Below, in pieces: positions 1 through 64,000 of a DNA stretch of 64,000 nt (positions are counted from its first letter, which is position 1; every line of letters begins with the position of its first letter). Source of the stretch: Pyrodictiaceae archaeon (GTDB lineage Archaea > Thermoproteota > Thermoprotei_A > Sulfolobales > Pyrodictiaceae). The position numbers and the translations under genes were made by a program. The stretch covers positions 872,880 to 936,879 of the forward strand of contig JALVSY010000007.1 of assembly GCA_027036135.1 (NCBI GenBank), in the 5' to 3' direction. The notes beneath the pieces were generated by a model. It did no database searches. It was not told where the DNA came from and was given only the letters and a program-made list of their open reading frames with translations.

Positions 1-1
1 A

Positions 2-322
2 AAGCTCTCCTCGCCCCATATACCAGGCGAGGCGCTTCATGGCCACGACTACCGGGTCAAGGTCTGTATTGAGGGCGAGCTAGGCGAGGACAACAAGGTT
101 GTAGATCACTTAGAACTCCTGGTGCAACTAGATGATTGCCTTAAAGAGATAAATTATCGTTACCTCAACGAGGTCCTAGGGACGCAAAACCCTACAGCCG
201 AGCTCCTTGCAAAGAGGATAGCCGAGTGTATATCGAGCAAGAATATCTTGAGAGGCAATAAGGTAGTACTTGTGGAGGCGTGCACTGCTTCCGAGCTATG
301 CTCCTATTATAAGCCCCCGTAA
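2..322 (+). CDS. 6-pyruvoyltetrahydropterin synthase / QueD-family protein, C-terminal part
   Basis: The reading frame is open from the window edge, so the start lies upstream. The visible 106 residues contain a HGHDY segment (zinc-binding histidines of the PTPS/QueD fold), a VVDHLELL stretch and the NPTAE motif typical of the family. In archaea these enzymes act in queuosine/archaeosine precursor (preQ0) or pterin synthesis. The sequence does not decide between QueD and a pterin enzyme. It matters here because the integrated element downstream carries preQ0-using transglycosylase-like genes that would need a host supply of the base. Confidence 0.8.
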   Translation, partial: KLSSPHIPGEALHGHDYRVKVCIEGELGEDNKVVDHLELLVQLDDCLKEINYRYLNEVLGTQNPTAELLAKRIAECISSKNILRGNKVVLVEACTASELCSYYKPP

Positions 323-387
323 GCGTGTAGCAGCATTATATGTGATAAAGGGTAGCTTGGGTAATAGCTTTACTCTCGGGGAACATC

Positions 388-1218
388 TTGGAGAGCAGGG
401 TGAGCATAGAGCGATTATCGACGGGAGTAGAGGGGTTTGACAAGCTCATACAGGGAGGGATTCCCCGTGGATTCTTTGTAGCAGTAGTAGGGGAACCTGG
501 CACAGGTAAGACTATTTTCTCGATACACTTTATAGCTGAGGGTATACGTGTAGGTGATAAGAATATCTATGTAACGACAGAGGAGTCCAAGGAGAGTATA
601 ATAAAACAAGCAGCTATGTTTGGCTTTGACTTTGAGCGGGCAATTAGGGAAGGCAAGCTAGTAATAATCGATGCCCTGATGGGGTATAGGGATGATCCAT
701 GGAGTTTAGTAGAGCTAGACGTTGATCACTTAGTCAATAAGATTATTGAGGCAAAGAAGTACCTGGGATATGGGAGAGCAAGACTAGTCATAGACTCTAT
801 GTCAGCTTTCTGGCTCGATAAGCCAGCTATGGCAAGGCGCTACAGTTACTATGTGAAACGGGTCCTCTATAGATGGGACTTCACAGCACTGCTCACAAGT
901 CAGTACGCGGTGACAACAAGTCTTGGCTTCGGGTTCGGAATAGAACACGTAGCTGATGGAATTATAAGGTTTAGGAAAGGCATCGTTAGAGGAGAGCTAA
1001 GAAGGTACGTCATAATAGAGAAGATGAGGCAGACAGAGCATAGTCTAAGGATGCACGAAATAGAGATAATAAATGGCCGAGGGATGAGAATTAAGGCGCC
1101 AACTGCTTACCGCAAGGAGGATACAGTTCTTCCGACAAGTGTTGCTGCACGAATGCTTGCAGCAGAGCTAAGAAAGCTCCTAGAGATACCGGAGACAGAG
1201 CATGACGAGGAAAACTGA
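388..1218 (+). CDS. KaiC/RadA-like RecA-superfamily ATPase
   Basis: The 276-residue protein has a single KaiC domain. It opens with the RLSTGVEGFDKLIQGGIPRG signature, followed by Walker A GEPGTGKT near residue 37, an 'YVTTEESKES' element and a Walker B region (RLVIDSMSAFW near residue 133). Single-domain KaiC-like proteins are abundant in Crenarchaeota, where they act as soluble ATPases, some linked to motility or stress signalling; the substrate here is unknown. The start is TTG. The gene is followed after about 50 bases by a co-directional hypothetical gene that may be cotranscribed. Confidence 0.85.
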   Translation: MESRVSIERLSTGVEGFDKLIQGGIPRGFFVAVVGEPGTGKTIFSIHFIAEGIRVGDKNIYVTTEESKESIIKQAAMFGFDFERAIREGKLVIIDALMGYRDDPWSLVELDVDHLVNKIIEAKKYLGYGRARLVIDSMSAFWLDKPAMARRYSYYVKRVLYRWDFTALLTSQYAVTTSLGFGFGIEHVADGIIRFRKGIVRGELRRYVIIEKMRQTEHSLRMHEIEIINGRGMRIKAPTAYRKEDTVLPTSVAARMLAAELRKLLEIPETEHDEEN

Positions 1219-1270
1219 GGATACTTTCTAAAGCCTATCCAGGCCGCATCAGCCCCTGGGAGCGACAGGA

Positions 1271-1711
1271 TTGCGGCGCCAAGCAACGCTCTATGTAAGA
1301 TGGGGGAAAGGAGGACTAGAACTAGAGCCGAGCACTCAAACATTGATTATTAGGGCAAAGAACTATGAAATCATGCTTGAGCCCCGCTCTATATTAATTA
1401 GCGGCAAATACAGTGGGAAGAGAGAAATAGAGCATATAAATAGGAAAACAATATTCATAGATTTCGCCGAGAAGGTTGAGCCCCTTAATCCCCCGAGAAT
1501 AGACATATCGGCGCGTAACTATGTTGGCAACTTCGAGGTCATCTATACCGATCTAGGGTTCGAACACTATCTAACAATAATAACGCCGGCAGAGCACCTA
1601 TACGATTATGCTGTTCTAACAACAGAGGAGTTCATGGTATATATGCAGGCTAAACGCCAAGTCTTCTACGAAGAAGAGCCTTTTGAGAAAATAATACTCT
1701 ACATAAAGTAA
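1271..1711 (+). CDS. hypothetical protein
   Basis: A 146-residue protein with a TTG start, 52 bases after the KaiC-like gene on the same strand. I do not recognise a domain. It is rich in beta-strand-like alternating segments (for example TLYVRWGKGGLELEP and RTKNYEIMLEPRSILISG-type stretches) and has no membrane segment or metal motif. Codon use resembles the neighbouring chromosomal genes. It may be the second gene of the KaiC operon. Confidence 0.6.
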   Translation: MRRQATLYVRWGKGGLELEPSTQTLIIRAKNYEIMLEPRSILISGKYSGKREIEHINRKTIFIDFAEKVEPLNPPRIDISARNYVGNFEVIYTDLGFEHYLTIITPAEHLYDYAVLTTEEFMVYMQAKRQVFYEEEPFEKIILYIK

Positions 1712-2036
1712 GACGCATCAAGGGGACTAGCGCGCTATGGTTTTCCTCGCTCCTGTATTCTCCTCTCTATGTAGTTCAGGGTAGCACCTATTAGGTCCAA
1801 AGAAGAGGGTCACGTAAGAAAACACTCATCCACTATTGTTACCCGCGTATAGCAATCGGTTAGGATACCCGCTTAGGTGCTATGGCTCTCTCATTGTCAC
1901 CGAACCGACAAGTGGAATAGAAAATTCTACCTAAGACTAATCTAGTAATATCAGAGTATACTAGGACTCGGGTCTTCTCTTTCTATGAATCCAGATTAGA
2001 GTAGGGTGGTACAAATATAGTGTTTAGGGGTCAGCA
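1712..2036. other. 325-bp intergenic region upstream of nrdJ
   Basis: No credible gene. A 9-bp inverted pair TAGCACCTA / TAGGTGCTA lies near 1785 and 1876, roughly 85 bases apart. The A/T-rich stretch ACAAATATAG (2011-2020) just before the GTG start of nrdJ could be part of its promoter. No known riboswitch fold is evident. Confidence 0.4.
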
Positions 2037-5006
2037 GTGAGTACAAGGACTGACTACCAGCAATTAGAGCTTATAAAGAAGAGCCTCTTCGAGCCTAGCG
2101 CTGAGGACGAGGCTAAGAGGCTGCTTCTCCGCGAGATCTACGAAGTAGTGGTAAAGGCTTATCGGGAAAGGGCTCCTAACGATGGCTTATTGGCTCCGCT
2201 ACCTGACTGTGTCCGGAAGGCGTTGGAGACTGGTATGCCTTGTAGCGAGGACATGGGGTTTACCTATAACGCGATACGCGTACTGATGGCTAGGTATCTT
2301 ACCAGGGACGAGTATGGCCGCTACCTCGAGACTCCTAGCATGGTTATGCGGCGTGTGGCAGAGGGGTTCCGGGAGAGGGTTGACAGGGAGCAGTTGTATA
2401 GGATACTGATAGAGCGGCGCTTCGTGTTCAACTCACCTACGCTGTTCAACATGTATTGTGACGGAGCCCGGGGCACGCTAAGTGCTTGCTACGTTACCCC
2501 TGTCTACGATGATATGCGTGCCATAATGGATGCTGCTACGGTGCAGGCCCTGACCTTTAAGTGGGGTGGTGGCCAGGGCTTCAGCTTCAGCGAGCTAAGG
2601 CCACGCTGGGACATCGTCCGCGGCACCAGCGGCTACGCCTCCGGGCCCCTGAGCTTCATGCGCATCTTCGATACAGTGACCGAGATGGTGAAGCAGGGTG
2701 GTAAGCGCCGAGGAGCCAACATGGGGATAATGCACGCGTGGCACCCCGACATCTACAACCCCTGGTTCAACCCCTGGCACGCCCTGAGAAACACGTTGCC
2801 GCCCCAGCTACAAGCCCTCATAGACTCCGTGAAGCGATTAATCGAGTTCCTCGAGAAAGAGGGCTACGAGGTTGACCCAGCGTTTAAGGAGATGGTTGAG
2901 AAGCTTAGCGAGCCCGGGCCCAGCACGGTTGAGGACGCTGGCTTCATACAGGCCAAGGAGCCCCCGCTACAGGATGCCAACCTCACCAACTTCAACATAA
3001 GCGTCGGCGCCAACGACGCCTTCATGGAGGCTGTGCTAAGGGGCGAGGACTGGTGGATGGTTAACCCCCGGTTCAGCCGGGACCCCGGGACAGGTGTCTA
3101 TCGGCTACACCACACAGTCTCCCGGGCCACGGGTCTGGGCCGCCTAGGCGAGCTAATCGAGAAGCACCCCTGGCTCCTAGGGAGCCCCTACCTCAACATC
3201 TACGAAGACCTACTAAGCGAGGCCAAGGCCAAGGCACTAGAGGAGGCCAAGCGGGCCGGGTACACACCCGACCAGAAGAACCCCTACACGTGGCACATCC
3301 CCGCCCGAGAACTATGGGATAGGATAGTTGAGAACGCCTGGGCAGGCGGCGACCCTGGGCTCTTCTTCCCAGACAATCACAACAAGTGGAACCCCACCCC
3401 ATGGCTAGGAGCAGTCTACGGAACCAACCCATGCGGTGAACAGCCTCTCTACCCCTTTGAGTCATGCAACCTAGGCTCCATGAGCCTAGAGAAGTATGTG
3501 AGTAATGGAAGGTTTGATGTAGACAAGTTTATGCATGATGTACAAGTAGTCGTTGACGCGATGGACGCCGTTATTGATTATAACAGGCACCCCGACGAGA
3601 GACAAGTCAAGGCCAACAAGTTTACCCGGAAAATCGGCCTAGGCGTGATGGGGCTCGCGGATGCATTGGCCAAGCTCGGCTACCCCTATGACAGCGACGA
3701 GGCAGTCGCGTTCACGCTGATAGTCATGGCCGCCCTGGAGGTGTTTAGCTGGAAGAGGAGCTGGGAGCTCGGGGCCAAGCTCGGCCACGCCCCCGCCTAT
3801 GAGTGTAAGAGATACGACTGGCGGAACATGAAGTGCATGGAGAAGGGCGACCCCGAGGAACTCGTAGAGCTGCACACACCCGCTCTAGTCAAGGCAGCTA
3901 GGGTCATGAGCATAGAGGGTGATTGGGTCAAGATCAAGTACCACGATGTTGAGTTGCCCAGCGACGTGGCTAGGCACGTTGTCGGCGAGGCCAGAGAGAG
4001 GGTGGAGAACAGAGGTACCGTGAGGCTCGTCCCCGCGAGCGTCCTGGAGAAGGTCGCTAGGGGGGTCTTCGGGGTCACAAGGGAGGATTACTGGAAAGCC
4101 CTACAGATGAGCCCAGTAATGGTTGCTAATAGCCCGCGACACCTACTAGCACTAGCAATCTACAACCCTGAAGCCGCCTGGGAGCTACTCAAGACCTATG
4201 GTAGGCTGCTGGGGGCCAGGGCTCCCCGGAACACCGTTATGACCACCGTGGCCCCGACCGGCACCATAAGCATCATTGCCGGGACTAGTAGCGGTATCGA
4301 GCCCTACTTCGCCCTCGTCTACAAGAGAAAAGTGACTGTGGGAGAGTTCCTGGAGGTAGTGAGGCCGTTCCGCTCAAAGCTACTAGAGGCGGCCAGGAAG
4401 CACAACGTGCCAGAGCACGTGGTAGAGAGGATATACGAGATAATAAGCAGGCACAAGGGCTCGCTGCGCTGGGCTCTGGAAGAGGTACGGGACTACCTGC
4501 TACAAGAGGGGTTCCAGAACGGCTTCTTAGCAGAGATAGAGCGCCTAGCCAAACTCTTCCCGATGAGCATGGACTTCGACGTATGGTACCACCTAGCCCA
4601 CCAGATAGCGGCACAACTCTACGTAGACCAGGCAATCAGCAAGACCGTGAACCTCAGAAAGGAGGCAAGCAAGGACGAGGTATACACAGCCTACCTAGTC
4701 GCGTGGCTAGGAGGCCTCAAAGGAGTAACAGTGTACAGGGACGAAAGCAAAGGAGTACAAGTAATATACTTCGGAGGAGAACAGAAAGCAATACCAAGCA
4801 TACCCGTAAGAAAAAAGAAGCATGTAGAGAAAAAAGCAAAAAGAAAGATGAGAATGATACACCTAAAGAAGAGAATGAAGCTCTCAGAACTAGAGATGGA
4901 TGAAAAAGCGAGCGAGCTATTCGAAGCAAAAGTCGTTGAAACGGCTAGCGGAGAAGTTGTCGTAGAGCTAACAGAGAATAGCACATGTAAGACATGCGAG
5001 ATCTAA
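2037..5006 (+). CDS. nrdJ: adenosylcobalamin-dependent (class II) ribonucleotide reductase
   Basis: The 989-residue protein reduces ribonucleotides to deoxyribonucleotides using coenzyme B12. Landmarks are SACYVTPVYDD (first redox cysteine) near residue 145, NFNISV near 325, the radical-site NPCGEQPLYPFESCNLGS near 463-480, APTGTISIIAGTSSGIEP near 740, and the C-terminal CKTC shuttle cysteines five residues from the end. A very lysine-rich linker (about residues 918-945) precedes the tail. There is no obvious N-terminal ATP-cone. The start is GTG after AGGGGTC. It is followed by thyX on the same strand, so the pair supplies deoxynucleotides. Confidence 0.95.
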   Translation: MSTRTDYQQLELIKKSLFEPSAEDEAKRLLLREIYEVVVKAYRERAPNDGLLAPLPDCVRKALETGMPCSEDMGFTYNAIRVLMARYLTRDEYGRYLETPSMVMRRVAEGFRERVDREQLYRILIERRFVFNSPTLFNMYCDGARGTLSACYVTPVYDDMRAIMDAATVQALTFKWGGGQGFSFSELRPRWDIVRGTSGYASGPLSFMRIFDTVTEMVKQGGKRRGANMGIMHAWHPDIYNPWFNPWHALRNTLPPQLQALIDSVKRLIEFLEKEGYEVDPAFKEMVEKLSEPGPSTVEDAGFIQAKEPPLQDANLTNFNISVGANDAFMEAVLRGEDWWMVNPRFSRDPGTGVYRLHHTVSRATGLGRLGELIEKHPWLLGSPYLNIYEDLLSEAKAKALEEAKRAGYTPDQKNPYTWHIPARELWDRIVENAWAGGDPGLFFPDNHNKWNPTPWLGAVYGTNPCGEQPLYPFESCNLGSMSLEKYVSNGRFDVDKFMHDVQVVVDAMDAVIDYNRHPDERQVKANKFTRKIGLGVMGLADALAKLGYPYDSDEAVAFTLIVMAALEVFSWKRSWELGAKLGHAPAYECKRYDWRNMKCMEKGDPEELVELHTPALVKAARVMSIEGDWVKIKYHDVELPSDVARHVVGEARERVENRGTVRLVPASVLEKVARGVFGVTREDYWKALQMSPVMVANSPRHLLALAIYNPEAAWELLKTYGRLLGARAPRNTVMTTVAPTGTISIIAGTSSGIEPYFALVYKRKVTVGEFLEVVRPFRSKLLEAARKHNVPEHVVERIYEIISRHKGSLRWALEEVRDYLLQEGFQNGFLAEIERLAKLFPMSMDFDVWYHLAHQIAAQLYVDQAISKTVNLRKEASKDEVYTAYLVAWLGGLKGVTVYRDESKGVQVIYFGGEQKAIPSIPVRKKKHVEKKAKRKMRMIHLKKRMKLSELEMDEKASELFEAKVVETASGEVVVELTENSTCKTCEI

Positions 5007-5108
5007 AGGATTTATTCATAACCTTAACTTGTTTCACTCAATAATACTTACTCCTCTACCTTATCCCAAGGGTTTTTGGCTCCATCCTCCCCGTTAGGAG
5101 ACGTCTTT

Positions 5109-5960
5109 ATGCGAACCAGTAGTGATGCGGTTATTCTACTTAACGTTTATGGTTGGCCCCGCATGGTTGTTGTCGCTGTCAAGGTCAGCCAGGGCAAGAC
5201 GTTCCTTAAGTCTGTGGAGCACTATGCCAGAGAGTACCCGTTCTGGGACGCTGTTGCATGGGCCGTACTGGCTGTTGACACTCCTTGCCTGGAGAGGCAG
5301 GGGTATGAGAGCGTACTGGAACATGTAGTTATCCAGTTCGTTGCCCGCTGCAGCAGGATATGCACACATGAGCTGGTTAGGCACCGCTTGGCGAGCTATG
5401 CGCAGACCAGTACCCGTGTGCTCGGGCTAGAGGGCTTCCGGCCAGATGACCGCGGCGCTGGTAGCCTCTACCCCCTAGTGGCCCGGGCCGCTGAGGGCGA
5501 CACGGAGGCTCTTCAAGTACTCTGCGTGATACCGGAGACTCACCGGGACAACGTCATCAGCGCGTGCAGAGAGTACATGAGGCGCGTAGTAGAGGCCCAG
5601 GGCAAGGGCATAGACCAGGGGCTCCGCTACGCCCAGCCCGACGCCCTAGCTGCACACATACTCGTCACGACAAACCTGCGCGAATACCTCCACATGGCCG
5701 CGATGAGGCTTCATCCCCACGCCCACTGGGAGATACGGCGACTCTTCGAAGAAACAGCCTATAAGCTGTGGATAGAACACCGTGTTCCAGTCCACCTAAT
5801 GCTGCTCCTCAAAAGACCGGGGCTCGCAAAAGTACGCAACGACCTAGTCGCCGCGGCTCTTGAAGAGCTTCAAACAATAACATCAAGAATTGAAGATATT
5901 CATGCCAAAAAACTCGAAGCATTAGCTAAGAGCATCCTCCATAATCAAGCGACGGCATAG
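5109..5960 (+). CDS. thyX: FAD-dependent thymidylate synthase ThyX
   Basis: It methylates dUMP to dTMP with FAD and methylenetetrahydrofolate. The ThyX signature RHRxxSxxxxSxR is present as RHRLASYAQTSTR, preceded by the GYESVLEHVVIQF element; HAHWEIRRLFEE lies near the C-terminus. I chose ATG 5109 because GGAG lies eight bases upstream. A TTG at 5076 would add 11 residues, and ATG 5163 would start directly at the conserved core. It lies about 100 bases downstream of nrdJ and is co-directional, a functional pairing for DNA precursor synthesis. Confidence 0.9.
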   Translation: MRTSSDAVILLNVYGWPRMVVVAVKVSQGKTFLKSVEHYAREYPFWDAVAWAVLAVDTPCLERQGYESVLEHVVIQFVARCSRICTHELVRHRLASYAQTSTRVLGLEGFRPDDRGAGSLYPLVARAAEGDTEALQVLCVIPETHRDNVISACREYMRRVVEAQGKGIDQGLRYAQPDALAAHILVTTNLREYLHMAAMRLHPHAHWEIRRLFEETAYKLWIEHRVPVHLMLLLKRPGLAKVRNDLVAAALEELQTITSRIEDIHAKKLEALAKSILHNQATA

Positions 5961-5984
5961 TATGTCTTAACGGGAATAACCTAG

Positions 5985-6197
5985 TTATTTTTGTTGTTTC
6001 AGTGCAGCAAGTATAGATGAGCGAAACTCTTCTAGCGTCATTTCTTCTCGGTGCTTTGGTAATTTTATTAGCAGTACCTTGTTTCCAGAAAGCGCTCTGA
6101 TCTCATCATGATCCTTAAACCGGTATACATCTATTTGTTTTAACTTGAGCTCCTCTAACACCCTTTTGTAGGGCGTGAATTTTCTCCCGGTTGGCAT
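5985..6197 (-). CDS. small hypothetical protein
   Basis: A 70-residue basic protein with no recognisable domain, convergent with thyX. A minus-strand TATA-like CCTTAAAAGC near 6238-6247 lies about 40 bases upstream of the ATG, which supports real expression. The composition is lysine-rich, with predicted alternating helix and strand. Confidence 0.55.
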   Translation of the reverse strand: MPTGRKFTPYKRVLEELKLKQIDVYRFKDHDEIRALSGNKVLLIKLPKHREEMTLEEFRSSILAALKQQK

Positions 6198-6361
6198 ACC
6201 TTGCTCCCGGGGAGATGCGAATCGTGTGTGGGTAGCTTTTAAGGCCTCCTCGCCTCATTAGCTATAATCAATATTGTAATCACGTGTTTATCTATGTTTT
6301 GCTGTGTGCCGAGAAAAAGATATAAATTATAGTAGACGTTCTCACATAAAACGAGCAAATA

Positions 6362-6373
6362 TGATATAAAAGC
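6362..6373 (+). promoter_or_regulatory. TATA box of the vapB-vapC pair
   Basis: GATATAAAAGCG lies about 22-30 bases before the ATG at 6394, consistent with a very short leader. A second TATA-like stretch lies about 50 bases upstream, near 6318. Confidence 0.55.
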
Positions 6374-6393
6374 GATATGAGTGGTGAATCTCT

Positions 6394-6615
6394 ATGAGTG
6401 TAGCTTCAGCGATTTATGTACGTGTGCCACGTGATCTTCTACAAGAGTTCGATAAGGCAGCCCAGCTTCATGGTCTTTCCCGTAGCGAGGCCATTAGAGA
6501 AGCTATGAAGCTCTACATAAGATTCGCTAAGGCACCTGAAGTTAAGAAGCTTCGTGGAATTGCAGAGGCTAACGTGAACCCCGAGGATATAGACAAGTTT
6601 GTTCTACCTGGCTAA
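6394..6615 (+). CDS. ribbon-helix-helix antitoxin (VapB/CopG type)
   Basis: This 73-residue protein has the RHH pattern: a short N-terminal strand (IYVRVPRDLLQEF) followed by GLSRSEAIREAMKLYIR. It is followed after 25 bases by a PIN-domain gene, the standard VapBC order. The antitoxin is expected to bind the toxin through its C-terminus and repress the shared promoter. The motif SRSEAIREA also occurs in the element RHH protein at 17651. Confidence 0.85.
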   Translation: MSVASAIYVRVPRDLLQEFDKAAQLHGLSRSEAIREAMKLYIRFAKAPEVKKLRGIAEANVNPEDIDKFVLPG

Positions 6616-6640
6616 TCACGTATAAGAGGGGTGATCATGA

Positions 6641-7135
6641 ATGGCTGTAAATACATTACTAGTTGACTCCACAGTTCTCATTCGCTTAGTACTAGGCAAA
6701 GAGGGAGCCGATTTCGCTATTAACATCTTTAGTAGAGCAGAGGAGGGCGTTGAAGACATAGTTATACCGAGTACAGCGCTAGTAGAAGCCCTATCCAAGA
6801 CAGCTGTAGCGGCTGCTAACGGAGTAGTAGGGGGTGACGTTAAGGCCGGTATAGAGGCTCTCTATACCAATATAAATGCTCGCGAAAAGGCCGTAGAAGC
6901 CATAGAGAAGCTATCATCCTATCTCATGTTCCTACACAAGACAGGGAGAATAACGATATACAATGTAAGCGCCGATGATATAGAGAAGGCCGTTGAGCTC
7001 ATGAGAAGGAATAACTTAAATTTATCAGATGCAATAACACTAGCCGTTGCCGAGCGACTAAGAATACAGAAAATCGCGACGTTCAGCAAGAAGCTAAGAC
7101 AAGTCACTGGCTATACCTTCCTCCCATCAGCGTAA
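6641..7135 (+). CDS. PIN-domain toxin (VapC type)
   Basis: A 164-residue PIN-domain ribonuclease, downstream partner of the RHH antitoxin. The N-terminal acidic residue is in LLVDSTVLIRL, a second in STALVEAL, and a third in NLSDAITLAVAERL. The usual aspartate of the late 'ATFD' motif is replaced by serine (IATFSKKLR), so one acidic position of the quartet may be missing or supplied elsewhere. The start ATG follows GGGGTGAT. Confidence 0.85.
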   Translation: MAVNTLLVDSTVLIRLVLGKEGADFAINIFSRAEEGVEDIVIPSTALVEALSKTAVAAANGVVGGDVKAGIEALYTNINAREKAVEAIEKLSSYLMFLHKTGRITIYNVSADDIEKAVELMRRNNLNLSDAITLAVAERLRIQKIATFSKKLRQVTGYTFLPSA

Positions 7136-7167
7136 CAGAGATTTGCATAAATAATAGCATCTATTCC

Positions 7168-8478
7168 TTATTTTTGCACTATCATATCAATCCCTAATTC
7201 CTGGAGCCTCTCAGGACCAAAGGGTATGAGACCTATTACCTTGTCCGCGTCAAGGAGTAGAAGCCTTCTTCGCCTTGCCAATGAGGCGCTGAGTATAAGA
7301 AAGCAGGACGCTGGGTCAAGACCACTACACGTATATTGATTCCTAGCCAGCCTAGCGACAGGCTTAATTACTCGCACTCGTTCATCTCCTTCTAGATATA
7401 TTTCTGCTCCCAGCTCGGCCCCAACTCTCTCTAATGTCTTGGAAACCAGGCCTTCAAGTAAACTAGGCGCTATTCCGGCAATACCGCTGCCACCGACTAT
7501 GCTTGCCTGTGCTGCCAGAGGGGCAATAAGCTCTGGGATATTATCCACGGTGTATACAAAGTTTCTAGGAGCAGAGTATGATAGAAGGAATTGCTCATCA
7601 CGCTGCTCGATATCATAACCTATTATACCTAGTAGGTAGAGGAGTTCCTCCCTCTCCTTCTGTCCAAAGCTCTTCACATCTAGGGCTATCTCGGCTCTTC
7701 CGCAGAGACTTGCATACATAGCTATGCTAAGGGTTTCCGCTACTCCAGAACGGGGCTTTAGCTCCCCTATTCCCGTATCGCTTATCTTTTCTACTCTGAT
7801 TAAACCATTAGCTTGTTCTACGTCGTATCCAAGCTTACTAATAATATCTATTGCTGCGTCAAGCCTGCTCAGAGCATAGAGGCTTGGCAGAAGTACTCTG
7901 ATAGTAACTGATTCGGAGACACTGATAAGTGCTAGTAACGCTGAGGCAACAAGTGTAGCATTCCTTGCGCCTAATCTGAGAATACGGGGCGGTGGAGCTG
8001 CTAATTTCTCGACAACAAGGTATCTTTGCGCAGAGCCTCCACCCCAGATACGTGCACCTAGCGATGCTATGACTTCCCTAAACTCACGAGTGTTGAGGGA
8101 AAGAAGGTATTCTGAGCCAGTCGCTCTTAGTATTAACTGTGATCGGGGAGGTGCTTGTACAGCGAAGAAGGCTGCTGCAAGCTCGGCTACGAGTAATCCA
8201 CAGCCAAGGTTAAGGCGATGAGTAAGAGGCCTAAACGGGGTATTCTCTTTTTTCACGAGCAGTTTTTCCGACGATAGCTTCTCGGTGCGGTAGCCGAGGG
8301 AAGTCAGCAAAGCGATAGCCTCTCTTATGCATGTATTCCTCGTATCTATGGGGGCTATCTCTGCTTCTCCCTGGGTAGCAGCCGCGAAGATAGCTACCAG
8401 GCTGCTCCATAGCGAGGGAAGGGGCTCTAACTCGCCGCTGGGCTCTAGGCATTCCCTAACATAGAGCTTCACGGGCAT
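7168..8478 (-). CDS. EPSP synthase-fold (EPT/AroA-like) protein, probably catalytically degenerate
   Basis: About 436 residues with two halves of the inside-out barrel found in EPSP synthase and MurA. RLNLGCGLLVAELAAAFFA resembles the AroA GNAGT region, and NIPELIAPLAAQASIVGG with a following LVSKTLERVGAELGAEI resembles the AroA D-x-x-P and KESDR regions. The catalytic Lys/Arg/Glu/Asp positions look replaced (no KSxSNR, no KESDR). I chose ATG 8478 because it overlaps the stop of the upstream glycosyltransferase gene (TGATG), implying translational coupling. Function is unknown; it is unlikely to be a normal shikimate-pathway AroA. Confidence 0.65.
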   Translation of the reverse strand: MPVKLYVRECLEPSGELEPLPSLWSSLVAIFAAATQGEAEIAPIDTRNTCIREAIALLTSLGYRTEKLSSEKLLVKKENTPFRPLTHRLNLGCGLLVAELAAAFFAVQAPPRSQLILRATGSEYLLSLNTREFREVIASLGARIWGGGSAQRYLVVEKLAAPPPRILRLGARNATLVASALLALISVSESVTIRVLLPSLYALSRLDAAIDIISKLGYDVEQANGLIRVEKISDTGIGELKPRSGVAETLSIAMYASLCGRAEIALDVKSFGQKEREELLYLLGIIGYDIEQRDEQFLLSYSAPRNFVYTVDNIPELIAPLAAQASIVGGSGIAGIAPSLLEGLVSKTLERVGAELGAEIYLEGDERVRVIKPVARLARNQYTCSGLDPASCFLILSASLARRRRLLLLDADKVIGLIPFGPERLQELGIDMIVQK

Positions 8479-9503
8479 CACCTTACCGCGTATACTAGTA
8501 TAACGAGGAGCGAGATAATGCATTGAAGCAGCGCTATGAATACAACAACTCCGGGCTCGGTAGCCTTACCGCGGAGTTTTCTCTGAACTCTTATCGCTAA
8601 GTGTGTTAAACTATATATCTTATCATAGGGCTCAACTAGTGTGCCATCTGGAAGTACTTTAGCGAAGTTCTCCTTATATACGCCATTGAGCAAGCCTCGT
8701 ATAAATAACAAGAATTCAACAAAGTATAAGGTGAAGAAAGCTATCCCGGCTTTCTCCATATTGCCGAGGATGACTAGTGCAGCATAGTAGGCGCCGAACC
8801 CATAAGTGAAGGTGTTCCCAGGAAATACCTTAGCGGAATACCAGTTATAAACTAGGAAGCCTAGAACAGCTAGCGCCATTATGACTGAGAGCGCTTCGAC
8901 TAGATATAGACCCTTTATCGCGGAGAACGCCGCAATAGACACGGATAACAGGATAGCCATTGTTGCTTCGAGCCCGTTATAACCGGCTATCATGTTGAAC
9001 GCATTAGCGGCGCCAAGTATGCCTACTGGTACAGCTACAAGAGGGTAAAGCAGGCCGAGATTAACTACCCCGATAACTGGTAGAGCTATGCGTGAGACAC
9101 CAGCTTTTATCACTACTAGTGGAAGGGATATAGGAGCCATGAATACTATTCTCTGCCACCTAGGGAGCCCCTTCTTCCATCCAAGCAGGTCATCAAGGAA
9201 GCCTAGCAAGGCTGATAAGAGGAGTAGTGCCACTAGTGCAAATGTCTCAGCTATATAATAGTATACGCCGGATAAGTAACGATAAAGAGCTATTAGTGCC
9301 ATAACCCCAAAGCTCCCAGCTATCATCGGCCAGACCCCGCCAGCTTCTGCCACCTGGGGCCTCTCTGGCTTGTTCATGTCTTTTCCGACAAGCCCTCTCT
9401 CATGTGCTACTCTAATCCACGCTCTTGTTGTCACTATAGAGGTAATGAGTGCCACTAGGGATGATGCGGCGACATATCCGAGATTAATGCTCGTTGTTGT
9501 CAT
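8478..9503 (-). CDS. WecA/MraY-family UDP-GlcNAc:polyprenyl-phosphate GlcNAc-1-phosphate transferase (AglH-like)
   Basis: A 341-residue polytopic membrane protein with about ten hydrophobic segments. The family motifs are visible: FLDDLLGWKKGLPRW (Mg-binding aspartates) near residue 105, and NAFNMIAGYNGLEA near 168. In archaea this enzyme starts lipid-linked oligosaccharide synthesis for protein N-glycosylation at the cytoplasmic membrane. It overlaps by one base with the downstream EPT-fold gene, so the two are coexpressed. Confidence 0.85.
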   Translation of the reverse strand: MTTTSINLGYVAASSLVALITSIVTTRAWIRVAHERGLVGKDMNKPERPQVAEAGGVWPMIAGSFGVMALIALYRYLSGVYYYIAETFALVALLLLSALLGFLDDLLGWKKGLPRWQRIVFMAPISLPLVVIKAGVSRIALPVIGVVNLGLLYPLVAVPVGILGAANAFNMIAGYNGLEATMAILLSVSIAAFSAIKGLYLVEALSVIMALAVLGFLVYNWYSAKVFPGNTFTYGFGAYYAALVILGNMEKAGIAFFTLYFVEFLLFIRGLLNGVYKENFAKVLPDGTLVEPYDKIYSLTHLAIRVQRKLRGKATEPGVVVFIALLQCIISLLVILVYAVR

Positions 9504-9593
9504 GACCTATGCACCGCTATCTATTATCGAGGTAGTGTATGACTCTGTGGATATAGGCAATCTCTGTGCCTTTGAGACGCAGGTAGTTGTTTA

Positions 9594-10262
9594 GTGCCTC
9601 TGCCTCACCGTGTACGGCCCGAGGTGGTTGTAACGGTATTCCATATATTTAATGTCTTAGCAGAGCGCTATGATAAGTGGTATGATAGGAATTGGATAAC
9701 TGCGTTGAATGAACTACGCCTAGTGAAGGCAATGGTTCCCTCCGAGAAGAGTATCTGTGTTGAGGTAGGTGGTGGCACTGGTTTCTTTGCCTCAAGACTG
9801 GGTTGTATTAATGTTGACCCGGCGGAGAAAGTACTAGTTATCTCTAGGAGAAAAGGCGTTGACCCAGTACAGGGAGTTGGCGAGTTCCTTCCAATAAGAC
9901 ACAATTCCGTGGATGTTGTCCTAGTCATAGTTACCCTGTGCTTTGCCGATGAACCGGCAATGCTGCTTACCGAGTCAAGAAGAATATTAAGAGATAACGG
10001 AGCATTAATAGTATGTATCGTTCCCCGTAACTCGCCATGGGGAATATACTACACTTCACGTAAAGACAAGTCACCGTTCTACCGCTATGCCCGTTTTTAC
10101 ACAGTGCTAGAGCTTGAAAAAATGCTAAGCGATATAGGATTCATAATTATAGACGAAAAAGGTGTGCTTAGCTATAAGCCCTGGGAGAGACCTAGGTACG
10201 AGTCCCCTACGAGGCCTACTCAGCGACATGGCTTTGTGTGCATAAAGGCCACAAAGAGGTAG
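9594..10262 (+). CDS. SAM-dependent methyltransferase (class I, type 11)
   Basis: A 222-residue Rossmann methyltransferase. The SAM-binding motif I is CVEVGGGTGFFASRLG, followed by an acidic INVDPAE and a FLPIRHNSVDVVLVIVTLCF post-I region, with ESRRILRDNGALIV as the usual C-terminal marker of UbiE-type enzymes. The substrate cannot be told. The GTG start is accepted because no better one fits. Divergent from the glycosyltransferase gene. Confidence 0.8.
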   Translation: MPLPHRVRPEVVVTVFHIFNVLAERYDKWYDRNWITALNELRLVKAMVPSEKSICVEVGGGTGFFASRLGCINVDPAEKVLVISRRKGVDPVQGVGEFLPIRHNSVDVVLVIVTLCFADEPAMLLTESRRILRDNGALIVCIVPRNSPWGIYYTSRKDKSPFYRYARFYTVLELEKMLSDIGFIIIDEKGVLSYKPWERPRYESPTRPTQRHGFVCIKATKR

Positions 10263-10370
10263 ATGCATTGTACGATACATCCCCCGGAAACATGTTTTTT
10301 ACCTAGATTCCGTCCCCTTATCATTACGGAGTCTTATAAGTTGGTAGGAAAAGGAGGGGGTATATAGGGA

Positions 10371-11210
10371 TTGGCCTCAAAGGCAGCGCTCATAGCAACA
10401 ATTGTAGTAATAATCGTAATAATCGCAGGTATAGCGGCCTATTATGCTGTTAACAAGAGCAAGCAGCAGACGACTCAGAGCAAAACACAGAGCCCGCGCC
10501 CGCCACAACACAGAGCACAACAAAGCAAAAGAAGTGTCTCAGGGTAGGAACATCACCAGACTTCCCGCCGTTTGAGTACATAGCTAAGAATGGCAGTATA
10601 GTTGGCTTTGACATGGATTTGATAAAGTTGGTTGCGCACAAAGCCGGTTATAGCTGCGTAAAGATAATATCGATGGATTTTGATGCATTAATACCAGCGC
10701 TCCAGCAGGGCAAGATAGACGTCATAGCTGCGGGCATGACTATTACTCCCGAGAGGGAGAAAGTAGTTGCCTTCACTATACCTTACTGGGAGGTCGACCA
10801 AGCAGTAATTGTTAGCAAGAAAAAGCAACTTTAGGCCAAAGAATCTAGAGGATCTAGCAGGTAAAACTGTTGGTGTCGAGACCGGAACAACGGCAGCCGA
10901 ATACCTAGGGAAGTATGTAAAAGAGCACAAAGTAAACATAAAGATAAAGAGATATACTAGCTATGTACTAGCAGTACAGGACCTAGTAAATGGTAGGATA
11001 GATGCAGTTATGCTCGATGTGCCAGTTGCGAAAATGTTTACCAAGAAATACCCAGTAGTTATTGCATTCATTGTCAAGACCGGCGAGAAATATGGTTCTG
11101 CAATCAGGAAGAGTGATACAGAGCTACTAAACAAGCTTAACCAGGCACTAAAAGAGATAATGAATAGCCCAGAATGGAACAAACTTGTTGAGAAATACTT
11201 TGGCAGCTAA
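10371..11210 (+). pseudogene. amino-acid ABC transporter substrate-binding protein, two frameshifts
   Basis: Joined over three frames, this is a polar amino-acid-binding protein (family 3). A TTG start lies 10 bases after AAAGGAGGGGG, then a lipoprotein-like signal/TM, a Thr/Gln/Pro linker, and then the core LRVGTSPDFPPFEY, DVIAAGMTITPEREKVVAFT and GKTVGVETGTTAAEYL. The first break is in the C/G-rich linker near 10495-10510 (one base missing); the second is in an A5 run at about 10820 (one base extra). No other stops occur. Either a recently decayed gene or assembly errors. Confidence 0.8.
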
Positions 11211-11252
11211 GCCGCCACGCATAATGAAATGAAATTACTAGGGGGCAGAGCT

Positions 11253-11934
11253 TTGAACCCTATAGCGTTTTTGAGCCACTAAGGCCATACATAGGCGTCA
11301 TATTATCGGGGCTTCCTACTACACTGATACTAACGTTTGGGGGTTTCGGGATAGGATTCCTAATTGGACCTTACTGGCTTTTCTCGAGGTCTATGGACCA
11401 ACTTGGGTATCACGTATAGCAACCGCTATAGAGGAGACTATCAGAGGAATCCCTCTTCTTGTCATCTTGTTCCTAGTATTCTTTGGTCTTCCCTCTATTG
11501 GCATCCAGCTCTCTCCAATAGCGTCAGCTATAATAGCAATCGGTATACGTAGCTTCGCATATCAGTCACAAATTATACGCAGTACTATACTTTCTATCCC
11601 ACGGGGCCAATGGGAGGCAGCACTTAGTCTCGGAATGAGCCCGATTGAGGCCTTTATTAATGTCATAGCTCCGCAAGCTTTTCGCACAGCTATCCCGGGT
11701 CTTGTGAATCAGTTCACTATTGACCTCAAGGATACTTCTCTGGCTTACGCAATAGGCGTTGCCGAGTTGTTCACACAATCAGTCCACGTAGCACAAGTTA
11801 TACTCGATTATATGCCTCCGCTTGTCTTTGTGGCTCTCATATACTTCGTCCTAACCTATAGTGCAAGCCTCGGTGCAAGTTTTCTCTATAAGAGACTCAG
11901 CATACCTGGTTTAGGAGGCGGGCAACAAGCATGA
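11253..11934 (+). pseudogene. amino-acid ABC transporter permease, two frameshifts
   Basis: A HisM/GlnP-type permease related to the intact one at 12685 (compare FLEVYGPTWVSR with GRVYAPTWLR, and SIPRGQWEAALSLGM with AVPSGQWEAALSLGM). The TTG start at 11253 follows AGGGGGC. One base appears to be missing in the T5 run at 11267-11271 and another near 11368-11375 (between GFGIGFLIG and LLAFLEVYG). The EAA loop (EAALSLGMSPIEAF) is intact in the last segment. The gene overlaps the ATPase start by four bases. Confidence 0.8.
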
Positions 11935-12688
11935 CGAGTGACATAGTGCTAAGAGTGGAGAACCTTTGGAAAAGCTATGGAAGGCTACAAGTACTTAGAG
12001 GAGTCAGCTTTACTATACGACGTGGCGAGGTCAAAGTAATAATAGGTCCCTCGGGTTCAGGGAAATCAACTCTTCTCCGGTGCATCAACTTATTGGTACG
12101 TCCTGATAAAGGCCGAATAGAGCTAGAGGGCCACGAGGTATTCCCGCATCCATCGATGAGTATAAGCAAGATAAGAGAGAGAATAGGCTTTGTGTTTCAG
12201 CAGTTCAACCTCTTCATGCATCTAACAGCACTCGATAATGTCAAGATAGGACTAATCAAGGTAAAGAAGATGAATAAGGAAGAAGCAACAAAGAGGGCTA
12301 TCGAGGCTCTCCGCATGGTGGGGATAGATGAGAGCCTATGGAGCAAGTACCTGCCCAGCTAAGTGGTGGGCAGCAACAACGCGTAGCTATAGCACGCGCT
12401 ATAGCAATGGAGCCCTCTATAATACTCATGGATGAGCCAACATCGGCTCTAGACCCAGAGCTAGTAGGGGAAGTACTAAAGGTTATTGAGAAGCTTGCTA
12501 AGCAGCGAAAAACAATGCTCATAGTGACGCACGAGCTCGATTTCGCGCTTGAAGCAGCCGATGAGATAATGGTCCTGGACCACGGAGTCATAGTTGAGAA
12601 GGGAACGCCAGAGGAAATACTCCGTCACCCCAAGCACGAGAGGACAAGAAGGTTCATAGAAAGAATAGCGAGGAGAACACAGATATGA
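11931..12688 (+). pseudogene. amino-acid ABC transporter ATPase, one frameshift
   Basis: A GlnQ/HisP-type ATPase. Walker A GPSGSGKST and the Q-loop FVFQQFNLF are in the first frame; the signature LSGGQQQRVAIARAI, Walker B IILMDEPTSALD and the switch histidine (VTHEL) are in the second. The frame breaks at about 12347-12353, where adding one C in TACCTGCC would restore WSKYPAQLSGGQ. It overlaps the downstream permease start by four bases, so the operon layout is preserved. Confidence 0.8.
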
Positions 12689-13371
12689 TAAGCGGGTTGG
12701 CCGGGATACTAGCGTCCTATGGGCACCTATTACTATATGGGCTAAGAAACACGCTCATATTAACAGCAATCTCGTTCGCTATAGGCTTCAGCCTTGGCTC
12801 ACTCATAGCTATGGGCAGGGTCTATGCCCCAACCTGGCTAAGAGCCCTCCTCGTAGCATACGTTGAAGTTATACGCGGTACACCAATGCTCCTGCAATTA
12901 TTCATACTCTACTACGCATTACCCGATGTAGGGATAAAGCTCTCTGCTATGATGGCAGCCATACTAGGTACGGGACTTAATAGTGCAGCCTATCAATCAG
13001 AGTACATCTGTGCATCCATAAAAGCCGTTCCCAGTGGCCAGTGGGAGGCGGCACTAAGCCTCGGCATGACTAAGTTACAGGCAATACTAAGTATAATCAT
13101 GCCGATATCTCTTAGATCAGCGTTACCTGCGCTAACAAACGAGCTAGTCTATTTGCTAAAGTACTCGTCAATAGCGTACTTCCTAACAGTGGTAGAACTC
13201 GTTTACGCGGGCGAGATAATAGGCTCAGAGACATTCATGTATGTACAAGTATACACAATAATAGCAATAATATACTTGGCCCTCTCACTGCTAATAACCA
13301 GAGGAATGAAACTCTTAGAAAAGAAAATAATGATACCAGGACTAGCCGTAGAAGCCGTCCAGAGAACGTAA
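12685..13371 (+). CDS. amino-acid ABC transporter permease (intact)
   Basis: A 228-residue inner-membrane permease of the His/Glu/Gln/Arg family with about five hydrophobic segments and the EAA loop EAALSLGMTKLQAILSIIMP. It is the last gene of the transporter operon and the only one with an unbroken frame. If the three upstream genes are truly broken, this permease has no working ATPase or binding protein encoded here. Confidence 0.85.
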   Translation: MISGLAGILASYGHLLLYGLRNTLILTAISFAIGFSLGSLIAMGRVYAPTWLRALLVAYVEVIRGTPMLLQLFILYYALPDVGIKLSAMMAAILGTGLNSAAYQSEYICASIKAVPSGQWEAALSLGMTKLQAILSIIMPISLRSALPALTNELVYLLKYSSIAYFLTVVELVYAGEIIGSETFMYVQVYTIIAIIYLALSLLITRGMKLLEKKIMIPGLAVEAVQRT

Positions 13372-13436
13372 ACTAGATAAAACCACGCATAGAAACACTA
13401 TACTCACTATACATGGCCGCCGGGAAGCCCGCCGGG

Positions 13437-13516
<80 letters not shown>

Positions 13517-13552
13517 GAACCCGACCCTTCTACGCCTAACAGGTCAGAGAAC

Positions 13553-14017
13553 ATGGCCGCGGAAGCTCAAAAAGTCATACCAGGCAAGACTAGTACTAGA
13601 CACGGGGCACAGGAAATGAGCATTAGCATCACGAGAGCGGTAGACAGCATACTAGACATACTAAGCAACGTGCCCCCGGCCTACAGGCTACAAGTCCTAA
13701 AAGAAGCCGAGAAGAGACTACAGCCGGTAGTTGCTGAGGAGAAAGGGCTTGTGAGAAAAGTTATCCGTGTTAGCCGTTCATTTAAGGTATCATTGCCACG
13801 TAGATATGCAGGACTTGAAGGCTCCTATATTATTCAAGTTGAAGGCAGACGACTTATCTATGTACCAAAAGAAAAAGGTGATGTAAAAGTACGCAACGAT
13901 AGAGGTTCGAGAGTAATCGTTGTTCCTCTACCCAAGTGGGCTTATGAAGCAATAGGTTCTCCCATGTTTGTGCGTCTCCGTCTTGAAAACGGTAAGATTG
14001 TCATTGAGCCCGTTTAA
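13553..14017 (+). CDS. AbrB-like DNA-binding protein, copy 1 of 3
   Basis: About 154 residues from ATG 13553. An N-terminal helical segment (PGKTSTRHGAQEMS, then RAVDSILDILSNVPPAYRLQVL) precedes two swapped-hairpin-like units: SFKVSLPRRYAGLEGSYIIQ and VPLPKWAYEAIGSPMFVRLR followed by ENGKIVIEPV. This double unit resembles AbrB/SpoVT folds, so DNA binding is inferred. It is the first of three tandem paralogues next to attL. Long stretches of DNA are identical between the copies. Confidence 0.7.
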   Translation: MAAEAQKVIPGKTSTRHGAQEMSISITRAVDSILDILSNVPPAYRLQVLKEAEKRLQPVVAEEKGLVRKVIRVSRSFKVSLPRRYAGLEGSYIIQVEGRRLIYVPKEKGDVKVRNDRGSRVIVVPLPKWAYEAIGSPMFVRLRLENGKIVIEPV

Positions 14018-14040
14018 GCCTGTTAGCCTTGGCGGGGGTT

Positions 14041-14478
14041 ATGCCGGGCAAGACTAGTACTAGACACGGGGCACAGGAAATGAGCATAGCCGTGGACAGA
14101 CTAGTAGACACCATAGCCGGCATGCTCCTCCAGCTACCAGCCCCCCAAAGACTAGAAGTACTAAGACAAGTAGAAGCAAAAATAAGGCCAACAACCAGCA
14201 AAGACGAACTAATAAGAAAACTCACGAAGGTTAGCGGAGCATTTCAAGTTGCTTTACCCGCTAGGATGAAGCAACTTGTTGGAACTTACAAGGCCCGCAT
14301 AGAGAGTGATCGTCTAATATTATTACGTACGCATGGAAGTAGTATAGATGCGCGAATAGGCTTCTACGGTAGTGTGCTCAAGCTACGCCTCCCTAAGCGT
14401 ATTGTAGAAGCTTTGGGCTTCCCTGAATATGTTCGAATTCGTATAGAAGATAGCAAGATAGTCATTGAGCCTGTTTAA
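14041..14478 (+). CDS. AbrB-like DNA-binding protein, copy 2 of 3
   Basis: Paralogue of the preceding gene, about 145 residues. The ATG at 14041 is favoured over an upstream TTG because the third copy starts at the equivalent place after the same GCCTTGGCGG leader. It has the two AbrB-like hairpins (FQVALPARMKQLVGTYKARI and LRLPKRIVEALGFPEYVRIR with EDSKIVIEPV). This copy is the most divergent at protein level, although its first 40 bases match copy 1 exactly. Confidence 0.7.
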   Translation: MPGKTSTRHGAQEMSIAVDRLVDTIAGMLLQLPAPQRLEVLRQVEAKIRPTTSKDELIRKLTKVSGAFQVALPARMKQLVGTYKARIESDRLILLRTHGSSIDARIGFYGSVLKLRLPKRIVEALGFPEYVRIRIEDSKIVIEPV

Positions 14479-14502
14479 GCCTGTTAGCCTTGGCGGAGGG
14501 TT

Positions 14503-14952
14503 ATGCCAGGGACGCAAGTAGTACAGACAAGGGATAAGACACCTGGGGCACAGGAAATGAGTACTAGCATCATGAGGGCAGTAGACAGCATACTAGACAT
14601 ACTAAGCAACGTGCCCCCGGCCTACAGGTTACAAGTACTCCGCATAGCCGAGAGCAAGATACGACCAAACATTGTAGGAAGTGGCGAGCTTGTAAGAAAG
14701 GTAAGCCGCAAAAGCCGTTCCTATGAACTAATTCTTCCGCTAGCCTATGCACACCTCGAGGGCACATACAAGCTTACACACATAGAAAGAAGACTCATCT
14801 ACGAAAGAAACGAGAACGGTGAAGTAAGAGCCCGAGTGAGAAGTTCGGCCCTACGTCTTCCTCTCCCAAAGTGGGCTTATGAGGCTATAGGTTCTCCTGC
14901 TTTTGTCCGTGTTCGTGTAGAGGATGATAGGATCATTATTGAGCCTGCTTAG
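14503..14952 (+). CDS. AbrB-like DNA-binding protein, copy 3 of 3
   Basis: A 149-residue paralogue with the same layout: GAQEMS leader, helix RAVDSILDILSNVPPAYRL identical to copy 1, then YELILPLAYAHLEGTYKLTH and LPLPKWAYEAIGSPAFVRVR with EDDRIIIEPA. All three copies are co-directional with 20-25-base gaps, so they likely form one transcript and may form heteromers. Confidence 0.7.
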   Translation: MPGTQVVQTRDKTPGAQEMSTSIMRAVDSILDILSNVPPAYRLQVLRIAESKIRPNIVGSGELVRKVSRKSRSYELILPLAYAHLEGTYKLTHIERRLIYERNENGEVRARVRSSALRLPLPKWAYEAIGSPAFVRVRVEDDRIIIEPA

Positions 14953-14961
14953 GGGTGTGTT

Positions 14962-15615
14962 TTGGATCGTAGGCGCCTAGTTCTCACTGTTTTATTCTCC
15001 TTGGCTTTGTTCTCCCTATTGCCTCTGTCTATCTGGGTTATGAATAGCTTTGATTTCCCGTGGCTCTTTCTCGGCGTGTTCGGCCTGATCCCTGTTGGTT
15101 ATGCGTTGCTGTGGCCTTATAGGCTCGTGTTTCTGGCTATGCTGCTCGTGCTTGCTGGGAGCGGGCTACTCTACCGACACGGGGACCTCTTGTTTAGCCT
15201 TCTCTTCTTCTTGGTGCCCTACGGCGTGGCCTGCGTCGCCATAGCTTATCGTATTGCTGAGAGGCTTAGCCCCGTGGAGTGGGTGGAGCCCAGCTACCCC
15301 GAGGAGCATGAGGAGCCCGGGGGCTACGAGGAGTATAGCCTTGCAGATTCTAGGCCGAGGTGGAACCCCTACGCCGACTCGAGGCCCGTGCTGCTGCGCC
15401 GAGGCGGGTCCTCAAAGCCCGAGACGGGGGAGAAAGAGGAGGACCCGTGTGGCGGCGACCAGCTCATAGACCTGTTGCTGGAGAAGGATGCGGAGGACCC
15501 CGAGGTCGAGAAGAAGCTCAGAGAGTACATGGAGTGCAGAGCCAAGTGGTTCATAGAACACTTCCACGAGTGGGAGCAGAAGCATGGGGTCAGGGTTGGG
15601 AGGAGACATGCCTAG
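14962..15615 (+). CDS. membrane protein with cytoplasmic acidic tail
   Basis: 217 residues. The first 100 residues contain four closely spaced hydrophobic segments (LVLTVLFSLALFSLLPLSIW, WLFLGVFGLIPVGYALLW, LVFLAMLLVLAGSGLLY, LLFSLLFFLVPYGVACVAIAY). The rest is hydrophilic, rich in Pro/Glu/Tyr, ending in a charged helix. TTG start after AGGGGTG. No family recognised. Overlaps the convergent PIN gene by 26 bases. Confidence 0.65.
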   Translation: MDRRRLVLTVLFSLALFSLLPLSIWVMNSFDFPWLFLGVFGLIPVGYALLWPYRLVFLAMLLVLAGSGLLYRHGDLLFSLLFFLVPYGVACVAIAYRIAERLSPVEWVEPSYPEEHEEPGGYEEYSLADSRPRWNPYADSRPVLLRRGGSSKPETGEKEEDPCGGDQLIDLLLEKDAEDPEVEKKLREYMECRAKWFIEHFHEWEQKHGVRVGRRHA

Positions 15616-16330
15616 CGCCGTTGCAGTGACGCGATAGGCACCACCTATACATTTCATCGTCGCTGATTCCTTCCCCCTCTGTTGTCCATTTCGGTATTAG
15701 CTCTCTGAAGGTGTCATACCGTATCAAGACTATGAGTCTGTCGAGATTTCTGCGGCGGAGGCACTTGTAAAGAGAACAAAAGAGGTCGCGATCATCCGTA
15801 ACTACAGGAAAAGGCGGCCTGGTTATGCCCGCGCGGCTCGAGGCGGGAACTGCCGCGGCCACGTCGTAGGCCAGGAGAATACCCTCAACGACGGGAAGAT
15901 CCTTCCCTATGTTCTTACGGCACGCCTCCCTCGCAACGCAATGGAGTAGCCAGCCCCGGTGCCTCAGGGCGATTTGGCGGTTTGACCTCTCCTCAACGGC
16001 GCGGCGAATCCTCGCGTAAGCGGTTTCATCGGCGTCAACAGGGACTACTTGCTCTGTGCGCAGCATGTTCTCCAGCTCCTCACGGAGACGGTTAAGAATC
16101 TCTGAGGGCTCCATGTCCCAATGGGAGACTGCTCTCTTTGTCACAAGCTTAGGAAGCTTACGCTCGGCCTCCTTCACTATGTACTCCGTGACGAGGACCT
16201 GGAGGCGCCCTGACTCCAGGAGGAGTCGGAGCGGGGTGCCTTGGCCCCGGTGCCGAGCGGTCGCAATTGCGTAGAGGAGCCTTAGCAGGCTATTGGTGTC
16301 GGTGAACACGAGTGCATATTTCCGCACCAA
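15590..16330 (-). CDS. PIN-domain protein
   Basis: A 246-residue protein with PIN-like ends: an N-terminal FTDTNSLLRLLYA strand with its aspartate, EYIVKEAERKLP, and a late PVVTDDRDLFCSLYKCL. The middle (residues 75-150) is an inserted helical section rich in Arg/Glu, making it longer than VapC. It starts four bases after the stop of the 16335-17036 gene, so the two form a probable two-gene operon read away from the palindromic operator at 17207. It may be a toxin nuclease. Confidence 0.6.
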   Translation of the reverse strand: MVRKYALVFTDTNSLLRLLYAIATARHRGQGTPLRLLLESGRLQVLVTEYIVKEAERKLPKLVTKRAVSHWDMEPSEILNRLREELENMLRTEQVVPVDADETAYARIRRAVEERSNRQIALRHRGWLLHCVAREACRKNIGKDLPVVEGILLAYDVAAAVPASSRAGITRPPFPVVTDDRDLFCSLYKCLRRRNLDRLIVLIRYDTFRELIPKWTTEGEGISDDEMYRWCLSRHCNGARHVSSQP

Positions 16331-16334
16331 CGCG

Positions 16335-17036
16335 CTAGTCCTCCTCCTCGAGGTCCTCGAGGCTACCTACATCATAGTCTGGCTGGAGCCTTCCAGCCTC
16401 GTAGTCGCGGCGTATCCTGTCTAGCTCCCTCAGCAGCTCTATGTAGTCGTCGAGGCTCATGTTGAACACCATTGCCTTCTTTACTGGTGGCCCTTCGGTC
16501 TCGAGATGCAGCACCCTCAGCGAGAGCCTCTCCAGCTCACTGGTGCTCATAGAGCCTAAGCGTTCAACTACCCATTCGTTGAGCGTGTCGATGTATCCTT
16601 CGCCGTAGAGTGGCTCGAGCTTCTCAGCCAGTAGCTCTCGAAGCGCCTCGGCCAGGTCTCCGAGGGCCTCGCGGACTGGAGGCGTCGGCATTAGCTTCTT
16701 GTCAAGCACCGTGACGGCTCTCGCGTCACGTATGCCTAGAAGGCGTCGGCAGCTCTTATTCATAGCATTGACGAGTCTCTTCACCCTCATGTAGGGGCCG
16801 TGGAGGTAGATGCGGAACTCCATCTCGGGGCTGAGGCGCGGAGGGTTTGCACGGAGCACAGGTTTGCCATCTGGTCCAGGCTCCGTGTAGAGGGCGAAGA
16901 AGAGAAGTTTCACAAGCTTTTCATCGTCAACTATGCGTTCACCGTGCTGAGCTAGCCTCAAGAGTATGTAGAGTGCTAGCTCGGCTACAACTCTTTCGTG
17001 AAGCTCGGGCCTAAGAAGCTCTGCCACAAACTTCAC
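16335..17036 (-). CDS. hypothetical protein, possible Panacea (DUF4065)-like antitoxin
   Basis: A 233-residue protein. The segment KLVKLLFFALYTEP ... FRIYLHGPYMRVKRLVNAM resembles the Panacea/SocA pattern (a KLLYFA-type helix, then a GPY motif before a helix), an antitoxin fold paired with many toxins. The match is by eye and weak. The rest is helical and ends in a very acidic tail (SLEDLEEED). Directly followed, four bases later, by a PIN gene. If the assignment is wrong it is an unassigned helical protein. Confidence 0.4.
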   Translation of the reverse strand: MKFVAELLRPELHERVVAELALYILLRLAQHGERIVDDEKLVKLLFFALYTEPGPDGKPVLRANPPRLSPEMEFRIYLHGPYMRVKRLVNAMNKSCRRLLGIRDARAVTVLDKKLMPTPPVREALGDLAEALRELLAEKLEPLYGEGYIDTLNEWVVERLGSMSTSELERLSLRVLHLETEGPPVKKAMVFNMSLDDYIELLRELDRIRRDYEAGRLQPDYDVGSLEDLEEED

Positions 17037-17206
17037 TCTCCCCTGTAGACCTGTCAGGAGGTAACAAGCTATAAGCAGTAATGCAGCCTAAGAGGGCAGG
17101 CCACAACACCTGCCCAGATAACCCAGTATCATAGCCAGGGCTTGGCGTTTCTCCCTGTTTTATTTGTTTCTCTGGCTGGGTTTGTGGCTTCTCGAGGACA
17201 ACACAT

Positions 17207-17232
17207 AAATTGGTAACAGCTGTTACCGATTT
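17207..17232. promoter_or_regulatory. TATA box with palindromic operator
   Basis: GGTAACAGCTGTTACC (17212-17227) is a perfect 16-bp palindrome. With flanks it extends to 26 bp with a single mismatched pair. It overlaps the TATA-like ATAAAT (17205-17210), so a bound repressor would block TBP. It precedes the rightward operon of RHH, ArcS-like and DpdA-like genes and lies between divergent transcription units. Confidence 0.65.
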
Positions 17233-17314
17233 GTGGGCCTGCCGCGGGGCGGCTGGAGGCCCCGCGGGGGCCCGGAGGGCGCGTCGTGACGGAGACTATG
17301 TAGGGGTGGGAGAC

Positions 17315-17644
17315 GTGGAGGCTGTTGAGGTCCGTGTGGATGGGGTTGGTTCCCGGGCTAAATCTGTTTTTCCTGTTCGTGTGGAGCCTGTGGAGATCGA
17401 GAAGCAGGTTTTCAAGTTGAAGAACCAGCTGGCATGGCTTGCTTATCGTAGCCGTGACGTGAAGGTTGTCAAGGCTGCGTCCCGGCTCCTCGTTTCCCTA
17501 ACCGAGCTCCTGGAGGATCTTGGCGAGCTCGGGTTTGTTGATGGTGATCCCTCCGTGCTTGTGCCTCTTCTCAGTCGTCTTGCCGTCCTCGAGTCTGAGG
17601 CTGAGTCCCTTCTCCGTGTACCGGAGAACGCGCGTGAGGGGTGA
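17315..17644 (+). CDS. small helical protein, first gene of the DpdA operon
   Basis: 109 residues from GTG 17315, chosen because GGGGTGGGAG lies just upstream; longer in-frame reading would start inside the operator. The C-terminal 80 residues are predicted helical with heptad-like leucines (LKNQLAWLAYRSRDV, LLVSLTELLEDL, LLSRLAVLESEAESLL). No known domain. The next gene follows six bases after its stop. Confidence 0.55.
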   Translation: MEAVEVRVDGVGSRAKSVFPVRVEPVEIEKQVFKLKNQLAWLAYRSRDVKVVKAASRLLVSLTELLEDLGELGFVDGDPSVLVPLLSRLAVLESEAESLLRVPENAREG

Positions 17645-17650
17645 GGGGGC

Positions 17651-17881
17651 GTGGATGACGTGGTGGTTGTGTTCTCGGACGAGGTGGCTGGGCGTAGCAG
17701 GGTGGTGACGTTTAAGGCCGAGGAGGAGCTGGTGGAGATGCTTGACAGGGTTGCTAGGAGCCAGGGCTTGTCGAGGAGCGAGGCGATAAGGGAGGCCATT
17801 AGGCTCTACCTGGGCCTCAAGGCCCGTGGAGCCACGGGGCCCGTGGAGCCGAGGCGCCTGGGGGCGCTGAGGCTGGGGTGA
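17651..17881 (+). CDS. ribbon-helix-helix DNA-binding protein
   Basis: 76 residues with the RHH pattern: RVVTFKAEEELVEMLDRVAR then GLSRSEAIREAIRLYLGLKA. A likely transcriptional regulator of its own operon; the palindrome at 17207 is a natural binding candidate, but that is inference. GTG start, six bases after the upstream stop. Confidence 0.75.
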   Translation: MDDVVVVFSDEVAGRSRVVTFKAEEELVEMLDRVARSQGLSRSEAIREAIRLYLGLKARGATGPVEPRRLGALRLG

Positions 17882-17887
17882 CGGGGC

Positions 17888-18040
17888 ATGGATGAGGCGT
17901 GTGCCGCGGGGTGCCGTGAGAGGCATTGCCGTGGCTCCTTCTGCGAGGCGGGTTATTGGCGCTGCCTCCTGGGCTGCGCCAGTGCCGAGGAAGCTGCGCG
18001 GCTCGCCAGCCTCTACTACGCCCTAGGCCTTATAGGGTGA
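17888..18040 (+). CDS. cysteine-rich 50-residue protein
   Basis: An ATG-initiated 50-codon frame between the RHH and ArcS-like genes, starting seven bases after one stop and ending nine bases before the next start. It has six cysteines in its first 29 residues (C5, C9, C14, C19, C25, C29), spaced as two CxxxC ends around three further steps, followed by a short amphipathic helix. The pattern suggests a zinc- or iron-binding mini-protein. Its fit into a tightly packed operon supports it being real. Confidence 0.5.
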   Translation: MDEACAAGCRERHCRGSFCEAGYWRCLLGCASAEEAARLASLYYALGLIG

Positions 18041-18048
18041 GGAGCGCA

Positions 18049-18696
18049 TTGGCTGCGGGGATTAGGCGCGGCGAGAAATACGTTGTCCGTAAAGTGAACG
18101 GTAGGTGGCCAGCCAAGCATACTGCAGGCCTAGACCCCGCGCTTGTGGGCCCGAGGGCCTTCGAGCACCCCGCGGTAAGGGCTTGGTGGGAGTGGCTGAG
18201 AAAGGAGTACAGGCCACAATACCCAGTAGCCCTGATTACTCCATGTAGCAGTGTGAAGCCCTACACCCGGAGCCCCACGTCGCGGAAGATACGTGGGCTG
18301 CTACGCCGCCTCGGCCTATGGAGCGATGCCAGCAATCAGCCCATTGGGTTGGAGTGGCTATACCTCAGCGACCTCCTGCTCCTAGTCCCCTATGAGCGGG
18401 CCGAGGGGTACCCCGCCTGCTGCTACGAGGTACCGCCCGAGGTCGTGCTCTGCAGCCCAGCGCTGCGCAGCCTAGTGACCAGTCTCCTCGCCGAAGTTGT
18501 GGAGAGGCTCTACGAGCGCGGATTGAGACGCGTCGTACTCTTCCTCCCCAAGAAGCACCTACGGCTCTGGAACGGGGCCAGGAAACGCGCGGTGAAGTGG
18601 CCGAGCGAGACGGTGACTAAGTACAGTATCTTCCGCTTCGACGGGCTCCCCCAAGCCCTCTCTCAGCTCCAAGGAGCTTTACAGGAGCTCCTGTAG
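18049..18696 (+). CDS. ArcS-like (archaeosine synthase-type) protein
   Basis: 215 residues from TTG 18049 (GGTGAGGA upstream). The key element is LITPCSSVKPYTRSPTSRKI, close to the PCSxxKPYSxSxSH signature of archaeosine synthase ArcS and related domains, followed by WLYLSDLLLLVPYERAEGYPACCYEVP, which parallels the ArcS SPLGxVPRELE...YPAAHYDVP motif. ArcS converts preQ0-nucleotide to archaeosine. The following gene is a TGT/DpdA-like transglycosylase, so the pair may make a modified 7-deazaguanine in DNA. It lacks the PUA and N-terminal domains of full-length tRNA ArcS. Confidence 0.6.
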   Translation: MAAGIRRGEKYVVRKVNGRWPAKHTAGLDPALVGPRAFEHPAVRAWWEWLRKEYRPQYPVALITPCSSVKPYTRSPTSRKIRGLLRRLGLWSDASNQPIGLEWLYLSDLLLLVPYERAEGYPACCYEVPPEVVLCSPALRSLVTSLLAEVVERLYERGLRRVVLFLPKKHLRLWNGARKRAVKWPSETVTKYSIFRFDGLPQALSQLQGALQELL

Positions 18697-18712
18697 CGGG
18701 GGGCGAGGCACC

Positions 18713-19642
18713 ATGGCTAGTCTGCGCAGCATAGCTGCTGGCCTCGGTGTGCCTTACTCCACGGCGTACGTCACGTTGGAGAGGTTGCTGGGGCTTAGGC
18801 CTCGCCACATAACAGCCATTGATAATTCTGATGACCAGATTATCAATGGGGATTATGTGGTCGCCGTAATTAGGTCTGTGCTGCTCTTGGCGAGGAATAG
18901 GCTAGAGTACTACACCATGCCGCCGATACCATTGTGGCCGTGGCTGCTTGTCCCCGTTAAGTCTGTAGACGTGTTGGAGAGGTTCCTCGCGGACATGGAG
19001 AGGCTTGGGGCGAGGCCCTCTGCTGTTATCCTCGACGTGGGGATAATGGAGTGGTTCAACAGAAAGACAATGGAGTATACCGGGGAGTTCTGGAGGGCTT
19101 TCTGGCACGGCGTCGACGCGGTGAGAGGGCTTGCCCGTAGATACAGGTTTGCGTGGAGGATTGTTCTCCCCGATGTACCCGCCACTGTTGAGGACAACAT
19201 CTCCCTCACCATGAGGTTGCAGGAGAGGCTGCTGGCGGAGCACCCCGAGCTGCCGTGGATACCTGTCGCGCAGGCCTCGAGGACTACTAGCCACTCTAAT
19301 CACCTAGCGTGGCTGGTTGAGACCGGGGTCGTGGAGAAGTATGGCTGCGTGGCGCTAGGCTCGCTCAAAGTACTGGCTGGCAGGAGGAAGCAGCTATGGA
19401 GGGACGCTGTAGACGGGGCTAGGGCTCTGCTCCACGAGCACGGCCTAGGCAGTGTTAAGCTGCACCTCTTCGGCGCCCCGCTGGACGCCGCCGTCTCCTC
19501 GAGGCTGCCGCCCGGCTCATGGGACTCGAAGACCTGGACCTTTCCCAGGGTGCCGTACCTGTGGAGCGCGAAGGATGGCTCGATGCGCGTAGTCTACTTC
19601 ACAACGTTCCTCGAGAGGCTCGTAGAGCTGCTGGCGGGGTGA
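18713..19642 (+). CDS. DpdA/TGT-like 7-deazaguanine transglycosylase with N-terminal HTH
   Basis: 309 residues. Residues 1-30 form a wHTH-like segment (SLRSIAAGLGVPYSTAYVTLERLLG). From about 75 on the protein follows the tRNA-guanine transglycosylase barrel in its DpdA form: VILDVGIMEWFNRKTM (D108, the DSGGF-like site), WRIVLPDVPATVEDN (D154), PWIPVAQA, YGCVALGSLKV, LHLFGAPLD and GSWDSKTWTFPR (D271, nucleophile-type position). DpdA proteins exchange guanine for preQ0-type bases in DNA; TGT does it in tRNA. Location on a mobile element next to an ArcS-like gene favours DNA as substrate, but this is inference. The N-terminal HTH is unusual. Confidence 0.65.
   Translation: MASLRSIAAGLGVPYSTAYVTLERLLGLRPRHITAIDNSDDQIINGDYVVAVIRSVLLLARNRLEYYTMPPIPLWPWLLVPVKSVDVLERFLADMERLGARPSAVILDVGIMEWFNRKTMEYTGEFWRAFWHGVDAVRGLARRYRFAWRIVLPDVPATVEDNISLTMRLQERLLAEHPELPWIPVAQASRTTSHSNHLAWLVETGVVEKYGCVALGSLKVLAGRRKQLWRDAVDGARALLHEHGLGSVKLHLFGAPLDAAVSSRLPPGSWDSKTWTFPRVPYLWSAKDGSMRVVYFTTFLERLVELLAG
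18816..18849. repeat. interrupted palindrome CCATTGATAAT-N12-ATTATCAATGG
   Basis: Eleven-base arms are perfectly inverted around a 12-base spacer, inside the coding region for residues 35-46 of the DpdA-like protein. A closely related segment occurs on the opposite strand at 35763-35794; the two 46-bp stretches match at about 34 positions when read in the coding direction. Confidence 0.7.
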
Positions 19643-19651
19643 GGGGCTGAG

Positions 19652-19852
19652 ATGATGGACCCCCTCCTCCTCGGCGCAGCGGGGCTCGCTGGCTTCGGGC
19701 TAGGCGTCGTCGCCGGAGGCTACGCCGTGGCTAAGAAGGCCCGGCTGCTCCGGAAGAGCCTCAGCGACTGCGAGCGGGCCGTTCACGAGCTCCAGAAGCT
19801 CCTCCGCTTCTACAGAGCTGTGCTCAACGACAACGGGGGCGGCAATGAATGA
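19652..19852 (+). CDS. small membrane protein with coiled-coil tail
   Basis: 66 residues: a single N-terminal membrane segment (LLLGAAGLAGFGLGVVAGGYAVA) followed by a basic helical stretch (KKARLLRKSLSDCERAVHELQKLLRFYRAVL). Its organisation resembles phage or plasmid small membrane accessory proteins, but no family is recognised. Its stop overlaps the ATG of the next gene (ATGA). Confidence 0.55.
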   Translation: MMDPLLLGAAGLAGFGLGVVAGGYAVAKKARLLRKSLSDCERAVHELQKLLRFYRAVLNDNGGGNE

Positions 19853-20085
19853 GGATAACTATGCGCCAAGGGCTCTACAGGGAAACTATCGCTGGCGCCG
19901 TATGGCTCCTGCTCAGGCTACGGGGCTGCATGCCCCCGGGGGAGATACTCGAGGAACTCCACCAACTAGGCCTCGACACCAGCCGCTCGACCCTGCACCG
20001 AGTGCTGCGGGAGTACACAGGGAGGCTCTTCGAGAGAACGAGGAACGCTGGCCGCATACTCTACTGCGCGATAAGAGAGGTGTAG
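19849..20085 (+). CDS. winged-helix DNA-binding protein
   Basis: 78 residues forming a compact wHTH: AGAVWLLLRLRGCMPPGEILEEL, GLDTSRSTLHRVLREYTGRL (recognition helix) and a wing. It starts in a four-base ATGA overlap with the upstream membrane-protein gene, which fixes the start and shows coupling. Probably a regulator of the element. Confidence 0.6.
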   Translation: MRITMRQGLYRETIAGAVWLLLRLRGCMPPGEILEELHQLGLDTSRSTLHRVLREYTGRLFERTRNAGRILYCAIREV

Positions 20086-20091
20086 GGGGCT

Positions 20092-20325
20092 GTGAGCATG
20101 CGCGTTGAGCGCGTCGGTAATGAGCTAAGGGTGTGCGTAGACCACGCTACGGTAGCTGAGCTCCGGGGCCAGCGGCTAGGCGCCTTGCTCGTAGAGGAGC
20201 TTGGAGCCGACCCGGTGCTCGTCGTAGCTGTTCTCGAGGCGTTGGCGGAGGCTGCTGAGGAGCTACTAGCCGGGGACGAGGAGGGCTCGGAGCCGTTGTT
20301 CTGCATTGTGTTTAGGCCGGGCTAG
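20092..20325 (+). CDS. small acidic hypothetical protein
   Basis: 77 residues, Leu/Glu/Val-rich and acidic, with an N-terminal strand pair (MRVERVGNELRVCVDHA) and a helix-rich body. GTG start seven bases after the previous stop. No family recognised; part of the same operon. Confidence 0.5.
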   Translation: MSMRVERVGNELRVCVDHATVAELRGQRLGALLVEELGADPVLVVAVLEALAEAAEELLAGDEEGSEPLFCIVFRPG

Positions 20326-20328
20326 GGG

Positions 20329-20919
20329 GTGGTGAGCGTGGCGAGCCCGCGCTGGGCAGGGGAGAAGAGGAGCGCCGCGCTAGCAGCTGTTAACACTGTT
20401 CTCCCAGACATAGTTGGGCCCGCGAAGCGCATGGGGCTACTGGTTAGCGTTGAGTCCACCAAGGACCTGCGGGTCCACGTCGTCACAGTGGAGCTGCCTG
20501 GCTCCAAGCCCCTCATATTAGCACTCTACGCTACCACGGAGGAGTCTAGACCCATTACGTGGAGCAGGCTCGGGCCACGGCTAGAGAGGCTGGAGAAGCA
20601 CCGGGGGCGCTGGGCCCCGCCAGGCGGCGACACGCTCTACTTCGTGCTAGCCGCTTCCCCGAGGACACGTGTCACGGGCCCCGCGAGGAGGATGCTTGCC
20701 AGGAGAAAGGTGCTCTTCCTAACCCCGAGGAAGCTACGCCTCTGGTTCAACCGCTACTTCAACCGCCGCCTAGCAGGGCTAATAAAGAAGCTCAGAGCCA
20801 AGAAGGCCAAGGCGTACGACAAGCTCGCAGAGCTCCTCCGCGTCCTCTACCTCCTAGCCTCCAGGCTAGGACCAGTAACTATTAGCCTACACGAAGTCGA
20901 GGCCATGGTCCGCGCCTAG
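20329..20919 (+). CDS. hypothetical protein, family shared with chromosomal gene at 54418
   Basis: 196 residues, highly basic toward the C-terminus. It aligns with the chromosomal protein at 54418-55077: LAAVNTVLPDIVGPAKRMGLL with ALSEANRVLFPILGGARRLL, LRVHVVTVELPGSKPLILALYATTEESR with KRVHIVLLDIFSHNPLIIALYISTQESR, and DTLYFVLAASPRTRVTGPARRMLARRKVLFLT with DTLYLYITRRRITRGAYREARARGILVALS. I do not recognise the family. Last gene of the DpdA operon. Confidence 0.65.
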   Translation: MVSVASPRWAGEKRSAALAAVNTVLPDIVGPAKRMGLLVSVESTKDLRVHVVTVELPGSKPLILALYATTEESRPITWSRLGPRLERLEKHRGRWAPPGGDTLYFVLAASPRTRVTGPARRMLARRKVLFLTPRKLRLWFNRYFNRRLAGLIKKLRAKKAKAYDKLAELLRVLYLLASRLGPVTISLHEVEAMVRA

Positions 20920-21190
20920 CCCCCCTAGGCCCCCCTATGCGTATTTAGTTAAACAGTATTACTACCTTTTCTCCAAATAGCTAACAACACGTCATGGGTA
21001 ATACCATTACTTCTAAGAAGCTGCTCCCAGAGCATAGTCTCCTAGGCAACTTATCGGCTAACCTGTTCCCCGAAGCCATCTTCTATAAATCATAGGTTAA
21101 ACAAGGACGGGAGAAACTACTCTCCCTGCAAGGCCTGGGCCGATACTATTCCACGGCGTCGACAGCGTAGAGCTCACCCCGGGATCCTAT

Positions 21191-21468
21191 ATGGAGAGTA
21201 GAATAGCTTCGGCCTGGTACTGGCGCGGCTGCGTCCCTGGCCCCAGCTATGCCAGTGTATATCGCCTGACAACCATGACGAGGCAAGGCTTATCGCCTAA
21301 CCTGGCTGTAAAGCTACGTAATAGAGTTAGCCAAATGTCTTACCTGTTCTCCTCGAGCTGGCAGCTGTTAGCACGGTGTTATACAAGAGCTATGTGGAGT
21401 TGCACAGGGCTGGGCTCTCTTCGCCTGAGCTCTCAGCAATCACGCAGTGGGAGACAATAGCGGGCTAG
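21191..21468 (+). pseudogene. degraded gene, possibly a fragment of the 20329/54418 family
   Basis: An in-frame stretch (TRQGLSPNLAVKLRNRVSQ) changes frame near 21335-21345 into LLELAAVSTVLYKSYVELHRAGLSSPEL, ending at TAG 21466-21468. The second part resembles the start of the neighbouring family (LAAVNTVLPDIVGPAKRMGLL). Both halves have normal element-like codon use, so a single-base deletion in a former gene is plausible. The upstream portion (21191-21280) may not be coding. Confidence 0.35.
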
Positions 21469-21618
21469 AATATTATACAAAGTATTCTTTTTCTTAAGGT
21501 ATACATAGCATAGTTATAGTTGTTGTGTGTCGACGAGGGCTTCTTCCCAGTTGTTCTTTTGTTCTTGTTCTTGGTTTATGTGGCTCCAAGAATTGGACGC
21601 TGGGTTTAAATAGGTGTT

Positions 21619-21630
21619 TAGGGTACCCTA
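21619..21630. promoter_or_regulatory. operator TAGGGTACCCTA
   Basis: A perfect 12-bp palindrome between a TATA-like GTTTAAATAGG and the PIN gene start. The 14-bp form TAGGGTACCCYAGA recurs twice at 22497-22543, so this is one member of a three-site set. Confidence 0.6.
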
Positions 21631-21634
21631 GAGG

Positions 21635-22084
21635 GTGGGTGGTGGCGTATTGGTGCAGCGGAAACAGCTGTGCCTCTACATTAACACGAGTATGTTGATA
21701 CGGGCGCTGGAGGACCCGGGGGCTCGGGAGTTCCTCGGGGAGTGCTGCTCTAGGCACCAATGTGTGGTTAGTAGTGTTCATTGGAGGGAGGAGTGGAGGC
21801 GTAACACTCTCACCAAGCTCGCCGGGCTCCTCATGGGGCTTGGCATTGCCACTGTGGAGGTTAATGTGGAGGTGCTTGAGGAGGAAGCTACAAGCCTCAT
21901 CGAGGAACGTGGCTGGAGCCCTAGGAGGCTCGTAGACCTCATGCACGTCCTCGCTGCTGTCGAGCTTGGCTGCCACGGGGTAATCGCCGTCGACAGGTTC
22001 ATGGCCAGGCGGGCAAAGGAATATGGCCTACTCTACGTCAACCAGTACACGGGGTGCCCAAAGGATGGGCAGGCTCTACCGTGA
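21635..22084 (+). CDS. PIN-domain protein
   Basis: 149 residues. LYINTSMLIRALEDP is the PIN opening, with Asn in place of the usual Asp. HWREEW supplies an acidic residue, and RRLVDLMHVLAAVELGCHGVIAVDRFMARRAKEYG matches the D-x-x-H-x-A-AA and late aspartate elements. GTG start; a later GTG at 21653 is possible. Promoter carries the TAGGGTACCCTA operator. The small helical gene that overlaps its 3' end may be the partner. Confidence 0.65.
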   Translation: MGGGVLVQRKQLCLYINTSMLIRALEDPGAREFLGECCSRHQCVVSSVHWREEWRRNTLTKLAGLLMGLGIATVEVNVEVLEEEATSLIEERGWSPRRLVDLMHVLAAVELGCHGVIAVDRFMARRAKEYGLLYVNQYTGCPKDGQALP

Positions 22085-22271
22085 GTGGAGAAGGCTCCGC
22101 GATCAGGCGGGGGAGCTGCTATACCTCGTTGTTAAGGCCCGCCGCCTCGGCCACGGCGAGGCGGCACGCAGCATCTACGAGGACTGGAAGAATGAGAAGA
22201 TAGGCTTCGAGGAGGCCAAGAAGAAGCTGGAGCAGCTTCTGGCAGAGGCTAGGGCGGCGGCAAGGGCTTAG
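22065..22271 (+). CDS. small helical protein overlapping the PIN gene
   Basis: 68 residues from ATG 22065, overlapping the PIN gene by 20 bases, with AAAGGATGG just upstream. Very charged and all-helical (YREWRRLRDQAGELLYLVVKARR, IGFEEAKKKLEQLLAEARAAARA). Size and coupling fit an antitoxin placed after its toxin, but there is no recognised antitoxin motif. Confidence 0.5.
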   Translation: MGRLYREWRRLRDQAGELLYLVVKARRLGHGEAARSIYEDWKNEKIGFEEAKKKLEQLLAEARAAARA

Positions 22272-22477
22272 TTCCTGCCTTCTCCCTTTTCCCGCCTATA
22301 GATGGGTTCTAGGGTTATCCTCCCCGTGTCCTCGTCGAGGTAGATGTTGTAGGCTTCTATCCTCTCTGCGAGATGCTTGGGTATCTTCACCTTCACGTAG
22401 TAGTCCTCGTAGTACCTGTCTCCTACTCTGCGCCTAGTCCTGGTCACCCTGACGCGGCGGGGCCTAGTTACTGGCAA
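22268..22477 (-). CDS. AbrB-like regulator
   Basis: 69 residues: an Arg-rich N-terminus (RPRRVRVTRTRRRVGDRYYED) and a swapped-hairpin-like core YYVKVKIPKHLAERIEAYNI ending DTGRITLEPIYR, typical of AbrB-type proteins. Divergent from the gene at 22560, with a shared TATA region flanked by two TAGGGTACCCCAGA sites, so self-regulation through these sites is likely (inference). Confidence 0.6.
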   Translation of the reverse strand: MPVTRPRRVRVTRTRRRVGDRYYEDYYVKVKIPKHLAERIEAYNIYLDEDTGRITLEPIYRREKGEGRN

Positions 22478-22496
22478 GACGCTGCACCCACCCTAG

Positions 22497-22543
22497 TAGG
22501 GTACCCCAGAATACTTATAAACCTCAATCTAGGGTACCCCAGA
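22497..22543. promoter_or_regulatory. divergent promoter with two identical operators
   Basis: TAGGGTACCCCAGA occurs at 22497-22510 and again at 22530-22543, 33 bp apart. Between them lies TACTTATAAACC (22512-22523), a TATA box readable on both strands, about 37-40 bases from each divergent start codon. The third copy is at 21619. Confidence 0.7.
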
Positions 22544-22559
22544 AACCGGGAGGAGAACC

Positions 22560-22763
22560 ATGCAGATACGCGAGACCCTCGCCCAGGTACTCGCCCACCT
22601 AGCCAGGCTCGGCTACAAGCCAGTCTTCGTCGACAAGGCTCCTCTTGACGCGACTCTATACGGTGCAGGCTGGGGTACAATAGTCTTCGAGAAATGCGGT
22701 GAGTATTGGCAGGCAGTGCTGAACCAAGCGAGAAGAATAGTGGTGGTCTCTAGGCTTGGCTAG
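22560..22763 (+). CDS. small hypothetical protein
   Basis: 67 residues, ATG start after GGGAGGAGAA, under the operator pair at 22497-22543. A helical N-terminus (IRETLAQVLAHLARLG) is followed by YKPVFVD and GTIVFEK strands. No family recognised. Confidence 0.55.
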   Translation: MQIRETLAQVLAHLARLGYKPVFVDKAPLDATLYGAGWGTIVFEKCGEYWQAVLNQARRIVVVSRLG

Positions 22764-22797
22764 CCGCGTTTCTTTCTTTTCCTAGAGCGTCTCTCCG

Positions 22798-23055
22798 TTA
22801 CCCAGGTGCCGCGAGGAAGTACTCCAGCAGCGCCACAGCAGCTATAGCGGCGACAAGCACTATGCCCAGCCTCCTCACCGCCTCGCTCTCCCTCGAACCC
22901 AGGAGCCATGTCACTATAGCCCATAGAGCTATGTCTACGTCTCCTGGGGCCTTGATTCCTAGCATGAGTAATAGTGTTGACACAGGATGAAGCACTGTGT
23001 GAAGATAAGCGCTTACCTGGGCAAGAGCCTCTCCCAGCCCCGGGCCGAGAATCAT
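22798..23055 (-). CDS. small membrane protein
   Basis: 85 residues from ATG 23055, selected because GGGGAGAG lies just upstream. There are two hydrophobic segments: VDIALWAIVTWLLG and LGIVLVAAIAAVALLEYFLAA at the C-terminus. It lies beside the coupling-ATPase gene on the other strand. Function unknown; could be an accessory transfer protein. Confidence 0.45.
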   Translation of the reverse strand: MILGPGLGEALAQVSAYLHTVLHPVSTLLLMLGIKAPGDVDIALWAIVTWLLGSRESEAVRRLGIVLVAAIAAVALLEYFLAAPG

Positions 23056-23385
23056 TCTGCCTCTCCCCAGACAAGCTCCCGGGCTGGGAGAAGGAGACAT
23101 AGCAGATTCCGAGCACCCTAACCTCTTGGACCCCCATACGCTTGGCAACATACATGGTTAAGTAGCACAGCACAAATACCACAACAATTGCCATAACTAC
23201 AACGTCTTTTGCTCCACGCAGGCTATGCGTAATAAGAAAAATCACGCAATCATTAACCATATTATCACAGGGCGCCATCACACTTTGCCTGAAGCGGTGC
23301 TTTCGGCTTTCATGACAGGTGCTTGTAGGAAACGCTTACTTATTCGATTCCTATTCTCCCGGCCCTGCTTTCTAGTGGGTGAGGC

Positions 23386-26300
23386 TTGGGCTTGGCTCGG
23401 AGGGATGTTGAGAAGAGCCGTGTTCTCGGGGGCACCCATTATGTTGGCTGGGTTCGTCTAAGGCCACGCCTCGGCTATGAGAAGGAGTTTGCGCAGCTCG
23501 TGGCTATGAGCCCACATGTTGTGCTGGAGGCTCATCGGCTCGGGGACAGGCTCGAGTTCTATGCATGGATACGCGACATTGCGTTGCCGCTGCTTAGGCG
23601 CAGGGCTAGCGTGGAGCCCGTCGAGGAGCCTCCGCCTCTCACGCAGAAGTGGGTAGCCGAGCTACGGGCTCCGAGCGATGCCTGGGAGACTGGGGTCGAG
23701 GTCAGTGAGGCCTGGCTATCGGTATATGACTGGCTCTTGCCAGGTGAGGCGGTGCAGATTGTAGGGTTCTACGATATGAGGACGCACCGGGAACTCGCCA
23801 AGAAGGCTAGGCATTATAGGCTAGGCGAGAAACCGGAGCTGAAGGGGCTGGGGCCCCTCGAGTACCACAAGAAGGACCCGGATAGGGCAAGGCATCTCTC
23901 CCAGCTAAGCACTAAGAGGATCTACATAACAGCTGTCAGGTTCTACGCCGATGACAAGAAGCGTGTCAAGGAGCTCGGGGAGAGGGCTGCGGGCTTCTTC
24001 ACTCCGGCCCTCAGGGCTAGGGTGTCGAGGAGAGGGAACCTGGCCAAGCTGCGGGACCCCATGAGTCTCATGGGCAGGTTTCACCCCAGGAAAGAGTACC
24101 CCTGGATACCCCAGGATAGCTTCATGAACCTTGTGCGCCTCCCGCGGCCCGACGAGGTATCGGCCCGCCTCGACTTCGCCCGGGGCGCCGCCCTACCCCA
24201 GGTAGCTCCGAGGCCCCGGGGGCTGTGTATCAGGCTGGGGGAGCTGGAGAACGGCGAAGAGTACTGCCTGCCCCTCGAGGAGCTCCAGCGTCACGCATGG
24301 GTGATAGGCCAGACTGGCTCCGGCAAGTCCACGTTTCTCTGGAATCTCTCCCTAAGGCTGCTCGAGAAGGGCCGGGGAGCCGTAGTCGTCATCGACCCTC
24401 ACGGCGACCTCGCCTTCGACGTCCTCGAGTCGGCTCCACGGCTTGACCGCGTCTACCTTCTCGACCCTATGCGGAAACCCTTCGGCCTCAATCCTCTCGA
24501 CCTTCCTCGGCTCCCTGACCGGGGCCAGGCCGTGGCCCTCGCTGTGGACCACCTGATCACGATCTTCGAGAAGGTGCTGCGGTTGCCCGAGACGGCTGTG
24601 AATGTTCGCTACCTGTTACAGGTGCTCCTAAGATACATGTACGAGAGGATGGATTCCCCGACGCTGGGCGACGTCTATGCAGCGATAGTGGCGCTGTATC
24701 ATGGGCAGCTCGACCTACCTGTCGAGGACCCGGAGTGGCGGGTACAGGTTGAGGCACTGCAGCGGCTCCAGGATCAGACGTTCTTAAGTGCCCTCTCGAG
24801 GCTCGAGCCCTTCGCCAACCACCCCATACTTAGGAGGATAACCTCCCGGACCACGGTGCCTCTCGAGGAGGTGTTGCGGCCTGGTAGCCTGGTGCTGATT
24901 CGGCTCCCTAAGGGCGAGCTGGGCGAGTCCGTGCTCCGGCTCCTCGCGCCAGCCATAGTGCTCCGCCTATGGTTTTACGCCCTGGAGCGCGCGGCCCGCG
25001 GCGAGGAGAGGGCCCCGATCTATGTCGTCATAGACGAGTTCCAGAACCTCGCTGGGCTCCCCGTCGTGGAGACCATTCTCTCGGAGGCCCGTAAATACGG
25101 CCTCCACCTCGTCATGGCTCACCAGCATACCAAGCAGTTGCCCGAGGAGCTGCTCCAGAGCGTATTCAGCAACACTGGTGTCAAGGTGGTGTTCAGGGTG
25201 GGGGGCCAGGACCTCGAGAAGCTGAAGCAGCTAGACCCCGAGTTCGCCCAGGAGCTCGGCAAGGTTCTCGCAAGCCTCACTACTGGCCGCGCAGTGGTGA
25301 AGCGCTCTGGGCTCCCCGGCGAGGAGCCGCCGCCCCCAGCGCTGGTGAAGACCGATCCACCGCCGCGTAGACGGCTCAGCAACATAGGTGTAGTCGACAA
25401 GCTGCCCAGCTTCGCACCGCCCCCCGAGGAGCCCGGGGTCGATATAGTTGCTAGGCTGAACCCGGTGCTTCGTTATCTCCCAAGGGATAGGCTTGACCCG
25501 GTTGAGGCCTGGGTCTTGTTCCACGTCTATGAGGCGACGGAGGGTGGTTCCCGGGAGGAGCTGTGGAGTAATGTCTTGGTTCGGCTGGGGCTGCCGCGTA
25601 GCCGTGCCGATGAGGCCCGGAACAGTCTCGCGTCTAGGGGGTTGATCGAGGCGCGTAGGGAGGGGAACCGGTGGCTTGTTCGCTACGTGCGGGGGCTCTT
25701 TGAGGGTCTCCGCCAGGTTGCCCCGAGCGATGAGGGCTATGGTCTTGCTAGGCGTGCTCTGCTCTACTACTTCTCGAGGGGCTACGTGGTGTACCCTGCG
25801 AGGCAGGATCCTGGTTTGCCGGCGAGGCCGGATCTCGTGGCTATACCCTTTGACCCCTCCGGCATGAGCCTGAGGTACGATAGGGCGGTTGCGGTTGAGG
25901 TTGAGTCTTGTAACGAGCTCGGGACTCACCCTGAGCAAGTGATCCGGAACCTCCTCAAGCACTCCGGGGACGTGTTCGCGGAGGTCCACTTGTGGGCGCC
26001 GCTGGGCTGCAGGGGGAGGCTCGTGGAGATCCTCGCAAGGGTGGAGGGCAGGCTGCCGCTGCCGGTCAGGGTGATGCCGGAGGAGGAGCGCTCCGAGGCT
26101 GGCCATGGCGGCGGGCGCGCCGAGGCCGCCGGCATCGCTGGTGGTGCCGCTTCGCCTGCCCCCGCGGCTGCTGGTGGTGTTGCTGATGTCGGTGCTGGCG
26201 TGGCTGGCGGCGTCGAGGAGGAGGCTGTCGAGGGGGAGGCGCCGGGGGAGCAGCGCGTCGAGGGCGCTGGCGTCGGGGAGAAGCCCGTGGATGGGCAGCC

Positions 26301-26799
26301 TAGGGCTGGTGGGGAGCCTGGGGATCCCGGGCTGAGGCGGCTCTTGGAGGCCCAGGCCGAGCTGCTCGCGGCGATGGGCAAGGCCCAGGCGGAGATCCTC
26401 CAGGCCCAGAGGACCAGCCAGGAGAAGCTCAACAGGCTACTAGAGCTCCAGGAGCGCCAGACCCGGCTCCTAGAGCAGATGATAACCCTCCTAGAGCAGC
26501 TAGCCCGGAACAGACGGCACCGGGAAAGCACGCACGGAGAGATCACAGAGCCAGAGGAACCACCCAGAGACACGGAGACACCAGCAGGGACACCGGGGGA
26601 AGCCGGGAAGCCAGAGCAGCCAGACGGGCAGACATGCATCCCGGTAGAGCTAGACGAGCCCCCAGGCCAAACGGCCTGCCTACCGCCACAGGTGGCCCGG
26701 CTAGCAAACCAGTACCGCAAACAAGGCTACAAGCTAACCCAAACCCCAACCGGCAGAATATACGCAACCCGCAGAAACCGCCGAATCCCCCTATACTAG
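23386..26799 (+). CDS. VirD4/TraG-like coupling ATPase with wHTH, PD-(D/E)XK-like and coiled-coil domains
   Basis: 1137 residues. Walker A GQTGSGKST lies at about 308-316, VVVIDPHGDLAFDV at 338 and Walker B YVVIDEFQNL near 545, followed by an ARKYGLHLVMAHQ sensor, as in conjugative coupling ATPases. A wHTH follows (VEAWVLFHVYEA to GLIEARREGNRWLVRY, about 700-765). Then comes a restriction-fold-like segment: RRALLYYFSRGYVVYPA, RPDLVAIP (about 815) and AVAVEVES (about 836), matching D-x(n)-E-x-E/K. The tail has an Ala/Gly/Glu-rich linker and a Leu/Gln coiled coil (983-1042). No relaxase is seen elsewhere, so the nuclease-like part may process DNA for transfer. Confidence 0.75.
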   Translation: MGLARRDVEKSRVLGGTHYVGWVRLRPRLGYEKEFAQLVAMSPHVVLEAHRLGDRLEFYAWIRDIALPLLRRRASVEPVEEPPPLTQKWVAELRAPSDAWETGVEVSEAWLSVYDWLLPGEAVQIVGFYDMRTHRELAKKARHYRLGEKPELKGLGPLEYHKKDPDRARHLSQLSTKRIYITAVRFYADDKKRVKELGERAAGFFTPALRARVSRRGNLAKLRDPMSLMGRFHPRKEYPWIPQDSFMNLVRLPRPDEVSARLDFARGAALPQVAPRPRGLCIRLGELENGEEYCLPLEELQRHAWVIGQTGSGKSTFLWNLSLRLLEKGRGAVVVIDPHGDLAFDVLESAPRLDRVYLLDPMRKPFGLNPLDLPRLPDRGQAVALAVDHLITIFEKVLRLPETAVNVRYLLQVLLRYMYERMDSPTLGDVYAAIVALYHGQLDLPVEDPEWRVQVEALQRLQDQTFLSALSRLEPFANHPILRRITSRTTVPLEEVLRPGSLVLIRLPKGELGESVLRLLAPAIVLRLWFYALERAARGEERAPIYVVIDEFQNLAGLPVVETILSEARKYGLHLVMAHQHTKQLPEELLQSVFSNTGVKVVFRVGGQDLEKLKQLDPEFAQELGKVLASLTTGRAVVKRSGLPGEEPPPPALVKTDPPPRRRLSNIGVVDKLPSFAPPPEEPGVDIVARLNPVLRYLPRDRLDPVEAWVLFHVYEATEGGSREELWSNVLVRLGLPRSRADEARNSLASRGLIEARREGNRWLVRYVRGLFEGLRQVAPSDEGYGLARRALLYYFSRGYVVYPARQDPGLPARPDLVAIPFDPSGMSLRYDRAVAVEVESCNELGTHPEQVIRNLLKHSGDVFAEVHLWAPLGCRGRLVEILARVEGRLPLPVRVMPEEERSEAGHGGGRAEAAGIAGGAASPAPAAAGGVADVGAGVAGGVEEEAVEGEAPGEQRVEGAGVGEKPVDGQPRAGGEPGDPGLRRLLEAQAELLAAMGKAQAEILQAQRTSQEKLNRLLELQERQTRLLEQMITLLEQLARNRRHRESTHGEITEPEEPPRDTETPAGTPGEAGKPEQPDGQTCIPVELDEPPGQTACLPPQVARLANQYRKQGYKLTQTPTGRIYATRRNRRIPLY

Positions 26800-27113
26800 G
26801 GTGAATACCCGCGCCCGCCGCCCATACGCCACCCATACACCAGCCGTAAGCCAGCCGTACGGCGCCCGCGCTCCAGCCGTGAGGCAGCCATACGGCTACC
26901 ATGCACCGGCCTCTGGGCGCGTCTATCCTCCTCTACCATTCTCTGGACGCGCCTAGACGTACCTAGACGTACACTGTCGTGCTCTGCCGCTCTCCTCCGC
27001 CCTGGGGCGTAGCAGCACTATCCTCGGAACGGCTATGCTTTACATTATTGCACTGTCTATAGCAGCTATTGTTTTCTCCCGGCTCTAGGCTACCTAGCGG
27101 AGGTGGAGCCCGG
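26800..27113. repeat. 314-bp noncoding region with clustered short repeats (possible origin)
   Basis: At 26819-26900 there are about six imperfect copies of a 9-11-base unit of the form CAGCCGTAMG or CMCCATACG, including CCGTACGG. At 26911 and 26941 a pair CTCTGGRCGCGYCT is repeated. At 26952-26971 CTAGACGTAC occurs twice in tandem. A further AT-rich stretch and a TTTTCTCCCGG motif lie before the wHTH gene at 27114. Iteron-like density beside the coupling-ATPase gene makes it a candidate for oriT or oriV. Confidence 0.5.
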
Positions 27114-27422
27114 GTGCCGCGTGGAAAACGAAACCCCCTGGATGACATAGACATAGAGGAGTGGCTCCGCAGCCTACCCCCGTGGAAGCGGGAGGCGCTA
27201 CGACGCCTAGCCCGGGGCGAGAAGCTCTACACAATGGACATAGTAAGGATAGCAGGCACCCCGTACAGCACCGTGATAAAATGGCTACAACGCCTAGAGA
27301 CCCGAGGCATACTCAAAAGCCGCAGAGTAGGCTTCCAAAACAAGAAGACATGGATAATGAAAGAACCCTACCGCAAACCCATCCTAGAAGCACTAGAGAA
27401 GCTAGGCCAGGAGCAGAGCTAG
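27114..27422 (+). CDS. winged-helix DNA-binding protein
   Basis: 102 residues from GTG 27114, with GGAGGTGGAG upstream. The MarR/ArsR-like wHTH is clear: WKREALRRLARGEKLYTMDIVRIAG, PYSTVIKWLQRLETRGILKS (recognition helix) and a wing with KKTWIMKE. It lies immediately beside the repeat cluster, so it could bind there (inference). Confidence 0.65.
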   Translation: MPRGKRNPLDDIDIEEWLRSLPPWKREALRRLARGEKLYTMDIVRIAGTPYSTVIKWLQRLETRGILKSRRVGFQNKKTWIMKEPYRKPILEALEKLGQEQS

Positions 27423-27528
27423 CAGCCTATTTTGCGCATGGTTTCTCCCGGCGCGGGTTAGGGTATTGGGGTGGGGTTCTCCAGGGATGCATGGTATGCG
27501 GGTTAGGGGTGTTGTCTCGTTCCAGCCG

Positions 27529-27588
27529 GTGGAGGGTTTCTCTGGGAATATGCGGGACTATTCCCGCATATTCCCTTCATTGTTCCCC
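27529..27588. repeat. 60-bp repeat, copy 1, with 32-bp palindrome
   Basis: It matches 30104-30163 at 56 of 60 positions. Inside is GGGAATATGCGGGA-CTAT-TCCCGCATATTCCC-type symmetry (arms 27544-27557 and 27562-27575, perfect). It lies directly downstream of the tnpB stop, where the right end and omega-RNA/guide of an IS607-type element would be. Confidence 0.8.
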
Positions 27589-27604
27589 CGCTTGGGTCGG
27601 GTTC

Positions 27605-28759
27605 TCATCCCCGCACAGCGGGGGCTATCAGGGCTCCATCTTGAACCCTCTGGGAGCCCCTCATCCGCGTGAGGCCCCTTAGCGCTAGGTTCCAAGCCGC
27701 TATGGTATCCCTTGTCGTGACAACATTGTTTGGTAGAAGCACCCAACGATAGTTCAGCCGCTTAACTGGGCCTATTGGCGATGTCTTGCTGGTGTCTCTC
27801 GCTGAAACATAGACTGCCCTTAGTCCTCTCCACGCCGCCTTGTACTCTATGAACTTTTGGAGCCGCCTGTAGGCTAGCTGCGTGAAGAGCCACGCTAGTT
27901 TATCGCTCCTCTCCGAGGCACGGCTTTTCAATCCCTTCAGGTTCTCCAGGACTATGAGAGAGTCGTACTTGTCCGCTATCTCTACTAGCTTCTTGGCTAC
28001 ACGGTGGGTGGCATCGTTGACTATGTTCTTGGCCCTCCTCATCCACCTAGCGTGGACACGACGAGACCACTTCATGAATCTCCAATGCCTCCCAATCCTC
28101 TTCTGCAACCTCTCAGCGAGTTTGCGGAGATGCAGCGCCTTCTTAAACCCCTTAAAGACTATAACGCCTGCCGTCACGATTCTACCAGTACTAGCGTCGA
28201 GAACAACGTAGCTGACGTTGTCAAGGTTGACGTCCACACCCATAACAGTTCTCGGCCTCCTCACCTCAACCTCTCTCTCAAGAGCAACATATACCTTGAA
28301 GCCACCGTCACGGTAGGATACCAGTAGCTCCTTGGGCTGCCACCCCTCGGCCATGAAGCGCTGGAGCCTGTTCACACCTCTTAGCTTTACCTCTACCCAG
28401 CCGCCGTTGAGCGCAGCTATCCTCAGCACCTTTTTCTCCGAGTCCAGCCTGTACTCGTAGGGATGGAGCCTGGCTGTCAGCCTCCTCAATAATGGCTTGG
28501 AGCCGCCGTTCCTCCTGGCTGCTTTCACTATCTCTTTGGCCCTCTTGTATATCTCGCTCACGTGGTGTGCGCGGAAGCCCCACTCGCGTAGCTCCCTGTA
28601 GAACATCTCGTGGAGCTGCCTAACAGTGGGAACCCTATCCATGCCCCATATCCTATCCACGGCGTACTGGACAGCGTCGCGGTACGCCCTGAGGAAGGCT
28701 AACAGGGGCTGGGGATTAGGGGCCACCCCTCCAAGCACAACGGTGGCATGTACCCTCAT
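27605..28759 (-). CDS. tnpB: TnpB RNA-guided nuclease (IS607-associated), zinc ribbon cysteines absent
   Basis: 384 residues. The RuvC triad is in place: D176 (GVDVNLDNVSYVVLD), E272 (IVLENLKGLKSR) and D351 (TTRDTIAAWNLAL). Between E and the last D the usual CxxC...CxxC ribbon reads TSKTSPIGPVKRLNYRW, with no cysteine at all. TnpB uses an RNA from its own 3' end to cut empty donor sites. Its stop overlaps a GC-rich hairpin (about 27618-27633), a plausible omega-RNA feature. Confidence 0.9.
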   Translation of the reverse strand: MRVHATVVLGGVAPNPQPLLAFLRAYRDAVQYAVDRIWGMDRVPTVRQLHEMFYRELREWGFRAHHVSEIYKRAKEIVKAARRNGGSKPLLRRLTARLHPYEYRLDSEKKVLRIAALNGGWVEVKLRGVNRLQRFMAEGWQPKELLVSYRDGGFKVYVALEREVEVRRPRTVMGVDVNLDNVSYVVLDASTGRIVTAGVIVFKGFKKALHLRKLAERLQKRIGRHWRFMKWSRRVHARWMRRAKNIVNDATHRVAKKLVEIADKYDSLIVLENLKGLKSRASERSDKLAWLFTQLAYRRLQKFIEYKAAWRGLRAVYVSARDTSKTSPIGPVKRLNYRWVLLPNNVVTTRDTIAAWNLALRGLTRMRGSQRVQDGALIAPAVRG

Positions 28760-28791
28760 CCCCCAGCCCCGAGCTAGAATATCGGGGAATA

Positions 28792-29454
28792 TCAGCCTGG
28801 TTTAAACCTTTCTGGCAGGGAGACACCCGTCTCCCTTAGAAACCGCAGGTTTGCCTCCACAAGCCTCTTCGCCCTGTGGCTTCTCCTGCCGTAGATACGG
28901 GCGGCAAAGCTAACGATAATCTCTACGAAGTCCTCTACCAGCTCCTCCAACGGCTCCTTCTCCGTCTTAAACGCCTCAACTATCTCCACGCCACACTGCC
29001 TGAAGAAGTACTCTAGGTACTCGAACCCGAACCTGGTGAGACGGTCACGATAGGTAACTAATACAACATCCACGCGGCGCTGGGTAACCATTCTCAAAAG
29101 CTTCCTAAGACCTCTACGGTTTGTCTTCAACCCGCTACCGATGTCTCGTATAATCTCTACGACTTGGTATCCACGCTCGGCAGCATACTTCCTCAACACC
29201 TCAACCTGCCTATCAAGGTCACCTTGCTTAGCCTGTTTATCGCTGCTAACACGGGCATAGATGACAGCACGAGGCTTCTCCACGAGCCTCATCTCTGGTG
29301 GCCTGAGCTTCTCAAACTCCTCAAGAGGGATTGCTAGACGGCCATTGGGTAGCCTCACAACCTTGAAGCGCCCCTGCTTAGCCCACTTCCACAACGTGAT
29401 ATAGGCCACTCCTAGCCGCTCAGCAGCCTCCTTAAGCAAAATGTAACGCTCCAC
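28792..29454 (-). CDS. tnpA: IS607-type serine recombinase TnpA
   Basis: 220 residues. The N-terminal MerR-like HTH (LLKEAAERLGVAYITLWKWAKQG) and the serine-recombinase domain AVIYARVSSDKQ (catalytic Ser near 70), RDIGSGLKTNRRGLRKLL and VVLVTYRDRLTRFG are complete. The C-terminus has the short YGRRSHRAKRL helix of IS607 transposases. Appears functional. It excises and inserts the element as a circular intermediate. Confidence 0.92.
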   Translation of the reverse strand: MERYILLKEAAERLGVAYITLWKWAKQGRFKVVRLPNGRLAIPLEEFEKLRPPEMRLVEKPRAVIYARVSSDKQAKQGDLDRQVEVLRKYAAERGYQVVEIIRDIGSGLKTNRRGLRKLLRMVTQRRVDVVLVTYRDRLTRFGFEYLEYFFRQCGVEIVEAFKTEKEPLEELVEDFVEIIVSFAARIYGRRSHRAKRLVEANLRFLRETGVSLPERFKPG

Positions 29455-29462
29455 AAAATCAC

Positions 29463-29492
29463 CGAATATTCGAGAATAACCCAGAATATTCT
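29463..29492. repeat. two GAATATTC palindromes at the IS607 left end
   Basis: CGAATATTCG (29463-29472) and AGAATATTCT (29483-29492) are 20 bp apart, just upstream of tnpA. Related GGAATAT words occur near 28780 and in the 60-bp repeats. They are candidate TnpA binding sites. Confidence 0.5.
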
Positions 29493-29632
29493 AAACGTTA
29501 CGGCTGCTCTGCCACCCCCGCCGCAGCGTCGCCGACTGCCTACGCAGCTGCCTAGCCGCCCACGTAAAGCCAGCCCCTAAGCCGAGCCAGCTAGTTGCCG
29601 CGCTCATATTATACGGGTGGTATCGCGTAAAA

Positions 29633-30070
29633 GTGCTCGGAGACGATAACGGGGATACCGGGGAGCAGGAGCTACCCAGGGCTATAGACTGCACGCACCT
29701 CTCCATGAAGGAGCCTTATCCGCTCAATAAGCTAAGAGGCCTCCTCGCCGCCCATAGAGCCGCAAGAACCCTGGCATGGCTCCTCGAGAGAAGCACTACT
29801 AGCATAGACGTACTCGAGGCCCGAGGCGGCATACTCGGTACGAGGCTCCGCGTGAAGCTAAACCCCCGTATACTAGGCGTCGACGCGCCCAGGTGCATAT
29901 GTGGGGCAGAGCCAAGGGAGCTAGAACTAGCCGTAGAGCAGCCACAGTACGCGGCCCTCGAGCCCCTGGCAATATACCTCCGAGCAGCTAGGCAGAAAAC
30001 GTGTCGAAACAACCTACTACAATTCCTAGAACAATGGAGCCCGAGCCACCAGACAAACCAGCCCACATAA
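29633..30070 (+). CDS. hypothetical protein
   Basis: 145 residues from GTG 29633 (an ATG at 29705 is also possible). A helical basic segment LRGLLAAHRAARTLAWLLE is followed by a strand pair and CICGAEPRELEL. Only two close cysteines, CxC, stand out. A TATA-like ATATTATAC (29605-29613) lies upstream. It lies between the IS and the second 60-bp repeat. No family recognised. Confidence 0.5.
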   Translation: MLGDDNGDTGEQELPRAIDCTHLSMKEPYPLNKLRGLLAAHRAARTLAWLLERSTTSIDVLEARGGILGTRLRVKLNPRILGVDAPRCICGAEPRELELAVEQPQYAALEPLAIYLRAARQKTCRNNLLQFLEQWSPSHQTNQPT

Positions 30071-30103
30071 CCCATGGCTCTCTCCCGGTATCGGCCTAGC
30101 ATA

Positions 30104-30163
30104 GTGGAGGGTTTCTCTGGGAATATGCAAGACCATTCCCGCATATTCCCTTCATCGTTCCCC
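30104..30163. repeat. 60-bp repeat, copy 2
   Basis: 56 of 60 bases match 27529-27588. Its internal palindrome has two mismatched pairs (GGGAATATGCAAGA opposite TCCCGCATATTCCC). It lies just past the end of the multi-wHTH gene and, with copy 1, brackets the IS607 element and the 29633 gene. Confidence 0.8.
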
Positions 30164-30173
30164 GCCCCTCGCT

Positions 30174-31961
30174 TTAGGGAGTTTCATACCTGCTCCGTGA
30201 TATGGTCTCACGCAGCACTTCGGCTATTGTCTCTCTAAACTGGCGCAGAGAACTTATCAGGCTAGACTCGGCTACAGCACGATCGCCCAGTATATCAAGG
30301 CCCCTTGGAAGCACATACGTAGTTGTAAACACCTTTAGCAAATTAGCAGCATTATCTGACGCAGGCCTAACTATAAATCCCTCTTCAAGATTGATGAGCC
30401 CTATCTCTTCTAGCCTAAAGAAATATTTTGATAGAATGCTCAGTGTACGCCTGTCGCTTGCCTCCTCAAAGAGATCTACAATACCGCTCCGTAGCAGTCT
30501 TTCAAGTATCTCTAGGAGGTCTATGCCCTCTTGCGCGAGAATAGCATCATATCTCTTTGTAATGTCGTACAAGTAGATGTATAGATCTCTATCAATGGCC
30601 TCTTCTATGAATTTCGCAGGTGCAACGCCAACCCACATGTATCGATAGCTTGAAGGTATAAGGAGACCATGATCGCTTAAAACTCGTATAATGCCTACTG
30701 CAGCCTCTTCGCTTATTTTAAGTGAACGTGCTAGATCTCCCGGTGACACACTTACATTAGTCACTATATGCTCAAGAACCGTTCTCATAGTGCGTGAGGA
30801 TCTTTCAAATAATTGGTTAATGCTCCTAATTACGTCACGTAGCTCAGTACCGCGCAGAAGGACAAGCCTATGAAAGATAGCCTTTGGGACAACGAAGTTG
30901 TCCGGACCTATAAGTTCTACTATACGGTACCGAAGTAGTCTGCGCATGAATACTCTCTCTATTACCTCTATATACGTCTTCGTACCCGCCTCTTCACGTG
31001 TACGCTCTAGTATTGGGTCACCTATGCCCTCTAGAATCTCGTCACGCGTGAGAGCTCTATTATAGGCTATACTATAGAGTGCCACGGCTATGGGCTGGTA
31101 GAAATCTGGTATTGAAGACATTACGGAATCTAGCTTCCTCGTTAACCACTTATATGCCTCAAGACCTGTTTCGTGAAGTGGATAAAGTATCTTACGGTTC
31201 TTATCGAACCTAGCAAGATATAATGCGTCTACTTGTTCAAGGTAGCGATATCTTACGCTTCTATGTCTTGCAAGGCTCTCAACAAAAGCCCATTTTCTTC
31301 CAACTTCCTCTATTAGCTTATTGATGTCCATTGGTTCGCCTAAAAGGTTAGGTGGAAGTGAGAGAGCAAATAGACGCGTTATTCTTAAAATTCCTGAGAG
31401 CTCTGCTCTTTCAGCTCTGGCCATACTGCTGTTGTCGAGCATGCCACTGGCTTTTACACGCTCATAGTCTGTAACTATGTATATGGCTCCTGAGAAACGC
31501 CGAGTTAGCGGCAGCCCTTTCCAAAGCACTTTTTGGAGGATGATCTTAGGAGACGGAGCTATATCGTCGTTGAATGCCTCGAGAGGTGAGTCACGTATTT
31601 TTGCGATACTGCGTACTTTGTAAAATACATGTTTCTTACGCACAGTTTCTATCAATGAGGAAACGTCTATATCTACTCTTTGATTAAGAATTTTCTCTAT
31701 TTTTGAGATTACTTTCCATCCAAGATCTGATAGTGACAGTCTATAGTCCTCGTTATACGTGACGAGGCCTAGTGAAACGAGCTTAGAGAGTATTTTCCAT
31801 GCGCGGTTATCGTTGACACCAAGCCATTCTATAAGGTCCTTTATTGTAGCGCTTATACCAGCCTTATTCTTTGCTGCTATAACTATTAGGGCTTCAACTG
31901 CGCGGGGGGAGCGCACGATTCGATTGAATGCCTCGTCTTCGGAGAGGGAATGGGTCTGCAA
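30174..31961 (-). CDS. large multi-winged-helix protein (regulator or replication initiator candidate)
   Basis: 595 residues, TTG start overlapping a 34-bp palindrome. At least three wHTH-like units are visible: RAVEALIVIAAKNKAGISATIKDLIEWLG ... KILSKLVSLGLVTYN near the N-terminus, RTVLEHIVTNVSVSPGDLARSL ... RVLSDHGLLIP near residue 400, and a C-terminal LEEIGLINLEEGF. Base composition is visibly more AT-rich than neighbouring element genes. No nuclease, polymerase or ATPase motif is seen. Promoter iterons and size allow a Rep-like initiator role, but this is inference. Confidence 0.6.
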   Translation of the reverse strand: MQTHSLSEDEAFNRIVRSPRAVEALIVIAAKNKAGISATIKDLIEWLGVNDNRAWKILSKLVSLGLVTYNEDYRLSLSDLGWKVISKIEKILNQRVDIDVSSLIETVRKKHVFYKVRSIAKIRDSPLEAFNDDIAPSPKIILQKVLWKGLPLTRRFSGAIYIVTDYERVKASGMLDNSSMARAERAELSGILRITRLFALSLPPNLLGEPMDINKLIEEVGRKWAFVESLARHRSVRYRYLEQVDALYLARFDKNRKILYPLHETGLEAYKWLTRKLDSVMSSIPDFYQPIAVALYSIAYNRALTRDEILEGIGDPILERTREEAGTKTYIEVIERVFMRRLLRYRIVELIGPDNFVVPKAIFHRLVLLRGTELRDVIRSINQLFERSSRTMRTVLEHIVTNVSVSPGDLARSLKISEEAAVGIIRVLSDHGLLIPSSYRYMWVGVAPAKFIEEAIDRDLYIYLYDITKRYDAILAQEGIDLLEILERLLRSGIVDLFEEASDRRTLSILSKYFFRLEEIGLINLEEGFIVRPASDNAANLLKVFTTTYVLPRGLDILGDRAVAESSLISSLRQFRETIAEVLRETISRSRYETP

Positions 31962-31991
31962 GTACCCACCCCTGGAGGGGTGGGTACTTGC
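31958..31991. promoter_or_regulatory. 34-bp palindrome at the start of the multi-wHTH gene
   Basis: GCAAGTACCCACCCC and its exact complement are separated by four bases (31973-31976). It covers the TTG start codon at 31961. A third half-site, GGGGTGGGTACTTAC, lies at 32048-32062, and a minus-strand TATA (CTTTAAAG, about 31999-32006) lies between them. Confidence 0.7.
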
Positions 31992-32047
31992 TTTCCTCTT
32001 TAAAGTTTTACGGAATGAATAGAATTGAATTTGGATTTTTATGGCAA

Positions 32048-32062
32048 GGGGTGGGTACTTAC
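32048..32062. repeat. half-site of the 31958 palindrome
   Basis: GGGGTGGGTACTTAC matches one arm of the 31958-31991 palindrome at 14 of 15 bases, 57 bp from its right end, on the other side of the presumed TATA box. Confidence 0.65.
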
Positions 32063-32148
32063 AACTCCATGTTCTTTTGGCTTGGTCTCCAGAGAAACTT
32101 GGCCTAACCTCCTCCCCGCCCCCATATATCCCGTTCTGGGGTAGTTAT

Positions 32149-32243
32149 GTACTGTTGTAGGTGGTATATGGTACCGTTCTGAGTAGTAGCTGGGGAAACC
32201 TATATACCACCTCTGCCGGTACATGTACTGTCTTGGGTGGTAC
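32149..32243. promoter_or_regulatory. promoter with direct and inverted GGTGGTA repeats
   Basis: GTACTGTTGTAGGTGGTA (32149-32166) is repeated as GTACTGTCTTGGGTGGTA (32225-32242). AGGTGGTATA (32159-32168) is inverted at 32203-32212. The TATA-like CCTATATACC (32199-32208) lies within, about 40 bases before the RHH gene. Likely an autoregulatory operator array. Confidence 0.65.
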
Positions 32244-32248
32244 AAGGG

Positions 32249-32647
32249 ATGCCGCGGCCCGGGTACGCAAGCATAACCATAAGGGCACAGGTCAAGGAGA
32301 AGCTAGAACACTACGCAGCCCGGAAAGGCTACGCAACACTAAGCGACACAATAAACAGCCTCCTCGAAGAAGCAGAGTGCTGCCACAAGCTAGGAGAAAA
32401 ACTACAGGCAGTAGAGCAGAGACTAGGAGAACTAGAGACAACATGCAGGAAAACCTACCTAGCGCTACTCAGGCTCCTCGAGGAGCTCACAGGCAGCGAG
32501 GAAGAGGGGCCCGAAAGCCCCGCCGGGGCCGTGGAGGATGAGCATCCGGCACGAACAGAGCCCCGCCCACGCGGGGCAGTGGCGAGCACCTCCTCCACCG
32601 ACACCCAGCCCCGGCGGGGCCGGGAACCCAGAGAAAATATAGAGTAA
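32249..32647 (+). CDS. RHH-coiled-coil DNA-binding protein
   Basis: About 132 residues from ATG 32249 (GTG 32237 would add four). The N-terminal RHH is YASITIRAQVKEKLEHYAARKGYATLSDTINSLLEE, followed by a coiled coil (KLGEKLQAVEQRLGELETTC and LRLLEELTG) and a disordered Pro/Glu/Arg-rich tail. Its promoter carries an array of GGTGGTA repeats, the obvious target. This architecture is common in crenarchaeal plasmid regulators. Confidence 0.7.
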   Translation: MPRPGYASITIRAQVKEKLEHYAARKGYATLSDTINSLLEEAECCHKLGEKLQAVEQRLGELETTCRKTYLALLRLLEELTGSEEEGPESPAGAVEDEHPARTEPRPRGAVASTSSTDTQPRRGREPRENIE

Positions 32648-32684
32648 GAACCCACCCAATAAACATTATGGAGAGTGAAACAAA

Positions 32685-33410
32685 ATGATACTCAAGAGAA
32701 AGTCTCCGGAGGAGCGCTTCGCAGAGGACCTGGCGAGGGCCCTCGAGGAGGAGCACAAGCGCTGGCTCGAGAGCCTGCCGCCCGAGAAGCGCCGCCTAGT
32801 CCTCGAGCGCGAGAAACTAATGCTCAAGAACAGCCCCGCGTGGCGCGAGGCAGAGAAACGCATCGAACGCGGCGAAATCAAGCTATACTGGCGCAAGATA
32901 GACGGTGACTTACGCATCGTTGCTCGCGATACAATGAAGAACTTCCCCTTTAAGCGGCACAGGGATTACTTATTACTGCCTTCAGGCACGGAGGGATACA
33001 TGGAAGATCATCCTCCCATAAGCATTGATTGGATAACAGAAAATGCAGAAACTTGGCGGCCTCGCGCTCTGGCAACAACTAAACGCCTCGAGGAGCCCAT
33101 TGAACTTACAGGATACGATGGTTACTATGAAGTTCCTTACGTCTGTGAAATAGAGGCAAGGGATGGCCGCCGCTTCCTAGCCGCTGCCATGGAGTGCCTA
33201 CTCCTCGAGGAGATAGACGGCAGGAAGACCGCTAAAGAGGTAATAGATAACGTCTCGACACGCTACGTGGAGAAACTACTCCATAAATACAGGCAGCTAA
33301 TAAGAGAGGGGAAGCTAGCCAAAGAGGAAGCAAAAAATCTAATGGACTCAATACCTGGCGACGCCCTTGTCGGCCTCGCTATATTGAAAGATCTCGGCCT
33401 CATAGTCTGA
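32685..33410 (+). CDS. hypothetical protein
   Basis: 241 residues, ATG start after GGAGAGTG, 37 bases after the RHH gene and probably cotranscribed. The first 60 residues are a charged helix (EERFAEDLARALEEEHKRWLESL). The middle contains YDGYYEVPYVCEIEARDGRRFLAAAMECLLLEE, then helices. No motif recognised. Overlaps the end of the convergent VirB6-like gene by 11 bases. Confidence 0.6.
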   Translation: MILKRKSPEERFAEDLARALEEEHKRWLESLPPEKRRLVLEREKLMLKNSPAWREAEKRIERGEIKLYWRKIDGDLRIVARDTMKNFPFKRHRDYLLLPSGTEGYMEDHPPISIDWITENAETWRPRALATTKRLEEPIELTGYDGYYEVPYVCEIEARDGRRFLAAAMECLLLEEIDGRKTAKEVIDNVSTRYVEKLLHKYRQLIREGKLAKEEAKNLMDSIPGDALVGLAILKDLGLIV

Positions 33411-35658
33411 CTGTCTTTAGGTCATTACCGCCTATCGTCCTATTACGTCTCCAAGCTATCTCCACAGGCTTTTTGATCTTCATGTACACTGTTTGTCCTA
33501 TGATTGCTCCTGCCTCGGCGCCTGTCCTTATGCGCTGCTCGATGCGCTGCCACTCGATAGGGTGGAGTTCCTTCAGTTTTGCTGGCACCTTGATGCCTGT
33601 TTGCTTCTCAAACGTTATTGAGAACTCTCGTATGAATTGTCTTGCCCTGTTAGACATATATGCGTGTAGTCTGGCTGCTACTGCGCCGCCGAGGGCCGCG
33701 ACCTTTGCTGCTTTGCCGCCCGGGGCCTCCGCTACTGCCTCCTTGATGGCGCCTATCTCGCGCTTGGCTCTCTCTGCTACAGGCCTGACTGGGGCTTTGA
33801 GAGCCTCCTTTGTCGCTTGCCTGACGCGCTGTGTTGCTGGTGGTATCTCCTCTACTTGCGGCTTTTTCTCCAGATCAACACCCATGTTCTTAGCCATCTC
33901 CTCTGCTCGGGATGCTGCTATACTCCTGGCGGCCTCCTCTCCTCGCAGCTCATAGCCGCCCTTGACTGTCCTGGCGTCGGCGCTGGTTCCTGGCCCTGCC
34001 CATGCCTGGCCAGGGCTTGTTGCTGGCCTCATCCACTCGGTCCTGGGTGGTGCTCCTGTTGCTGGGCCCTGCCAGCCCGGCATTGGGCTGATGTGGCGCC
34101 ACTCGCCTGGGGCTACGCCCATGCCTGCCGGCGTTGGGTGTATTGGTGGTCTTAGGTACTCTGTGTGTCCTACTACCTGGCCGGGTGCGGCTAGCATCAT
34201 TGCCTGTGGCCGTGCTGCTAGGCCTAGCCTGGTTGCTGCTAGGGCTCCTAGTCTGCCGTAGATTCCTGCGAAGAGGCCTGCTCCGGGTAGTGGTGCTCCT
34301 ATTAGCCCGGCTATCATGGGTCCCGTGGCGAGCATTGCTAGGGGGAGGGCTACGCCGTAGCCTATGACTTCGAGTGGGGATGCGTTCGCGGGGTTTGCCA
34401 GCGCCCTGGCGCTGAGCCCCGCCATTGCTGCTAGGACGAGGTTCCACGCCATGAGCGCCACGATGACGTTTGTCATGCTCCTCGCTACGTGGCGGGTGCC
34501 GGGGAAGAGCCAGAGCACGGCTATGAGCGGGATTAGGAGGTAGAGGGCTTCTAGGAGAAGGTACTTGAGCAGCGCTATGAGCACGAACCCGGCGAAGCCC
34601 AGTGCCCCGGTCGCCGCCAGGCCCCCGGCCCCGCCGACGGGGAGCGCGGCCGCGAGCGCGGTGAAGCCCAGCAGCATGCTCATCCACGCCATCAGGACCC
34701 CGGGCTGCGCCATAGCTATGCTTATGCTGTTCACGAGCCTGGCAGCCCAGGTGTAGAGGGGTTGTGCGAGGCTGAGCGCCAGCAATACGTAGGCCACGTC
34801 TCTCAGAGCATCCAGCCAGGAGAGGCCTTTCTCGAACTCCCAGAACGCCTTCCAGAGCGCGAGCCCTATCACCGCGTAGCCTAGGAGGAAGACTGCGTAG
34901 CTATGGGTGTCTAGCAGCGGGGGAGCGGTCTCGGGGACGGTGACGAGCATGAGCCCTACCTTCTCGAAAACCCCGCCGGCACCCGTGTGGGCGAGGAGCC
35001 ACACAACAGCGTCGCTGAGCAGAGCAAAGGCCTTCCCCACGGCCTTGGCGGCGTACGTCATTATGCAGCCGGGCCACGAGGAGGGGCTCCAGCCGCAGCT
35101 AGCTCTCAGCTCGCTAAACGCTGCGTCGAGCTCGGAGCCCAGGCTCCTTATAGTGACCCTGCACTCCGCGGAGACCTGGCCCGTGACCCTTATTGTGTAC
35201 TCGCCGTCCTCCCCGTAGCTGTGGCTCGCCACGCAGTAGCCCTGCCCCGTACATGTAGAGGAGGTGTTATCGCCCCAGTCAATACTCGCGCTCACGCTCC
35301 TACCCGGAGCAGCGACCACAACGCTCACGGGGATGTACTTGTAGAACCCAGCCGGGGGACAGAACACCTCAGCCCCGCCACCAGCACCACCAGCCCCGGC
35401 GCCAGCGGCGTAGCCGCTAACCCACGCAACTATTACCGCAACCGTTACCGCCCACGCCCAGCTGCTTTTCGCGATATCTGAGCGGCCTAGCGCGTATGCT
35501 ATCCCGCCTATCATGGTGAGGATTACGGCGAAGGCGTAGCCTAGGCCCCTGAGACCCGTGGCGTTGCTACCGCTGGCCGCGTAGCCTATAGCTGCTAGCG
35601 ATAAGACCAGGTGTAGCTGGAGCAGCGCAGCCACTAGCCAGAGCGCTCTCCGCCTCAC
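33400..35658 (-). CDS. VirB6/CedA-like polytopic membrane protein with PKD-like domain
   Basis: About 752 residues from GTG 35658 (GGTAGTGGGGG upstream); an earlier start at 35823 or 35853 is possible. An N-terminal signal/TM pair is followed by an extracellular PKD-like domain (SASIDWGDNTSSTC ... SHSYGEDGEYTIRV), then about eight hydrophobic segments (such as WLVAALLQL, VIALMAWNLVLAAMAGL). The tail is a long hydrophilic, Ala/Pro/Glu-rich cytoplasmic region. This matches the channel component VirB6 and archaeal CedA/TedA. The direction and neighbours fit a VirB2-VirB3-VirB4-VirB6 set. Confidence 0.65.
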   Translation of the reverse strand: MRRRALWLVAALLQLHLVLSLAAIGYAASGSNATGLRGLGYAFAVILTMIGGIAYALGRSDIAKSSWAWAVTVAVIVAWVSGYAAGAGAGGAGGGAEVFCPPAGFYKYIPVSVVVAAPGRSVSASIDWGDNTSSTCTGQGYCVASHSYGEDGEYTIRVTGQVSAECRVTIRSLGSELDAAFSELRASCGWSPSSWPGCIMTYAAKAVGKAFALLSDAVVWLLAHTGAGGVFEKVGLMLVTVPETAPPLLDTHSYAVFLLGYAVIGLALWKAFWEFEKGLSWLDALRDVAYVLLALSLAQPLYTWAARLVNSISIAMAQPGVLMAWMSMLLGFTALAAALPVGGAGGLAATGALGFAGFVLIALLKYLLLEALYLLIPLIAVLWLFPGTRHVARSMTNVIVALMAWNLVLAAMAGLSARALANPANASPLEVIGYGVALPLAMLATGPMIAGLIGAPLPGAGLFAGIYGRLGALAATRLGLAARPQAMMLAAPGQVVGHTEYLRPPIHPTPAGMGVAPGEWRHISPMPGWQGPATGAPPRTEWMRPATSPGQAWAGPGTSADARTVKGGYELRGEEAARSIAASRAEEMAKNMGVDLEKKPQVEEIPPATQRVRQATKEALKAPVRPVAERAKREIGAIKEAVAEAPGGKAAKVAALGGAVAARLHAYMSNRARQFIREFSITFEKQTGIKVPAKLKELHPIEWQRIEQRIRTGAEAGAIIGQTVYMKIKKPVEIAWRRNRTIGGNDLKTVRL

Positions 35659-35762
35659 CCCGTTACCCCCACTACCTCTAGGCCCCTCCGGGAGAAGCCC
35701 GGAGAAGCCTGGTACGAGGCCACGACCCCGACAGCACCTCATTCCGGAGCCGATATAGACTC

Positions 35763-35794
35763 CATTGATAATTCCCTTATCGGGGTTATCAATG
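35763..35794. repeat. interrupted palindrome related to 18816-18849
   Basis: CATTGATAA (35763-35771) and TTATCAATG (35786-35794) are inverted around 14 bases. Read on the minus strand, the 46-bp context resembles 18804-18849 closely. In both places the translation would be IDNxDxxIINGxY. Confidence 0.65.
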
Positions 35795-35906
35795 AATACT
35801 ATGTGGCCGGGTAAAACACGCATGCCTAGAAAGAGGAGAAGCACCCAATTCATGATAGTAACTATATATAGTTTGTCTCACGGTCACTAGAACAGGGAGA
35901 AGTAGC

Positions 35907-36089
35907 GTGAGCAGGGCAGAGGCAAGTGTAAGGGTTTATCGTAGCGTGGAGGAGCTCCCCGAGGTACTGGAGCCAGGCAAGTACATCATAGAGGGCGAGG
36001 AAGTAGAGGTCTACGAGCCCCTTAGCCGAGAGGCAGTTACCGAGATTATTCACTTCTTCCGGAAGCGTCGAGGCCACAGGTTTATCTAA
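35907..36089 (+). CDS. small hypothetical protein
   Basis: 60 residues, GTG start with GGGAGAAG upstream and TATA ACTATATATAGTT at 35861-35873. The sequence is a strand-rich acidic centre (YIIEGEEVEVYEPL) and a basic end. Convergent with the RelE-like gene, overlapping by eight bases. No family recognised. Confidence 0.5.
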   Translation: MSRAEASVRVYRSVEELPEVLEPGKYIIEGEEVEVYEPLSREAVTEIIHFFRKRRGHRFI

Positions 36090-36414
36090 GGTGTCTCCAC
36101 AGCCTTCGATAGGTCTCCTCGCCTCGTCTATCCGCGGCTATGAAAACGACTTCACACCTAGAGACATCTACCGCGAAGAGGAGTCTCCACCAGACCTTGC
36201 CTAGCCACAGCCGGTAGCGCCGCACAGGGCCGCCATGCCTCGCCACGATAGGTTCTCTCAAGAGTCGCTGAATGGCCTCTGGGTCATTGTTCAACTCCTT
36301 CTTCAGTTCCTCGAGCCACTTCCTAAACGCCTCCAGAAGCCCTCTCTTCCGGAAGACCTTCTCAACAAGAGGACTAGCAACAACCCTCCACTTGCCGCGG
36401 CACTCCTCAAGCAT
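36082..36414 (-). CDS. RelE/ParE-like toxin
   Basis: 110 residues from ATG 36414, about 16 bases after the expected transcript start from TATA TGCTTATATACG (36449-36460). VRRYRLWLGKVWWRLLFAVDVSRCEVVFIAADRRGEETYRRL matches the C-terminal sheet of RelE/ParE toxins; the first half is helical. No antitoxin follows on the same strand, so it may act alone or pair with another element protein. Confidence 0.55.
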   Translation of the reverse strand: MLEECRGKWRVVASPLVEKVFRKRGLLEAFRKWLEELKKELNNDPEAIQRLLREPIVARHGGPVRRYRLWLGKVWWRLLFAVDVSRCEVVFIAADRRGEETYRRLWRHLR

Positions 36415-36528
36415 TATGAGAGCCCCGAGGAAGAAATGCCATTGCCTCGTATATAAGCATTGAGGTAACACTTTTCACGTCCTCACGGGAAAAAACTGTC
36501 CAATGGATTTATAGGAATACTCGCTGCG

Positions 36529-37890
36529 CTATGGTCCTCTCAGGGGCCACCCGCCGCCCGTGACTATGTATAGTACTGCCAGTAGTGCTAGGATTGAGGC
36601 TGCCAGGCCTAGGTATGTTCTCCGGAGCACTGGTGGCGGCCCCGGGCTCCATGCTAGGGTGAACGTCCCGGTCGCTGTGTTGTTGAAGCTGTCGACGGCT
36701 ACTGCGGTGTATACGCCGGGCACGGCGGGGCACCACGTTGCACTGCCCAGCCCGGTTCTCAGTGCCACAAGCCTACCGTCCTCGTAGACTTTCAGCGCCA
36801 CGCTCTCGCACGCCCCGGCGGAGACCGTAATACAGTAGTCCTTTAGGCTAATGCTTGGCTTCACGTCGTCTTTTACCAGTACTGTCTCGTAGCCAGTCTC
36901 GTTCGCCGGAACTACCTCCCACGACTCGTTGACGACACGGCAGTCGTCGGCTATGTACCTGGCCAGTCTCCAGCCGAATGGCAGCGGCACCGTCAGCGTA
37001 TCGTTGAGGCATGTTCTTGTAGGCTCGGGCTTGTCCTCTATGAAGCATATCCTCGCTCTAAATAAGTGGCTGCTTGTCGGCTTCCTCGGCGGGCCCAGGA
37101 CAAGTCTAACGGTTCCCGAGGCGCTCGGTGAGGGAGGGCCCTCGATAGGTATGCTCTCAGCCGGGGCGCCGTAGCCCACCAGTCTAATAGCCGTAGCGTT
37201 ATCCACGAGCACCGTTAAGTTGTAGAGGAGGAGCATGCCCTCCTCCATGGGCACCGGGGTCTCGTTACCCAGCCGGAGGCCCTGGCCAAGGTTATAGAGA
37301 AGGACACTGGCGTTCACCAGCACAGAGCCGTTGCCGAGCGCCCTGTAGCCAGTAATGTTCAGGGAAACAACCAGTAGTGATGAATTAACCCTCCTTGGGA
37401 TGATTGTCGCTGTAGCTGTCCCCGCCAGGGTCGTGGTCGCAAGATAGCTCTGGGTCACGGTTGTCGTGCTTGTCTCAGTGCAGGTGCCATTATACCATCC
37501 CAGGCATACTGGGTACGAGTAACGGTACCAGGCAGTATAGCTACAGGTAAGCCCCTTCACAAGCTCATAGCTGCCTAGTGGCGCGTCGCAGGGAATCCTG
37601 GTCGTGGATACTAGTACCGTTGATGAGCCCTCCCCGAGGATTATCGGGCCACAGGTTAGGACGGCGGGCGGCTTCGGCCCGTAGCTAGGGTACCAGGGCG
37701 GCGGGCTCACGCCGATCAGCGTGTTCGTGAACGTGTAGAGAGCAGTAATGTTCATGCAGCGATAAACCGCGTTGCGTAGCCCGAACTGGTCGAGGGGACT
37801 AATTATGCTCGAGCCACTGCTACCCGCGTAGACAACGCTGCCTACGAGGGCCAGGAGCGTGGCCATAGCCACGATAGCTCTCATTTTCAC
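36529..37890 (-). CDS. secreted, membrane-anchored protein of the transfer locus
   Basis: 453 residues: N-terminal signal peptide (AIVAMATLLALVGSVVYAG), a large extracellular domain rich in Asn-X-Ser/Thr sequons and with many cysteines, and a C-terminal TM (YLGLAASILALLAVLYIVTGG). The gene begins four bases after the VirB4-like stop. Probably part of the outer channel or a surface adhesin of the apparatus. No homologue recognised. Confidence 0.6.
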   Translation of the reverse strand: MKMRAIVAMATLLALVGSVVYAGSSGSSIISPLDQFGLRNAVYRCMNITALYTFTNTLIGVSPPPWYPSYGPKPPAVLTCGPIILGEGSSTVLVSTTRIPCDAPLGSYELVKGLTCSYTAWYRYSYPVCLGWYNGTCTETSTTTVTQSYLATTTLAGTATATIIPRRVNSSLLVVSLNITGYRALGNGSVLVNASVLLYNLGQGLRLGNETPVPMEEGMLLLYNLTVLVDNATAIRLVGYGAPAESIPIEGPPSPSASGTVRLVLGPPRKPTSSHLFRARICFIEDKPEPTRTCLNDTLTVPLPFGWRLARYIADDCRVVNESWEVVPANETGYETVLVKDDVKPSISLKDYCITVSAGACESVALKVYEDGRLVALRTGLGSATWCPAVPGVYTAVAVDSFNNTATGTFTLAWSPGPPPVLRRTYLGLAASILALLAVLYIVTGGGWPLRGP

Positions 37891-37893
37891 AGG

Positions 37894-39798
37894 TTACCAC
37901 TCTCCGGGCCTCGTCGAGAACACCCTCAGCTCCTCTGGCGTGGGCTGCACGTAGATGCGTAGACGCCAGCCACCAGCGACCCTGAGTATTCCCTGGCCAG
38001 GCTCGGCGTCGAGGAGCTGCTCCTCCTCCGCCTCGCTTAGATTATAGATGGGCTTAACCGCCTCCAGCGATGCCTCGTTCAGGCGTAGTAGAAGCACGGT
38101 GGCCGACTGCTCTAGGATTGTCCTGCCATGCTCGCTTCTCAGCACGTCGTGGGGCCTCTGGGTCGCGAACACGAAGTTAACGCCTTTCTTGCGACCCCTC
38201 CTCGCTATGTCGGCGAACATCAACATCAATGAGGGGTACTGGGCGAACATCCATCCCTCGTCTACTACTAGCAAGGAGTTGCGGAGCTGGGAGGAGACTA
38301 CGAGCGCTAGTAGTGCTCCTACCAGAGCCCTGGCGCGGCGGGACCTGATGCCGGCGAGCGCGTAGACAGCGCCCCTCCCTGTGGGGAGCGGGGGCTCTCC
38401 ACGGTATATCCACGAGTCGGCCTCGGCTGCTTTCAGGTAGTTCTCGAGCCCCGTGGCTCTCTCCTCGGCGAGCCTAGCTGCCTCCTCTAGGCTCTCGGAC
38501 TCGCCTAGAACGTCTACTAGCTCGCCTCGTAGCTCGTCGGGGACGCGGTAGTACTCCTGCACAATGTCCACGGCCTCGTCGAGCCCTATTACCCCCCTCC
38601 TCCACAGCCTGACAGGGTCCAGGCCTAGGCCTCCACGTTCCCCAGCAGCGTCCTTGCTTAGCTCGTAGCCCGCGAGGCCGGTAGCCAAGTACTCCCTAAT
38701 ACCAATGTACTCGGACTCAGGGTCTATGATTATGGTCTTCTGGCCCAGGCCAGCAGCCCACCACCTCCTCACATACACTTTCAGCGTCATGCTCTTACCT
38801 GAACCAGTCTCCCCCAGTACCACCACGTTGTAATTCGGCCTAGCATAGGGGTTGAAGACAACGGGCTCCCCGGTATCCAGGTCGTAGCCGAGATAGAGGC
38901 CGCCAAAGTCGACCAGCTGCTCCTGCACCAGAGGATACAATGCCTGCGCGCTCAGAGTATCGACATAATGGAATACCGGCACCGTCCACTCAAGATTATA
39001 TAATCGTCTCTGGTAGAACCCCGGGCCACTAGCATATTCTACCATCCTCGAGGCTAGGAGCTCCTCGAGGCGCCTGCTGCGCTCCCAGAGCTCCTCCTGG
39101 CTAGAACCCCTAACTACCAACACTATCGCTATCTTCACGAGCCGGGCCTTGCCTCCTAGGAGCTGTTGTAGCTGCTGGAGCTTGTATGCCTCCTGCTCTA
39201 GCTGCCAGGTCGTGGAGCCACGGAGCACTGATTGTAGCCTGAGAAGCCTCTGGTCAATCATCCTCCTCGCTTTAGCGGGCTCCACGGGCTCTATGAGGAA
39301 GTGTATCTCATCGGTAGCATAGATTAGCTCGAGGGGCCACGCCTCGGGCAGGCTGTCGGGCAGCTTGACAACAGTATACGCCCTAGCGTAACCGCCATCC
39401 TCTAGCTCGAGGATGCCGCGGGCTACGCGCCTCACTACAGGCCTGTAAGGCTCCGCTGCTGGCCTTGGCTCGTAGCCGAGCTGCATTAACAAGCCATAAT
39501 CCAGGCCCTCGGCGAAGAATAGGAGCCGGCGAAACTTGAAGCCCTCGATGCTGTCCCATGCTGCATAAATCGAGATACGAGCCTTATCATTGGCAGCGTT
39601 CAATAACGCGGTCCACTTAGATAGGAATCTGTCGCGCTCCTTCTCGGGGAGAGCCGCGAAGGGGTAGCCCTGGACCTGTAAAAGGAGGCTGAGCTCACTG
39701 CTTCTTGGGGCTCTCTTCCTCGCTCTTTGTTTCTCCCTCTGCCCCTGGCTTTGCTTCGACTTTGATAGGCTGGGCACGCTTCTCCCCGCTATAGACAC
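37894..39798 (-). CDS. VirB4/TraC-like (CedB-like) conjugation ATPase
   Basis: 634 residues. The C-terminal ATPase holds Walker A LGETGSGKSMT (about 327-337), the IIIDPESEY motif, Walker B SLLVVDEGWMF (about 509-519) and the sensor FVFATQRP. The N-terminal 300 residues form a divergent domain as in VirB4. It energises pilus/channel assembly or DNA transport. GTG start; the gene overlaps the preceding VirB3-like gene by about 100 bases, and the order VirB2-VirB3-VirB4 is conserved. Confidence 0.85.
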   Translation of the reverse strand: MSIAGRSVPSLSKSKQSQGQREKQRARKRAPRSSELSLLLQVQGYPFAALPEKERDRFLSKWTALLNAANDKARISIYAAWDSIEGFKFRRLLFFAEGLDYGLLMQLGYEPRPAAEPYRPVVRRVARGILELEDGGYARAYTVVKLPDSLPEAWPLELIYATDEIHFLIEPVEPAKARRMIDQRLLRLQSVLRGSTTWQLEQEAYKLQQLQQLLGGKARLVKIAIVLVVRGSSQEELWERSRRLEELLASRMVEYASGPGFYQRRLYNLEWTVPVFHYVDTLSAQALYPLVQEQLVDFGGLYLGYDLDTGEPVVFNPYARPNYNVVVLGETGSGKSMTLKVYVRRWWAAGLGQKTIIIDPESEYIGIREYLATGLAGYELSKDAAGERGGLGLDPVRLWRRGVIGLDEAVDIVQEYYRVPDELRGELVDVLGESESLEEAARLAEERATGLENYLKAAEADSWIYRGEPPLPTGRGAVYALAGIRSRRARALVGALLALVVSSQLRNSLLVVDEGWMFAQYPSLMLMFADIARRGRKKGVNFVFATQRPHDVLRSEHGRTILEQSATVLLLRLNEASLEAVKPIYNLSEAEEEQLLDAEPGQGILRVAGGWRLRIYVQPTPEELRVFSTRPGEW

Positions 39799-40252
39799 GC
39801 AGCTCTCGGAGAACCCTGTCGCCGAGCATTAGCCTGACAGTATGCTCCCCGGGCTCTAGGCCAGCTATCTCTACCCTGGCTAAGCCGTTGTCGACGCGGA
39901 GCCTATCATGTTCTTCTCCATCAACCTCTACGACTAGCTCCCCGGCCTCAGGCAAGGTAATGTATACCATTATGCTGCCCAGCGGGGCCCAGTACACTGG
40001 CTCGGTGGCTGGCTCGCGCTTCGCTAAGAGCTTCGAGATGGGAGGCTTAATCGGCAGAGCACCGAGCACAATCCCGGCAGCGAGAATAGCTGCTCTGGCC
40101 CAGAGCGGTAGCGATAGCTGCAGCGCTACGAGGAGTCCTACTATACTGAATAATGCCAGCCTTATCCTAACCGGGAACCCAGCGGCATAGAGGAGGGGCT
40201 CCTCGAGCCAGCCCAGGTCTGGTATGGAAAAAACCGAGACTAGGCGGGGCAT
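39695..40252 (-). CDS. VirB3-like membrane protein with beta domain
   Basis: 185 residues: two adjacent N-terminal TM segments (LALFSIVGLLVALQLSLPL and AAILAAGIVLGALP) with a positively charged connector, then a beta-sandwich-like domain (VEVDGEEHDRLRVDNGLARVEI) and a charged tail. The position between VirB2- and VirB4-like genes suggests a VirB3 role; the added beta domain is not typical of bacterial VirB3. Confidence 0.5.
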   Translation of the reverse strand: MPRLVSVFSIPDLGWLEEPLLYAAGFPVRIRLALFSIVGLLVALQLSLPLWARAAILAAGIVLGALPIKPPISKLLAKREPATEPVYWAPLGSIMVYITLPEAGELVVEVDGEEHDRLRVDNGLARVEIAGLEPGEHTVRLMLGDRVLRELRVYSGEKRAQPIKVEAKPGAEGETKSEEESPKKQ

Positions 40253-40262
40253 GCTCTCCTCC

Positions 40263-40562
40263 TCATGCTATGAACTGGCCTATAATCCACAACACCACGG
40301 ATATAGCTATTGCAGCCATTACTGCCCTACCGAGCCACTCTGGTCCACGGCCAAACGCGTAGTTGATCACCCCCACGAACGCCGCTATAACTATTATCGC
40401 GTAAGCTATCTTCTTCAGGTAGTTGGCCACTTGGTCGGCCAGGCTCGCCGCCTTCTTGAGGGGGTTTGTAGCGCTGGTTTTGTTGGTCTGGGCGTGCGCA
40501 GCTGTGGCTAGGAGAAGCAGGGTAGTTATCACTATTGTGAAAAAGACGTAGTGGTGCTCCAA
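40263..40562 (-). CDS. VirB2-like (CedA1/TedC-type) conjugative pilin
   Basis: 99 residues: signal peptide MEHHYVFFTIVITTLLLLATAAHAQ, then a short mature part with two hydrophobic helices (IAYAIIVIAAFVGVINYAFGR and GRAVMAAIAISVVLWIIGQFIA). This is the VirB2/TrbC pattern and matches archaeal VirB2-like pilins of Ced/Ted systems. TTG start after AGAGGTGAAAA. Adjacent to VirB3- and VirB4-like genes. Confidence 0.7.
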   Translation of the reverse strand: MEHHYVFFTIVITTLLLLATAAHAQTNKTSATNPLKKAASLADQVANYLKKIAYAIIVIAAFVGVINYAFGRGPEWLGRAVMAAIAISVVLWIIGQFIA

Positions 40563-40575
40563 GGGGTTTTCACCT

Positions 40576-40986
40576 CTAGGACGTGAACGTCGCCTGGAAC
40601 TCTGAGCCGTCGCTGAGAGTCACTATTACTATGTGTTGTCCGCTGCCAAGATTTGGTAAGGTAACTATCTTATGAAGCTCCTGGCCCGGTTTGAGGAGAT
40701 AGCCGCTGGCACCGATGCCTAGCTGCGAGCCAACATTCGTGCCGTCTATGGTTACTTTTGTTATGTTTGCTGCCGCGCCACCGACGTTCCTTATGCTTAG
40801 CTCGATATACGCCGTGTTACCGACATAGTCCACGGAGGCTGTTATCATTAGCTGGGGCTTCTTCGCTACCGCGCTGGCACTGGCGCTTACATACTTGTAG
40901 ATAACATAGCCGATGGCTATTGTCGCTGCTAGGAGGATGGCCGTTGCGATGAGGGGGCTTATTCCGCGAAGCCCTCTGCGTTGCAT
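40576..40986 (-). CDS. archaeal type IV pilin
   Basis: 136 residues. A class III signal QRRGLRG followed by ISPLIATAILLAATIAIGYVIYKY, the conserved hydrophobic N-terminal helix of archaeal pilins/archaellins. The C-terminal domain is beta-rich. ATG 40986 is preferred (GGGTGGAG upstream). The matching ATPase and TadC-like genes lie upstream. A TATA at 41166-41177 implies a 150-170-base, C/A-rich leader. Confidence 0.75.
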   Translation of the reverse strand: MQRRGLRGISPLIATAILLAATIAIGYVIYKYVSASASAVAKKPQLMITASVDYVGNTAYIELSIRNVGGAAANITKVTIDGTNVGSQLGIGASGYLLKPGQELHKIVTLPNLGSGQHIVIVTLSDGSEFQATFTS

Positions 40987-41201
40987 TGTCTCCACCCTTG
41001 TTCTCCACTAGGCTGCTAAGGAGTGGGAGAGCGCATGCCTGTGGGGAGGGTTTGGCCTTGTTGCCGTGGCTGTGGTAATCTGTGAAGGCGTTGTGGCTGT
41101 GATTCTTGGCGTTGTTTTTGTGGGTTGGTCGGTGTTGCTGGGCGTTACCCGGTGCATGGTGGAAAGCTATAAATATGGGTGTGTAGTGGATGGTGCAGGC
41201 C

Positions 41202-42074
41202 TCAATACCTGCCTCCATGGGCTGGGTATATGGGCTCCCTCACTGGTTTCTCCCGGAGCCTCCAGGCACCCTCCCCGATGCGCTCCACTATGCCTAGCGT
41301 CTCCAGCTTCTTTAGTACCTGAACCGCGCTCGGATAGTGTAGGGCAAGTATTCTCGCAAAATCATGGGCCGAGAAGGGTTGGTAGTCGAAGCTCGTCCTT
41401 AGGAGGTTGTAGAGTCTCTCCAGGTCGAAGGTAACCGTTATCCTCCCGTTCATACCCCTCATCCTCCGAGTAGAATCGATGAGGGGGAGAAGGAGCAGCT
41501 CTGCGGGGGCGAGCCTCCCGAGCCTGAGTCTGTGAGCCCTTGTAGCGGAGGGGATGTAGCCCCTCAGAGCCACTATGAAGAAGCCCGGGTAGCTCGCGAC
41601 GCTGCTCGCGTGGACCCGTATTCTTCCCTCGCCTCTCAGCAGGACGTGGTGGTTCTCGAGGCCTAGTAGGCAGCTGCTCCATATCCTTATCGCTCTATAG
41701 AAGCTTGCTCTCGAGGAGCCTGTGAGCTCCCATGCCTGCTGGGCTACTGGTCTCCCGAGGAGTCCTCTCGCGTGCTCCACGAGCCATGCCCAATAGGCGG
41801 CTGCCGCCGCCAGGGCCCGTTCATCGGCGCCGCGGCCATTGTTTACGCGGCACTCGCGCGCGTCTAGGAGCCACGCGGTGGAGTAGGCTAGCTCCGTGGC
41901 TTCCCGGTAACGCTTCACCCCGAGCTCCTCGAGCGCCGAGACCAGGAGTCTCCGGTAGTGCTCCGCCTCCTCGTCTACGCGTATGCGGCTGCGAAGCTCC
42001 TCGAGCAACAGTATGTCGAGGACGAGCTGCGCTCCCTCCCGCTGCTCGCCGAGGCTGTAAAGACTGGCAGGCAA
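41202..42074 (-). CDS. HTH-containing regulator
   Basis: 290 residues. The C-terminus is a wHTH (FSAHDFARILALHYPSAVQVLKKLETLGIVERIGEGAWRL). A second HTH-like segment, QQAWELTGSSRASFYRAIRIW, lies in the middle. The helix-rich N-terminus is unassigned. It sits between pilus biogenesis genes and pilin genes and may control their expression. Confidence 0.6.
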   Translation of the reverse strand: MPASLYSLGEQREGAQLVLDILLLEELRSRIRVDEEAEHYRRLLVSALEELGVKRYREATELAYSTAWLLDARECRVNNGRGADERALAAAAAYWAWLVEHARGLLGRPVAQQAWELTGSSRASFYRAIRIWSSCLLGLENHHVLLRGEGRIRVHASSVASYPGFFIVALRGYIPSATRAHRLRLGRLAPAELLLLPLIDSTRRMRGMNGRITVTFDLERLYNLLRTSFDYQPFSAHDFARILALHYPSAVQVLKKLETLGIVERIGEGAWRLREKPVREPIYPAHGGRY

Positions 42075-42167
42075 TGGCGGCAGCCCTCTTATTCTGGACA
42101 GGAGCGTAACACCTTACAGCGACTCCGCTTATTCATTTCCACGAGAAATGCATGGAGCGCTGAAAGA

Positions 42168-44135
42168 CTAGAAGACGTTGAGCAACATTATTGTCGCCAG
42201 CGTGGAGAGCACGGCAGCCAAGGGCCACAACGTGTCCCTCACCGTCAGGCTTATCGCCTTGGCGGCGAGGAAGCCCATCACCGCGGCAGCTATGAGCGCT
42301 AGCCAGGCTATGAACCCGGCGACGTTGCCGGAGAGCGTGAGCGGCAACGACTCGAGCACCTGCGTCGTCGAGCCCATGATTCGCTGCAGCCCAGCAGCCA
42401 TCACCGCCACTATCGGGGGGAACCCGATGGCGAGGAAGCCCAGCAGCCTAAGCCTCATACTAGCAGCCCTGTGTGCACTGACGTGCGCGTATACGAGGTC
42501 ATAGAGCCGCTCGAGTGCCAGAGGGTCGCTGGCCCCCTGCGAGCCAACGATGTTGACTACCGTGTACAGGGTGTACTTTGCTAGCCAGGAGCGTGCCCTA
42601 ATACCGCCTGACCTGGCCGCCGCCCTCGCAGCAGCTGCCAGGGGCTCCTCTACGCTGCCAACGGCGTGCTCCAGTAGCTGGGATACAGGCTTATCGGACA
42701 TGCTCCTCGTGTACTCTATCACCATTCTTAGTAGTGGCAGTAGCTCCCGCTCCTCTTTGCTCACTAGGCGCTTCTGTGCTCTGAAGGCCACGCCGTAGAC
42801 GCCTAGCCCGGCTGCAGCCGAGAACCCAGCGGACATTATCGCTGGTAGCCCGAGGACCGTGCATAGGAGGGCGGCTGCGCTTGCAGCCACCACGGCGGCT
42901 ATGACTGCCTCGGCGTCCCTGTATTTCTCCCTGAGCCGGGGCTGGCTACCAGCGAGTAAGGAGTAGCCTAGGGGCGCAGCCAGGATTATTGCTAGGGCTG
43001 CTAACCCAGCGCCCCTACCGCCGAGGAATGCCGAGAACATGACAAATATCAGGGTGGTCGCCAATAAGCCCATCAAGCCAGTGCCGAGGGCTACTCCGTT
43101 CTCCGCGTACGCGGCTATCCTGGCCCTTAGCTCGTCGGTCTCAGCGCGCAAGGTGTCGCTGAGAAAAGCTGCCACGTCGCCGCCGCTATCTCTTATCGCC
43201 AAGTAGTAGGCGTAGAACCTGCGCAGCCTACGGCTAGGATGCTTGTTAGCGAGTTCCTCGGGGCTCTTACCAGCATCAGCACCTATGGCTGGTAATAGTT
43301 TACTCTTACGGGCCTCTTCGAGCGCATCCTCGAGAGAACCTGTACCCGAGCGCTCCATGAGCCAGGCCCACAGGCTGAGATATGGGAGCTCCTCCTCCGC
43401 CGCCCTCGCTCTTTCCCTAGCTTTTGCCTCGAGGTGTGCTCTTAGGAGTGGCAGGGATAGAGGCGGCAATAGCGCTGATAGTAGTAGCGCCTTGCTCCCA
43501 GCAAGCACCGCCAGGCCAGCCAGCACAGCGGACGCGGCTAGACTACCTAGTAATATTATAGATACTAGTGCTGCGGTCTCGAACCTAGTCCACCTATAGC
43601 CAGCCTTCTCAACCGCCTCGGGGACCCCGAGCCGAGCTGCAACCCTATCCCCGAGGGGTATGGCGCCTAGGACCACGGGTACAACGTATCTTAGTACTCC
43701 TCGGGGCTCTTCGGGTCTCTCTCTGAGCCCCTTCCTAAGCATGTAGAGCATCCACGCGCCGGGGATTATCGGCAGTGCACCTATCAGCGCTAGTACTGGG
43801 TTCCTCTCTAGCTGGAGCGTGGACGAGACAACCCCCAGCACCATCATGGCTATAGAGGCTAGGAGTACTAGTCTCCTAGAGGGATAGAGCGCCAAGCGGT
43901 AGAGAAAACCAGTTGCCAGGTCTAGGGCAAATAACGCGAAGAGGAAAACACCTAGGCCGAGCACAGTGGGCGTGACACGGACCTCAGGCTCCGCTAGGCC
44001 CAGCAGCGTTCTCCACGGAACCATCCCGAGGATTATTAGGAGCGTTGACGCTATCGCCACCGCTAACTGGTAGCCCGTTATTATCCTCCTTGCCTTCTGC
44101 GTCTTTGCCTGAGCCGCCTCCATTACCCTCCCCAC
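42168..44135 (-). CDS. TadC/ArlJ-like type IV pilus platform protein
   Basis: 655 residues with two repeated T2SSF-like domains, each with hydrophobic segments separated by cytoplasmic helices (such as EELPYLSLWAWLMERSGTGSLEDALEEA and ELLPLLRMVIEYTRSMSDKPVSQLLEHA). It anchors the pilus ATPase in the membrane. Its 5' end overlaps the ATPase gene by about 150 bases in a different frame, so an internal start is possible. Confidence 0.75.
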   Translation of the reverse strand: MGRVMEAAQAKTQKARRIITGYQLAVAIASTLLIILGMVPWRTLLGLAEPEVRVTPTVLGLGVFLFALFALDLATGFLYRLALYPSRRLVLLASIAMMVLGVVSSTLQLERNPVLALIGALPIIPGAWMLYMLRKGLRERPEEPRGVLRYVVPVVLGAIPLGDRVAARLGVPEAVEKAGYRWTRFETAALVSIILLGSLAASAVLAGLAVLAGSKALLLSALLPPLSLPLLRAHLEAKARERARAAEEELPYLSLWAWLMERSGTGSLEDALEEARKSKLLPAIGADAGKSPEELANKHPSRRLRRFYAYYLAIRDSGGDVAAFLSDTLRAETDELRARIAAYAENGVALGTGLMGLLATTLIFVMFSAFLGGRGAGLAALAIILAAPLGYSLLAGSQPRLREKYRDAEAVIAAVVAASAAALLCTVLGLPAIMSAGFSAAAGLGVYGVAFRAQKRLVSKEERELLPLLRMVIEYTRSMSDKPVSQLLEHAVGSVEEPLAAAARAAARSGGIRARSWLAKYTLYTVVNIVGSQGASDPLALERLYDLVYAHVSAHRAASMRLRLLGFLAIGFPPIVAVMAAGLQRIMGSTTQVLESLPLTLSGNVAGFIAWLALIAAAVMGFLAAKAISLTVRDTLWPLAAVLSTLATIMLLNVF

Positions 44136-45609
44136 TATGTCTGCCTGCCTGGGAGAAGGAGACGCGCCGAGGCTCGGCCACCTTTACGAGTTCGTCTCTC
44201 TCGGGGTCGTAGCGGTAGAGGAGGCGTTCGCCACCGCTCGGCAGAACCTCATAGATGGCCACGACCCTGCGAACGGTTCTCTCGCCCAGCCTTACCTTGT
44301 CGAGGACAACAACAGACCAGAGAAGTACCAGCATATCCTCCCTTACGCCTAGCTTCAATAGTCTCAGCTTCAGCTCCTCCCAGTCCCGGGCATGGAACGT
44401 AGCAGCGCTAGCCTCCCCGAGCGCTGCTACCTCGAAGAGGTCCAGTATCTCTGGTCCACGGGCCTCCGTTATCGCTGTGAATTGTCCCCGGAGCCTCAGC
44501 GCGACCCGTATGAGGTCCTGGTACGTTACCTCGGTCTGCCTACTCGCGGCGAGGCTCCTCGCCCTCCTCACTCTCAGGCTTATGAAGCGTGGATGCCTCG
44601 GCCTAAGCTCCGGGACATCCTCTATGGCTACGAGCTTCCAGTCACCGGGGAGCTTCTCCATCAAGGCGTTTAGCAGCGTGGTCTTGCCCGTGCCCTGGGG
44701 GCCTATAATGAACACCATTCCGCGGCTCAGCAGCACTCTCAGCAAGTACTCGGCTGCCTCCCCGCTCAGCATCTTATCCGCTACCAGGTCCTCGAGGCTC
44801 AGCGGCTTCTCTGGGTGCTTCCTAACCGATAGACTCGTGGCACTAGCTATCGTGCCGAGAACCATTGTGACGCGGTGACCGTTCAGCTCCGCCTCGGCGA
44901 TAGGGAATGCTGGAGATATAGCTGTCCCAGCGGCGGAGGCCAAGCGCTGCAGGTATTCCCGGAACTCATACTCGGGGGGCGCAACTATGCTGGTAGGGAT
45001 GTACTCTCTTCCCGGCATCTTCCTGTGAATAATATCTACGGGTCTCCCGGCCACAGCACTTATCTCCTCAACATCCGGGTCGAGTACTAGCGGATAGAGG
45101 AACCCCCAGGGCGAGAGAGACTTCTCCACGTAGTAGCGGAAGGCCTCTGGCTGCCGCTGCATAATCTCCGAGACACCCAGCTTCTCTGCAGCCTCGCCAG
45201 CCTTCTCTGGCGGGAGACCGTGCTTCTCCAAGTACTCTATGACTATGCGGAGCGCCTTCTCGGCGTCAGGGTCTAAGCGGGGCTCTACGACCTCGTACCT
45301 ATCCTCGCCCACTACTATGGTCAGCACGCCGACGCCGTACTCGAGGACCCGGTGCTCGCTAATACTCCCCGCCTGGTCCTTGTCTCCCTCGCCGAACTGT
45401 CCCCCAGACTCTGCAGCTCCAGCACCCTCCCCACCCGCCTCAGGCTCCTCGGAAGCCCCATGGATTCTCTGAGCCTCTTCATCCTCGAGCAGGTCAAGCA
45501 ACAGATCCTCTTCTATCCCACGATGCTCTGTCTCCTCCTCGCCGCTCGGCTCCTTCACCAGCTCCTCGGGTATCTCCTCCCCGTTATCCCCCGCCATGGG
45601 CTCCATCAC
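43984..45609 (-). CDS. type IV pilus/secretion ATPase (TadA/VirB11 superfamily)
   Basis: 541 residues. Walker A GPQGTGKTT lies near residue 303, the acidic box AIEDVPELRPRHP follows, and the His-containing ASAATFHARDWEELKLRL element is near 420. The N-terminal 90 residues are acidic and low complexity. The C-terminal 50 residues are Gly/Asn-rich where the frame overlaps the TadC-like gene. This ATPase powers assembly of archaeal pili; as a VirB11 relative it could also serve the transfer channel. Confidence 0.85.
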   Translation of the reverse strand: MMEPMAGDNGEEIPEELVKEPSGEEETEHRGIEEDLLLDLLEDEEAQRIHGASEEPEAGGEGAGAAESGGQFGEGDKDQAGSISEHRVLEYGVGVLTIVVGEDRYEVVEPRLDPDAEKALRIVIEYLEKHGLPPEKAGEAAEKLGVSEIMQRQPEAFRYYVEKSLSPWGFLYPLVLDPDVEEISAVAGRPVDIIHRKMPGREYIPTSIVAPPEYEFREYLQRLASAAGTAISPAFPIAEAELNGHRVTMVLGTIASATSLSVRKHPEKPLSLEDLVADKMLSGEAAEYLLRVLLSRGMVFIIGPQGTGKTTLLNALMEKLPGDWKLVAIEDVPELRPRHPRFISLRVRRARSLAASRQTEVTYQDLIRVALRLRGQFTAITEARGPEILDLFEVAALGEASAATFHARDWEELKLRLLKLGVREDMLVLLWSVVVLDKVRLGERTVRRVVAIYEVLPSGGERLLYRYDPERDELVKVAEPRRVSFSQAGRHSGEGNGGGSGKDAEGKEDNNGLPVSGGDSVNAPNNPRDGSVENAAGPSGA

Positions 45610-45935
45610 TTACACAGCCATGGAGGGGTTACGAGAATATAGGTTCCCTGAGGGACTATGCTAGGGCATGGCTGGAGTGTGTTACTTGTGATGTTCGGCA
45701 CTATCCAGCACTGGAAGCTGCCCACGGTGCGCCAGTACGTCAGGTTCACTGTTATTGGAACGTAGCAGACGACGTGGGTCTCGTTGATTTCTACAACCTT
45801 CACGGGCCGTGGGGGCTCTGGCTTAGGGGTGTGGGCTTGTATCCACTTGTATAGCATTGGCGCTATCGCCACGGCTGCGGCGAGGAGGATTAGGGCTGCG
45901 TATAGCTCGGCTATTGCGCGCATAGGCCTAGGCAT
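45606..45935 (-). CDS. minor pilin-like protein
   Basis: 109 residues from ATG 45935: MPRPMRAIAELYAALILLAAAVAIAP resembles a class III pilin N-terminus, followed by a Cys-containing beta-like domain (CYVPITVNLTYWRTVGSFQCWIV). The stop overlaps the start of the ATPase gene, placing it first in the pilus operon. The start is supported by GGGAGAAGAGGGG nine bases upstream. Confidence 0.6.
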   Translation of the reverse strand: MPRPMRAIAELYAALILLAAAVAIAPMLYKWIQAHTPKPEPPRPVKVVEINETHVVCYVPITVNLTYWRTVGSFQCWIVPNITSNTLQPCPSIVPQGTYILVTPPWLCK

Positions 45936-45943
45936 TATCTCTA

Positions 45944-45996
45944 CCCCTCTTCTCCCGGGTTTCCCGGTAAGAGTGGAGGAGCTGGGAGAAGAGGGG
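45944..45996. repeat. 13-bp inverted repeat carrying divergent Shine-Dalgarno sequences
   Basis: CCCCTCTTCTCCC (45944-45956) and GGGAGAAGAGGGG (45984-45996) are exact complements 27 bases apart. Each lies immediately upstream of one of two divergent pilin-like genes, acting as the purine-rich ribosome-binding sequence of that gene. Confidence 0.65.
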
Positions 45997-46005
45997 CGAG
46001 CAACC

Positions 46006-47256
46006 ATGCGCGGCATAGGTACCTTGTTCGCTGGCTTGGTGGTACTGCTCGCTATTACGGCACTAACCGTGTACATGGTTCACGCGTACCTGGTGGCGCA
46101 GCAATCCCTGCGCGAGCAGCAACTGCTCTACGAGAAAGCAAGATACATAGCCGAGCACGCGAACATAACTGGCAGCACCATCAGCTTGCCGGAGCCAGCC
46201 GACCTAATAATAGTAGACCCCAGCGGTGTACCCCACGTAGCCAAAGACGTGAAAACGCTTACACTACCATGGAGCCCTGCAAACCTGAAAATCTACGTGG
46301 TGAAACGGGGCCGAGTACGGATAGCAGCCGCCGACCCCGTGGCCAGGGCCGCGGCCTTGGCCTCGGTCGCTGCAGCCCCGCTACAACCACTAGGCAGCTC
46401 TGCAGGCAGCATAGCTGGCTGCGAGTGGTACCTAGACCCATTCATCTACAACATAACTAGGAACCCAGCCGAGTATAGGGGCTATACATTGTACAAGGAG
46501 ATGCCGCAGATAGGTTACCTCTTCTACACAAGCCCTAGGTATCTTTGCCAAATGGATCCTATTAGGTATCCTAACTGGGCTATGTGGAAGTATCCTCTTC
46601 ACATCCTAGAGATCTTAGGAATTAATACTACAAGGTTGCTGAGCGACTGTCCCCAAATATATGTTTGGGATATAGCCATTGTGCCATACATAGGTGTCAT
46701 CGTCCGGGGGATACCACCAAGCATGCTGTACAACTATATGGAGCACTATTATGGCGATTTCTACCTAATATTCTACAATGGTACATGGAGAGAGATAGGA
46801 AGCGGTGTATACTGGGATTACACCATCCAAATAGGAAGTACACGTATAACGATAAAGAAGGTATACCTAAACCCGCGGTTCGCACCCATAGGTGACTGGA
46901 AGGTATTCATCAATGTGTCTTCACCCATTATTAGCGTTAACTATTCGAGAACAGAGACCCTTATCCCAGGCCAGAACGAGCTATGGATAAGCGCTAAGCT
47001 AGGTAACGGGCTAATACTAGCTGCCGAGAAGTGGTATGCCTATTACTTCGCAGAAACCTACAAAGGATTCCCAGCAGGGTGGGGAGATTACTGCTCGCAG
47101 CTGGAGCCCTGTGCCAAGGGATTTGGCATATACCGCAAGCTAAGTGCCTATGCAAAAGGAAGTGATTATGAATATCCATTACAAGCTGTTCTACTACTTA
47201 GGCATAGTGCTTACTCGTCATCACCAAGCATAGCATATATCTATAAGCACTGCTAG
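46006..47256 (+). CDS. large pilin-like surface protein (possible tip adhesin)
   Basis: 416 residues from ATG 46006 (AGAGGGGC upstream). The N-terminus RGIGTLFAGLVVLLAITALTVYMVHAYLV is a pilin-like helix. The remaining 380 residues are Tyr/Trp-rich, with sequons and cysteines, predicted extracellular. It is more AT-rich than its neighbours after 46480. Divergent from the pilus operon. Probably a minor pilin or adhesin. Confidence 0.55.
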   Translation: MRGIGTLFAGLVVLLAITALTVYMVHAYLVAQQSLREQQLLYEKARYIAEHANITGSTISLPEPADLIIVDPSGVPHVAKDVKTLTLPWSPANLKIYVVKRGRVRIAAADPVARAAALASVAAAPLQPLGSSAGSIAGCEWYLDPFIYNITRNPAEYRGYTLYKEMPQIGYLFYTSPRYLCQMDPIRYPNWAMWKYPLHILEILGINTTRLLSDCPQIYVWDIAIVPYIGVIVRGIPPSMLYNYMEHYYGDFYLIFYNGTWREIGSGVYWDYTIQIGSTRITIKKVYLNPRFAPIGDWKVFINVSSPIISVNYSRTETLIPGQNELWISAKLGNGLILAAEKWYAYYFAETYKGFPAGWGDYCSQLEPCAKGFGIYRKLSAYAKGSDYEYPLQAVLLLRHSAYSSSPSIAYIYKHC

Positions 47257-47433
47257 TCTTTTCTTTGAACCAGTCCGCGTCCCCTACTCCTTCTGCCCAG
47301 TTACGCTGCTCACTTCTCCCAGGGTGGGGCCTCGGCCTAGGAAAGTACTGACATTAGTCAAAGAAGTCGCTGACGCCTCGGCCTTCCACGCCCCGTCTCC
47401 CGGTCAGCCTTTTCCTAGACGGAGGGATAGAGT

Positions 47434-47739
47434 GTGGGCGAGTGGGTTCTATGCAGGATATTCTTCCGGGGAGAGAAAACACTAGAGATATGCAATAAGC
47501 TACTAGACGAGCTAGCAGAGAAAGGCTACATACACATCCGTAGAGAAGACCCAGAGAAAAGCATCAAGTACCACGTAGCCAAGAGGCTACGAGAACTAGG
47601 CATACTCATGCACCGAACAATAACCAGTTGCGGTGCAGACAAAATATACCGCATATACGTGGTAGACCGCAAGAGAATGGCTAAGCTAAGACTAGAATTC
47701 GACCAACTAGACCGCCCATGGCCGATATGCATTGAGTGA
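47434..47739 (+). CDS. hypothetical protein, possible DNA-binding
   Basis: 101 residues, GTG start. Helical with a KLLDELAEKGYIHIRRED hairpin and KYHVAKRLRELGILM, suggesting a wHTH-like fold, followed by a strand pair. No clear family. Upstream is a 177-bp region with two CTCCC motifs. Confidence 0.45.
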   Translation: MGEWVLCRIFFRGEKTLEICNKLLDELAEKGYIHIRREDPEKSIKYHVAKRLRELGILMHRTITSCGADKIYRIYVVDRKRMAKLRLEFDQLDRPWPICIE

Positions 47740-47804
47740 CTAGATTATTATAATATTTAGGTATTCTCCACCCAGGTATTTTCCCAACAATCACTACGAA
47801 TAGA

Positions 47805-47824
47805 GTCTATACAGGGCTATAGAC
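47805..47824. promoter_or_regulatory. inverted repeat upstream of the integrase
   Basis: GTCTATA and TATAGAC surround a six-base spacer, about 95 bases before the integrase ATG, with a TATA-like ACTTATATG (47846-47854) downstream of it. Possible operator or recombinase arm site. Confidence 0.4.
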
Positions 47825-47919
47825 AAGCTTCTCTATACCGATGACTTATATGAGAGAAGGCAATTACCAATAATCATAACACGCACCAAGGGCAACTCAA
47901 CAGCGACAAGGATACCACC

Positions 47920-48795
47920 ATGAGAGCCAAGAGCCAAGCAATAACTATTAGGGAAGTTGACTGGAGAAGTTTCGCTATATACCTCGAGGGGCTTGGGCTC
48001 TCGAGGAAGTGGAGGGAGGATCTGCTAAGGTACGCTAGGCGCTATGGATGGCTCGTGTACGAGGACCATGTTAGGCTCCGTGTGGAGCTGAGGAGATTAA
48101 GCCCCCATATGCGCAACAAGGTGATGAATGCACTATCGCACTTAGCGAGGTTCCTTGAAGAGCACGGCGAGGAGGGGCTCTACGAGGAGCTGAGGAAACG
48201 GTTCCGGAGAGCACGGCTAGCATGGAGCAAGGGGCGGCCCCGGCTACGGGTTCTCGCTAGCCTCGAGGACATGCTAGAGCCTGTAACTCATGCAGCGTCT
48301 ATGCTCAAGCCAAGGCACTATAGGGTGTTCGCGGCGTTCCTCTTAGCCACTGGGCTCCGGCCCGAGGAGGCTGCAAAAGCGTGGCGAAGCTACTGGCGCG
48401 TGAGGATGCGCTACCGGGACATGGTGCTACTGGACCTAGAGGCAGTAGGACTCGACAGAGACACTAAGAGAGCCATAGTAGCCATGGTTCACCCGCTTGC
48501 GGACGCTGAGGTGCCGGAGAAGCCCAGGATAAGCCTAGCATTACTCCGGAGGAAGTGGAACAAGGCCGCAGAAGAAGCTGCCGGGAAGAGAATAGAGCTT
48601 TACACCATGAGACGGCTCCATGCAACACTCTTACTACACGCCGGGGTACCGGAGCACATAGTGGACCTGCTACAAGGCCGCCCAGGCTCCACAATCCTGC
48701 GACAAAACTACATCATGTACACGCTCTACGAGTACTGGCACAGCTACATCAAAGCCCTCCAGAACCCCCTCTCAATAATTCTAGGCAAAGACTAG
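47920..48795 (+). CDS. int: tyrosine recombinase (pNOB8/SSV-type archaeal integrase)
   Basis: 291 residues. The catalytic core is LLATGLRPEEA (Arg147), LYTMRRLHATLLLHAGVPEHIVDLLQGRP (box II) and ILRQNYIMYTL (nucleophile Tyr264). The N-terminal half is a SAM-like core-binding domain. The stop codon lies five bases before the right att repeat, and the gene is intact, as in pNOB8-type integration and unlike SSV-type, where the gene is split. It integrates the element into tRNA-Asn. Confidence 0.9.
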   Translation: MRAKSQAITIREVDWRSFAIYLEGLGLSRKWREDLLRYARRYGWLVYEDHVRLRVELRRLSPHMRNKVMNALSHLARFLEEHGEEGLYEELRKRFRRARLAWSKGRPRLRVLASLEDMLEPVTHAASMLKPRHYRVFAAFLLATGLRPEEAAKAWRSYWRVRMRYRDMVLLDLEAVGLDRDTKRAIVAMVHPLADAEVPEKPRISLALLRRKWNKAAEEAAGKRIELYTMRRLHATLLLHAGVPEHIVDLLQGRPGSTILRQNYIMYTLYEYWHSYIKALQNPLSIILGKD

Positions 48796-48799
48796 TCTT

Positions 48800-48851
48800 C
48801 GGGCTGTTAACCCGGTGGTCGGTGGTTCGAATCCACCCGGCGGCGCCACAC
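48800..48851 (+). repeat. attR core (52-bp direct repeat of the tRNA-Asn 3' half)
   Basis: Identical over 52 bases to 13465-13516, starting in the anticodon stem and including the encoded CCA. It is a partial tRNA only. Chromosomal sequence resumes at 48852. Confidence 0.95.
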
Positions 48852-49023
48852 TCACATTCCTGTAAGGAGTTTCTCGGCATAGAGGTTCTCCTTCAAAACC
48901 ACTATGGTACCTAACTATTGTAGTCTCGCTCATCCACTTCGTAGTACTATTTGTTACATGGTTTTTACAAGATAACCGAGAAGTTTTGGCTTCGAGGAAT
49001 ACAAGAATAGAAATGTTATTAAC

Positions 49024-49163
49024 ATGGTGGGCCCGGGGGGATTTGAACCCCCGACCGCCGGGTCTCTCCCTCTCATCTAGGGCTCTTCGACAGACCCAGC
49101 GCCTGGACCGGATCCCGCAAGGGGCCTGGAGCCCGGCGCTCTGCCTGGCTGAGCTACGGGCCC
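49024..49163 (-). tRNA. tRNA-Trp (CCA anticodon) with 63-nt intron
   Basis: Acceptor GGGCCCG/CGGGCCC, D stem GCTC/GAGC, anticodon stem CCGGG/CCCGG, T arm GGGGG-TTCAAAT-CCCCC, discriminator A (49027), encoded CCA 49024-49026. The intron (about 49063-49125) follows position 37. CUCC of the loop pairs with GGAG at the intron's end, leaving three-base bulges AGG and AGA: a standard bulge-helix-bulge. Confidence 0.9.
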
Positions 49164-49261
49164 ATCCGTTTCTCGGGGCCCACCATGTAGCTCATCCCCG
49201 CCTCTCGGCGGGTCAGCCGGGGGTTCAACCATGTCTATTTTGTTAGGTGGACTGGCCGGGT

Positions 49262-49786
49262 TTATTCTTTATCCCTATCCCTCAATTCATTGCATAGTTT
49301 GTTTAATGGACAACTAGGTGAAGGACAGCCCATCGTTTGGAGTACTCGTTCAAGCAGTGAGACGGTCTTTAGTGAGAGTGTTAACTTTGTAGCTATCGCT
49401 TTACTCTTCTCTCCTTCTCGTTTATACTTGTATACCTGGCAGAGCTTATCTAATGGAACGGGAATAGCTCTTATGCCTTTACGTGGTCTAATAACTGCAT
49501 ATATTATTGCGCCCCCCATTACTAGCACTATTTTGTTCCGTCTCCTTGCAAAGAATTCTATGCTTCCAACAAGCTGTAATGATTTAGGGGTAGGCCTCAC
49601 TAATAGCGCCGAGTTCTCAGCTCTCTCGTAGTCGATGAGCTTTGCTCTGCGTGCGCTCCATAGGAGCTTTCTTGTCGTAGAAGGGGCTAGGCCTAAGAGC
49701 CTTGCCAATACTCTTGGAGTTACTTGATCCCGTGTAACAACATAGTATATTAATGGTATCAAATGTATAAGCCTAGTGCTTTTCAT
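49262..49786 (-). CDS. HTH transcriptional regulator
   Basis: 174 residues. The N-terminal wHTH (IYYVVTRDQVTPRVLARLLGLAPSTTRKLLWSARRAKLIDYE) is clear, followed by a small domain with a strand IVLVMGGAIIYAVIRPRKG, and a C-terminal CPSPSCPLNKLC that could bind a metal. A metal- or redox-responsive regulator is possible. Confidence 0.6.
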   Translation of the reverse strand: MKSTRLIHLIPLIYYVVTRDQVTPRVLARLLGLAPSTTRKLLWSARRAKLIDYERAENSALLVRPTPKSLQLVGSIEFFARRRNKIVLVMGGAIIYAVIRPRKGIRAIPVPLDKLCQVYKYKREGEKSKAIATKLTLSLKTVSLLERVLQTMGCPSPSCPLNKLCNELRDRDKE

Positions 49787-49966
49787 ACCTTGTTCAGCCT
49801 TGTCAAAAATACAGGAAATTGCCTAGCCTATTCTTAGCTATGCCGTTCGTGGCCATAGATAAGTAGAAGAGATATAGGCTAAACACAAGCCACTTGAACA
49901 GCAGATAGGATTGAAGATATTTAGTTGAATCAAAAATAAAAAATTATAGAATTATTGTTTGTTTCT

Positions 49967-50155
49967 TTAGCTGCATATTGGGTAGTCGTCTGGTACTTTG
50001 GCTCTGAAGTACTTGCCTGTCTCTGGGCTCTTGAATAGGCCTATCTTTACTCCCTTCCTGCCCCTGGGTGCTAGCTGCCACACCTTTATTGGTACAATCT
50101 CAACCTCCTTACCAGTAGTAGGGTCACGAACCTTAACAGGCTTCTCACACGCCAA
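49967..50155 (-). CDS. cren7: chromatin protein Cren7
   Basis: 62 residues from TTG 50155. The sequence [40 protein letters not shown] and [16 protein letters not shown] follows Cren7 throughout. It bends and compacts DNA in Crenarchaeota. GGAGGTG lies eight bases before the TTG; a GTG nine bases earlier overlaps the ribosome-binding site and is less likely. Strong taxonomic marker. Confidence 0.95.
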
Positions 50156-50216
50156 CCCAAACACACCTCCTATACTCTAGTCTACCCAGTACTCGTGTAG
50201 AGTGTACCCCGTCTAC

Positions 50217-50229
50217 CCATTTATAGGAT
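50217..50229 (-). promoter_or_regulatory. TATA box of cren7
   Basis: Minus-strand TCCTATAAATGGG, about 62-75 bases upstream of the TTG start, followed by GTAGACGGGGTACACTCTAC with repeated CTACACGAGT-like words before the strong ribosome-binding site. Confidence 0.5.
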
Positions 50230-50462
50230 TTACGTTTTACCGGGTAGAGGGGTTGCGCCTCCCCCTACCCACTGGCTGGGAATACGTTATGTAATACCGG
50301 GGCTAGGGAGAGAGGCTGTGGATTCCGCGCAAAACCAGTAATATCGCTATTAAGCCTAGTTGACCTGAAAAAAAGCATTGCGAACAAATACTGCTGGGTA
50401 TAGTGATTAGTAGAATTCAATGATAGTGATTTTAACCTAGTCTCTCGTTGCTTTGCCGTGGG

Positions 50463-52935
50463 GTGTTAGCCTTCGTCCTCGCAAAGCTTTCGCCCTAAGA
50501 TAGCTGAAAAAGCCTGGAACAAGGACTTAGAAAAACAACTTCTCGAGACATGGGATAGAGAAAAGCTCTATGAGTTCAAATTAACTGATGATAAGCCGAT
50601 ACTAGTGATAGATACTCCGCCACCGTATCCTAGTGGTAAGTGGCATGTAGGAGCGGCAGCACATTATGCACAGATAGACATGATTGCACGTTATTTTAGA
50701 ATGAAGGGATGGAGCGTATTCGTGCCCTGGTATGCTGACCGTAACGGATTACCCGTTGAAGTAGCCGTCGAGAAGAAGTACGGAGTAATAGCACACGAAA
50801 TGGCTAAAACGCCAGAGGGACGTGAGAAATTCCTCCAGCTCTGCAGCCAAGAACTAGACAAGATAGAGGCCGAGCATGTAAGGATATGGAGAAGGCTTGG
50901 TTGCAGTTTCACGTATCTACGGGACGGCACTGATAGCCCGGAATACCGAAAACTAACACAGACAACCTTCATCGAACTCTGGAAACGAGGCCTCATCTAT
51001 GAGGCAGAGAAGCCCGTTAACTGGTGTCCTCGCTGTCGTACAACGTTAAGCGAGGCGGAGATCGAGCACCGCGAAGAGGACACCTTCCTATACTATGTAA
51101 AGTGGCGCGTAAAGGAGACAGGCGAGGAAATAGTTATTGCAACGACAAGGCCGGAACTGATAGGAGCGGCTAGGGCAGTAATATTCAACCCTGAGGATAC
51201 ACGGTATAAGCGTCTCAAGGGCCTGCACGCAATAGTACCACTCTATGGATACGAAATCCCCATACTCGAACACCCAGCTGCTAAGCCAGAATTTGGTACC
51301 GGGCTTGTAATGATAAGTAGCTATGGTGACTGGATAGACGTACAAGTACTAAAGGAGCTAGGAATAGAGCCTCGCGTAATAATAAACCCTGACGGTACTA
51401 TGAATGAGAAAGCTGGCTTCCTAAAAGGCCTCCCAATAAGGGAAGCACGGCACAAAATAGTGGAGGAACTCAAAAAACAAGGTCTCATAGTGAGGAAGGA
51501 GAAACTAAGGCACAGCGTACCAATATGTTGGAGGTGCAAGACACCAATAGAGATCATTCATGTAAAGGAGTATTTCCTAAAACAACTCGAGTACAAGGAG
51601 GCATTAAAGAAGCTTGTAGAAAAAATACACTTCAAGCCAGAGAAACATCGACAAAAACTGCTTGACTGGATAGAGAGCTTATCTATGGACTGGCCCATAT
51701 CAAGGACACGCTATTACGGAACTGAGATACCACTATGGAGATGCCGACGCTGCGGAGCAAAACTAGTACCCGAACCAGGACGCTACTATAGGCCTTGGAA
51801 AGAGGAACCCCCCTGGGACAAATGCCCCAAATGCGGAGCACCAAAGGAAGAGCTCGAACCAGAGACCAGGGTGTTTGATACCTGGTTCGACTCTAGTATC
51901 AGCGTCCTCTATGCTTCTGGCTACTTAAGGAACATGAAGCTATTCGAGCGAGTATTCCCGACAAACGAAGAGCTACCCTATACCCTCAGACCCCAAGGCG
52001 TCGATATTATACGTACATGGCTATACTTCACAATACTAAGAGTATACCAGCTCCTCGGAAAACCAGCCTTCCGATGGATAAGAGTAACAGGTATGGGGCT
52101 TGACCCTAAAGGCCGCGCTATGCACAAGAGCCTAGGAAACATAATTGACCCTGAACCATATCTTGAGCGATACGGAGCCGACCCGTTCCGGTTCTGGGCA
52201 GCTGCGGCAGCAAAGCTAGGCGATGATTACCGCTTCAGCGAGCAGGTACTCAAAACAGGTAAGCTATTCCTAACAAAACTATGGAATATTTCGCGGTTCG
52301 TATCAAGCTTCCCGAGACCAGAGAATAACTACAAGCTTAGGCCGATTGACCTAGTGTTCTTGAGCGAGCTCAACAAATTAATCAAGGAGGTAGACTATTA
52401 TTACGGAGTAGAGCTAGACGTTCATCAACCAATAAACCTACTATACAACTATACCTGGAACGTATTCGCATCACACTACATCGAGCTTGTAAAGACAAGA
52501 GCCTATAACAGAGAAAACGAATTCAGCGAAGAGGAACAAAGAGCTGCTTGGTACACATTACACACCATTCTAGACGCTCTTCTCAGAATGCTAGCACCAA
52601 TACTACCCTTCATAACAGACGCCTTGTATAGAAGACTCTATGGCGAATCTGTCCACAAACAAACATTCCCACAACCAAACAAGGAATGGGATACACCCCA
52701 CGCAGCAATGCTGAGTAAGATACTTGAGATCAATAGCGCTATATGGACCTGGAAGAAGAAGAACGGGCTAAAACTCAGCGAGAGAGTAGACACTTACCGA
52801 GTCCACGTAGGTAAGGAATTCGAGCCTTACCTCAAGGATCTATCACTTATGCACAAAATAGAGATAACAACAGAGCCACCGCCCAGCAGCGCAGAGGAAA
52901 TCGCAAAAAGCATTTTCATTGCACAGAAACAATAA
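50463..52935 (+). CDS. valS: valyl-tRNA synthetase, with a probable frameshift near codon 11
   Basis: A class I synthetase: YPSGKWHVG (HIGH-type region), WYADRNGLPVEVAVEKKYG, CPRC and CRRCGAKL zinc-type motifs, TRYYGTEIPLW, and MHKSLGN as the KMSKS equivalent. Homology extends upstream of the first start in this frame (GTG 50605) through PKIAEKAWNKDL, with no ATG/GTG/TTG before a stop at 50467. GTG 50463, about 28-38 bases after TATA GATTTTAACC, reads MLAFVLAKLSP in another frame. Removing one C at 50493-50495 joins both. The remaining 776 residues are intact. Confidence 0.85.
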
Positions 52936-52964
52936 GCTCCTTTTTCACTAATCCCGTACTACCT

Positions 52965-53020
52965 GGAGTGATGCTGAGCAACCATAGCTGACTAGGTGAT
53001 GTATCGGATTTCGGCTGAGC
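52965..53020 (+). ncRNA. C/D box sRNA (2'-O-methylation guide)
   Basis: Box C GTGATGC (52968-52974), D' CTGA (52988-52991), C' GTGATGT (52996-53002) and D CTGA (53014-53017) are in order. Guides are 13 and 12 bases and the D'-C' gap is four bases, matching archaeal C/D sRNAs. It lies just after valS. The rRNA or tRNA targets are not identified here. Confidence 0.75.
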
Positions 53021-53063
53021 ATAACGCGTACTATATAAGACGCTTTTCCACATCCTATACCGG

Positions 53064-53135
53064 ACCCGCGACACCCGGGGCAGGCCGCCGATAGGCGGAG
53101 CAATGAACCCGGGGCTCCCGGCCTTCAACTCACTT
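53064..53135 (+). ncRNA. GC-rich structured segment, possible ncRNA or leader
   Basis: Downstream of TATA ACTATATAAGACG (53029-53041) a GC-rich segment contains CCGCC-GATA-GGCGG and flanking CCCGGG words that can pair. It stands out in an otherwise AT-rich gap before the HD-domain gene. No known RNA family recognised. Confidence 0.35.
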
Positions 53136-53230
53136 ATCTCCGACTCGTTCTCATGCTCGATGATATCTTCTAGGAACAACACTTATGAGCCAAGTCTATA
53201 CGTGAGGACTAAGTCCTGTGGTGGGCTACT

Positions 53231-53815
53231 GTGAGCAGCTTATCCAGGCTAGAAAGGCTTGTTGAAGCACTAAAGTCAACCCCTCGTACTGGCTGGATGT
53301 TGCGTGGCGTGCCCGCAGCAATAGCTGAATCTATAGCCGAGCACATGAACGAAGCAAGTCTAATAGCCCTTGTTCTTGGAGATGAGCTAAGGAAAAAAGG
53401 AGTAAACATTGATATATACTATGCAGCAGCGATTGCGACAGCACACGACGTTTCAGAGGCAATTATAGGTGACCTGGTCAAGCTCGTAACAGACCTAATA
53501 GGCAAAGAAGTAAAAGAATCCATAGAGCTTCATGCACTCAGAAGCTATGTTGGCGACACCATACTTGCTAACCTAGTAAGGGACTACGTTGAACAAGAGA
53601 AAATAGAGGCTAAACTAGCAAAGCTATCTGAGCAGCTAGCAACGCTTTTACAGGGATTAAGATATTACCGCCAAGGCTACGACGTCTCGGAGATAATTTG
53701 CTCTATGAGCGAAAGCGTAGAGAAAATGACACAGAGCGAGCCGTTTTCCCTAATACGCGAAGAATTAGAATTAATAATTAATAAATCAAGAGAAATATGC
53801 AAGAAGAATGACTAA
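53231..53815 (+). CDS. HD-domain hydrolase (YfbR/HDDC2-like)
   Basis: 194 residues. ESIAEHMNEASLIALVLGDEL and AAAIATAHDVSEAIIGDLVK carry the HD-domain histidines and the HD pair, as in nucleotide-hydrolysing 5'-deoxynucleotidases of COG1896. A C-terminal helical region follows. GTG start, about 30 bases after an ACTTATGAG TATA-like box. Substrate unknown, probably deoxynucleoside monophosphates. Confidence 0.75.
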   Translation: MSSLSRLERLVEALKSTPRTGWMLRGVPAAIAESIAEHMNEASLIALVLGDELRKKGVNIDIYYAAAIATAHDVSEAIIGDLVKLVTDLIGKEVKESIELHALRSYVGDTILANLVRDYVEQEKIEAKLAKLSEQLATLLQGLRYYRQGYDVSEIICSMSESVEKMTQSEPFSLIREELELIINKSREICKKND

Positions 53816-54417
53816 ACAAACAGCATCAACATTTCCTAGCACTAGCTCTAACTTTCAAAAAGAGAAAGACTACTCTATATATAATACTAAAGCGGTAATC
53901 AAAAATAAATTCCGAATATTTACAGGCGAAGAGGCCCTTGCTCCAAGGCTTGTATGCCCTTTTCCTGAGAAGCATAGATGTGTTTCAGTAAACTATATTA
54001 CTAATAGATTTATGTTAAAGCTAATCTATTAACCTTGACCAGCATGCATGAAAAGAGTTTACACCGAGATTAGGCGATATATCTTCGTATATTGAGAGAG
54101 ACAGGCGATGAGAGAATAGCGTGTTTGACGCGTTAATAGCATTTATCTATATAATAGTGTGAAAAATGATGTGCAGGATAGATCTATTCATCTAGCGTAT
54201 GGACTATGCTTGTAGACTAGTTAAGGATAAGCTGCATCGGCTGTATCATGTATTTTGAAACTATATCATATTATGGTTATAAAGGATCATAACCAGGAAG
54301 ACTATAATGTTGCTATATATTTGTAGAATATGATAACAAATAACGATTTTCTTATGATATGAACTAGCTCTATTGCAGTTATACTGTTTATACATGAAAA
54401 CGGGGGTAGCGCAAATA
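53816..54417. other. 600-bp AT-rich region without a clear gene
   Basis: The most AT-rich stretch of the window. A frame at 53808-54032 has no start signal, odd composition and no motif, so I do not call it. TGGTTAT and ATAACCA form a short inverted repeat near 54274-54295. The region ends at the stop of the family gene at 54418. Confidence 0.5.
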
Positions 54418-55077
54418 CTAGGTACGAAGTGGCGGTTTAAGAACCTCTTGTAAGCTATGTACATCTATTCCCACTTCATAGGCTTTCACGATAGTGATTA
54501 TGGAGGGTTCATTTATTTCTGCTCCGAGTTTCTTTGCTAAAACAGATAGAGCGTATGCGAAGAGTGCTAGGCGTCCCCATATGCGCTTTGACGTGATTTT
54601 TTGTAAGAGTTTGTTCAGTCTTGCTAACAGGTACCGTGCTATTCTTCTCCTTGCCTCCTTGCTGCTTAGCGCGACTAAGATTCCCCGCGCTCTTGCTTCC
54701 CTATAAGCGCCCCGGGTAATTCTTCTACGAGTTATGTACAAGTATAATGTATCAGCGGAGATGAATTCACTTCCCCTTAGTTTTTCAACTTCCCTTGCAA
54801 GTCTCCTGGCCCGCCGGAGTAGCTGTGAAGGCGAGGTTGCCCGTGATTCCTGTGTACTAATGTACAATGCAATGATCAGCGGGTTATGCGAGAAAATATC
54901 GAGAAGTACTATGTGGACACGCTTATCCGTTGTCGAGTATACCTTGGTTCTTGTTATGTGGAGTCTTGCTAGCTCAGCTACCTGTAATAGTCTCCTAGCA
55001 CCACCTAGTATTGGAAAGAGAACCCTATTTGCCTCGCTCAGTGCTAGTTCACGTCGCTGTAGCTCTGTTAGAGCCAA
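54418..55077 (-). CDS. hypothetical protein, chromosomal homologue of element gene 20329
   Basis: 219 residues, highly basic. Aligns along its length with the 196-residue element protein (see shared RVHIVLLDIFSHNPLIIALY and RVHVVTVELPGSKPLILALY, and DTLYLYI with DTLYFVL). No domain recognised. A lone gene next to an AT-rich region 5.6 kb from attR; it may be a relic of an earlier integration. Confidence 0.65.
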   Translation of the reverse strand: MALTELQRRELALSEANRVLFPILGGARRLLQVAELARLHITRTKVYSTTDKRVHIVLLDIFSHNPLIIALYISTQESRATSPSQLLRRARRLAREVEKLRGSEFISADTLYLYITRRRITRGAYREARARGILVALSSKEARRRIARYLLARLNKLLQKITSKRIWGRLALFAYALSVLAKKLGAEINEPSIITIVKAYEVGIDVHSLQEVLKPPLRT

Positions 55078-55353
55078 TGTTGCCGACCCTCTTTCAGATA
55101 GCGCTGAAACAGCCTAGGCCATGTAGAACCATGTTCCCGAATAGTGTTTGAAAGGCATTGTTACATTATAGTCTACACAGGAGATAAATCATGTGGAGAC
55201 AAGAGGCTGTGAGTACAGGGTAGCACGTATCGCTCGTAATGAGCTTCCTGAGTCGAGGAAAGCAATGCAACTATTATGGAGTCGCGGAGCATGTATTAAT
55301 CCTCTAAAGGCTCTGCCTGACAGGCGAGAGAAATTGATGTACTACATATCGTG

Positions 55354-55424
55354 AGAAGCGATGAGGATAGGACCACGGACGGAGGCCCCGCGGCTGATGA
55401 AGAAACCCTGCATCGCTGAGTGCA
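55354..55424 (+). ncRNA. C/D box sRNA candidate
   Basis: Box C GCGATGA (55358-55364), C' CTGATGA (55394-55400) and D CTGA (55416-55419), with CGGA as a possible degenerate D' near 55380. GAAGCG and CGCTGAGTGC ends could pair. The boxes each deviate by one base, so it is less certain than the one at 52965. Confidence 0.5.
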
Positions 55425-55523
55425 TAAATTAAGCTATGAGAAGCTGTGGAGCATTTTGTTGAGCAAAAGGATGTCAAAATCTGTAAAGGATAAATGAAGA
55501 TTAGAGGGATCAAGCGTTTGTGA

Positions 55524-55655
55524 GGCGGCCCGATCCCAGCTTGGGGGAGCTGCGGGGCCTCGCGGACCCCACAGCTACCCCCAACGCGGCCGGCTTAACT
55601 TCCGGGTTCGACAAGAGTCCGGGTGTTGCCCGGCCGCTATGGCCGGGTCGGGCCG
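55524..55655 (-). rRNA. rrf: 5S ribosomal RNA
   Basis: About 132 nt. Ends CGGCCCGA and TCGGGCCG pair (helix I). The diagnostic loop region CCGGACTCTTGTCGAACCCG GAAGTTAAGCC is present, followed by GTTGGGGGTAGC and GAGCTCCCCCAAGCTGGGATC. Minus-strand TATA TGTATAAGAAC (55686-55696) lies 30 bases upstream. Very GC-rich, as in hyperthermophiles, and separate from the 16S/23S genes. Confidence 0.93.
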
Positions 55656-55793
55656 TGTTTAACGCTCTATGCTTATCGGGGTTCTTATACATTTCATTAA
55701 ATTCGTTGGACGGGTAGATTCCTTGTATTGATGAGCGTTACTTGTTTATTATCTTCCCTCGCATATATGTGCATGTGAACTCGGGGTCTTAGT

Positions 55794-56699
55794 ATGGATG
55801 AGGAGGTTCTTAGGAAGTATATTGAGGCGGGTCGTATAGCTAGGATTGTTAGGGAGGAGGCTGCTAAGCGTATTGAGCCAGGGGTATCTGTTTACGAGTT
55901 TTGTGAATGGGTCGAGAACAGGATCGCTGAGCTTGGTGGGAGGCCTGCTTTTCCCTGTAACTTGTCTATTAACGAGGTTGCTGCCCATTATACGCCGCTT
56001 ATAGGTGATGAGCTGAGGGTTCCGGACGAGTCTGTTGTAAAGATAGACTTAGGCGTGCACGTTGATGGATATATTGCTGATACTGCTGTAACGGTTAGTT
56101 TCAGTGATAAGTGGGATACTTTGCTCGAGGCAGTGCGCGACGCTCTCGAGAAAGCGCTAGGAATAGTATCTCCAGATACTAAATTCTCTGAGGTCGGTCG
56201 AGTAATAGAGTCTACCATAAAGGCTTACGGGTTTAAGCCTATTAGTAACCTTGGTGGACATAGTCTTGCAAGGTACACTATACACGCTGGAGAAAGCATT
56301 CCTAACGTATACGAGCCCTTCCTTCGAGGTAAATTCGGAAAAGGTAAGGCATACGCTATAGAACCTTTTGGAACTAATGGTGCGGGTAGTGTAAGAGAGG
56401 GCGATATTATAGCTATTTATGCCCTTATTAGACCTAATCTTAGGAGAAGGCTTAATGAGTTGCAGAAAAGGGTACTCAATGCTATAAAGGAGCGCTTCAA
56501 GACCCTCCCCTTTGCCGAGAGATGGCTCAAAGACATAGCACAGGTTGATGAGCTCCGCAGGGCTCTGAGGAGGCTTGCCAGCATGGGGTTCCTTGTCCAG
56601 TATCCAGTGCTTATCGAGAAAAGTAGAGGCATGGTAGCACAGTTTGAACATACACTTGTAATAACGAACGAGGGCGATGTAATAGTTACTACAAGGTAA
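55794..56699 (+). CDS. map: methionine aminopeptidase, type II
   Basis: 301 residues, cytosolic. It removes N-terminal Met. Metal ligands are visible: VKIDLGVHVDGYIADTAVTV (two aspartates), GGHSLARYTIHA (His), YAIEPFGTNGAG (Glu) and MVAQFEHTLVIT (Glu). The helical insertion between the last ligands marks type II, the archaeal/eukaryotic form. ATG start. Confidence 0.95.
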   Translation: MDEEVLRKYIEAGRIARIVREEAAKRIEPGVSVYEFCEWVENRIAELGGRPAFPCNLSINEVAAHYTPLIGDELRVPDESVVKIDLGVHVDGYIADTAVTVSFSDKWDTLLEAVRDALEKALGIVSPDTKFSEVGRVIESTIKAYGFKPISNLGGHSLARYTIHAGESIPNVYEPFLRGKFGKGKAYAIEPFGTNGAGSVREGDIIAIYALIRPNLRRRLNELQKRVLNAIKERFKTLPFAERWLKDIAQVDELRRALRRLASMGFLVQYPVLIEKSRGMVAQFEHTLVITNEGDVIVTTR

Positions 56700-56792
56700 T
56701 GTGGCTAGAAGAATTTTTGAGTGGTTTTCTGCTTCCCGGTTTCTGATGAGAAGAGTACGCTAAGCGGCGAGTAATCGTTAGGTGCGACAACC

Positions 56793-57938
56793 ATGGCTAA
56801 TGCCACTTCGCCGTGGTTCGGCGGCGGCTCCGACCTGGCTACATGGATAATAGCCATAAGCATCCTTATATCAACGATTCTCTCTATATTCGCGTTCCTC
56901 GGAGTCGCACAGGGATTTCAGCTACGTATATGGAAGGCCCAGATAGAGTCCAAGCTACGTATCCTTGAGAGTTATCGTGACGAGGTACGTGACGAGGTAC
57001 GCAAGCGCCTCGAAAAGCTCGGGGCAAGGAACGTAGAGGAGGTACTTAGTACAGCGCTTGATTACTTCGTTATAAGCCCCGTAAGCATAGAGCCCACCGA
57101 CATAATCAAGCGTCTGGAGAGAGTTCTCCGCACGGAGGAGGAGCGCCTCGAGGCGCTTGTTGCACGTAGCCTCGGATCCCGGGCCGATGAAGTCGTGATC
57201 AAGAATGCTGTTACGTTGCTCGCTATAGCTAACGCGCTGAACATATTGTATAAATATATTCGTCACATCTTATTGACTGGTATAAAGACGCGTAACGCGC
57301 TACTAGTAGCACAGCTATGGATGCTTCTCCCCTTCTACATGAGAATAGCAAAAGCCTATTATGATGCCTCCAAGGTAATAGCAAAGGGGATACCAATAGG
57401 TGATGCAGCAGGCCCATTAGCAGCCTACAAATTGATGAGAATGCTTCCACGTATCGAAGGCCCTATAGAAATAACTAAGGATACTATATATAGTATTCAT
57501 GAGTATGAGAATAGGAGAATTATAGTTGTGAAAGCCAAGGGGCCAGGAAGCACGGTTGGACGCCCAGGGGAAGCTGTCGAGAAGATAGTGGAAACCTTGT
57601 CGCCAAGCAGTATTGCCTCCATAATAACTATTGACGCTGCTCTCAAAATGGAGGGGGAACCCACAGGCTCTATAGCTGAAGGCACAGGTGTAGCCATGGG
57701 GGACCCGGGCCCCGAGAAAATAAGGATAGAGAGAATCGCTGTAAGGCACAAAATACCGCTCTACGCTATAGCCATCAAGATGGGATTAGAGGAAGCAATA
57801 ACAGCTATTAAGAAAGAAATAGTTGAAGGAGTAGAAAAAGCAGTAGAGCATGCGAAGAGACTAATAATAGAGGAGACGAGGCCTGGTGACACAATCATAG
57901 TTGTGGGTGTAGGCAACACACTTGGTGTCGCACAATAA
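56793..57938 (+). CDS. DUF1512-family membrane protein
   Basis: 381 residues. One N-terminal TM (WIIAISILISTILSIFAFLGVAQ), a coiled-coil linker, then a soluble domain with ARSLGSRADEVVIKNAVTLLAIANALNILY and later AVRHKIPLYAIAIKMGLEEAI. This pattern matches the crenarchaeal DUF1512 family, function unknown. The next gene starts 14 bases later, so they are probably cotranscribed. Confidence 0.7.
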   Translation: MANATSPWFGGGSDLATWIIAISILISTILSIFAFLGVAQGFQLRIWKAQIESKLRILESYRDEVRDEVRKRLEKLGARNVEEVLSTALDYFVISPVSIEPTDIIKRLERVLRTEEERLEALVARSLGSRADEVVIKNAVTLLAIANALNILYKYIRHILLTGIKTRNALLVAQLWMLLPFYMRIAKAYYDASKVIAKGIPIGDAAGPLAAYKLMRMLPRIEGPIEITKDTIYSIHEYENRRIIVVKAKGPGSTVGRPGEAVEKIVETLSPSSIASIITIDAALKMEGEPTGSIAEGTGVAMGDPGPEKIRIERIAVRHKIPLYAIAIKMGLEEAITAIKKEIVEGVEKAVEHAKRLIIEETRPGDTIIVVGVGNTLGVAQ

Positions 57939-57952
57939 GAGGTGGCAAGGTA

Positions 57953-58327
57953 TTGAACCTAGACCTATACACCCTCTACATGTTATCCATGGTTATTTTG
58001 TCGATAGCTATGGTTGTCTACATGGTATTCGCTACACTGGGATCCCGTGGTAAACGAGAACCAGAGAAAAAAGTCGTAACCGTTCTACGTTGCCCCAGAT
58101 GCGGATATACCAAAACGCGAGATTTTAGAGAAGGAGACTATGTAGGCAAAGTCGTTGACGAGGTTTGCCCTAAGTGTGGCATCAGCCTCGTGGTTGATGC
58201 AATATACGAGGAAAGCATTACCAGCTTAAACCAAGTGCTAAGAAATAAGCGCAAGCAAGAAGGAGCTAGAAAAACCAGTAGCCAGTTAAAAGGTCTTACT
58301 AGGATTTGTTGTGCGCTACGTAGGTAA
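57953..58327 (+). CDS. membrane-anchored zinc-ribbon protein
   Basis: 124 residues, TTG start. An N-terminal TM (LYMLSMVILSIAMVVYMVFATLG) is followed by CPRCGYTKTRDFREGDYVGK and CPKCG, a two-CxxC zinc ribbon, and a basic tail. Follows the DUF1512 gene directly. Function unknown. Confidence 0.65.
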   Translation: MNLDLYTLYMLSMVILSIAMVVYMVFATLGSRGKREPEKKVVTVLRCPRCGYTKTRDFREGDYVGKVVDEVCPKCGISLVVDAIYEESITSLNQVLRNKRKQEGARKTSSQLKGLTRICCALRR

Positions 58328-58418
58328 CTTGTTTAAGGCTTATCCGAGACTCTTTATCCCAGAAGACTCGGGGAAGCGTGTACCTGTTCTCTACTATTAA
58401 GCAGCGGAGGTGTGCGCC

Positions 58419-59108
58419 ATGGGATATGTCAGGTGGCTTGGCCATGCCACGTTCGAGGTAGAACTCGATGGCTACCTGGTACTAATTGATCCTTGGCTCA
58501 CTAATCCAGCATCACCAGTTAGCATCGAGGAATACAAGGACAAAGTAGATCTAATCATAGTTACGCATGATCATGGTGACCACTTGGGTGAAGCCGTTGA
58601 GCTAATGAAGCTTAACCCCAAGGCGAGGCTTGCAGCAGTCTATGAGATAGCGAATGACGTTGCAGCGAAGCTTGGCCAATCGGAGAGTAATAGGGTCATT
58701 GGTGCTAATATAGGTGGGCCCCTCAAGATGGACCTAGACCTTAAGGTGCTCTTTACTCCGGCTGCTCATAGCTCTGAGAAAGGTGTGCCAACGGGGGTAG
58801 TGATTATTGGTAAAGAGGCAACGATATATCATGCTGGCGATACAGGGCTTATAGCAGAGATGCAGTTCATAGGCGAACTCTATAAGCCCGATATAGCTAT
58901 GCTGCCTATAGGTGGCCATTTCACCATGGATGAAGTGCAAGCGGCTAAGGCCGTTGAGCTGATAAAGCCGAAAGTAGCCATACCTATGCACTACAACACG
59001 TTCCCGGTTATACAAGCTGACCCAGAGAAGTTCAAGAAGCTCGTAGAAGAAAAAGGGCTAGGTACAAAGGTTGTTATACTGAAGCCCGGCGAGAAGTATA
59101 GTTTCTAG
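58419..59108 (+). CDS. metal-dependent hydrolase, UPF0173 (beta-lactamase fold)
   Basis: 229 residues from ATG 58419, seven bases after GGAGGTG. Metallo-beta-lactamase motifs: VTHDHGDHLGEA (HxHxDH), FTPAAHSS, YHAGDTGL and PMHYNTFP. This is the UPF0173 layout (YtkL/ TM1162-like) of unknown physiological substrate. Confidence 0.85.
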   Translation: MGYVRWLGHATFEVELDGYLVLIDPWLTNPASPVSIEEYKDKVDLIIVTHDHGDHLGEAVELMKLNPKARLAAVYEIANDVAAKLGQSESNRVIGANIGGPLKMDLDLKVLFTPAAHSSEKGVPTGVVIIGKEATIYHAGDTGLIAEMQFIGELYKPDIAMLPIGGHFTMDEVQAAKAVELIKPKVAIPMHYNTFPVIQADPEKFKKLVEEKGLGTKVVILKPGEKYSF

Positions 59109-59233
59109 CAAGAGGAGTACATGGATAACTCTCTTTTTCATTACTAGGTCTCCGGCTATGTTTCGGTTCTTTCCTTGTATAGATTTATTTAAAAGGAGTA
59201 GTAGTCCTGGCCATAGTTGATGGGGCCACTATT

Positions 59234-60730
59234 TTGGCGCGAATCTCTGTATCGGAGTCTGAGTATCAGCTGTTAAGACTATTGGAAAAGAAGGGTATAA
59301 AGCCAGGCAAGGAGTATAGCACCGACGAGATCGCTGACATGATTGGAATGAGTCGTAGTAGTATTGAGGCGCTTCTTCGGCTTCTTGCATCAAAGGGGCT
59401 TGTTGAGCTAAGAGAACGCGTTGTTGAGGAATATGTGTTAACCGATGAGGCGAGAAAATACCTTGAGGAAGGGTTTCCAGAGGAGAAACTAGTACGATTG
59501 CTCGTAAGAGCAGGTGGTGAACTAGGTGTTGAGGAGGTTAATAAGGTACTCGGCAAAGAGGCTGGTATAGCTTTAGCCAATGCATCTAGGAAGGGATGGG
59601 TTAAGATCCAGGCTGGAAAAGTCGTACTGGTTATTGATCCTTCCAGAGCCGTCGCAGAAGAAAGAGCAGCTCTGGAGAAAATAATGCGGGGCGAGCGGCT
59701 TAGTCAGCAAGAGCTACGAATGCTTCGTAGAAGAAAACTAGTTGACGTAAAGCGTAAGAGAATCACCCTATTCTCTTTACCAAAAAGCGTCCCAGAACTC
59801 CTTAGCTCCGTCGTGGTTGAGGTCGGAGCCTTAACAAGGGAACTAATTGAGAGTGGTCGTTGGCGCAAAGTAAGACTTAGAGAATACGACGTCAGAGCCC
59901 AGCCCCCTAAGAGGCTTCCTGGAAGACTCAACTTCTTCGCACAGTTCATAGAACATATACGAGATATAATGAAGGAGCTAGGTTTTACAGAGATAGAGGC
60001 CCTGCCTGTTGAGCTAGAGTTCTGGAACTACGACGTATTGTTCCAGCCCCAGTTTCACCCGGCTCGTGCACCAAGCGATACATTCTACCTAAGTAGCCCC
60101 AGCGAAGCACAGCTTCCAGAACAACTAGCCGAAAACGTCCGGATAGCCCACGAGGAAGGCATAGCGGGTAGTACTGGTTGGAGATACAAGTGGGATCCAC
60201 GGAAAGCTGCGAGGCTCATACTTAGAAGCCATACTACTGCTGTCTCTGCGCGCATTCTATCTACGAGGCCCTCTCCATCATTCCGGTACTTTAGCATCGG
60301 CAGGGTTTATCGCGTAGAAACTATTGATCCAAAGCATCTCCCCGAGTTTCACCAAGTTGATGGGATAGCCAGCGAGGATGGAGTTAATCTTCGCTGGCTC
60401 ATAGGAATGCTCTCCGAGTTCCTTGAGAGACTAGGTTTTAGGGAGTACAAGTTCCGTCCCGCGTATTTCCCGTTCACGGAGCCCTCTGTAGAAGGGTATG
60501 TGAAGATTGGTGAGACTTGGCTCGAGATACTCGGAGCTGGCTTGTTTAGGCCCGAGATGTTAGCGACTCTAGGTGTAGACTACCCCGTAGCAGCATGGGG
60601 CATGGGTATCGAGAGACTTGCCATGGCTCTCTATGATCTAAGGGATATAAGACAGCTCTATAGTACTGATGTAGAGTTTCTCGCATCAATGCCTTCAAGG
60701 TGGTGGATATATGCCGGTACTAAGATTTAA
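59234..60730 (+). CDS. pheS: phenylalanyl-tRNA synthetase alpha subunit
   Basis: 498 residues, TTG start. Two N-terminal HTH-like domains (EYQLLRLLEKKGIKPGKEYSTDEIADMIG) precede a class II core: QPQFHPARAPSDTFY, RSHTTAVSARIL, FHQVDGIA and GVDYPVAAWGMGIERLAMALY (motif 3). Archaeal/eukaryotic-type alpha subunit. Overlaps pheT by 20 bases. TATA TTTATTTAAAAGG lies near 59183. Confidence 0.95.
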   Translation: MARISVSESEYQLLRLLEKKGIKPGKEYSTDEIADMIGMSRSSIEALLRLLASKGLVELRERVVEEYVLTDEARKYLEEGFPEEKLVRLLVRAGGELGVEEVNKVLGKEAGIALANASRKGWVKIQAGKVVLVIDPSRAVAEERAALEKIMRGERLSQQELRMLRRRKLVDVKRKRITLFSLPKSVPELLSSVVVEVGALTRELIESGRWRKVRLREYDVRAQPPKRLPGRLNFFAQFIEHIRDIMKELGFTEIEALPVELEFWNYDVLFQPQFHPARAPSDTFYLSSPSEAQLPEQLAENVRIAHEEGIAGSTGWRYKWDPRKAARLILRSHTTAVSARILSTRPSPSFRYFSIGRVYRVETIDPKHLPEFHQVDGIASEDGVNLRWLIGMLSEFLERLGFREYKFRPAYFPFTEPSVEGYVKIGETWLEILGAGLFRPEMLATLGVDYPVAAWGMGIERLAMALYDLRDIRQLYSTDVEFLASMPSRWWIYAGTKI

Positions 60731-62414
60731 GCCTGGAAGAGTTGAGGAGGTTCTAGGGCTTAGTCTTAGAAAGGCCCTAGAGGTAATGGAGAGGCTAAAG
60801 ATCGAGGTAGAAATAGATCAGGAAGGATACGTGGTTGCTGAGCTAGAGGTTGATAGGCCCGATATGTACTCACTTGAGGGTATTGCCAGGCAGGTTAACG
60901 GTATACTTGAGAGGGAGCTAGGGCTACCTCGTTACAGCGTAGTCGACACAGACTATGTTATCGAGGCAGATGATGTGCCTACTCGTCCTTACATAGTTGG
61001 TCTTGTGGTTTGGGATGTTGATATAGATGAGGACTATTTAGTAGAACTAATCCAGTTCCAGGAGAAGCTTACTACAAGCCATGGCCTGGGTAGGCGCAGG
61101 ATAGCGGTAGGCATCCATGACCTTGAGAAAATGCCTTCAAAGCACTTGATGTACCGTTTTGAGCACATAGACTCTGTTGTTTTTAAGCCGCTTCATACGG
61201 GTCGCTTAATGAAGCTTAGAGACGTGCTAAGAGAGCTTGAACAAGGGGCTCGGTATGGTACCATCTCTCTCATGGATGAGAAGCATCCAGTACTTTATGC
61301 CGGCGATGAAGTAATAAGTGTGCCACCTGTAATTAATGCTGATGTAACCCGTATAGAGCCTGGTACTCGTCACGTATTTGTGGATATAACTGGTACCGAG
61401 CTAAAGCCAGTGCTTGATGTGGCAGCTATCTTTGCTGCTAACTTGGCTGAGCGTAGTAAGTCTAGGAGAATAGGCTTGGTTACAGTCAAGGCTCCATGGG
61501 GTGAGTTGAAGGAGCCTAAACTAGAGCCGAGGAAGACGAGTATTACGACTAGCACCGTGAACTCGATACTGGGCTTGAATTTATCCGGTGATGAGTTAGC
61601 GAGGCATTTGCAACGTATGAGGTTTGATGCATTACCGCTTAGCAACACGAAGATAGATGTAATGGTGCCTAGATTCCGTATAGACATATTACATGAAGCA
61701 GACTTAGCTGAGGAGGTAGCGTTATCAATAGGTTTAGAGAACATAGCTCCCATAAAACCTAGGACAATGCTTCGTGGACGCTTGCTTGGCATACGTTACT
61801 GGGAGAGAGAGGCTAGGGCAATACTAGTTGGATATGGTTTCGTTGAGGTGAAGACGTACACGCTAACTAGCTGCGAGGACCAGGAGAAAATAGTAGGTAT
61901 TGAAAGAGAAAAACTCATTACAATCAGTAATCCCGTAAGTATTGAAGCGAATTGTTTCAGAGCCTCAATGATACCGGCTCTTCTAAGACTAGCTTCACGT
62001 AACCAGCACTTAGTGCCATTAAAGATATTTGAGCTGGGAGAAGCACTCGAGAAGAAAGAAGCGATCAAGGTGCCTGGCGTAGCCCCAGTCAAGGCTAAGA
62101 AACTAATTACACTACTAATGATGGATGAGAAAATAGGATATGAAGACATACAAGCAATAGTATACGGTCTAGTTAAGCTACTTTCAGACAAGATCAGCGA
62201 AGTTGATAGAGTTGAGAAGCCGTTCCTCATTAAGGGGCGCTCAGCCCTGATTAAGACAGAAAAAGGTCTACGCATTATCATAGGCGAGGTTAACCCAGCG
62301 CTACTAGAACTTCTCGAAATAAAGTATCCAGTGGTAATAGCCGAGATCGATTACAGCAGTCTCTACGACAAGGAGGTAAGTTATCAAGGAGGCGCCGCTG
62401 TCCCCCGCCCCTAA
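60711..62414 (+). CDS. pheT: phenylalanyl-tRNA synthetase beta subunit
   Basis: 567 residues of the shorter archaeal type, lacking the bacterial tRNA-binding and anticodon-binding domains. B5-like and B3/4 domains precede a class II-like domain (TSCEDQEKIVGIE, SNPVSIEANCFRASMIPALL, FELGEALEKKE). Starts inside pheS. The last codons overlap a GC-rich hairpin region that may encode an antisense structured RNA. Confidence 0.95.
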   Translation: MPVLRFKPGRVEEVLGLSLRKALEVMERLKIEVEIDQEGYVVAELEVDRPDMYSLEGIARQVNGILERELGLPRYSVVDTDYVIEADDVPTRPYIVGLVVWDVDIDEDYLVELIQFQEKLTTSHGLGRRRIAVGIHDLEKMPSKHLMYRFEHIDSVVFKPLHTGRLMKLRDVLRELEQGARYGTISLMDEKHPVLYAGDEVISVPPVINADVTRIEPGTRHVFVDITGTELKPVLDVAAIFAANLAERSKSRRIGLVTVKAPWGELKEPKLEPRKTSITTSTVNSILGLNLSGDELARHLQRMRFDALPLSNTKIDVMVPRFRIDILHEADLAEEVALSIGLENIAPIKPRTMLRGRLLGIRYWEREARAILVGYGFVEVKTYTLTSCEDQEKIVGIEREKLITISNPVSIEANCFRASMIPALLRLASRNQHLVPLKIFELGEALEKKEAIKVPGVAPVKAKKLITLLMMDEKIGYEDIQAIVYGLVKLLSDKISEVDRVEKPFLIKGRSALIKTEKGLRIIIGEVNPALLELLEIKYPVVIAEIDYSSLYDKEVSYQGGAAVPRP

Positions 62415-62485
62415 CACCCAGCATCATAGCCCCCTTGCTAGGGGCCTCTGCTGGGCTCTCTTAGACGGGAGTAACGGGGCGGCGC
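62396..62485 (-). ncRNA. structured RNA candidate, possibly H/ACA-like
   Basis: On the minus strand, CCGCCCC/GGGGCGG (62482-62476 with 62411-62405) encloses an inner stem GCCCAGC-type (62455-62450 with 62422-62417) and GGGGC/GCCCC with a six-base loop, containing AGAG opposite ATGATG as in a K-turn; ACA (62401-62399) follows the outer stem. The internal loop is lopsided (20 against 5 bases), which is unusual for H/ACA RNA. The plus strand can also form the stems. Confidence 0.35.
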
Positions 62486-62570
62486 GGCGCCCCCCATCCT
62501 AGGAGTATTTTCATGGTTTTCTAGCCTCATTTGTTTTCTCTGGATTATGTTATTGTGTTATATTGAGTAT

Positions 62571-62584
62571 TGAATACTTATAAG
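62571..62584 (+). promoter_or_regulatory. TATA box of tyrS
   Basis: TACTTATAAGTA lies in an AT-rich stretch about 80 bases before the ATG at 62659. It is nearly palindromic, so it could also serve the minus strand. Confidence 0.5.
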
Positions 62585-62658
62585 TAAGCCGTTATGCGGC
62601 CTTGTTATTTGAGGTCGTTAGTGTCGGTGACGAGTGTTTTCAAGGAGGTAGGCAGCTA

Positions 62659-63747
62659 ATGTCTATCGAGGAGAAAATAAGCCTCGTCACTAGGAATACA
62701 GCAGAAGTAATAACGGTTGATGAGCTAAGGAGAGTTTTTGAGACAAAGAATAAGCCTCGCGCCTACTTGGGATTCGAGCCTAGTGGATTATTTCATATAG
62801 GTTGGCTAATTTGGGCGTTCAAGGTAAGGGATTTCATCAAGGCTGGCATAGAGTTCTATTTGCTAGCTGCAACGTGGCATGCATGGATAAACGATAAGTT
62901 TGGTGGCGATATGGAAACCATAAGAAAGGCTGCTCAGCACGTTCTTGATGTACTTGAGGCAATAGGTATTGAAAGATCCGCTATAAGAATTATTGATGCG
63001 GAGGACCTGGTCTCAGATAAAGATTACTGGGCTATACTCCTCCGCGTAGCAAAACACAATACTCTTGCTCGCATGAAGAGAGCATTAACGATAATGGGCA
63101 GGAAGGCTGAGGAAGCGGAACTTGATTTCTCTAAGCTCATTTACCCAGCCATGCAGGTTACAGATATATTTTATCTTGATGTGGATATAGCTCTGGGTGG
63201 TATGGATCAGAGAAAGGCGCACATGCTTGCGAGAGATACTGCCGAGAAGCTAGGTTACAAAAAGGTAATAGCTGTCCATACTCCCCTATTGACAGGACTT
63301 CAGGGCATTGGTAGAATGAATCCCAGCGAGATAGATGAAACAGTTCACGCAACGGAGCTGAAGATGAGCAAATCAAAACCGGAGACAGCGATCTTCGTGT
63401 ATGATTCACCCGAGGATATCGAGAAGAAGCTGCTAAAGGCTTATTGCCCGGCTAGGCAAGTAGAGTACAATCCTGTTATAGAGATAAACAAATACATACT
63501 CTTTGCCCAGCCCGGATTTAAGCTAGTGGTTGAGAGACCCGAGAAATATGGTGGGACAATAGTGATTGAGAGTTATCAAGAACTCGAACAGCTCTATAGA
63601 GAAGGAAAACTGCATCCTCTAGACCTAAAAAAGGCAACAGCAAAAGCTCTTGCAGAGCTCCTAAAACCAGTGCGCGAGTACTTCGCGAATAATACGAGGG
63701 CTCGTGAGTTACTGGAAGAACTAAAAAAGGCCACCATAACGAGATAG
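62659..63747 (+). CDS. tyrS: tyrosyl-tRNA synthetase (archaeal type)
   Basis: 362 residues from ATG 62659, which follows AAGGAGGT by nine bases; a farther upstream TTG/GTG at 62602 is unnecessary. Class I motifs: LGFEPSGLFHIGW (HIGH region), YPAMQVTDIFYLDVDIALGGMDQRKAHMLARD (tyrosine recognition), and ELKMSKSKPE (KMSKS). The C-terminal region is the short archaeal/eukaryotic form. Confidence 0.93.
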   Translation: MSIEEKISLVTRNTAEVITVDELRRVFETKNKPRAYLGFEPSGLFHIGWLIWAFKVRDFIKAGIEFYLLAATWHAWINDKFGGDMETIRKAAQHVLDVLEAIGIERSAIRIIDAEDLVSDKDYWAILLRVAKHNTLARMKRALTIMGRKAEEAELDFSKLIYPAMQVTDIFYLDVDIALGGMDQRKAHMLARDTAEKLGYKKVIAVHTPLLTGLQGIGRMNPSEIDETVHATELKMSKSKPETAIFVYDSPEDIEKKLLKAYCPARQVEYNPVIEINKYILFAQPGFKLVVERPEKYGGTIVIESYQELEQLYREGKLHPLDLKKATAKALAELLKPVREYFANNTRARELLEELKKATITR

Positions 63748-63948
63748 TTCTAATTCGGGGCTAGGCGCTAGGAAGTATACTGCATAACAATTAAGTACCC
63801 AAGAACACCACGGGGTGTGGAGGAAGAACTCGGCTAGCCCCATCTTCATACTTATAGTCTCTAGAATCGAATTCACTAAGTCACCATAGCTCTGGGAAGG
63901 TGGTAATAGAACTCAACGATATCGGTGCATAGGAGTAAGAGGGGTTGT

Positions 63949-64000
63949 ATGTTGAAATACTTAATAAAGGCAAAAATAGAAGTAGAAGGACTAGTTAATA
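63949..64000 (+). CDS. dnaG: 5' end of a DnaG-like primase gene, truncated by the window
   Basis: Only 17 residues are visible: MLKYLIKAKIEVEGLVN. This matches the conserved start of archaeal DnaG-like proteins (KYLIxAKIEVDGxV), which associate with the exosome. The ATG follows AGAGGGGTTG. The short length keeps confidence moderate. Confidence 0.55.
   Translation, partial: MLKYLIKAKIEVEGLVN

Follow-up and report, generated by a model that had tools for sequence, protein, structure and literature searches.

An HTH-fused DpdA-like gene beside a stand-alone ArcS-core gene on an archaeal integrative conjugative-type element: a candidate module for 7-deazaguanine modification of DNA

Known cases of DNA modification with 7-deazaguanines come from phages, bacterial islands and some archaeal viruses. 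In the window analysed here, a stretch of 64,000 nucleotides of DNA from a hyperthermophilic-type archaeon, a gene for an ArcS-like protein is followed on the same strand, after a gap of 16 bp, by a gene for a DpdA-like protein. A reading made from the sequence alone (the sequence-only reading) had suggested that this pair provides a conjugative element with archaeosine-like bases in its DNA, which might shield it against restriction by the host. The locus raises the question of whether the two proteins would act together, on which substrate, and with which product.

The gene pair and its integrative element

Both open reading frames (ORFs) of the sequence-only reading are present (Table 1). 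When compared with their counterparts in related elements of genomes G003 and G004, the ArcS-like and the DpdA-like gene alike gave dN/dS values of 0.22-0.31, and this purifying selection indicates that both ORFs are real selected genes and that neither is a chance frame. The pair is located within a 35.3-kb element bounded by two 52-bp direct repeats, with an integrase at the right end. Since att repeats at a tRNA gene, an integrase and transfer ATPases are all present, the region was classified as an integrative conjugative-type element, and the earlier claim that a DpdA-like enzyme of the TGT superfamily adjoins an ArcS-core protein on such an element is supported. The related elements, which lie beside tRNA-Thr in G003 and beside tRNA-Val in G004, keep the ArcS-like and DpdA-like pair, and the gene order regulator, ArcS-like protein, DpdA-like protein, 78-aa protein, 196-aa protein and coupling ATPase is common to all three elements. 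Also, an ORF of 79 aa similar to the 78-aa protein was seen by eye after the DpdA-like gene of locus L078.

Two minor observations concern the surroundings of the pair. Inside the element, TnpB and a serine resolvase are encoded at 27605-29454 (IS607-like insertion), and a gene of the host at 54418-55077 is similar (~29%) to the 196-aa protein as encoded by the elements.

Table 1. Location of the gene pair and of other features of the integrative element (positions in the window).
Feature	Position	Strand	Remarks
attL, 52-bp direct repeat over the 3' part of tRNA-Asn	13465..13516	+	tRNA-Asn gene at 13438-13513
Stand-alone ArcS-core (DUF5591) protein, ~215 aa	18049..18696	+	TTG start after ggtgagg; motifs PCSSVKPYTRSPTS and YPACCYE
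HTH-fused DpdA-like transglycosylase (predicted), 309 aa	18713..19642	+	ATG start; HTH at residues ~3-38, then TGT-type TIM barrel
78-aa protein	19849..20085	+	Downstream of DpdA-like gene; kept in G003 and G004 elements, blastp identity 50-58%
196-aa protein, conserved	20329..20919	+	blastp ~50% to G003/G004 elements; similar ORF in L078
VirD4/TraG-TraD-like coupling ATPase, 1137 aa	23386..26799	+	Pfam TrwB_AAD_bind 7.8e-11, TraG-D_C 3.9e-9, DUF87 6.6e-13
VirB4/HerA-like ATPase of transfer apparatus	37894..39798	-	Pfam AAA_10 3.4e-10, DUF87 4.4e-7
T2SSF-like membrane protein (42168-44135) and T2SSE-type secretion ATPase (43984-45609)	42168..45609	-	Pfam T2SSE 4e-20; T2SSF 9e-5, below cut-off
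Archaeal phage/plasmid-type integrase beside attR	47920..48795	+	Pfam Phage_integr_3 2.7e-7, over cut-off
attR, identical to the 52-bp repeat of attL	48800..48851	+	

The DpdA-like protein and its relatives

An alignment of 11 diverged DpdA-like homologues revealed that D108, P153-D154-P156, H251, S269, D271 and W275 are invariant and that Q187, F253, G254 and S272 are nearly so; the TGT residues singled out by the sequence-only reading are among these conserved ones. The residue set of a TGT barrel (general-base Asp, base-binding Asp/Gln and nucleophile Asp) is present, and in an hhalign comparison with an arcTGT/TGT alignment (Prob 95.6, E 1.3e-8) residues D108, D154 and D271 paired with D99, D134 and D257 of arcTGT. 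When the family profile was searched against PDB (177,635 sequences), archaeosine TGT (1iq8, E 0.006) ranked first and the DNA-guanine transglycosylase DpdA (7ui4, E 0.5) second, although with weak E-values. A conserved residue of 9g-type DpdA, His196, is missing in DpdA2; the invariant H251 of the DpdA-like protein occupies a position at which archaeal TGTs also have a His.

An AF2 model of the DpdA-like protein (pLDDT 85, pTM 0.87) contains predicted HTH helices at residues 4-10, 15-26 and 30-38, and the HTH region of one relative, L077, matches HTH_5 at 4.7e-4. The protein has a single Cys, ends with the barrel, and is devoid of the CxCxxC zinc site, the C1 domain and the PUA domain. In contrast, the arcTGT of the host has a CSCPVC zinc site and reaches 574.7 bits with TIGR00432.

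Direct searches with the DpdA-like protein yielded no relevant Pfam or NCBIfam family. No match was obtained with Pfam DpdA (PF23859, cut-off 27 bits), NCBIfam DpdA (NF041059, cut-off 200 bits) or the PADLOC DpdA models, and a weak match (E=0.001) was obtained with phrog_887 'queuine tRNA-ribosyltransferase'. A PF23859 search across the host family was uninformative, since the control genomes gave no match either. When the DpdA-like protein was used as a single query, no match was obtained among PDB sequences, phages, plasmids, genome contigs or viral contigs; its relatives were reached by genome searches and profiles only. When viral contigs were scanned for patterns, that of alignment A5 was not found and that of alignment A7 was found in STSV viruses only. 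The relative L073, detected with the window-family profile, scores 27.0 bits with Pfam DpdA (2.8e-6), which is exactly the cut-off, and matches PADLOC DpdA (1e-6) and NCBIfam DpdA (9.6e-8); it is the only member of the DpdA-like family that reaches PF23859. Another relative, L033, matches phrog_1279 at 2.4e-8. The link to DpdA is thus provided by relatives, profiles and structure, whereas the window protein itself fails the DpdA models and is not assigned to the curated DpdA families in the strict sense. Its placement in the TGT/DpdA superfamily is well supported by the alignments and by the predicted structure.

With the DpdA proteins of dpd islands and of phages 9g, CAjan and Rosebush (7ui4; PF23859/NF041059), the window protein has in common the TGT-type barrel, the positions of the catalytic Asp residues, the location on mobile DNA and the absence of a tRNA-binding PUA domain. 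It differs from them in being short (309 aa), in its N-terminal HTH and in that the DpdA models are matched by its relatives and not by the protein itself. Also, its element is of an archaeal integrative conjugative type, and neither preQ0 synthesis genes (queC/D/E, folE) nor dpdB-K partner genes were detected among the element ORFs scanned, so that the element would depend on the host for preQ0.

The sequence-only reading had expected structural resemblance to TGT, DpdA and ArcS. For the DpdA-like model, this was borne out at the level of the TGT-family fold: the best Foldseek match in PDB was Cap10 in a complex with NDG-modified CdnD (9ntn, E 9.8e-5), and the best named matches among predicted viral structures were phage queuine tRNA-ribosyltransferases, R9TGF0 of Vibrio phage nt-1 occupying rank 16. 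TM-scores were modest (0.4-0.5), and archaeosine TGT and 7ui4 were both absent from the top 50 PDB structure matches. Cap10 is a TGT-family enzyme remodelled for binding a protein N-terminus (PMC11996544), and its top rank, together with its similar size (~325 vs 309 aa), would fit a DpdA-like protein that attaches deazaguanine to protein and not to nucleic acid. We consider such an activity very unlikely, since the window protein has no match to the PADLOC TGT (type IV CBASS) model, no CBASS genes were found nearby, no Cap9/QueC-like or nucleotidyltransferase (CD-NTase) partner was encountered among the element ORFs scanned, the viral-structure matches are phage DpdA-type proteins, and an HTH fusion takes the place of the CD-NTase partner.

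Whole-genome searches identified DpdA-like copies with 73% identity in G003 and G004 and with ~30% identity in G223, where the gene adjoins an MCM helicase and a thymidylate synthase. By a profile search, copies were traced in more genomes of Thermoproteota, and G000, the genome to which the window belongs, proved to have a second one (contig C32). Nearly all of these relatives reside on mobile-looking or viral DNA. The HTH fusion, the lack of a PUA domain and zinc site, and this mobile or viral setting point to DNA as the probable substrate.

Some of these loci deserve a brief description. The divergent 302-aa protein on contig C32 (L074:6534-7442), a mobile-looking contig, has as its neighbour an ORF of 187 aa that weakly matches a SAM methyltransferase. 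An element or virus in a Thermofilales MAG (L080, same contig as L033) carries two DpdA-like genes (6117-6842 and 9574-10551), a thymidylate-synthase-like gene and an MCM helicase. In L078 (Acidilobaceae MAG, 4-1318), the downstream genes are those of the window element, and a second DpdA-like fragment stands in the upstream position of the ArcS-like gene. A third TGT-barrel protein of G000 (L029:3164-4273, contig C7, - strand; 369 aa) contains a CxCxxC site and resembles DpdA weakly (PADLOC 1.5e-4). Its gene is close to a HerA-type ATPase and to genes resembling, by eye, CRISPR-associated Csx1/CARF, and similar proteins occur in G003, G004, G011, G012 and G016.

The ArcS-core protein and the host 7-deazaguanine pathway

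The motif of ArcS is PC-x3-KPY-x2-S-x2-H, followed downstream by a YP motif. In the upstream protein of the pair, the motifs PCSSVKPYTRS and YPACCYE, which had been the basis for calling it ArcS-like, vary little or not at all among 17 relatives, and the protein exceeds the cut-off of Pfam DUF5591 (PF17884, the ArcS core domain) with 27.1 bits vs 26. The final His of the motif is replaced by Ser in all window-type proteins, whereas STSV, the Sulfolobaceae-type copies and AF0587 all have the His. A partial match to NCBIfam ArcS (2.4e-5) was obtained; with the full-length ArcS model NF040592 the protein scores 22 bits vs a cut-off of 440, and no genome of the host family passes this model. The protein thus shares the core domain with archaeosine synthase (ArcS/RaSEA) but is devoid of the TGT-like N-terminal domain and of the PUA domain, and no RaSEA was seen on the element. 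Its best structure match was 2q07/AF0587 (E 1e-3), and because the model is weak (pLDDT 61), this agreement with an ArcS fold was taken as supporting evidence only.

Relatives with DUF5591 occur in 14/20 genomes of the host family and are widespread in the order, and all six near-complete genomes of the family have a chromosomal DUF5591 gene. In most genomes of the family, this chromosomal stand-alone gene is 53-57% identical to the ArcS-like gene of the element. As the latter is a paralogue of a chromosomal gene that has no TGT-like neighbour, its function may be independent of the element. In G000 (L022) and G007 (L014), the chromosomal ArcS-core gene adjoins a radical SAM protein; that of G000 additionally contains HhH motifs and gives a sub-threshold match with TIGR03916 (putative DNA modification/repair radical SAM).

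The host encodes arcTGT, QueC and two QueD-family proteins and could plausibly supply preQ0 by these genes; it also has a QueF-L-type gene. A search of this genome for RaSEA gave no convincing candidate, TIGR01210 having no match over the cut-off; this model also misses divergent short RaSEA-like proteins. With a QueF-L-type gene, no full ArcS and no convincing RaSEA in the host, the ArcS-like protein does not appear to be needed for making tRNA archaeosine via the ArcS route. Within the host family the archaeosine route seems to be split, as G000, G003, G004 and G007 have QueF-L-type genes, while in G011 and G012 a short RaSEA-like protein accompanies a stand-alone ArcS core of the His type. 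The sequence-only reading had brought in the QueD-family gene at the left edge of the window (2-322; match at 23-286 with E=6.5e-12) as a source of precursor. It is a real host gene, and host supply of preQ0 is plausible; however, ~13 kb separate it from the att site of the element, outside which it lies, and elsewhere in the genome there is a better match to QueD; we dropped it as a part of the system.

The host genes also bear on whether the pair might act on tRNA, that is, whether an alternative TGT and an ArcS-like enzyme add or restore 7-deazaguanine in host tRNA and thereby tune translation. The best-known TGT and ArcS enzymes do act on tRNA, profile similarity to ArcS and arcTGT is partial, and some phages carry preQ0 genes without DpdA, which has been read as boosting tRNA-Q of the host (PMC6884629). 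A tRNA function is nevertheless unlikely in our view: the host already possesses a full arcTGT together with the QueF-L-type gene, the element protein has an HTH instead of the zinc site, C1 and PUA domains of arcTGT, and its relatives have the mobile or viral setting described above.

Proposed function and an independent pair in STSV viruses

We regard it as probable that the pair constitutes a two-step 7-deazaguanine DNA-modification module of the integrative conjugative-type element, in which guanine is swapped for host-made preQ0 and the ArcS-like enzyme modifies the nitrile. Judging from fold and active site, the HTH-DpdA protein would bind DNA and exchange guanine for preQ0, which would be drawn from the tRNA archaeosine pathway of the host. 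In a second step, the ArcS-core protein would act on the nitrile of the inserted preQ0, to which it would add an amine donor. A preQ0-derived base, possibly but not necessarily archaeosine, would result, and the likely benefit would be a mark on the DNA of the element, or its protection against nucleases, while the element is transferred or becomes established. Most likely, then, the pair writes a preQ0-derived base into DNA, DNA, and not tRNA or protein, being the presumed target.

Archaeosine itself, the product favoured by the sequence-only reading, is doubtful, because the final His of the motif and the rest of ArcS are missing and no clear RaSEA was found in the genome. Characterised ArcS requires RaSEA for activity, and T. 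kodakarensis ArcS acts on preQ0 nucleoside derivatives as minimal substrates only when complexed with RaSEA (PMC11298593). This requirement counts against the proposed module, as do the missing His, the DpdA-like relatives without an ArcS gene nearby, the lack of precursor genes of its own, the failure of the window protein with DpdA models and the modest TM-scores.

A precedent exists in Vibrio phage nt-1, which has DpdA2 and ArcS and whose DNA contains dG+, dPreQ0 and dADG (PMC6884629). In both cases a transglycosylase and an ArcS homologue are encoded on one mobile genome. However, the group of nt-1 also encodes preQ0 synthesis genes, whereas the window pair would rely on the host and has the ArcS core domain only.

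Among known viruses, the ArcS-like protein matched STSV1, STSV2 and STSV4 only. In all three, the ArcS-core gene overlaps a TGT-family gene annotated as 'hypothetical', the product of which contains DSGGYQ, HVLGAGSP and DSVDTSTY and matches phrog_887 with an E of 5.9e-56; a thymidylate synthase is the neighbour of this gene, and an adenine methylase is encoded nearby. The ORF18-ORF19 pairs of STSV1/STSV2/STSV4 thus resemble the window pair in that a TGT-family protein (phrog_887) accompanies a stand-alone DUF5591 ArcS-core protein. They differ in the full ArcS-core motif (PCTSVKPYN[RK]SATH), in the TGT-family protein, which belongs to another subgroup without HTH, in the host lineage from which the ArcS-like gene derives, and in being carried by a virus and not by a conjugative-type element. 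In a tree of 36 ArcS-like sequences, the element copies fell inside the family of the window host and the STSV copies grouped with chromosomal genes of family f4, which we infer to be Sulfolobaceae, with a support of 100/100 between the sides. This split indicates that two mobile lineages each recruited the ArcS-core gene of their own host beside a TGT/DpdA-type gene of a different subgroup. Independent assembly of the pair argues that the two activities belong together, and the analogous STSV pair strengthens the link between TGT/DpdA-type and ArcS-core proteins.

The same comparison bears on whether the two genes merely lie side by side and do not belong to one pathway, the ArcS-like gene being a duplicate of a host gene and the DpdA-like protein either acting alone, by inserting plain preQ0 or another base into DNA, or being a non-catalytic DNA-binding regulator. 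The similarity of the ArcS-like gene to its chromosomal paralogue would agree with this, as would the many DpdA-like relatives that have no ArcS-like neighbour (among them L077, L078 and L080) and the extra small ORFs that separate the two genes in the G003 and G004 elements. We nevertheless judge a chance neighbourhood to be improbable, since the pair is kept in three elements under purifying selection, the catalytic residues are invariant, and an independent pair of TGT and ArcS core with overlapping genes exists in STSV.

If the two-step module is correct, conjugative-type elements of Thermoproteota join the carriers of 7-deazaguanine DNA modification, and they do so with a minimal version in which preQ0 is borrowed from the host tRNA pathway, a DNA-binding domain is fused to the transglycosylase and the ArcS core alone is retained. 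The class of chemistry is already known, but in the literature searched we found no description of the fusion with an HTH, of an ArcS core that stands alone, of a conjugative-type element with such a design fed by the host, or of its recurrence in STSV. More tentatively, archaeal mobile elements could possess, in HTH-DpdA and the stand-alone ArcS core, a DNA hypermodification cassette of two genes that is fed by the host and yields a new preQ0-amine base other than archaeosine, analogous pairs having arisen independently in conjugative-type elements and in STSV, where the pair would account for the modification of STSV1 DNA.

In the description of STSV1 from 2005, the viral DNA was reportedly modified in an unusual way. 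No paper linking STSV1 with a transglycosylase was found in the literature searched, and the STSV ORF18-ORF19 pair (TGT and ArcS core) may explain the reported modification, for which it is a testable candidate. The pair, both members of which are annotated as hypothetical proteins, is located at L067:5148-6489 in STSV1 (ORF18-19) and at L065:3073-4483 in STSV2 (STSV2_15-16), with overlapping frames.

Follow-up and report, generated by a model that had tools for sequence, protein, structure and literature searches.

Type IV pilus genes lie interleaved with VirB-like transfer genes in the genome of a heat-loving Pyrodictiaceae archaeon. Does this pilus hold mating partners together, or does its TadA ATPase serve as the VirB11 of the transfer channel? 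An earlier note on this DNA offered both readings. We analysed a stretch of 64,000 nucleotides, hereafter the window.

The integrated element and its transfer genes

As judged from its sequence, the window contains an integrated element of conjugative type, 35.3 kb long (13465–48851) and flanked by a perfect 52-bp tRNA-Asn repeat. The uninterrupted integration site was found in a genome of the same genus. The ends and transfer genes are:

13465–13516, plus strand: attL, the 52-bp repeat, 3′ half of tRNA-Asn (tRNA 13438–13513)
23386–26799, plus strand: VirD4/TraG-like coupling ATPase (TrwB_AAD_bind, TraG-D_C and T4SS-DNA_transf above cut-off)
33400–35853, minus strand: VirB6-like multi-TM protein, a putative name; start probably internal
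36529–37890, minus strand: o453, with an N-terminal hydrophobic stretch, kept in two relatives
37894–39798, minus strand: VirB4 ATPase (AAA_10 E 3e-10; NCBIfam VirB4 models); start probably internal
39695–40252, minus strand: o185, putatively VirB3-like, between virB2 and virB4; membrane segments in homologues
40263–40562, minus strand: VirB2/TrbC pilin (PF04956, 34.3 bits, cut-off 27.9)
47434–47739, plus strand: o101, a conserved small protein adjoining the integrase
47920–48795, plus strand: tyrosine integrase (archaeal Phage_integr_3) at one element end (PF16795 E 2.7e-7, above cut-off)
48800–48851, plus strand: attR, identical to attL

The combination of integrase, tRNA att repeats, VirB4 and VirD4-like ATPases is that of a putative archaeal integrative and conjugative element. 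It encodes a predicted minimal type IV secretion set of VirB2, VirB3-like, VirB4, VirB6-like and VirD4-like proteins, in which the names VirB3 and VirB6 are given from position and family only. The position of o185 was compared with the TrbC-TrbD-TrbE gene order. For the VirB6-like protein, a Pfam scan returned no family over cut-off, and its family profile matches proteins in all four conjugative archaeal plasmids compared (pNOB8, pHVE14, pKEF9 and a Thermococcus 103-kb plasmid), which share VirB4, TraG/VirD4 and VirB6-like families with the element. The VirB2-like gene named in the earlier note is upheld by Pfam; its profile found no credible match in the PDB, and its predicted model is of low confidence and gave no match in a fold search. 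With the CedB model the element reaches 30.9 bits, far under that model's cut-off of 700. No relaxase was recognised among the subset of element ORFs scanned, and a relaxase is also absent from known archaeal conjugative plasmids as they are described in PMC12857230. A scan of IMG/VR using the VirB4 alignment gave 98 stretches that fit the pattern, none of them a relative.

Gene content and order of the pilus set

The pilus genes and the putative regulator among them are:

40576–40995, minus strand: class III type IV pilin, UpsA-like (UpsA E 6e-14), signal RGISPLIATAILL
41202–42074, minus strand: winged-helix protein, putative regulator
42168–44135, minus strand: TadC/UpsF-like platform protein (UpsF E 3e-22; T2SSF 22.9 bits, just below the cut-off of 25.2); start probably internal
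43984–45609, minus strand: TadA-type pilus assembly ATPase (PF00437 E 4e-20, 72 bits, cut-off 24.9)
45606–45935, minus strand: second pilin-like protein (MPRPMRAIAELYAAL), with a 4-nt overlap with the tadA start
46006–47256, plus strand: large, divergently transcribed pilin-like protein (MRGIGTLFAGLVV), a candidate tip adhesin

The earlier identifications of the TadA-type ATPase, the platform protein and the class III pilin all stand. TadC groups with platform proteins in a tree, and the AlphaFold model of the UpsA-like pilin (pLDDT 84) has an N-terminal helix and a beta domain, with archaeal type IV pili as its top PDB matches. The HTH regulator of the earlier note corresponds to the winged-helix protein, all of whose Pfam matches are sub-threshold; homologues are present in four related loci (L027, L028, L030 and L042). 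Two further pilin-like proteins had been placed on the same strand as virB2, which holds for the second pilin but not for the 490-aa protein, which is divergent on the plus strand. The second pilin ORF (45606–46076) probably starts at 45935 instead, and the 490-aa ORF likely starts at about 46006 rather than 45784; with the second pilin start so moved, 70 nt separates the divergent genes. With its listed start, o156 fails the class III pattern, and it is called a pilin by homology; the homologue of the second pilin-like protein in L030 carries an RGVSEIV signal. The class III signal patterns applied were general background patterns or ones that we devised.

A prepilin peptidase, which the earlier note had suggested looking for, was not seen within the element. 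A PibD homologue on the host chromosome (contig C7 of the host assembly, G000, 1014087–1014425) is the only PF01478 match of the genome at E 0.001. The T2SSE/TadA ATPase, TadC/T2SSF platform and class III pilins, with the peptidase in trans, thus make up a predicted type IV pilus. TadA, TadC, the UpsA-like pilin, the second pilin and the large divergent pilin-like protein share the run of transfer genes. The order on the minus strand is pilin2, tadA, tadC, the winged-helix gene, pilin, virB2, virB3-like, virB4 and o453, with successive gaps of −4, −152, 93, 206, 13, 10, −104 and 3 nt. On this strand virB2 follows the UpsA-like pilin gene after 13 nt, and these small gaps make the pilin-virB2-virB3-virB4 run a tight one. 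Counting against a joint module, tadC is parted from this run by the regulator gene and the 206-nt gap.

Recurrence in related elements

Four elements, the window's included, lie in tRNA-Asn, -Thr, -Val and -Ser genes and contain both modules inside one att repeat pair; in one further genome (G022), comparison of two stretches turned up no repeat. The shared repeats rule out separate integration of the pilus genes for these four, as does, in the window, the like GC content of the pilus part (57.6%) and the T4SS part (59.1%), against 46–49% outside the element. The survey of relatives called for in the earlier note did not find the pilus genes consistently lacking or separately integrated. Since relatives carry the same pair of channel and pilus, cell contact and DNA transfer seem to move together as a unit in these archaea.

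More widely, a TadA-type (T2SSE) ATPase occurs within 15 kb of VirB4 at 12 of 20 loci (expected 1.16; P 9e-11), a count that uses 20 of 26 VirB4 places, the six weakest being left out, and per-genome T2SSE numbers entered by hand with weak matches of ~24–33 bits omitted. No TadA-like gene was found at seven of the 20, four of which (G024:C33, G071, G063 and G080) lie close to the end of a contig or on a short one; at one more, TadA is present just as a fragment where the contig stops. The four conjugative plasmids show no TadA, TadC or class III pilin and, together with these loci, indicate that archaeal conjugation does not require the pilus. A platform gene adjoins TadA at all six ICE-A loci and, by profile-profile match, at 10 further ICE-B and CedB-linked loci.

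Co-inheritance is moderate. Five of the six ICE-A TadA proteins form one clade (support 100/99), and distances for TadA correlate with those for VirB4 in both ICE-A (r 0.86, p 0.004, n 6) and ICE-B (r 0.46, p 0.027, n 5). Over all 18 linked loci, the agreement of the two trees is not significant (r 0.15, p 0.08), and within ICE-A, L028 and L030 are placed in different order by TadA and VirB4; the modules have therefore been exchanged. All rows in these trees were chosen by hand (65 of 89 distinct rows in one TadA tree and 53 in another, 43 in the VirB4/CedB tree and 37 in the TadC tree).

A proposed mating-contact pilus and its alternatives

We propose, with a probability of roughly 0.6, that the element carries an adhesion pilus for mating-pair formation, analogous to Ups plus Ced. 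Anatomy, recurrence in independently integrated relatives, moderate co-inheritance and purifying selection agree with the dedicated pilus proposed in the earlier note; its part in mating-pair formation is what we infer from them. The host prepilin peptidase would process the element pilins, and TadA and TadC would build a thin pilus, tipped for recognition by the large pilin-like protein. This pilus would bind a neighbouring cell and gather mating partners, as Ups pili do ahead of Ced transfer (PMC9905601), after which the VirB2-VirB4-VirB6 channel and the VirD4-like pump would move the element DNA. Expression of the pilus may be adjusted through the winged-helix gene and the 70 nt between the divergent genes.

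That TadA is instead the missing VirB11 of the channel, with incidental pilins, appears very unlikely, and this part of the earlier note is set aside. T2SSE and VirB11 form one superfamily, the VirB and pilus genes are interleaved, no second VirB11 was recognised among the scanned element ORFs, and TadA obtains 79.6 bits with the VirB11 model; that score is, however, below the cut-off of 250 and is exceeded by those of the BasE, ArlI and TadA models (136–144 bits). In the tree, TadA nests among archaeal pilus ATPases, with ICE-A TadA near Ups/Bas (moderate support, 88/87), whereas bacterial VirB11/TrbB/CpaF split off from all archaeal rows at 100/100; the TadC tree gives no clear relation of TadC to Ups/Bas. 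The solved chains nearest to TadA by sequence are GspE, FlaI and CpaF, ahead of VirB11. A VirB11 does not need a TadC platform, such as adjoins TadA here and at the ICE-A, ICE-B and CedB-linked loci, and conjugative plasmids function without TadA (all four here; PMC12857230, as far as that account goes). TadA may nevertheless have a dual role.

The remaining alternatives concern what the pilus does. It could be cargo of benefit to the host (attachment, biofilm or uptake) with no role in transfer, and the separability of pilus and VirB4 modules across lineages (all 18 loci) and plasmid transfer without a pilus module are in line with this. We hold this unlikely given a VirB4 linkage far above chance, seven changes of the VirB4/CedB-linked state on the TadA tree, and a chromosomal CedB homologue accompanied by the same kind of pilus module. 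That the element is a decayed relic, now without function, is highly improbable: frames are open throughout the element, the att repeats are perfect, and dN/dS against L027 is 0.12–0.45 over ten genes (0.15–0.23 for tadA, tadC and both pilins; 0.12 for VirB4), values that are rough as dS is above 1. Rather unlikely is a chimeric machine, in which VirB4/VirD4 bring DNA across the membrane and delivery involves the type IV pilus in addition to the VirB2 pilus: the Pfam-supported VirB2 homologue means that a conventional conduit exists, and type IV pili are not known to have a wide lumen. In its favour are the 13 nt between the pilin and virB2 genes and PAPI-1, for which such a part has been proposed and in which a T4P, present along with VirB4 and VirD4, is essential (PMC12857230, in the portion concerned).

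The proposed adhesion pilus for mating contact has parallels. In Sulfolobaceae, Ups is a type IV pilus for species recognition that works with Ced, a DNA machine of the VirB2/VirB4/VirB6 type, as outlined in PMC9905601 and PMC11868833; both are chromosomal and lie apart, whereas the window element has an integrase and a VirD4-like pump in addition. The best-scoring NCBIfam models are UpsA for the element pilin and UpsF for its platform, each far under cut-off (52 against 130 bits and 79 against 400 bits). UpsF was rejected as a specific marker, since within the order 179 of 214 genomes give a match to the model and the host chromosomal TadC scores 124.8 bits, above the 79 of the element. Thaumarchaeal integrative-conjugative elements, already described, have genes reported as not syntenic and carry TFIIB; here, the order TadA-TadC-pilin-VirB2-VirB3-VirB4 is kept among close relatives, and the element showed no prepilin peptidase of its own. 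The known IncI thin pilus (R64, TP114) and the PAPI-1 pilus also place a type IV pilus for partner recognition beside a T4SS on a conjugative element (PMC9045228, PMC12857230 and PMC5297154, in the parts on these pili), and the T4P of TP114 stabilises mating pairs (PMC9045228, same part). Those systems are bacterial, and TP114 has a PilV shufflon adhesin, whereas the window element has archaeal TadA, TadC and class III pilins and would use the host peptidase.

Unexpectedly, in two non-Sulfolobaceae families a chromosomal CedB homologue lies 4–5 kb from a TadA-type ATPase at 11 of 12 loci (sub-cut-off places with at least 180 bits); among the weaker places, two genomes (G031 and G021) were checked, and neither shows the linkage. 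In Sulfolobaceae, T2SSE is within 15 kb of CedB in none of nine genomes (10 have CedB over cut-off; T2SSE positions were used for nine, G073 being left out). Co-domestication of Ups and Ced from an ICE-A element is unsupported, as the tree does not place CedB with ICE-A VirB4. A broader reading, possible though we lean against it, is that VirB4-family transfer loci in this archaeal order have repeatedly recruited a type IV pilus as a standard module for mating contact, carried by elements as one package, with a domesticated CedB homologue in at least two non-Sulfolobaceae families still clustered with pilin, TadA and TadC of the element-pilus lineage. If so, Ups and Ced of Sulfolobus, with their separate loci, would represent the split state, and a pilus of this kind would serve Ced-bearing species in which Ups is said to be missing.

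The proposed contact pilus bears on the question of what keeps conjugating archaeal cells together. For proven archaeal conjugative plasmids, only VirB4 and VirD4 homologues have been shown, by the account in PMC12857230, and a 2023 paper states, in the passage concerned, that such plasmids encode no recognisable pilus protein (PMC9905601). Here, one element unites a Pfam-recognised VirB2 with a complete-looking adhesion-pilus set, of which the peptidase alone is missing, and the host has one. It points to a possible source of a contact pilus for Ced-bearing archaea that have no Ups, and it offers a concrete gene set for testing archaeal mating contact.

The integrated element and its two gene sets

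In the window (G000:C7:872880-936879), a GC-rich island, surrounded by chromosome of 46–49% GC, is bounded by a perfect direct repeat corresponding to the 3′ half of a tRNA-Asn gene (13438–13513). In a genome of the same genus (G004), both flanks and the tRNA form one continuous stretch that lacks the island; thus, the island represents a 35.3-kb integrated mobile element. The pilus and transfer genes that it carries are listed together with its ends.

Features of the element (window positions)
13465–13516 and 48800–48851, att repeat of 52 bp, island ends
23386–26799, VirD4/TraG-like ATPase
33400–35853, VirB6-like large membrane protein
37894–39798, VirB4
39695–40252, VirB3-like protein, between VirB2 and VirB4
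40263–40562, VirB2/TrbC (34.3 bits against a cut-off of 27.9)
40576–40995, pilin
42168–44135, TadC, platform protein
43984–45609, TadA, pilus assembly ATPase
45606–45935, second pilin
46006–47256, + strand, large pilin-like protein
47920–48795, tyrosine integrase (PF16795 match), just inside the right end

The pilin gene stops 13 nt upstream of virB2, which in turn stops 10 nt upstream of the virB3-like gene. The predicted structure of this pilin consists of an N-terminal helix (residues 14–38) and a β domain (mean pLDDT 84.1), and matches seven PDB entries at E 0.001 or better, the top four being archaeal type IV pili. The VirB3-like and VirB6-like proteins were named from position, membrane segments and family; the VirB6-like protein reaches no Pfam family cut-off, but the profile of its family matches proteins in all four conjugative archaeal plasmids compared. 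Relatives encode small VirB2-like proteins at the equivalent position (Pfam TrbC matches three of seven at E 0.5 or better). The sole Peptidase_A24 match in the genome is chromosomal (G000:C7:1014087-1014425), outside the element. Genome G007 has several pilus ATPases, yet no Peptidase_A24 match at E 0.001, and its prepilin peptidase may be divergent.

Three related genes in tandem (13487–14952; repeat families D1 and D2) lie just inside the left end, and the one scanned has no Pfam match. A resolvase and TnpB pair (27605–29454) lies within 27529–30163, between 60-nt direct repeats (93% alike) with a palindrome inside.

Recurrence and history of the pairing

VirB4 relatives occur in 24 of the 98 genomes searched, including the window's own. 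A T2SSE ATPase lies within 15 kb of VirB4 at 12 of the 20 best places (G000, G014, G024:C10, G011, G058, G026, G056, G036, G046, G022, G092 and G007), compared to 1.16 expected under random placement (P 9e-11). The place in G030 has only a fragment of TadA, at the end of a contig, and no T2SSE ATPase is found within 15 kb at the other seven (G024:C33, G090, G071, G063, G080, G027 and G057). The element in G024:C33 (L029) contains VirB2-like, VirB3-like, VirB4, VirB6-like and TraG genes and no pilus genes within the 19 kb read, while the same genome harbors a pilus-bearing element (L028).

Synteny with the window is full in L027 (G014) and mostly kept in L030 (G011), L028 (G024), L042 (G022) and L044 (G007); together with the window's own element, these five make up the group that we call ICE-A. 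Four of the six have identified att repeats, each at a different tRNA gene (window, Asn, 52 bp; G014, Thr, 74 bp; G011, Val, 62 bp matching at 93.5%; G007, Ser, 63 bp at 96.8%), with spans of about 35 to 39 kb. In a second group, ICE-B, VirB4 is closer to those of pNOB8-type plasmids; these loci also encode class III pilins and a shorter platform protein adjoining TadA. As Pfam T2SSF matches only 8 of the 17 platform proteins scanned, the identity of the latter as TadC was taken from a profile-profile match (probability 98.5, E 2.6e-15). An inserted gene for a small membrane protein, alike in L042 (13263–13799) and L044 (12621–13079), separates tadC from the virB genes in these two elements.

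Three elements have a hairpin with TTGATAA/TTATCAA arms 5′ of the VirB6-like gene (window, 35765–35792; L027, 13199; L030, 6684), with a second window copy at 18819–18846. The hairpin has a single hit in 563 kb of other loci and none across 1.09 Mb of loci that are mainly bacterial, and is a candidate operator or transfer origin.

In the TadA tree (53 rows), five of the six ICE-A ATPases group in one clade (100/99), with that of L044 placed elsewhere; the nearest clade contains the archaeal Ups and Bas pilus systems, although this support is not strong (88/87). ICE-B and CedB-linked ATPases form a single clade (100/100), and bacterial CpaF, VirB11 and TrbB are separated from every archaeal row (100/100). 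The TadC tree (37 rows) recovers the same groups but gives no clear placement of ICE-A relative to Ups. Distances in the TadA and VirB4 trees are correlated among the ICE-A elements (r 0.86, p 0.004, n 6) and among those of ICE-B (r 0.46, p 0.027, n 5); across all 18 linked loci, the correlation falls short of significance (r 0.15, p 0.08). Thus, the modules remain together over moderate time and were exchanged at depth. The two trees disagree on the order of L028 and L030, and linkage to VirB4 or CedB changes seven times on the TadA tree. For the window genes compared with those of L027, dN/dS, a rough measure here since dS exceeds 1, is 0.20 for tadA, 0.15 for tadC, 0.23 for the pilin and 0.16 for the second pilin; virB4 gives 0.12 and virB2 0.45. 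We consider the pairing of adhesion-pilus and transfer genes on the element to be real and conserved; for its anatomy, our confidence is about 0.9.

Role of the pilus

The earlier note offered two ideas, a dedicated adhesion pilus encoded with the transfer channel for mating-pair formation, or TadA serving as VirB11. Plasmids pNOB8, pHVE14 and pKEF9 and a 103-kb Thermococcus plasmid all encode VirB4, TraG and VirB6-like proteins, and profile and pattern searches of these four detected neither TadA nor TadC nor a class III pilin, the single weak tadC match (E 5e-4) being to a 53-aa ORF. Thus, TadA is not a required VirB11, and the pilus is accessory, probably for finding or holding partners. 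A role in mating contact is the reading that we modestly favor. Going beyond gene identity, we infer that the pilins would be trimmed by the host peptidase and the pilus built by TadA and TadC, possibly with the large pilin-like protein at its tip; once contact is made, DNA would be moved by the VirB channel and the VirD4-like pump.

Such a pairing is known in kind, as type IV pili for mating are carried by bacterial IncI plasmids and PAPI-1 (PMC12857230; PMC9045228); the form here is a new variant. For archaeal plasmids, a December 2025 review names just one conserved membrane protein besides homologues of VirB4 and VirD4 (PMC12857230). Our search, mostly of literature outside subscription, found no description of a crenarchaeal conjugative element that carries a type IV pilus, nor of such a pilus next to CedB; the tables of a census of archaeal type IV pili (PMC4858521) may include such clusters.

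Pilus clusters beside CedB homologues

CedB is the VirB4-family ATPase of the Sulfolobaceae DNA import system, Ced. Homologues scoring under the cut-off of the CedB model exist outside Sulfolobaceae. Twelve of them score at least 180 bits, and 11 of these 12, in two families (f2 and f5), lie about 4 to 5 kb from a T2SSE ATPase. The four f2 proteins placed in the VirB4 tree form one clade with Sulfolobaceae CedB (100). The gene order, read in seven loci (L249–L254 and L258), is class III pilin, TadA, TadC-like platform predicted to have 5 to 9 membrane segments, a protein of ∼690–800 aa and the CedB-like ATPase, which is split across two frames in L258. The surrounding genes look like ordinary chromosomal ones. 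Within Sulfolobaceae, CedB has no T2SSE ATPase closer than 15 kb in any of the nine genomes with both positions; in two (G065 and G079), one lies about 17 and 21 kb away. Some species have Ced without Ups, as stated in a 2023 paper (PMC9905601), and the CedB-linked cluster is a candidate contact pilus for such species.
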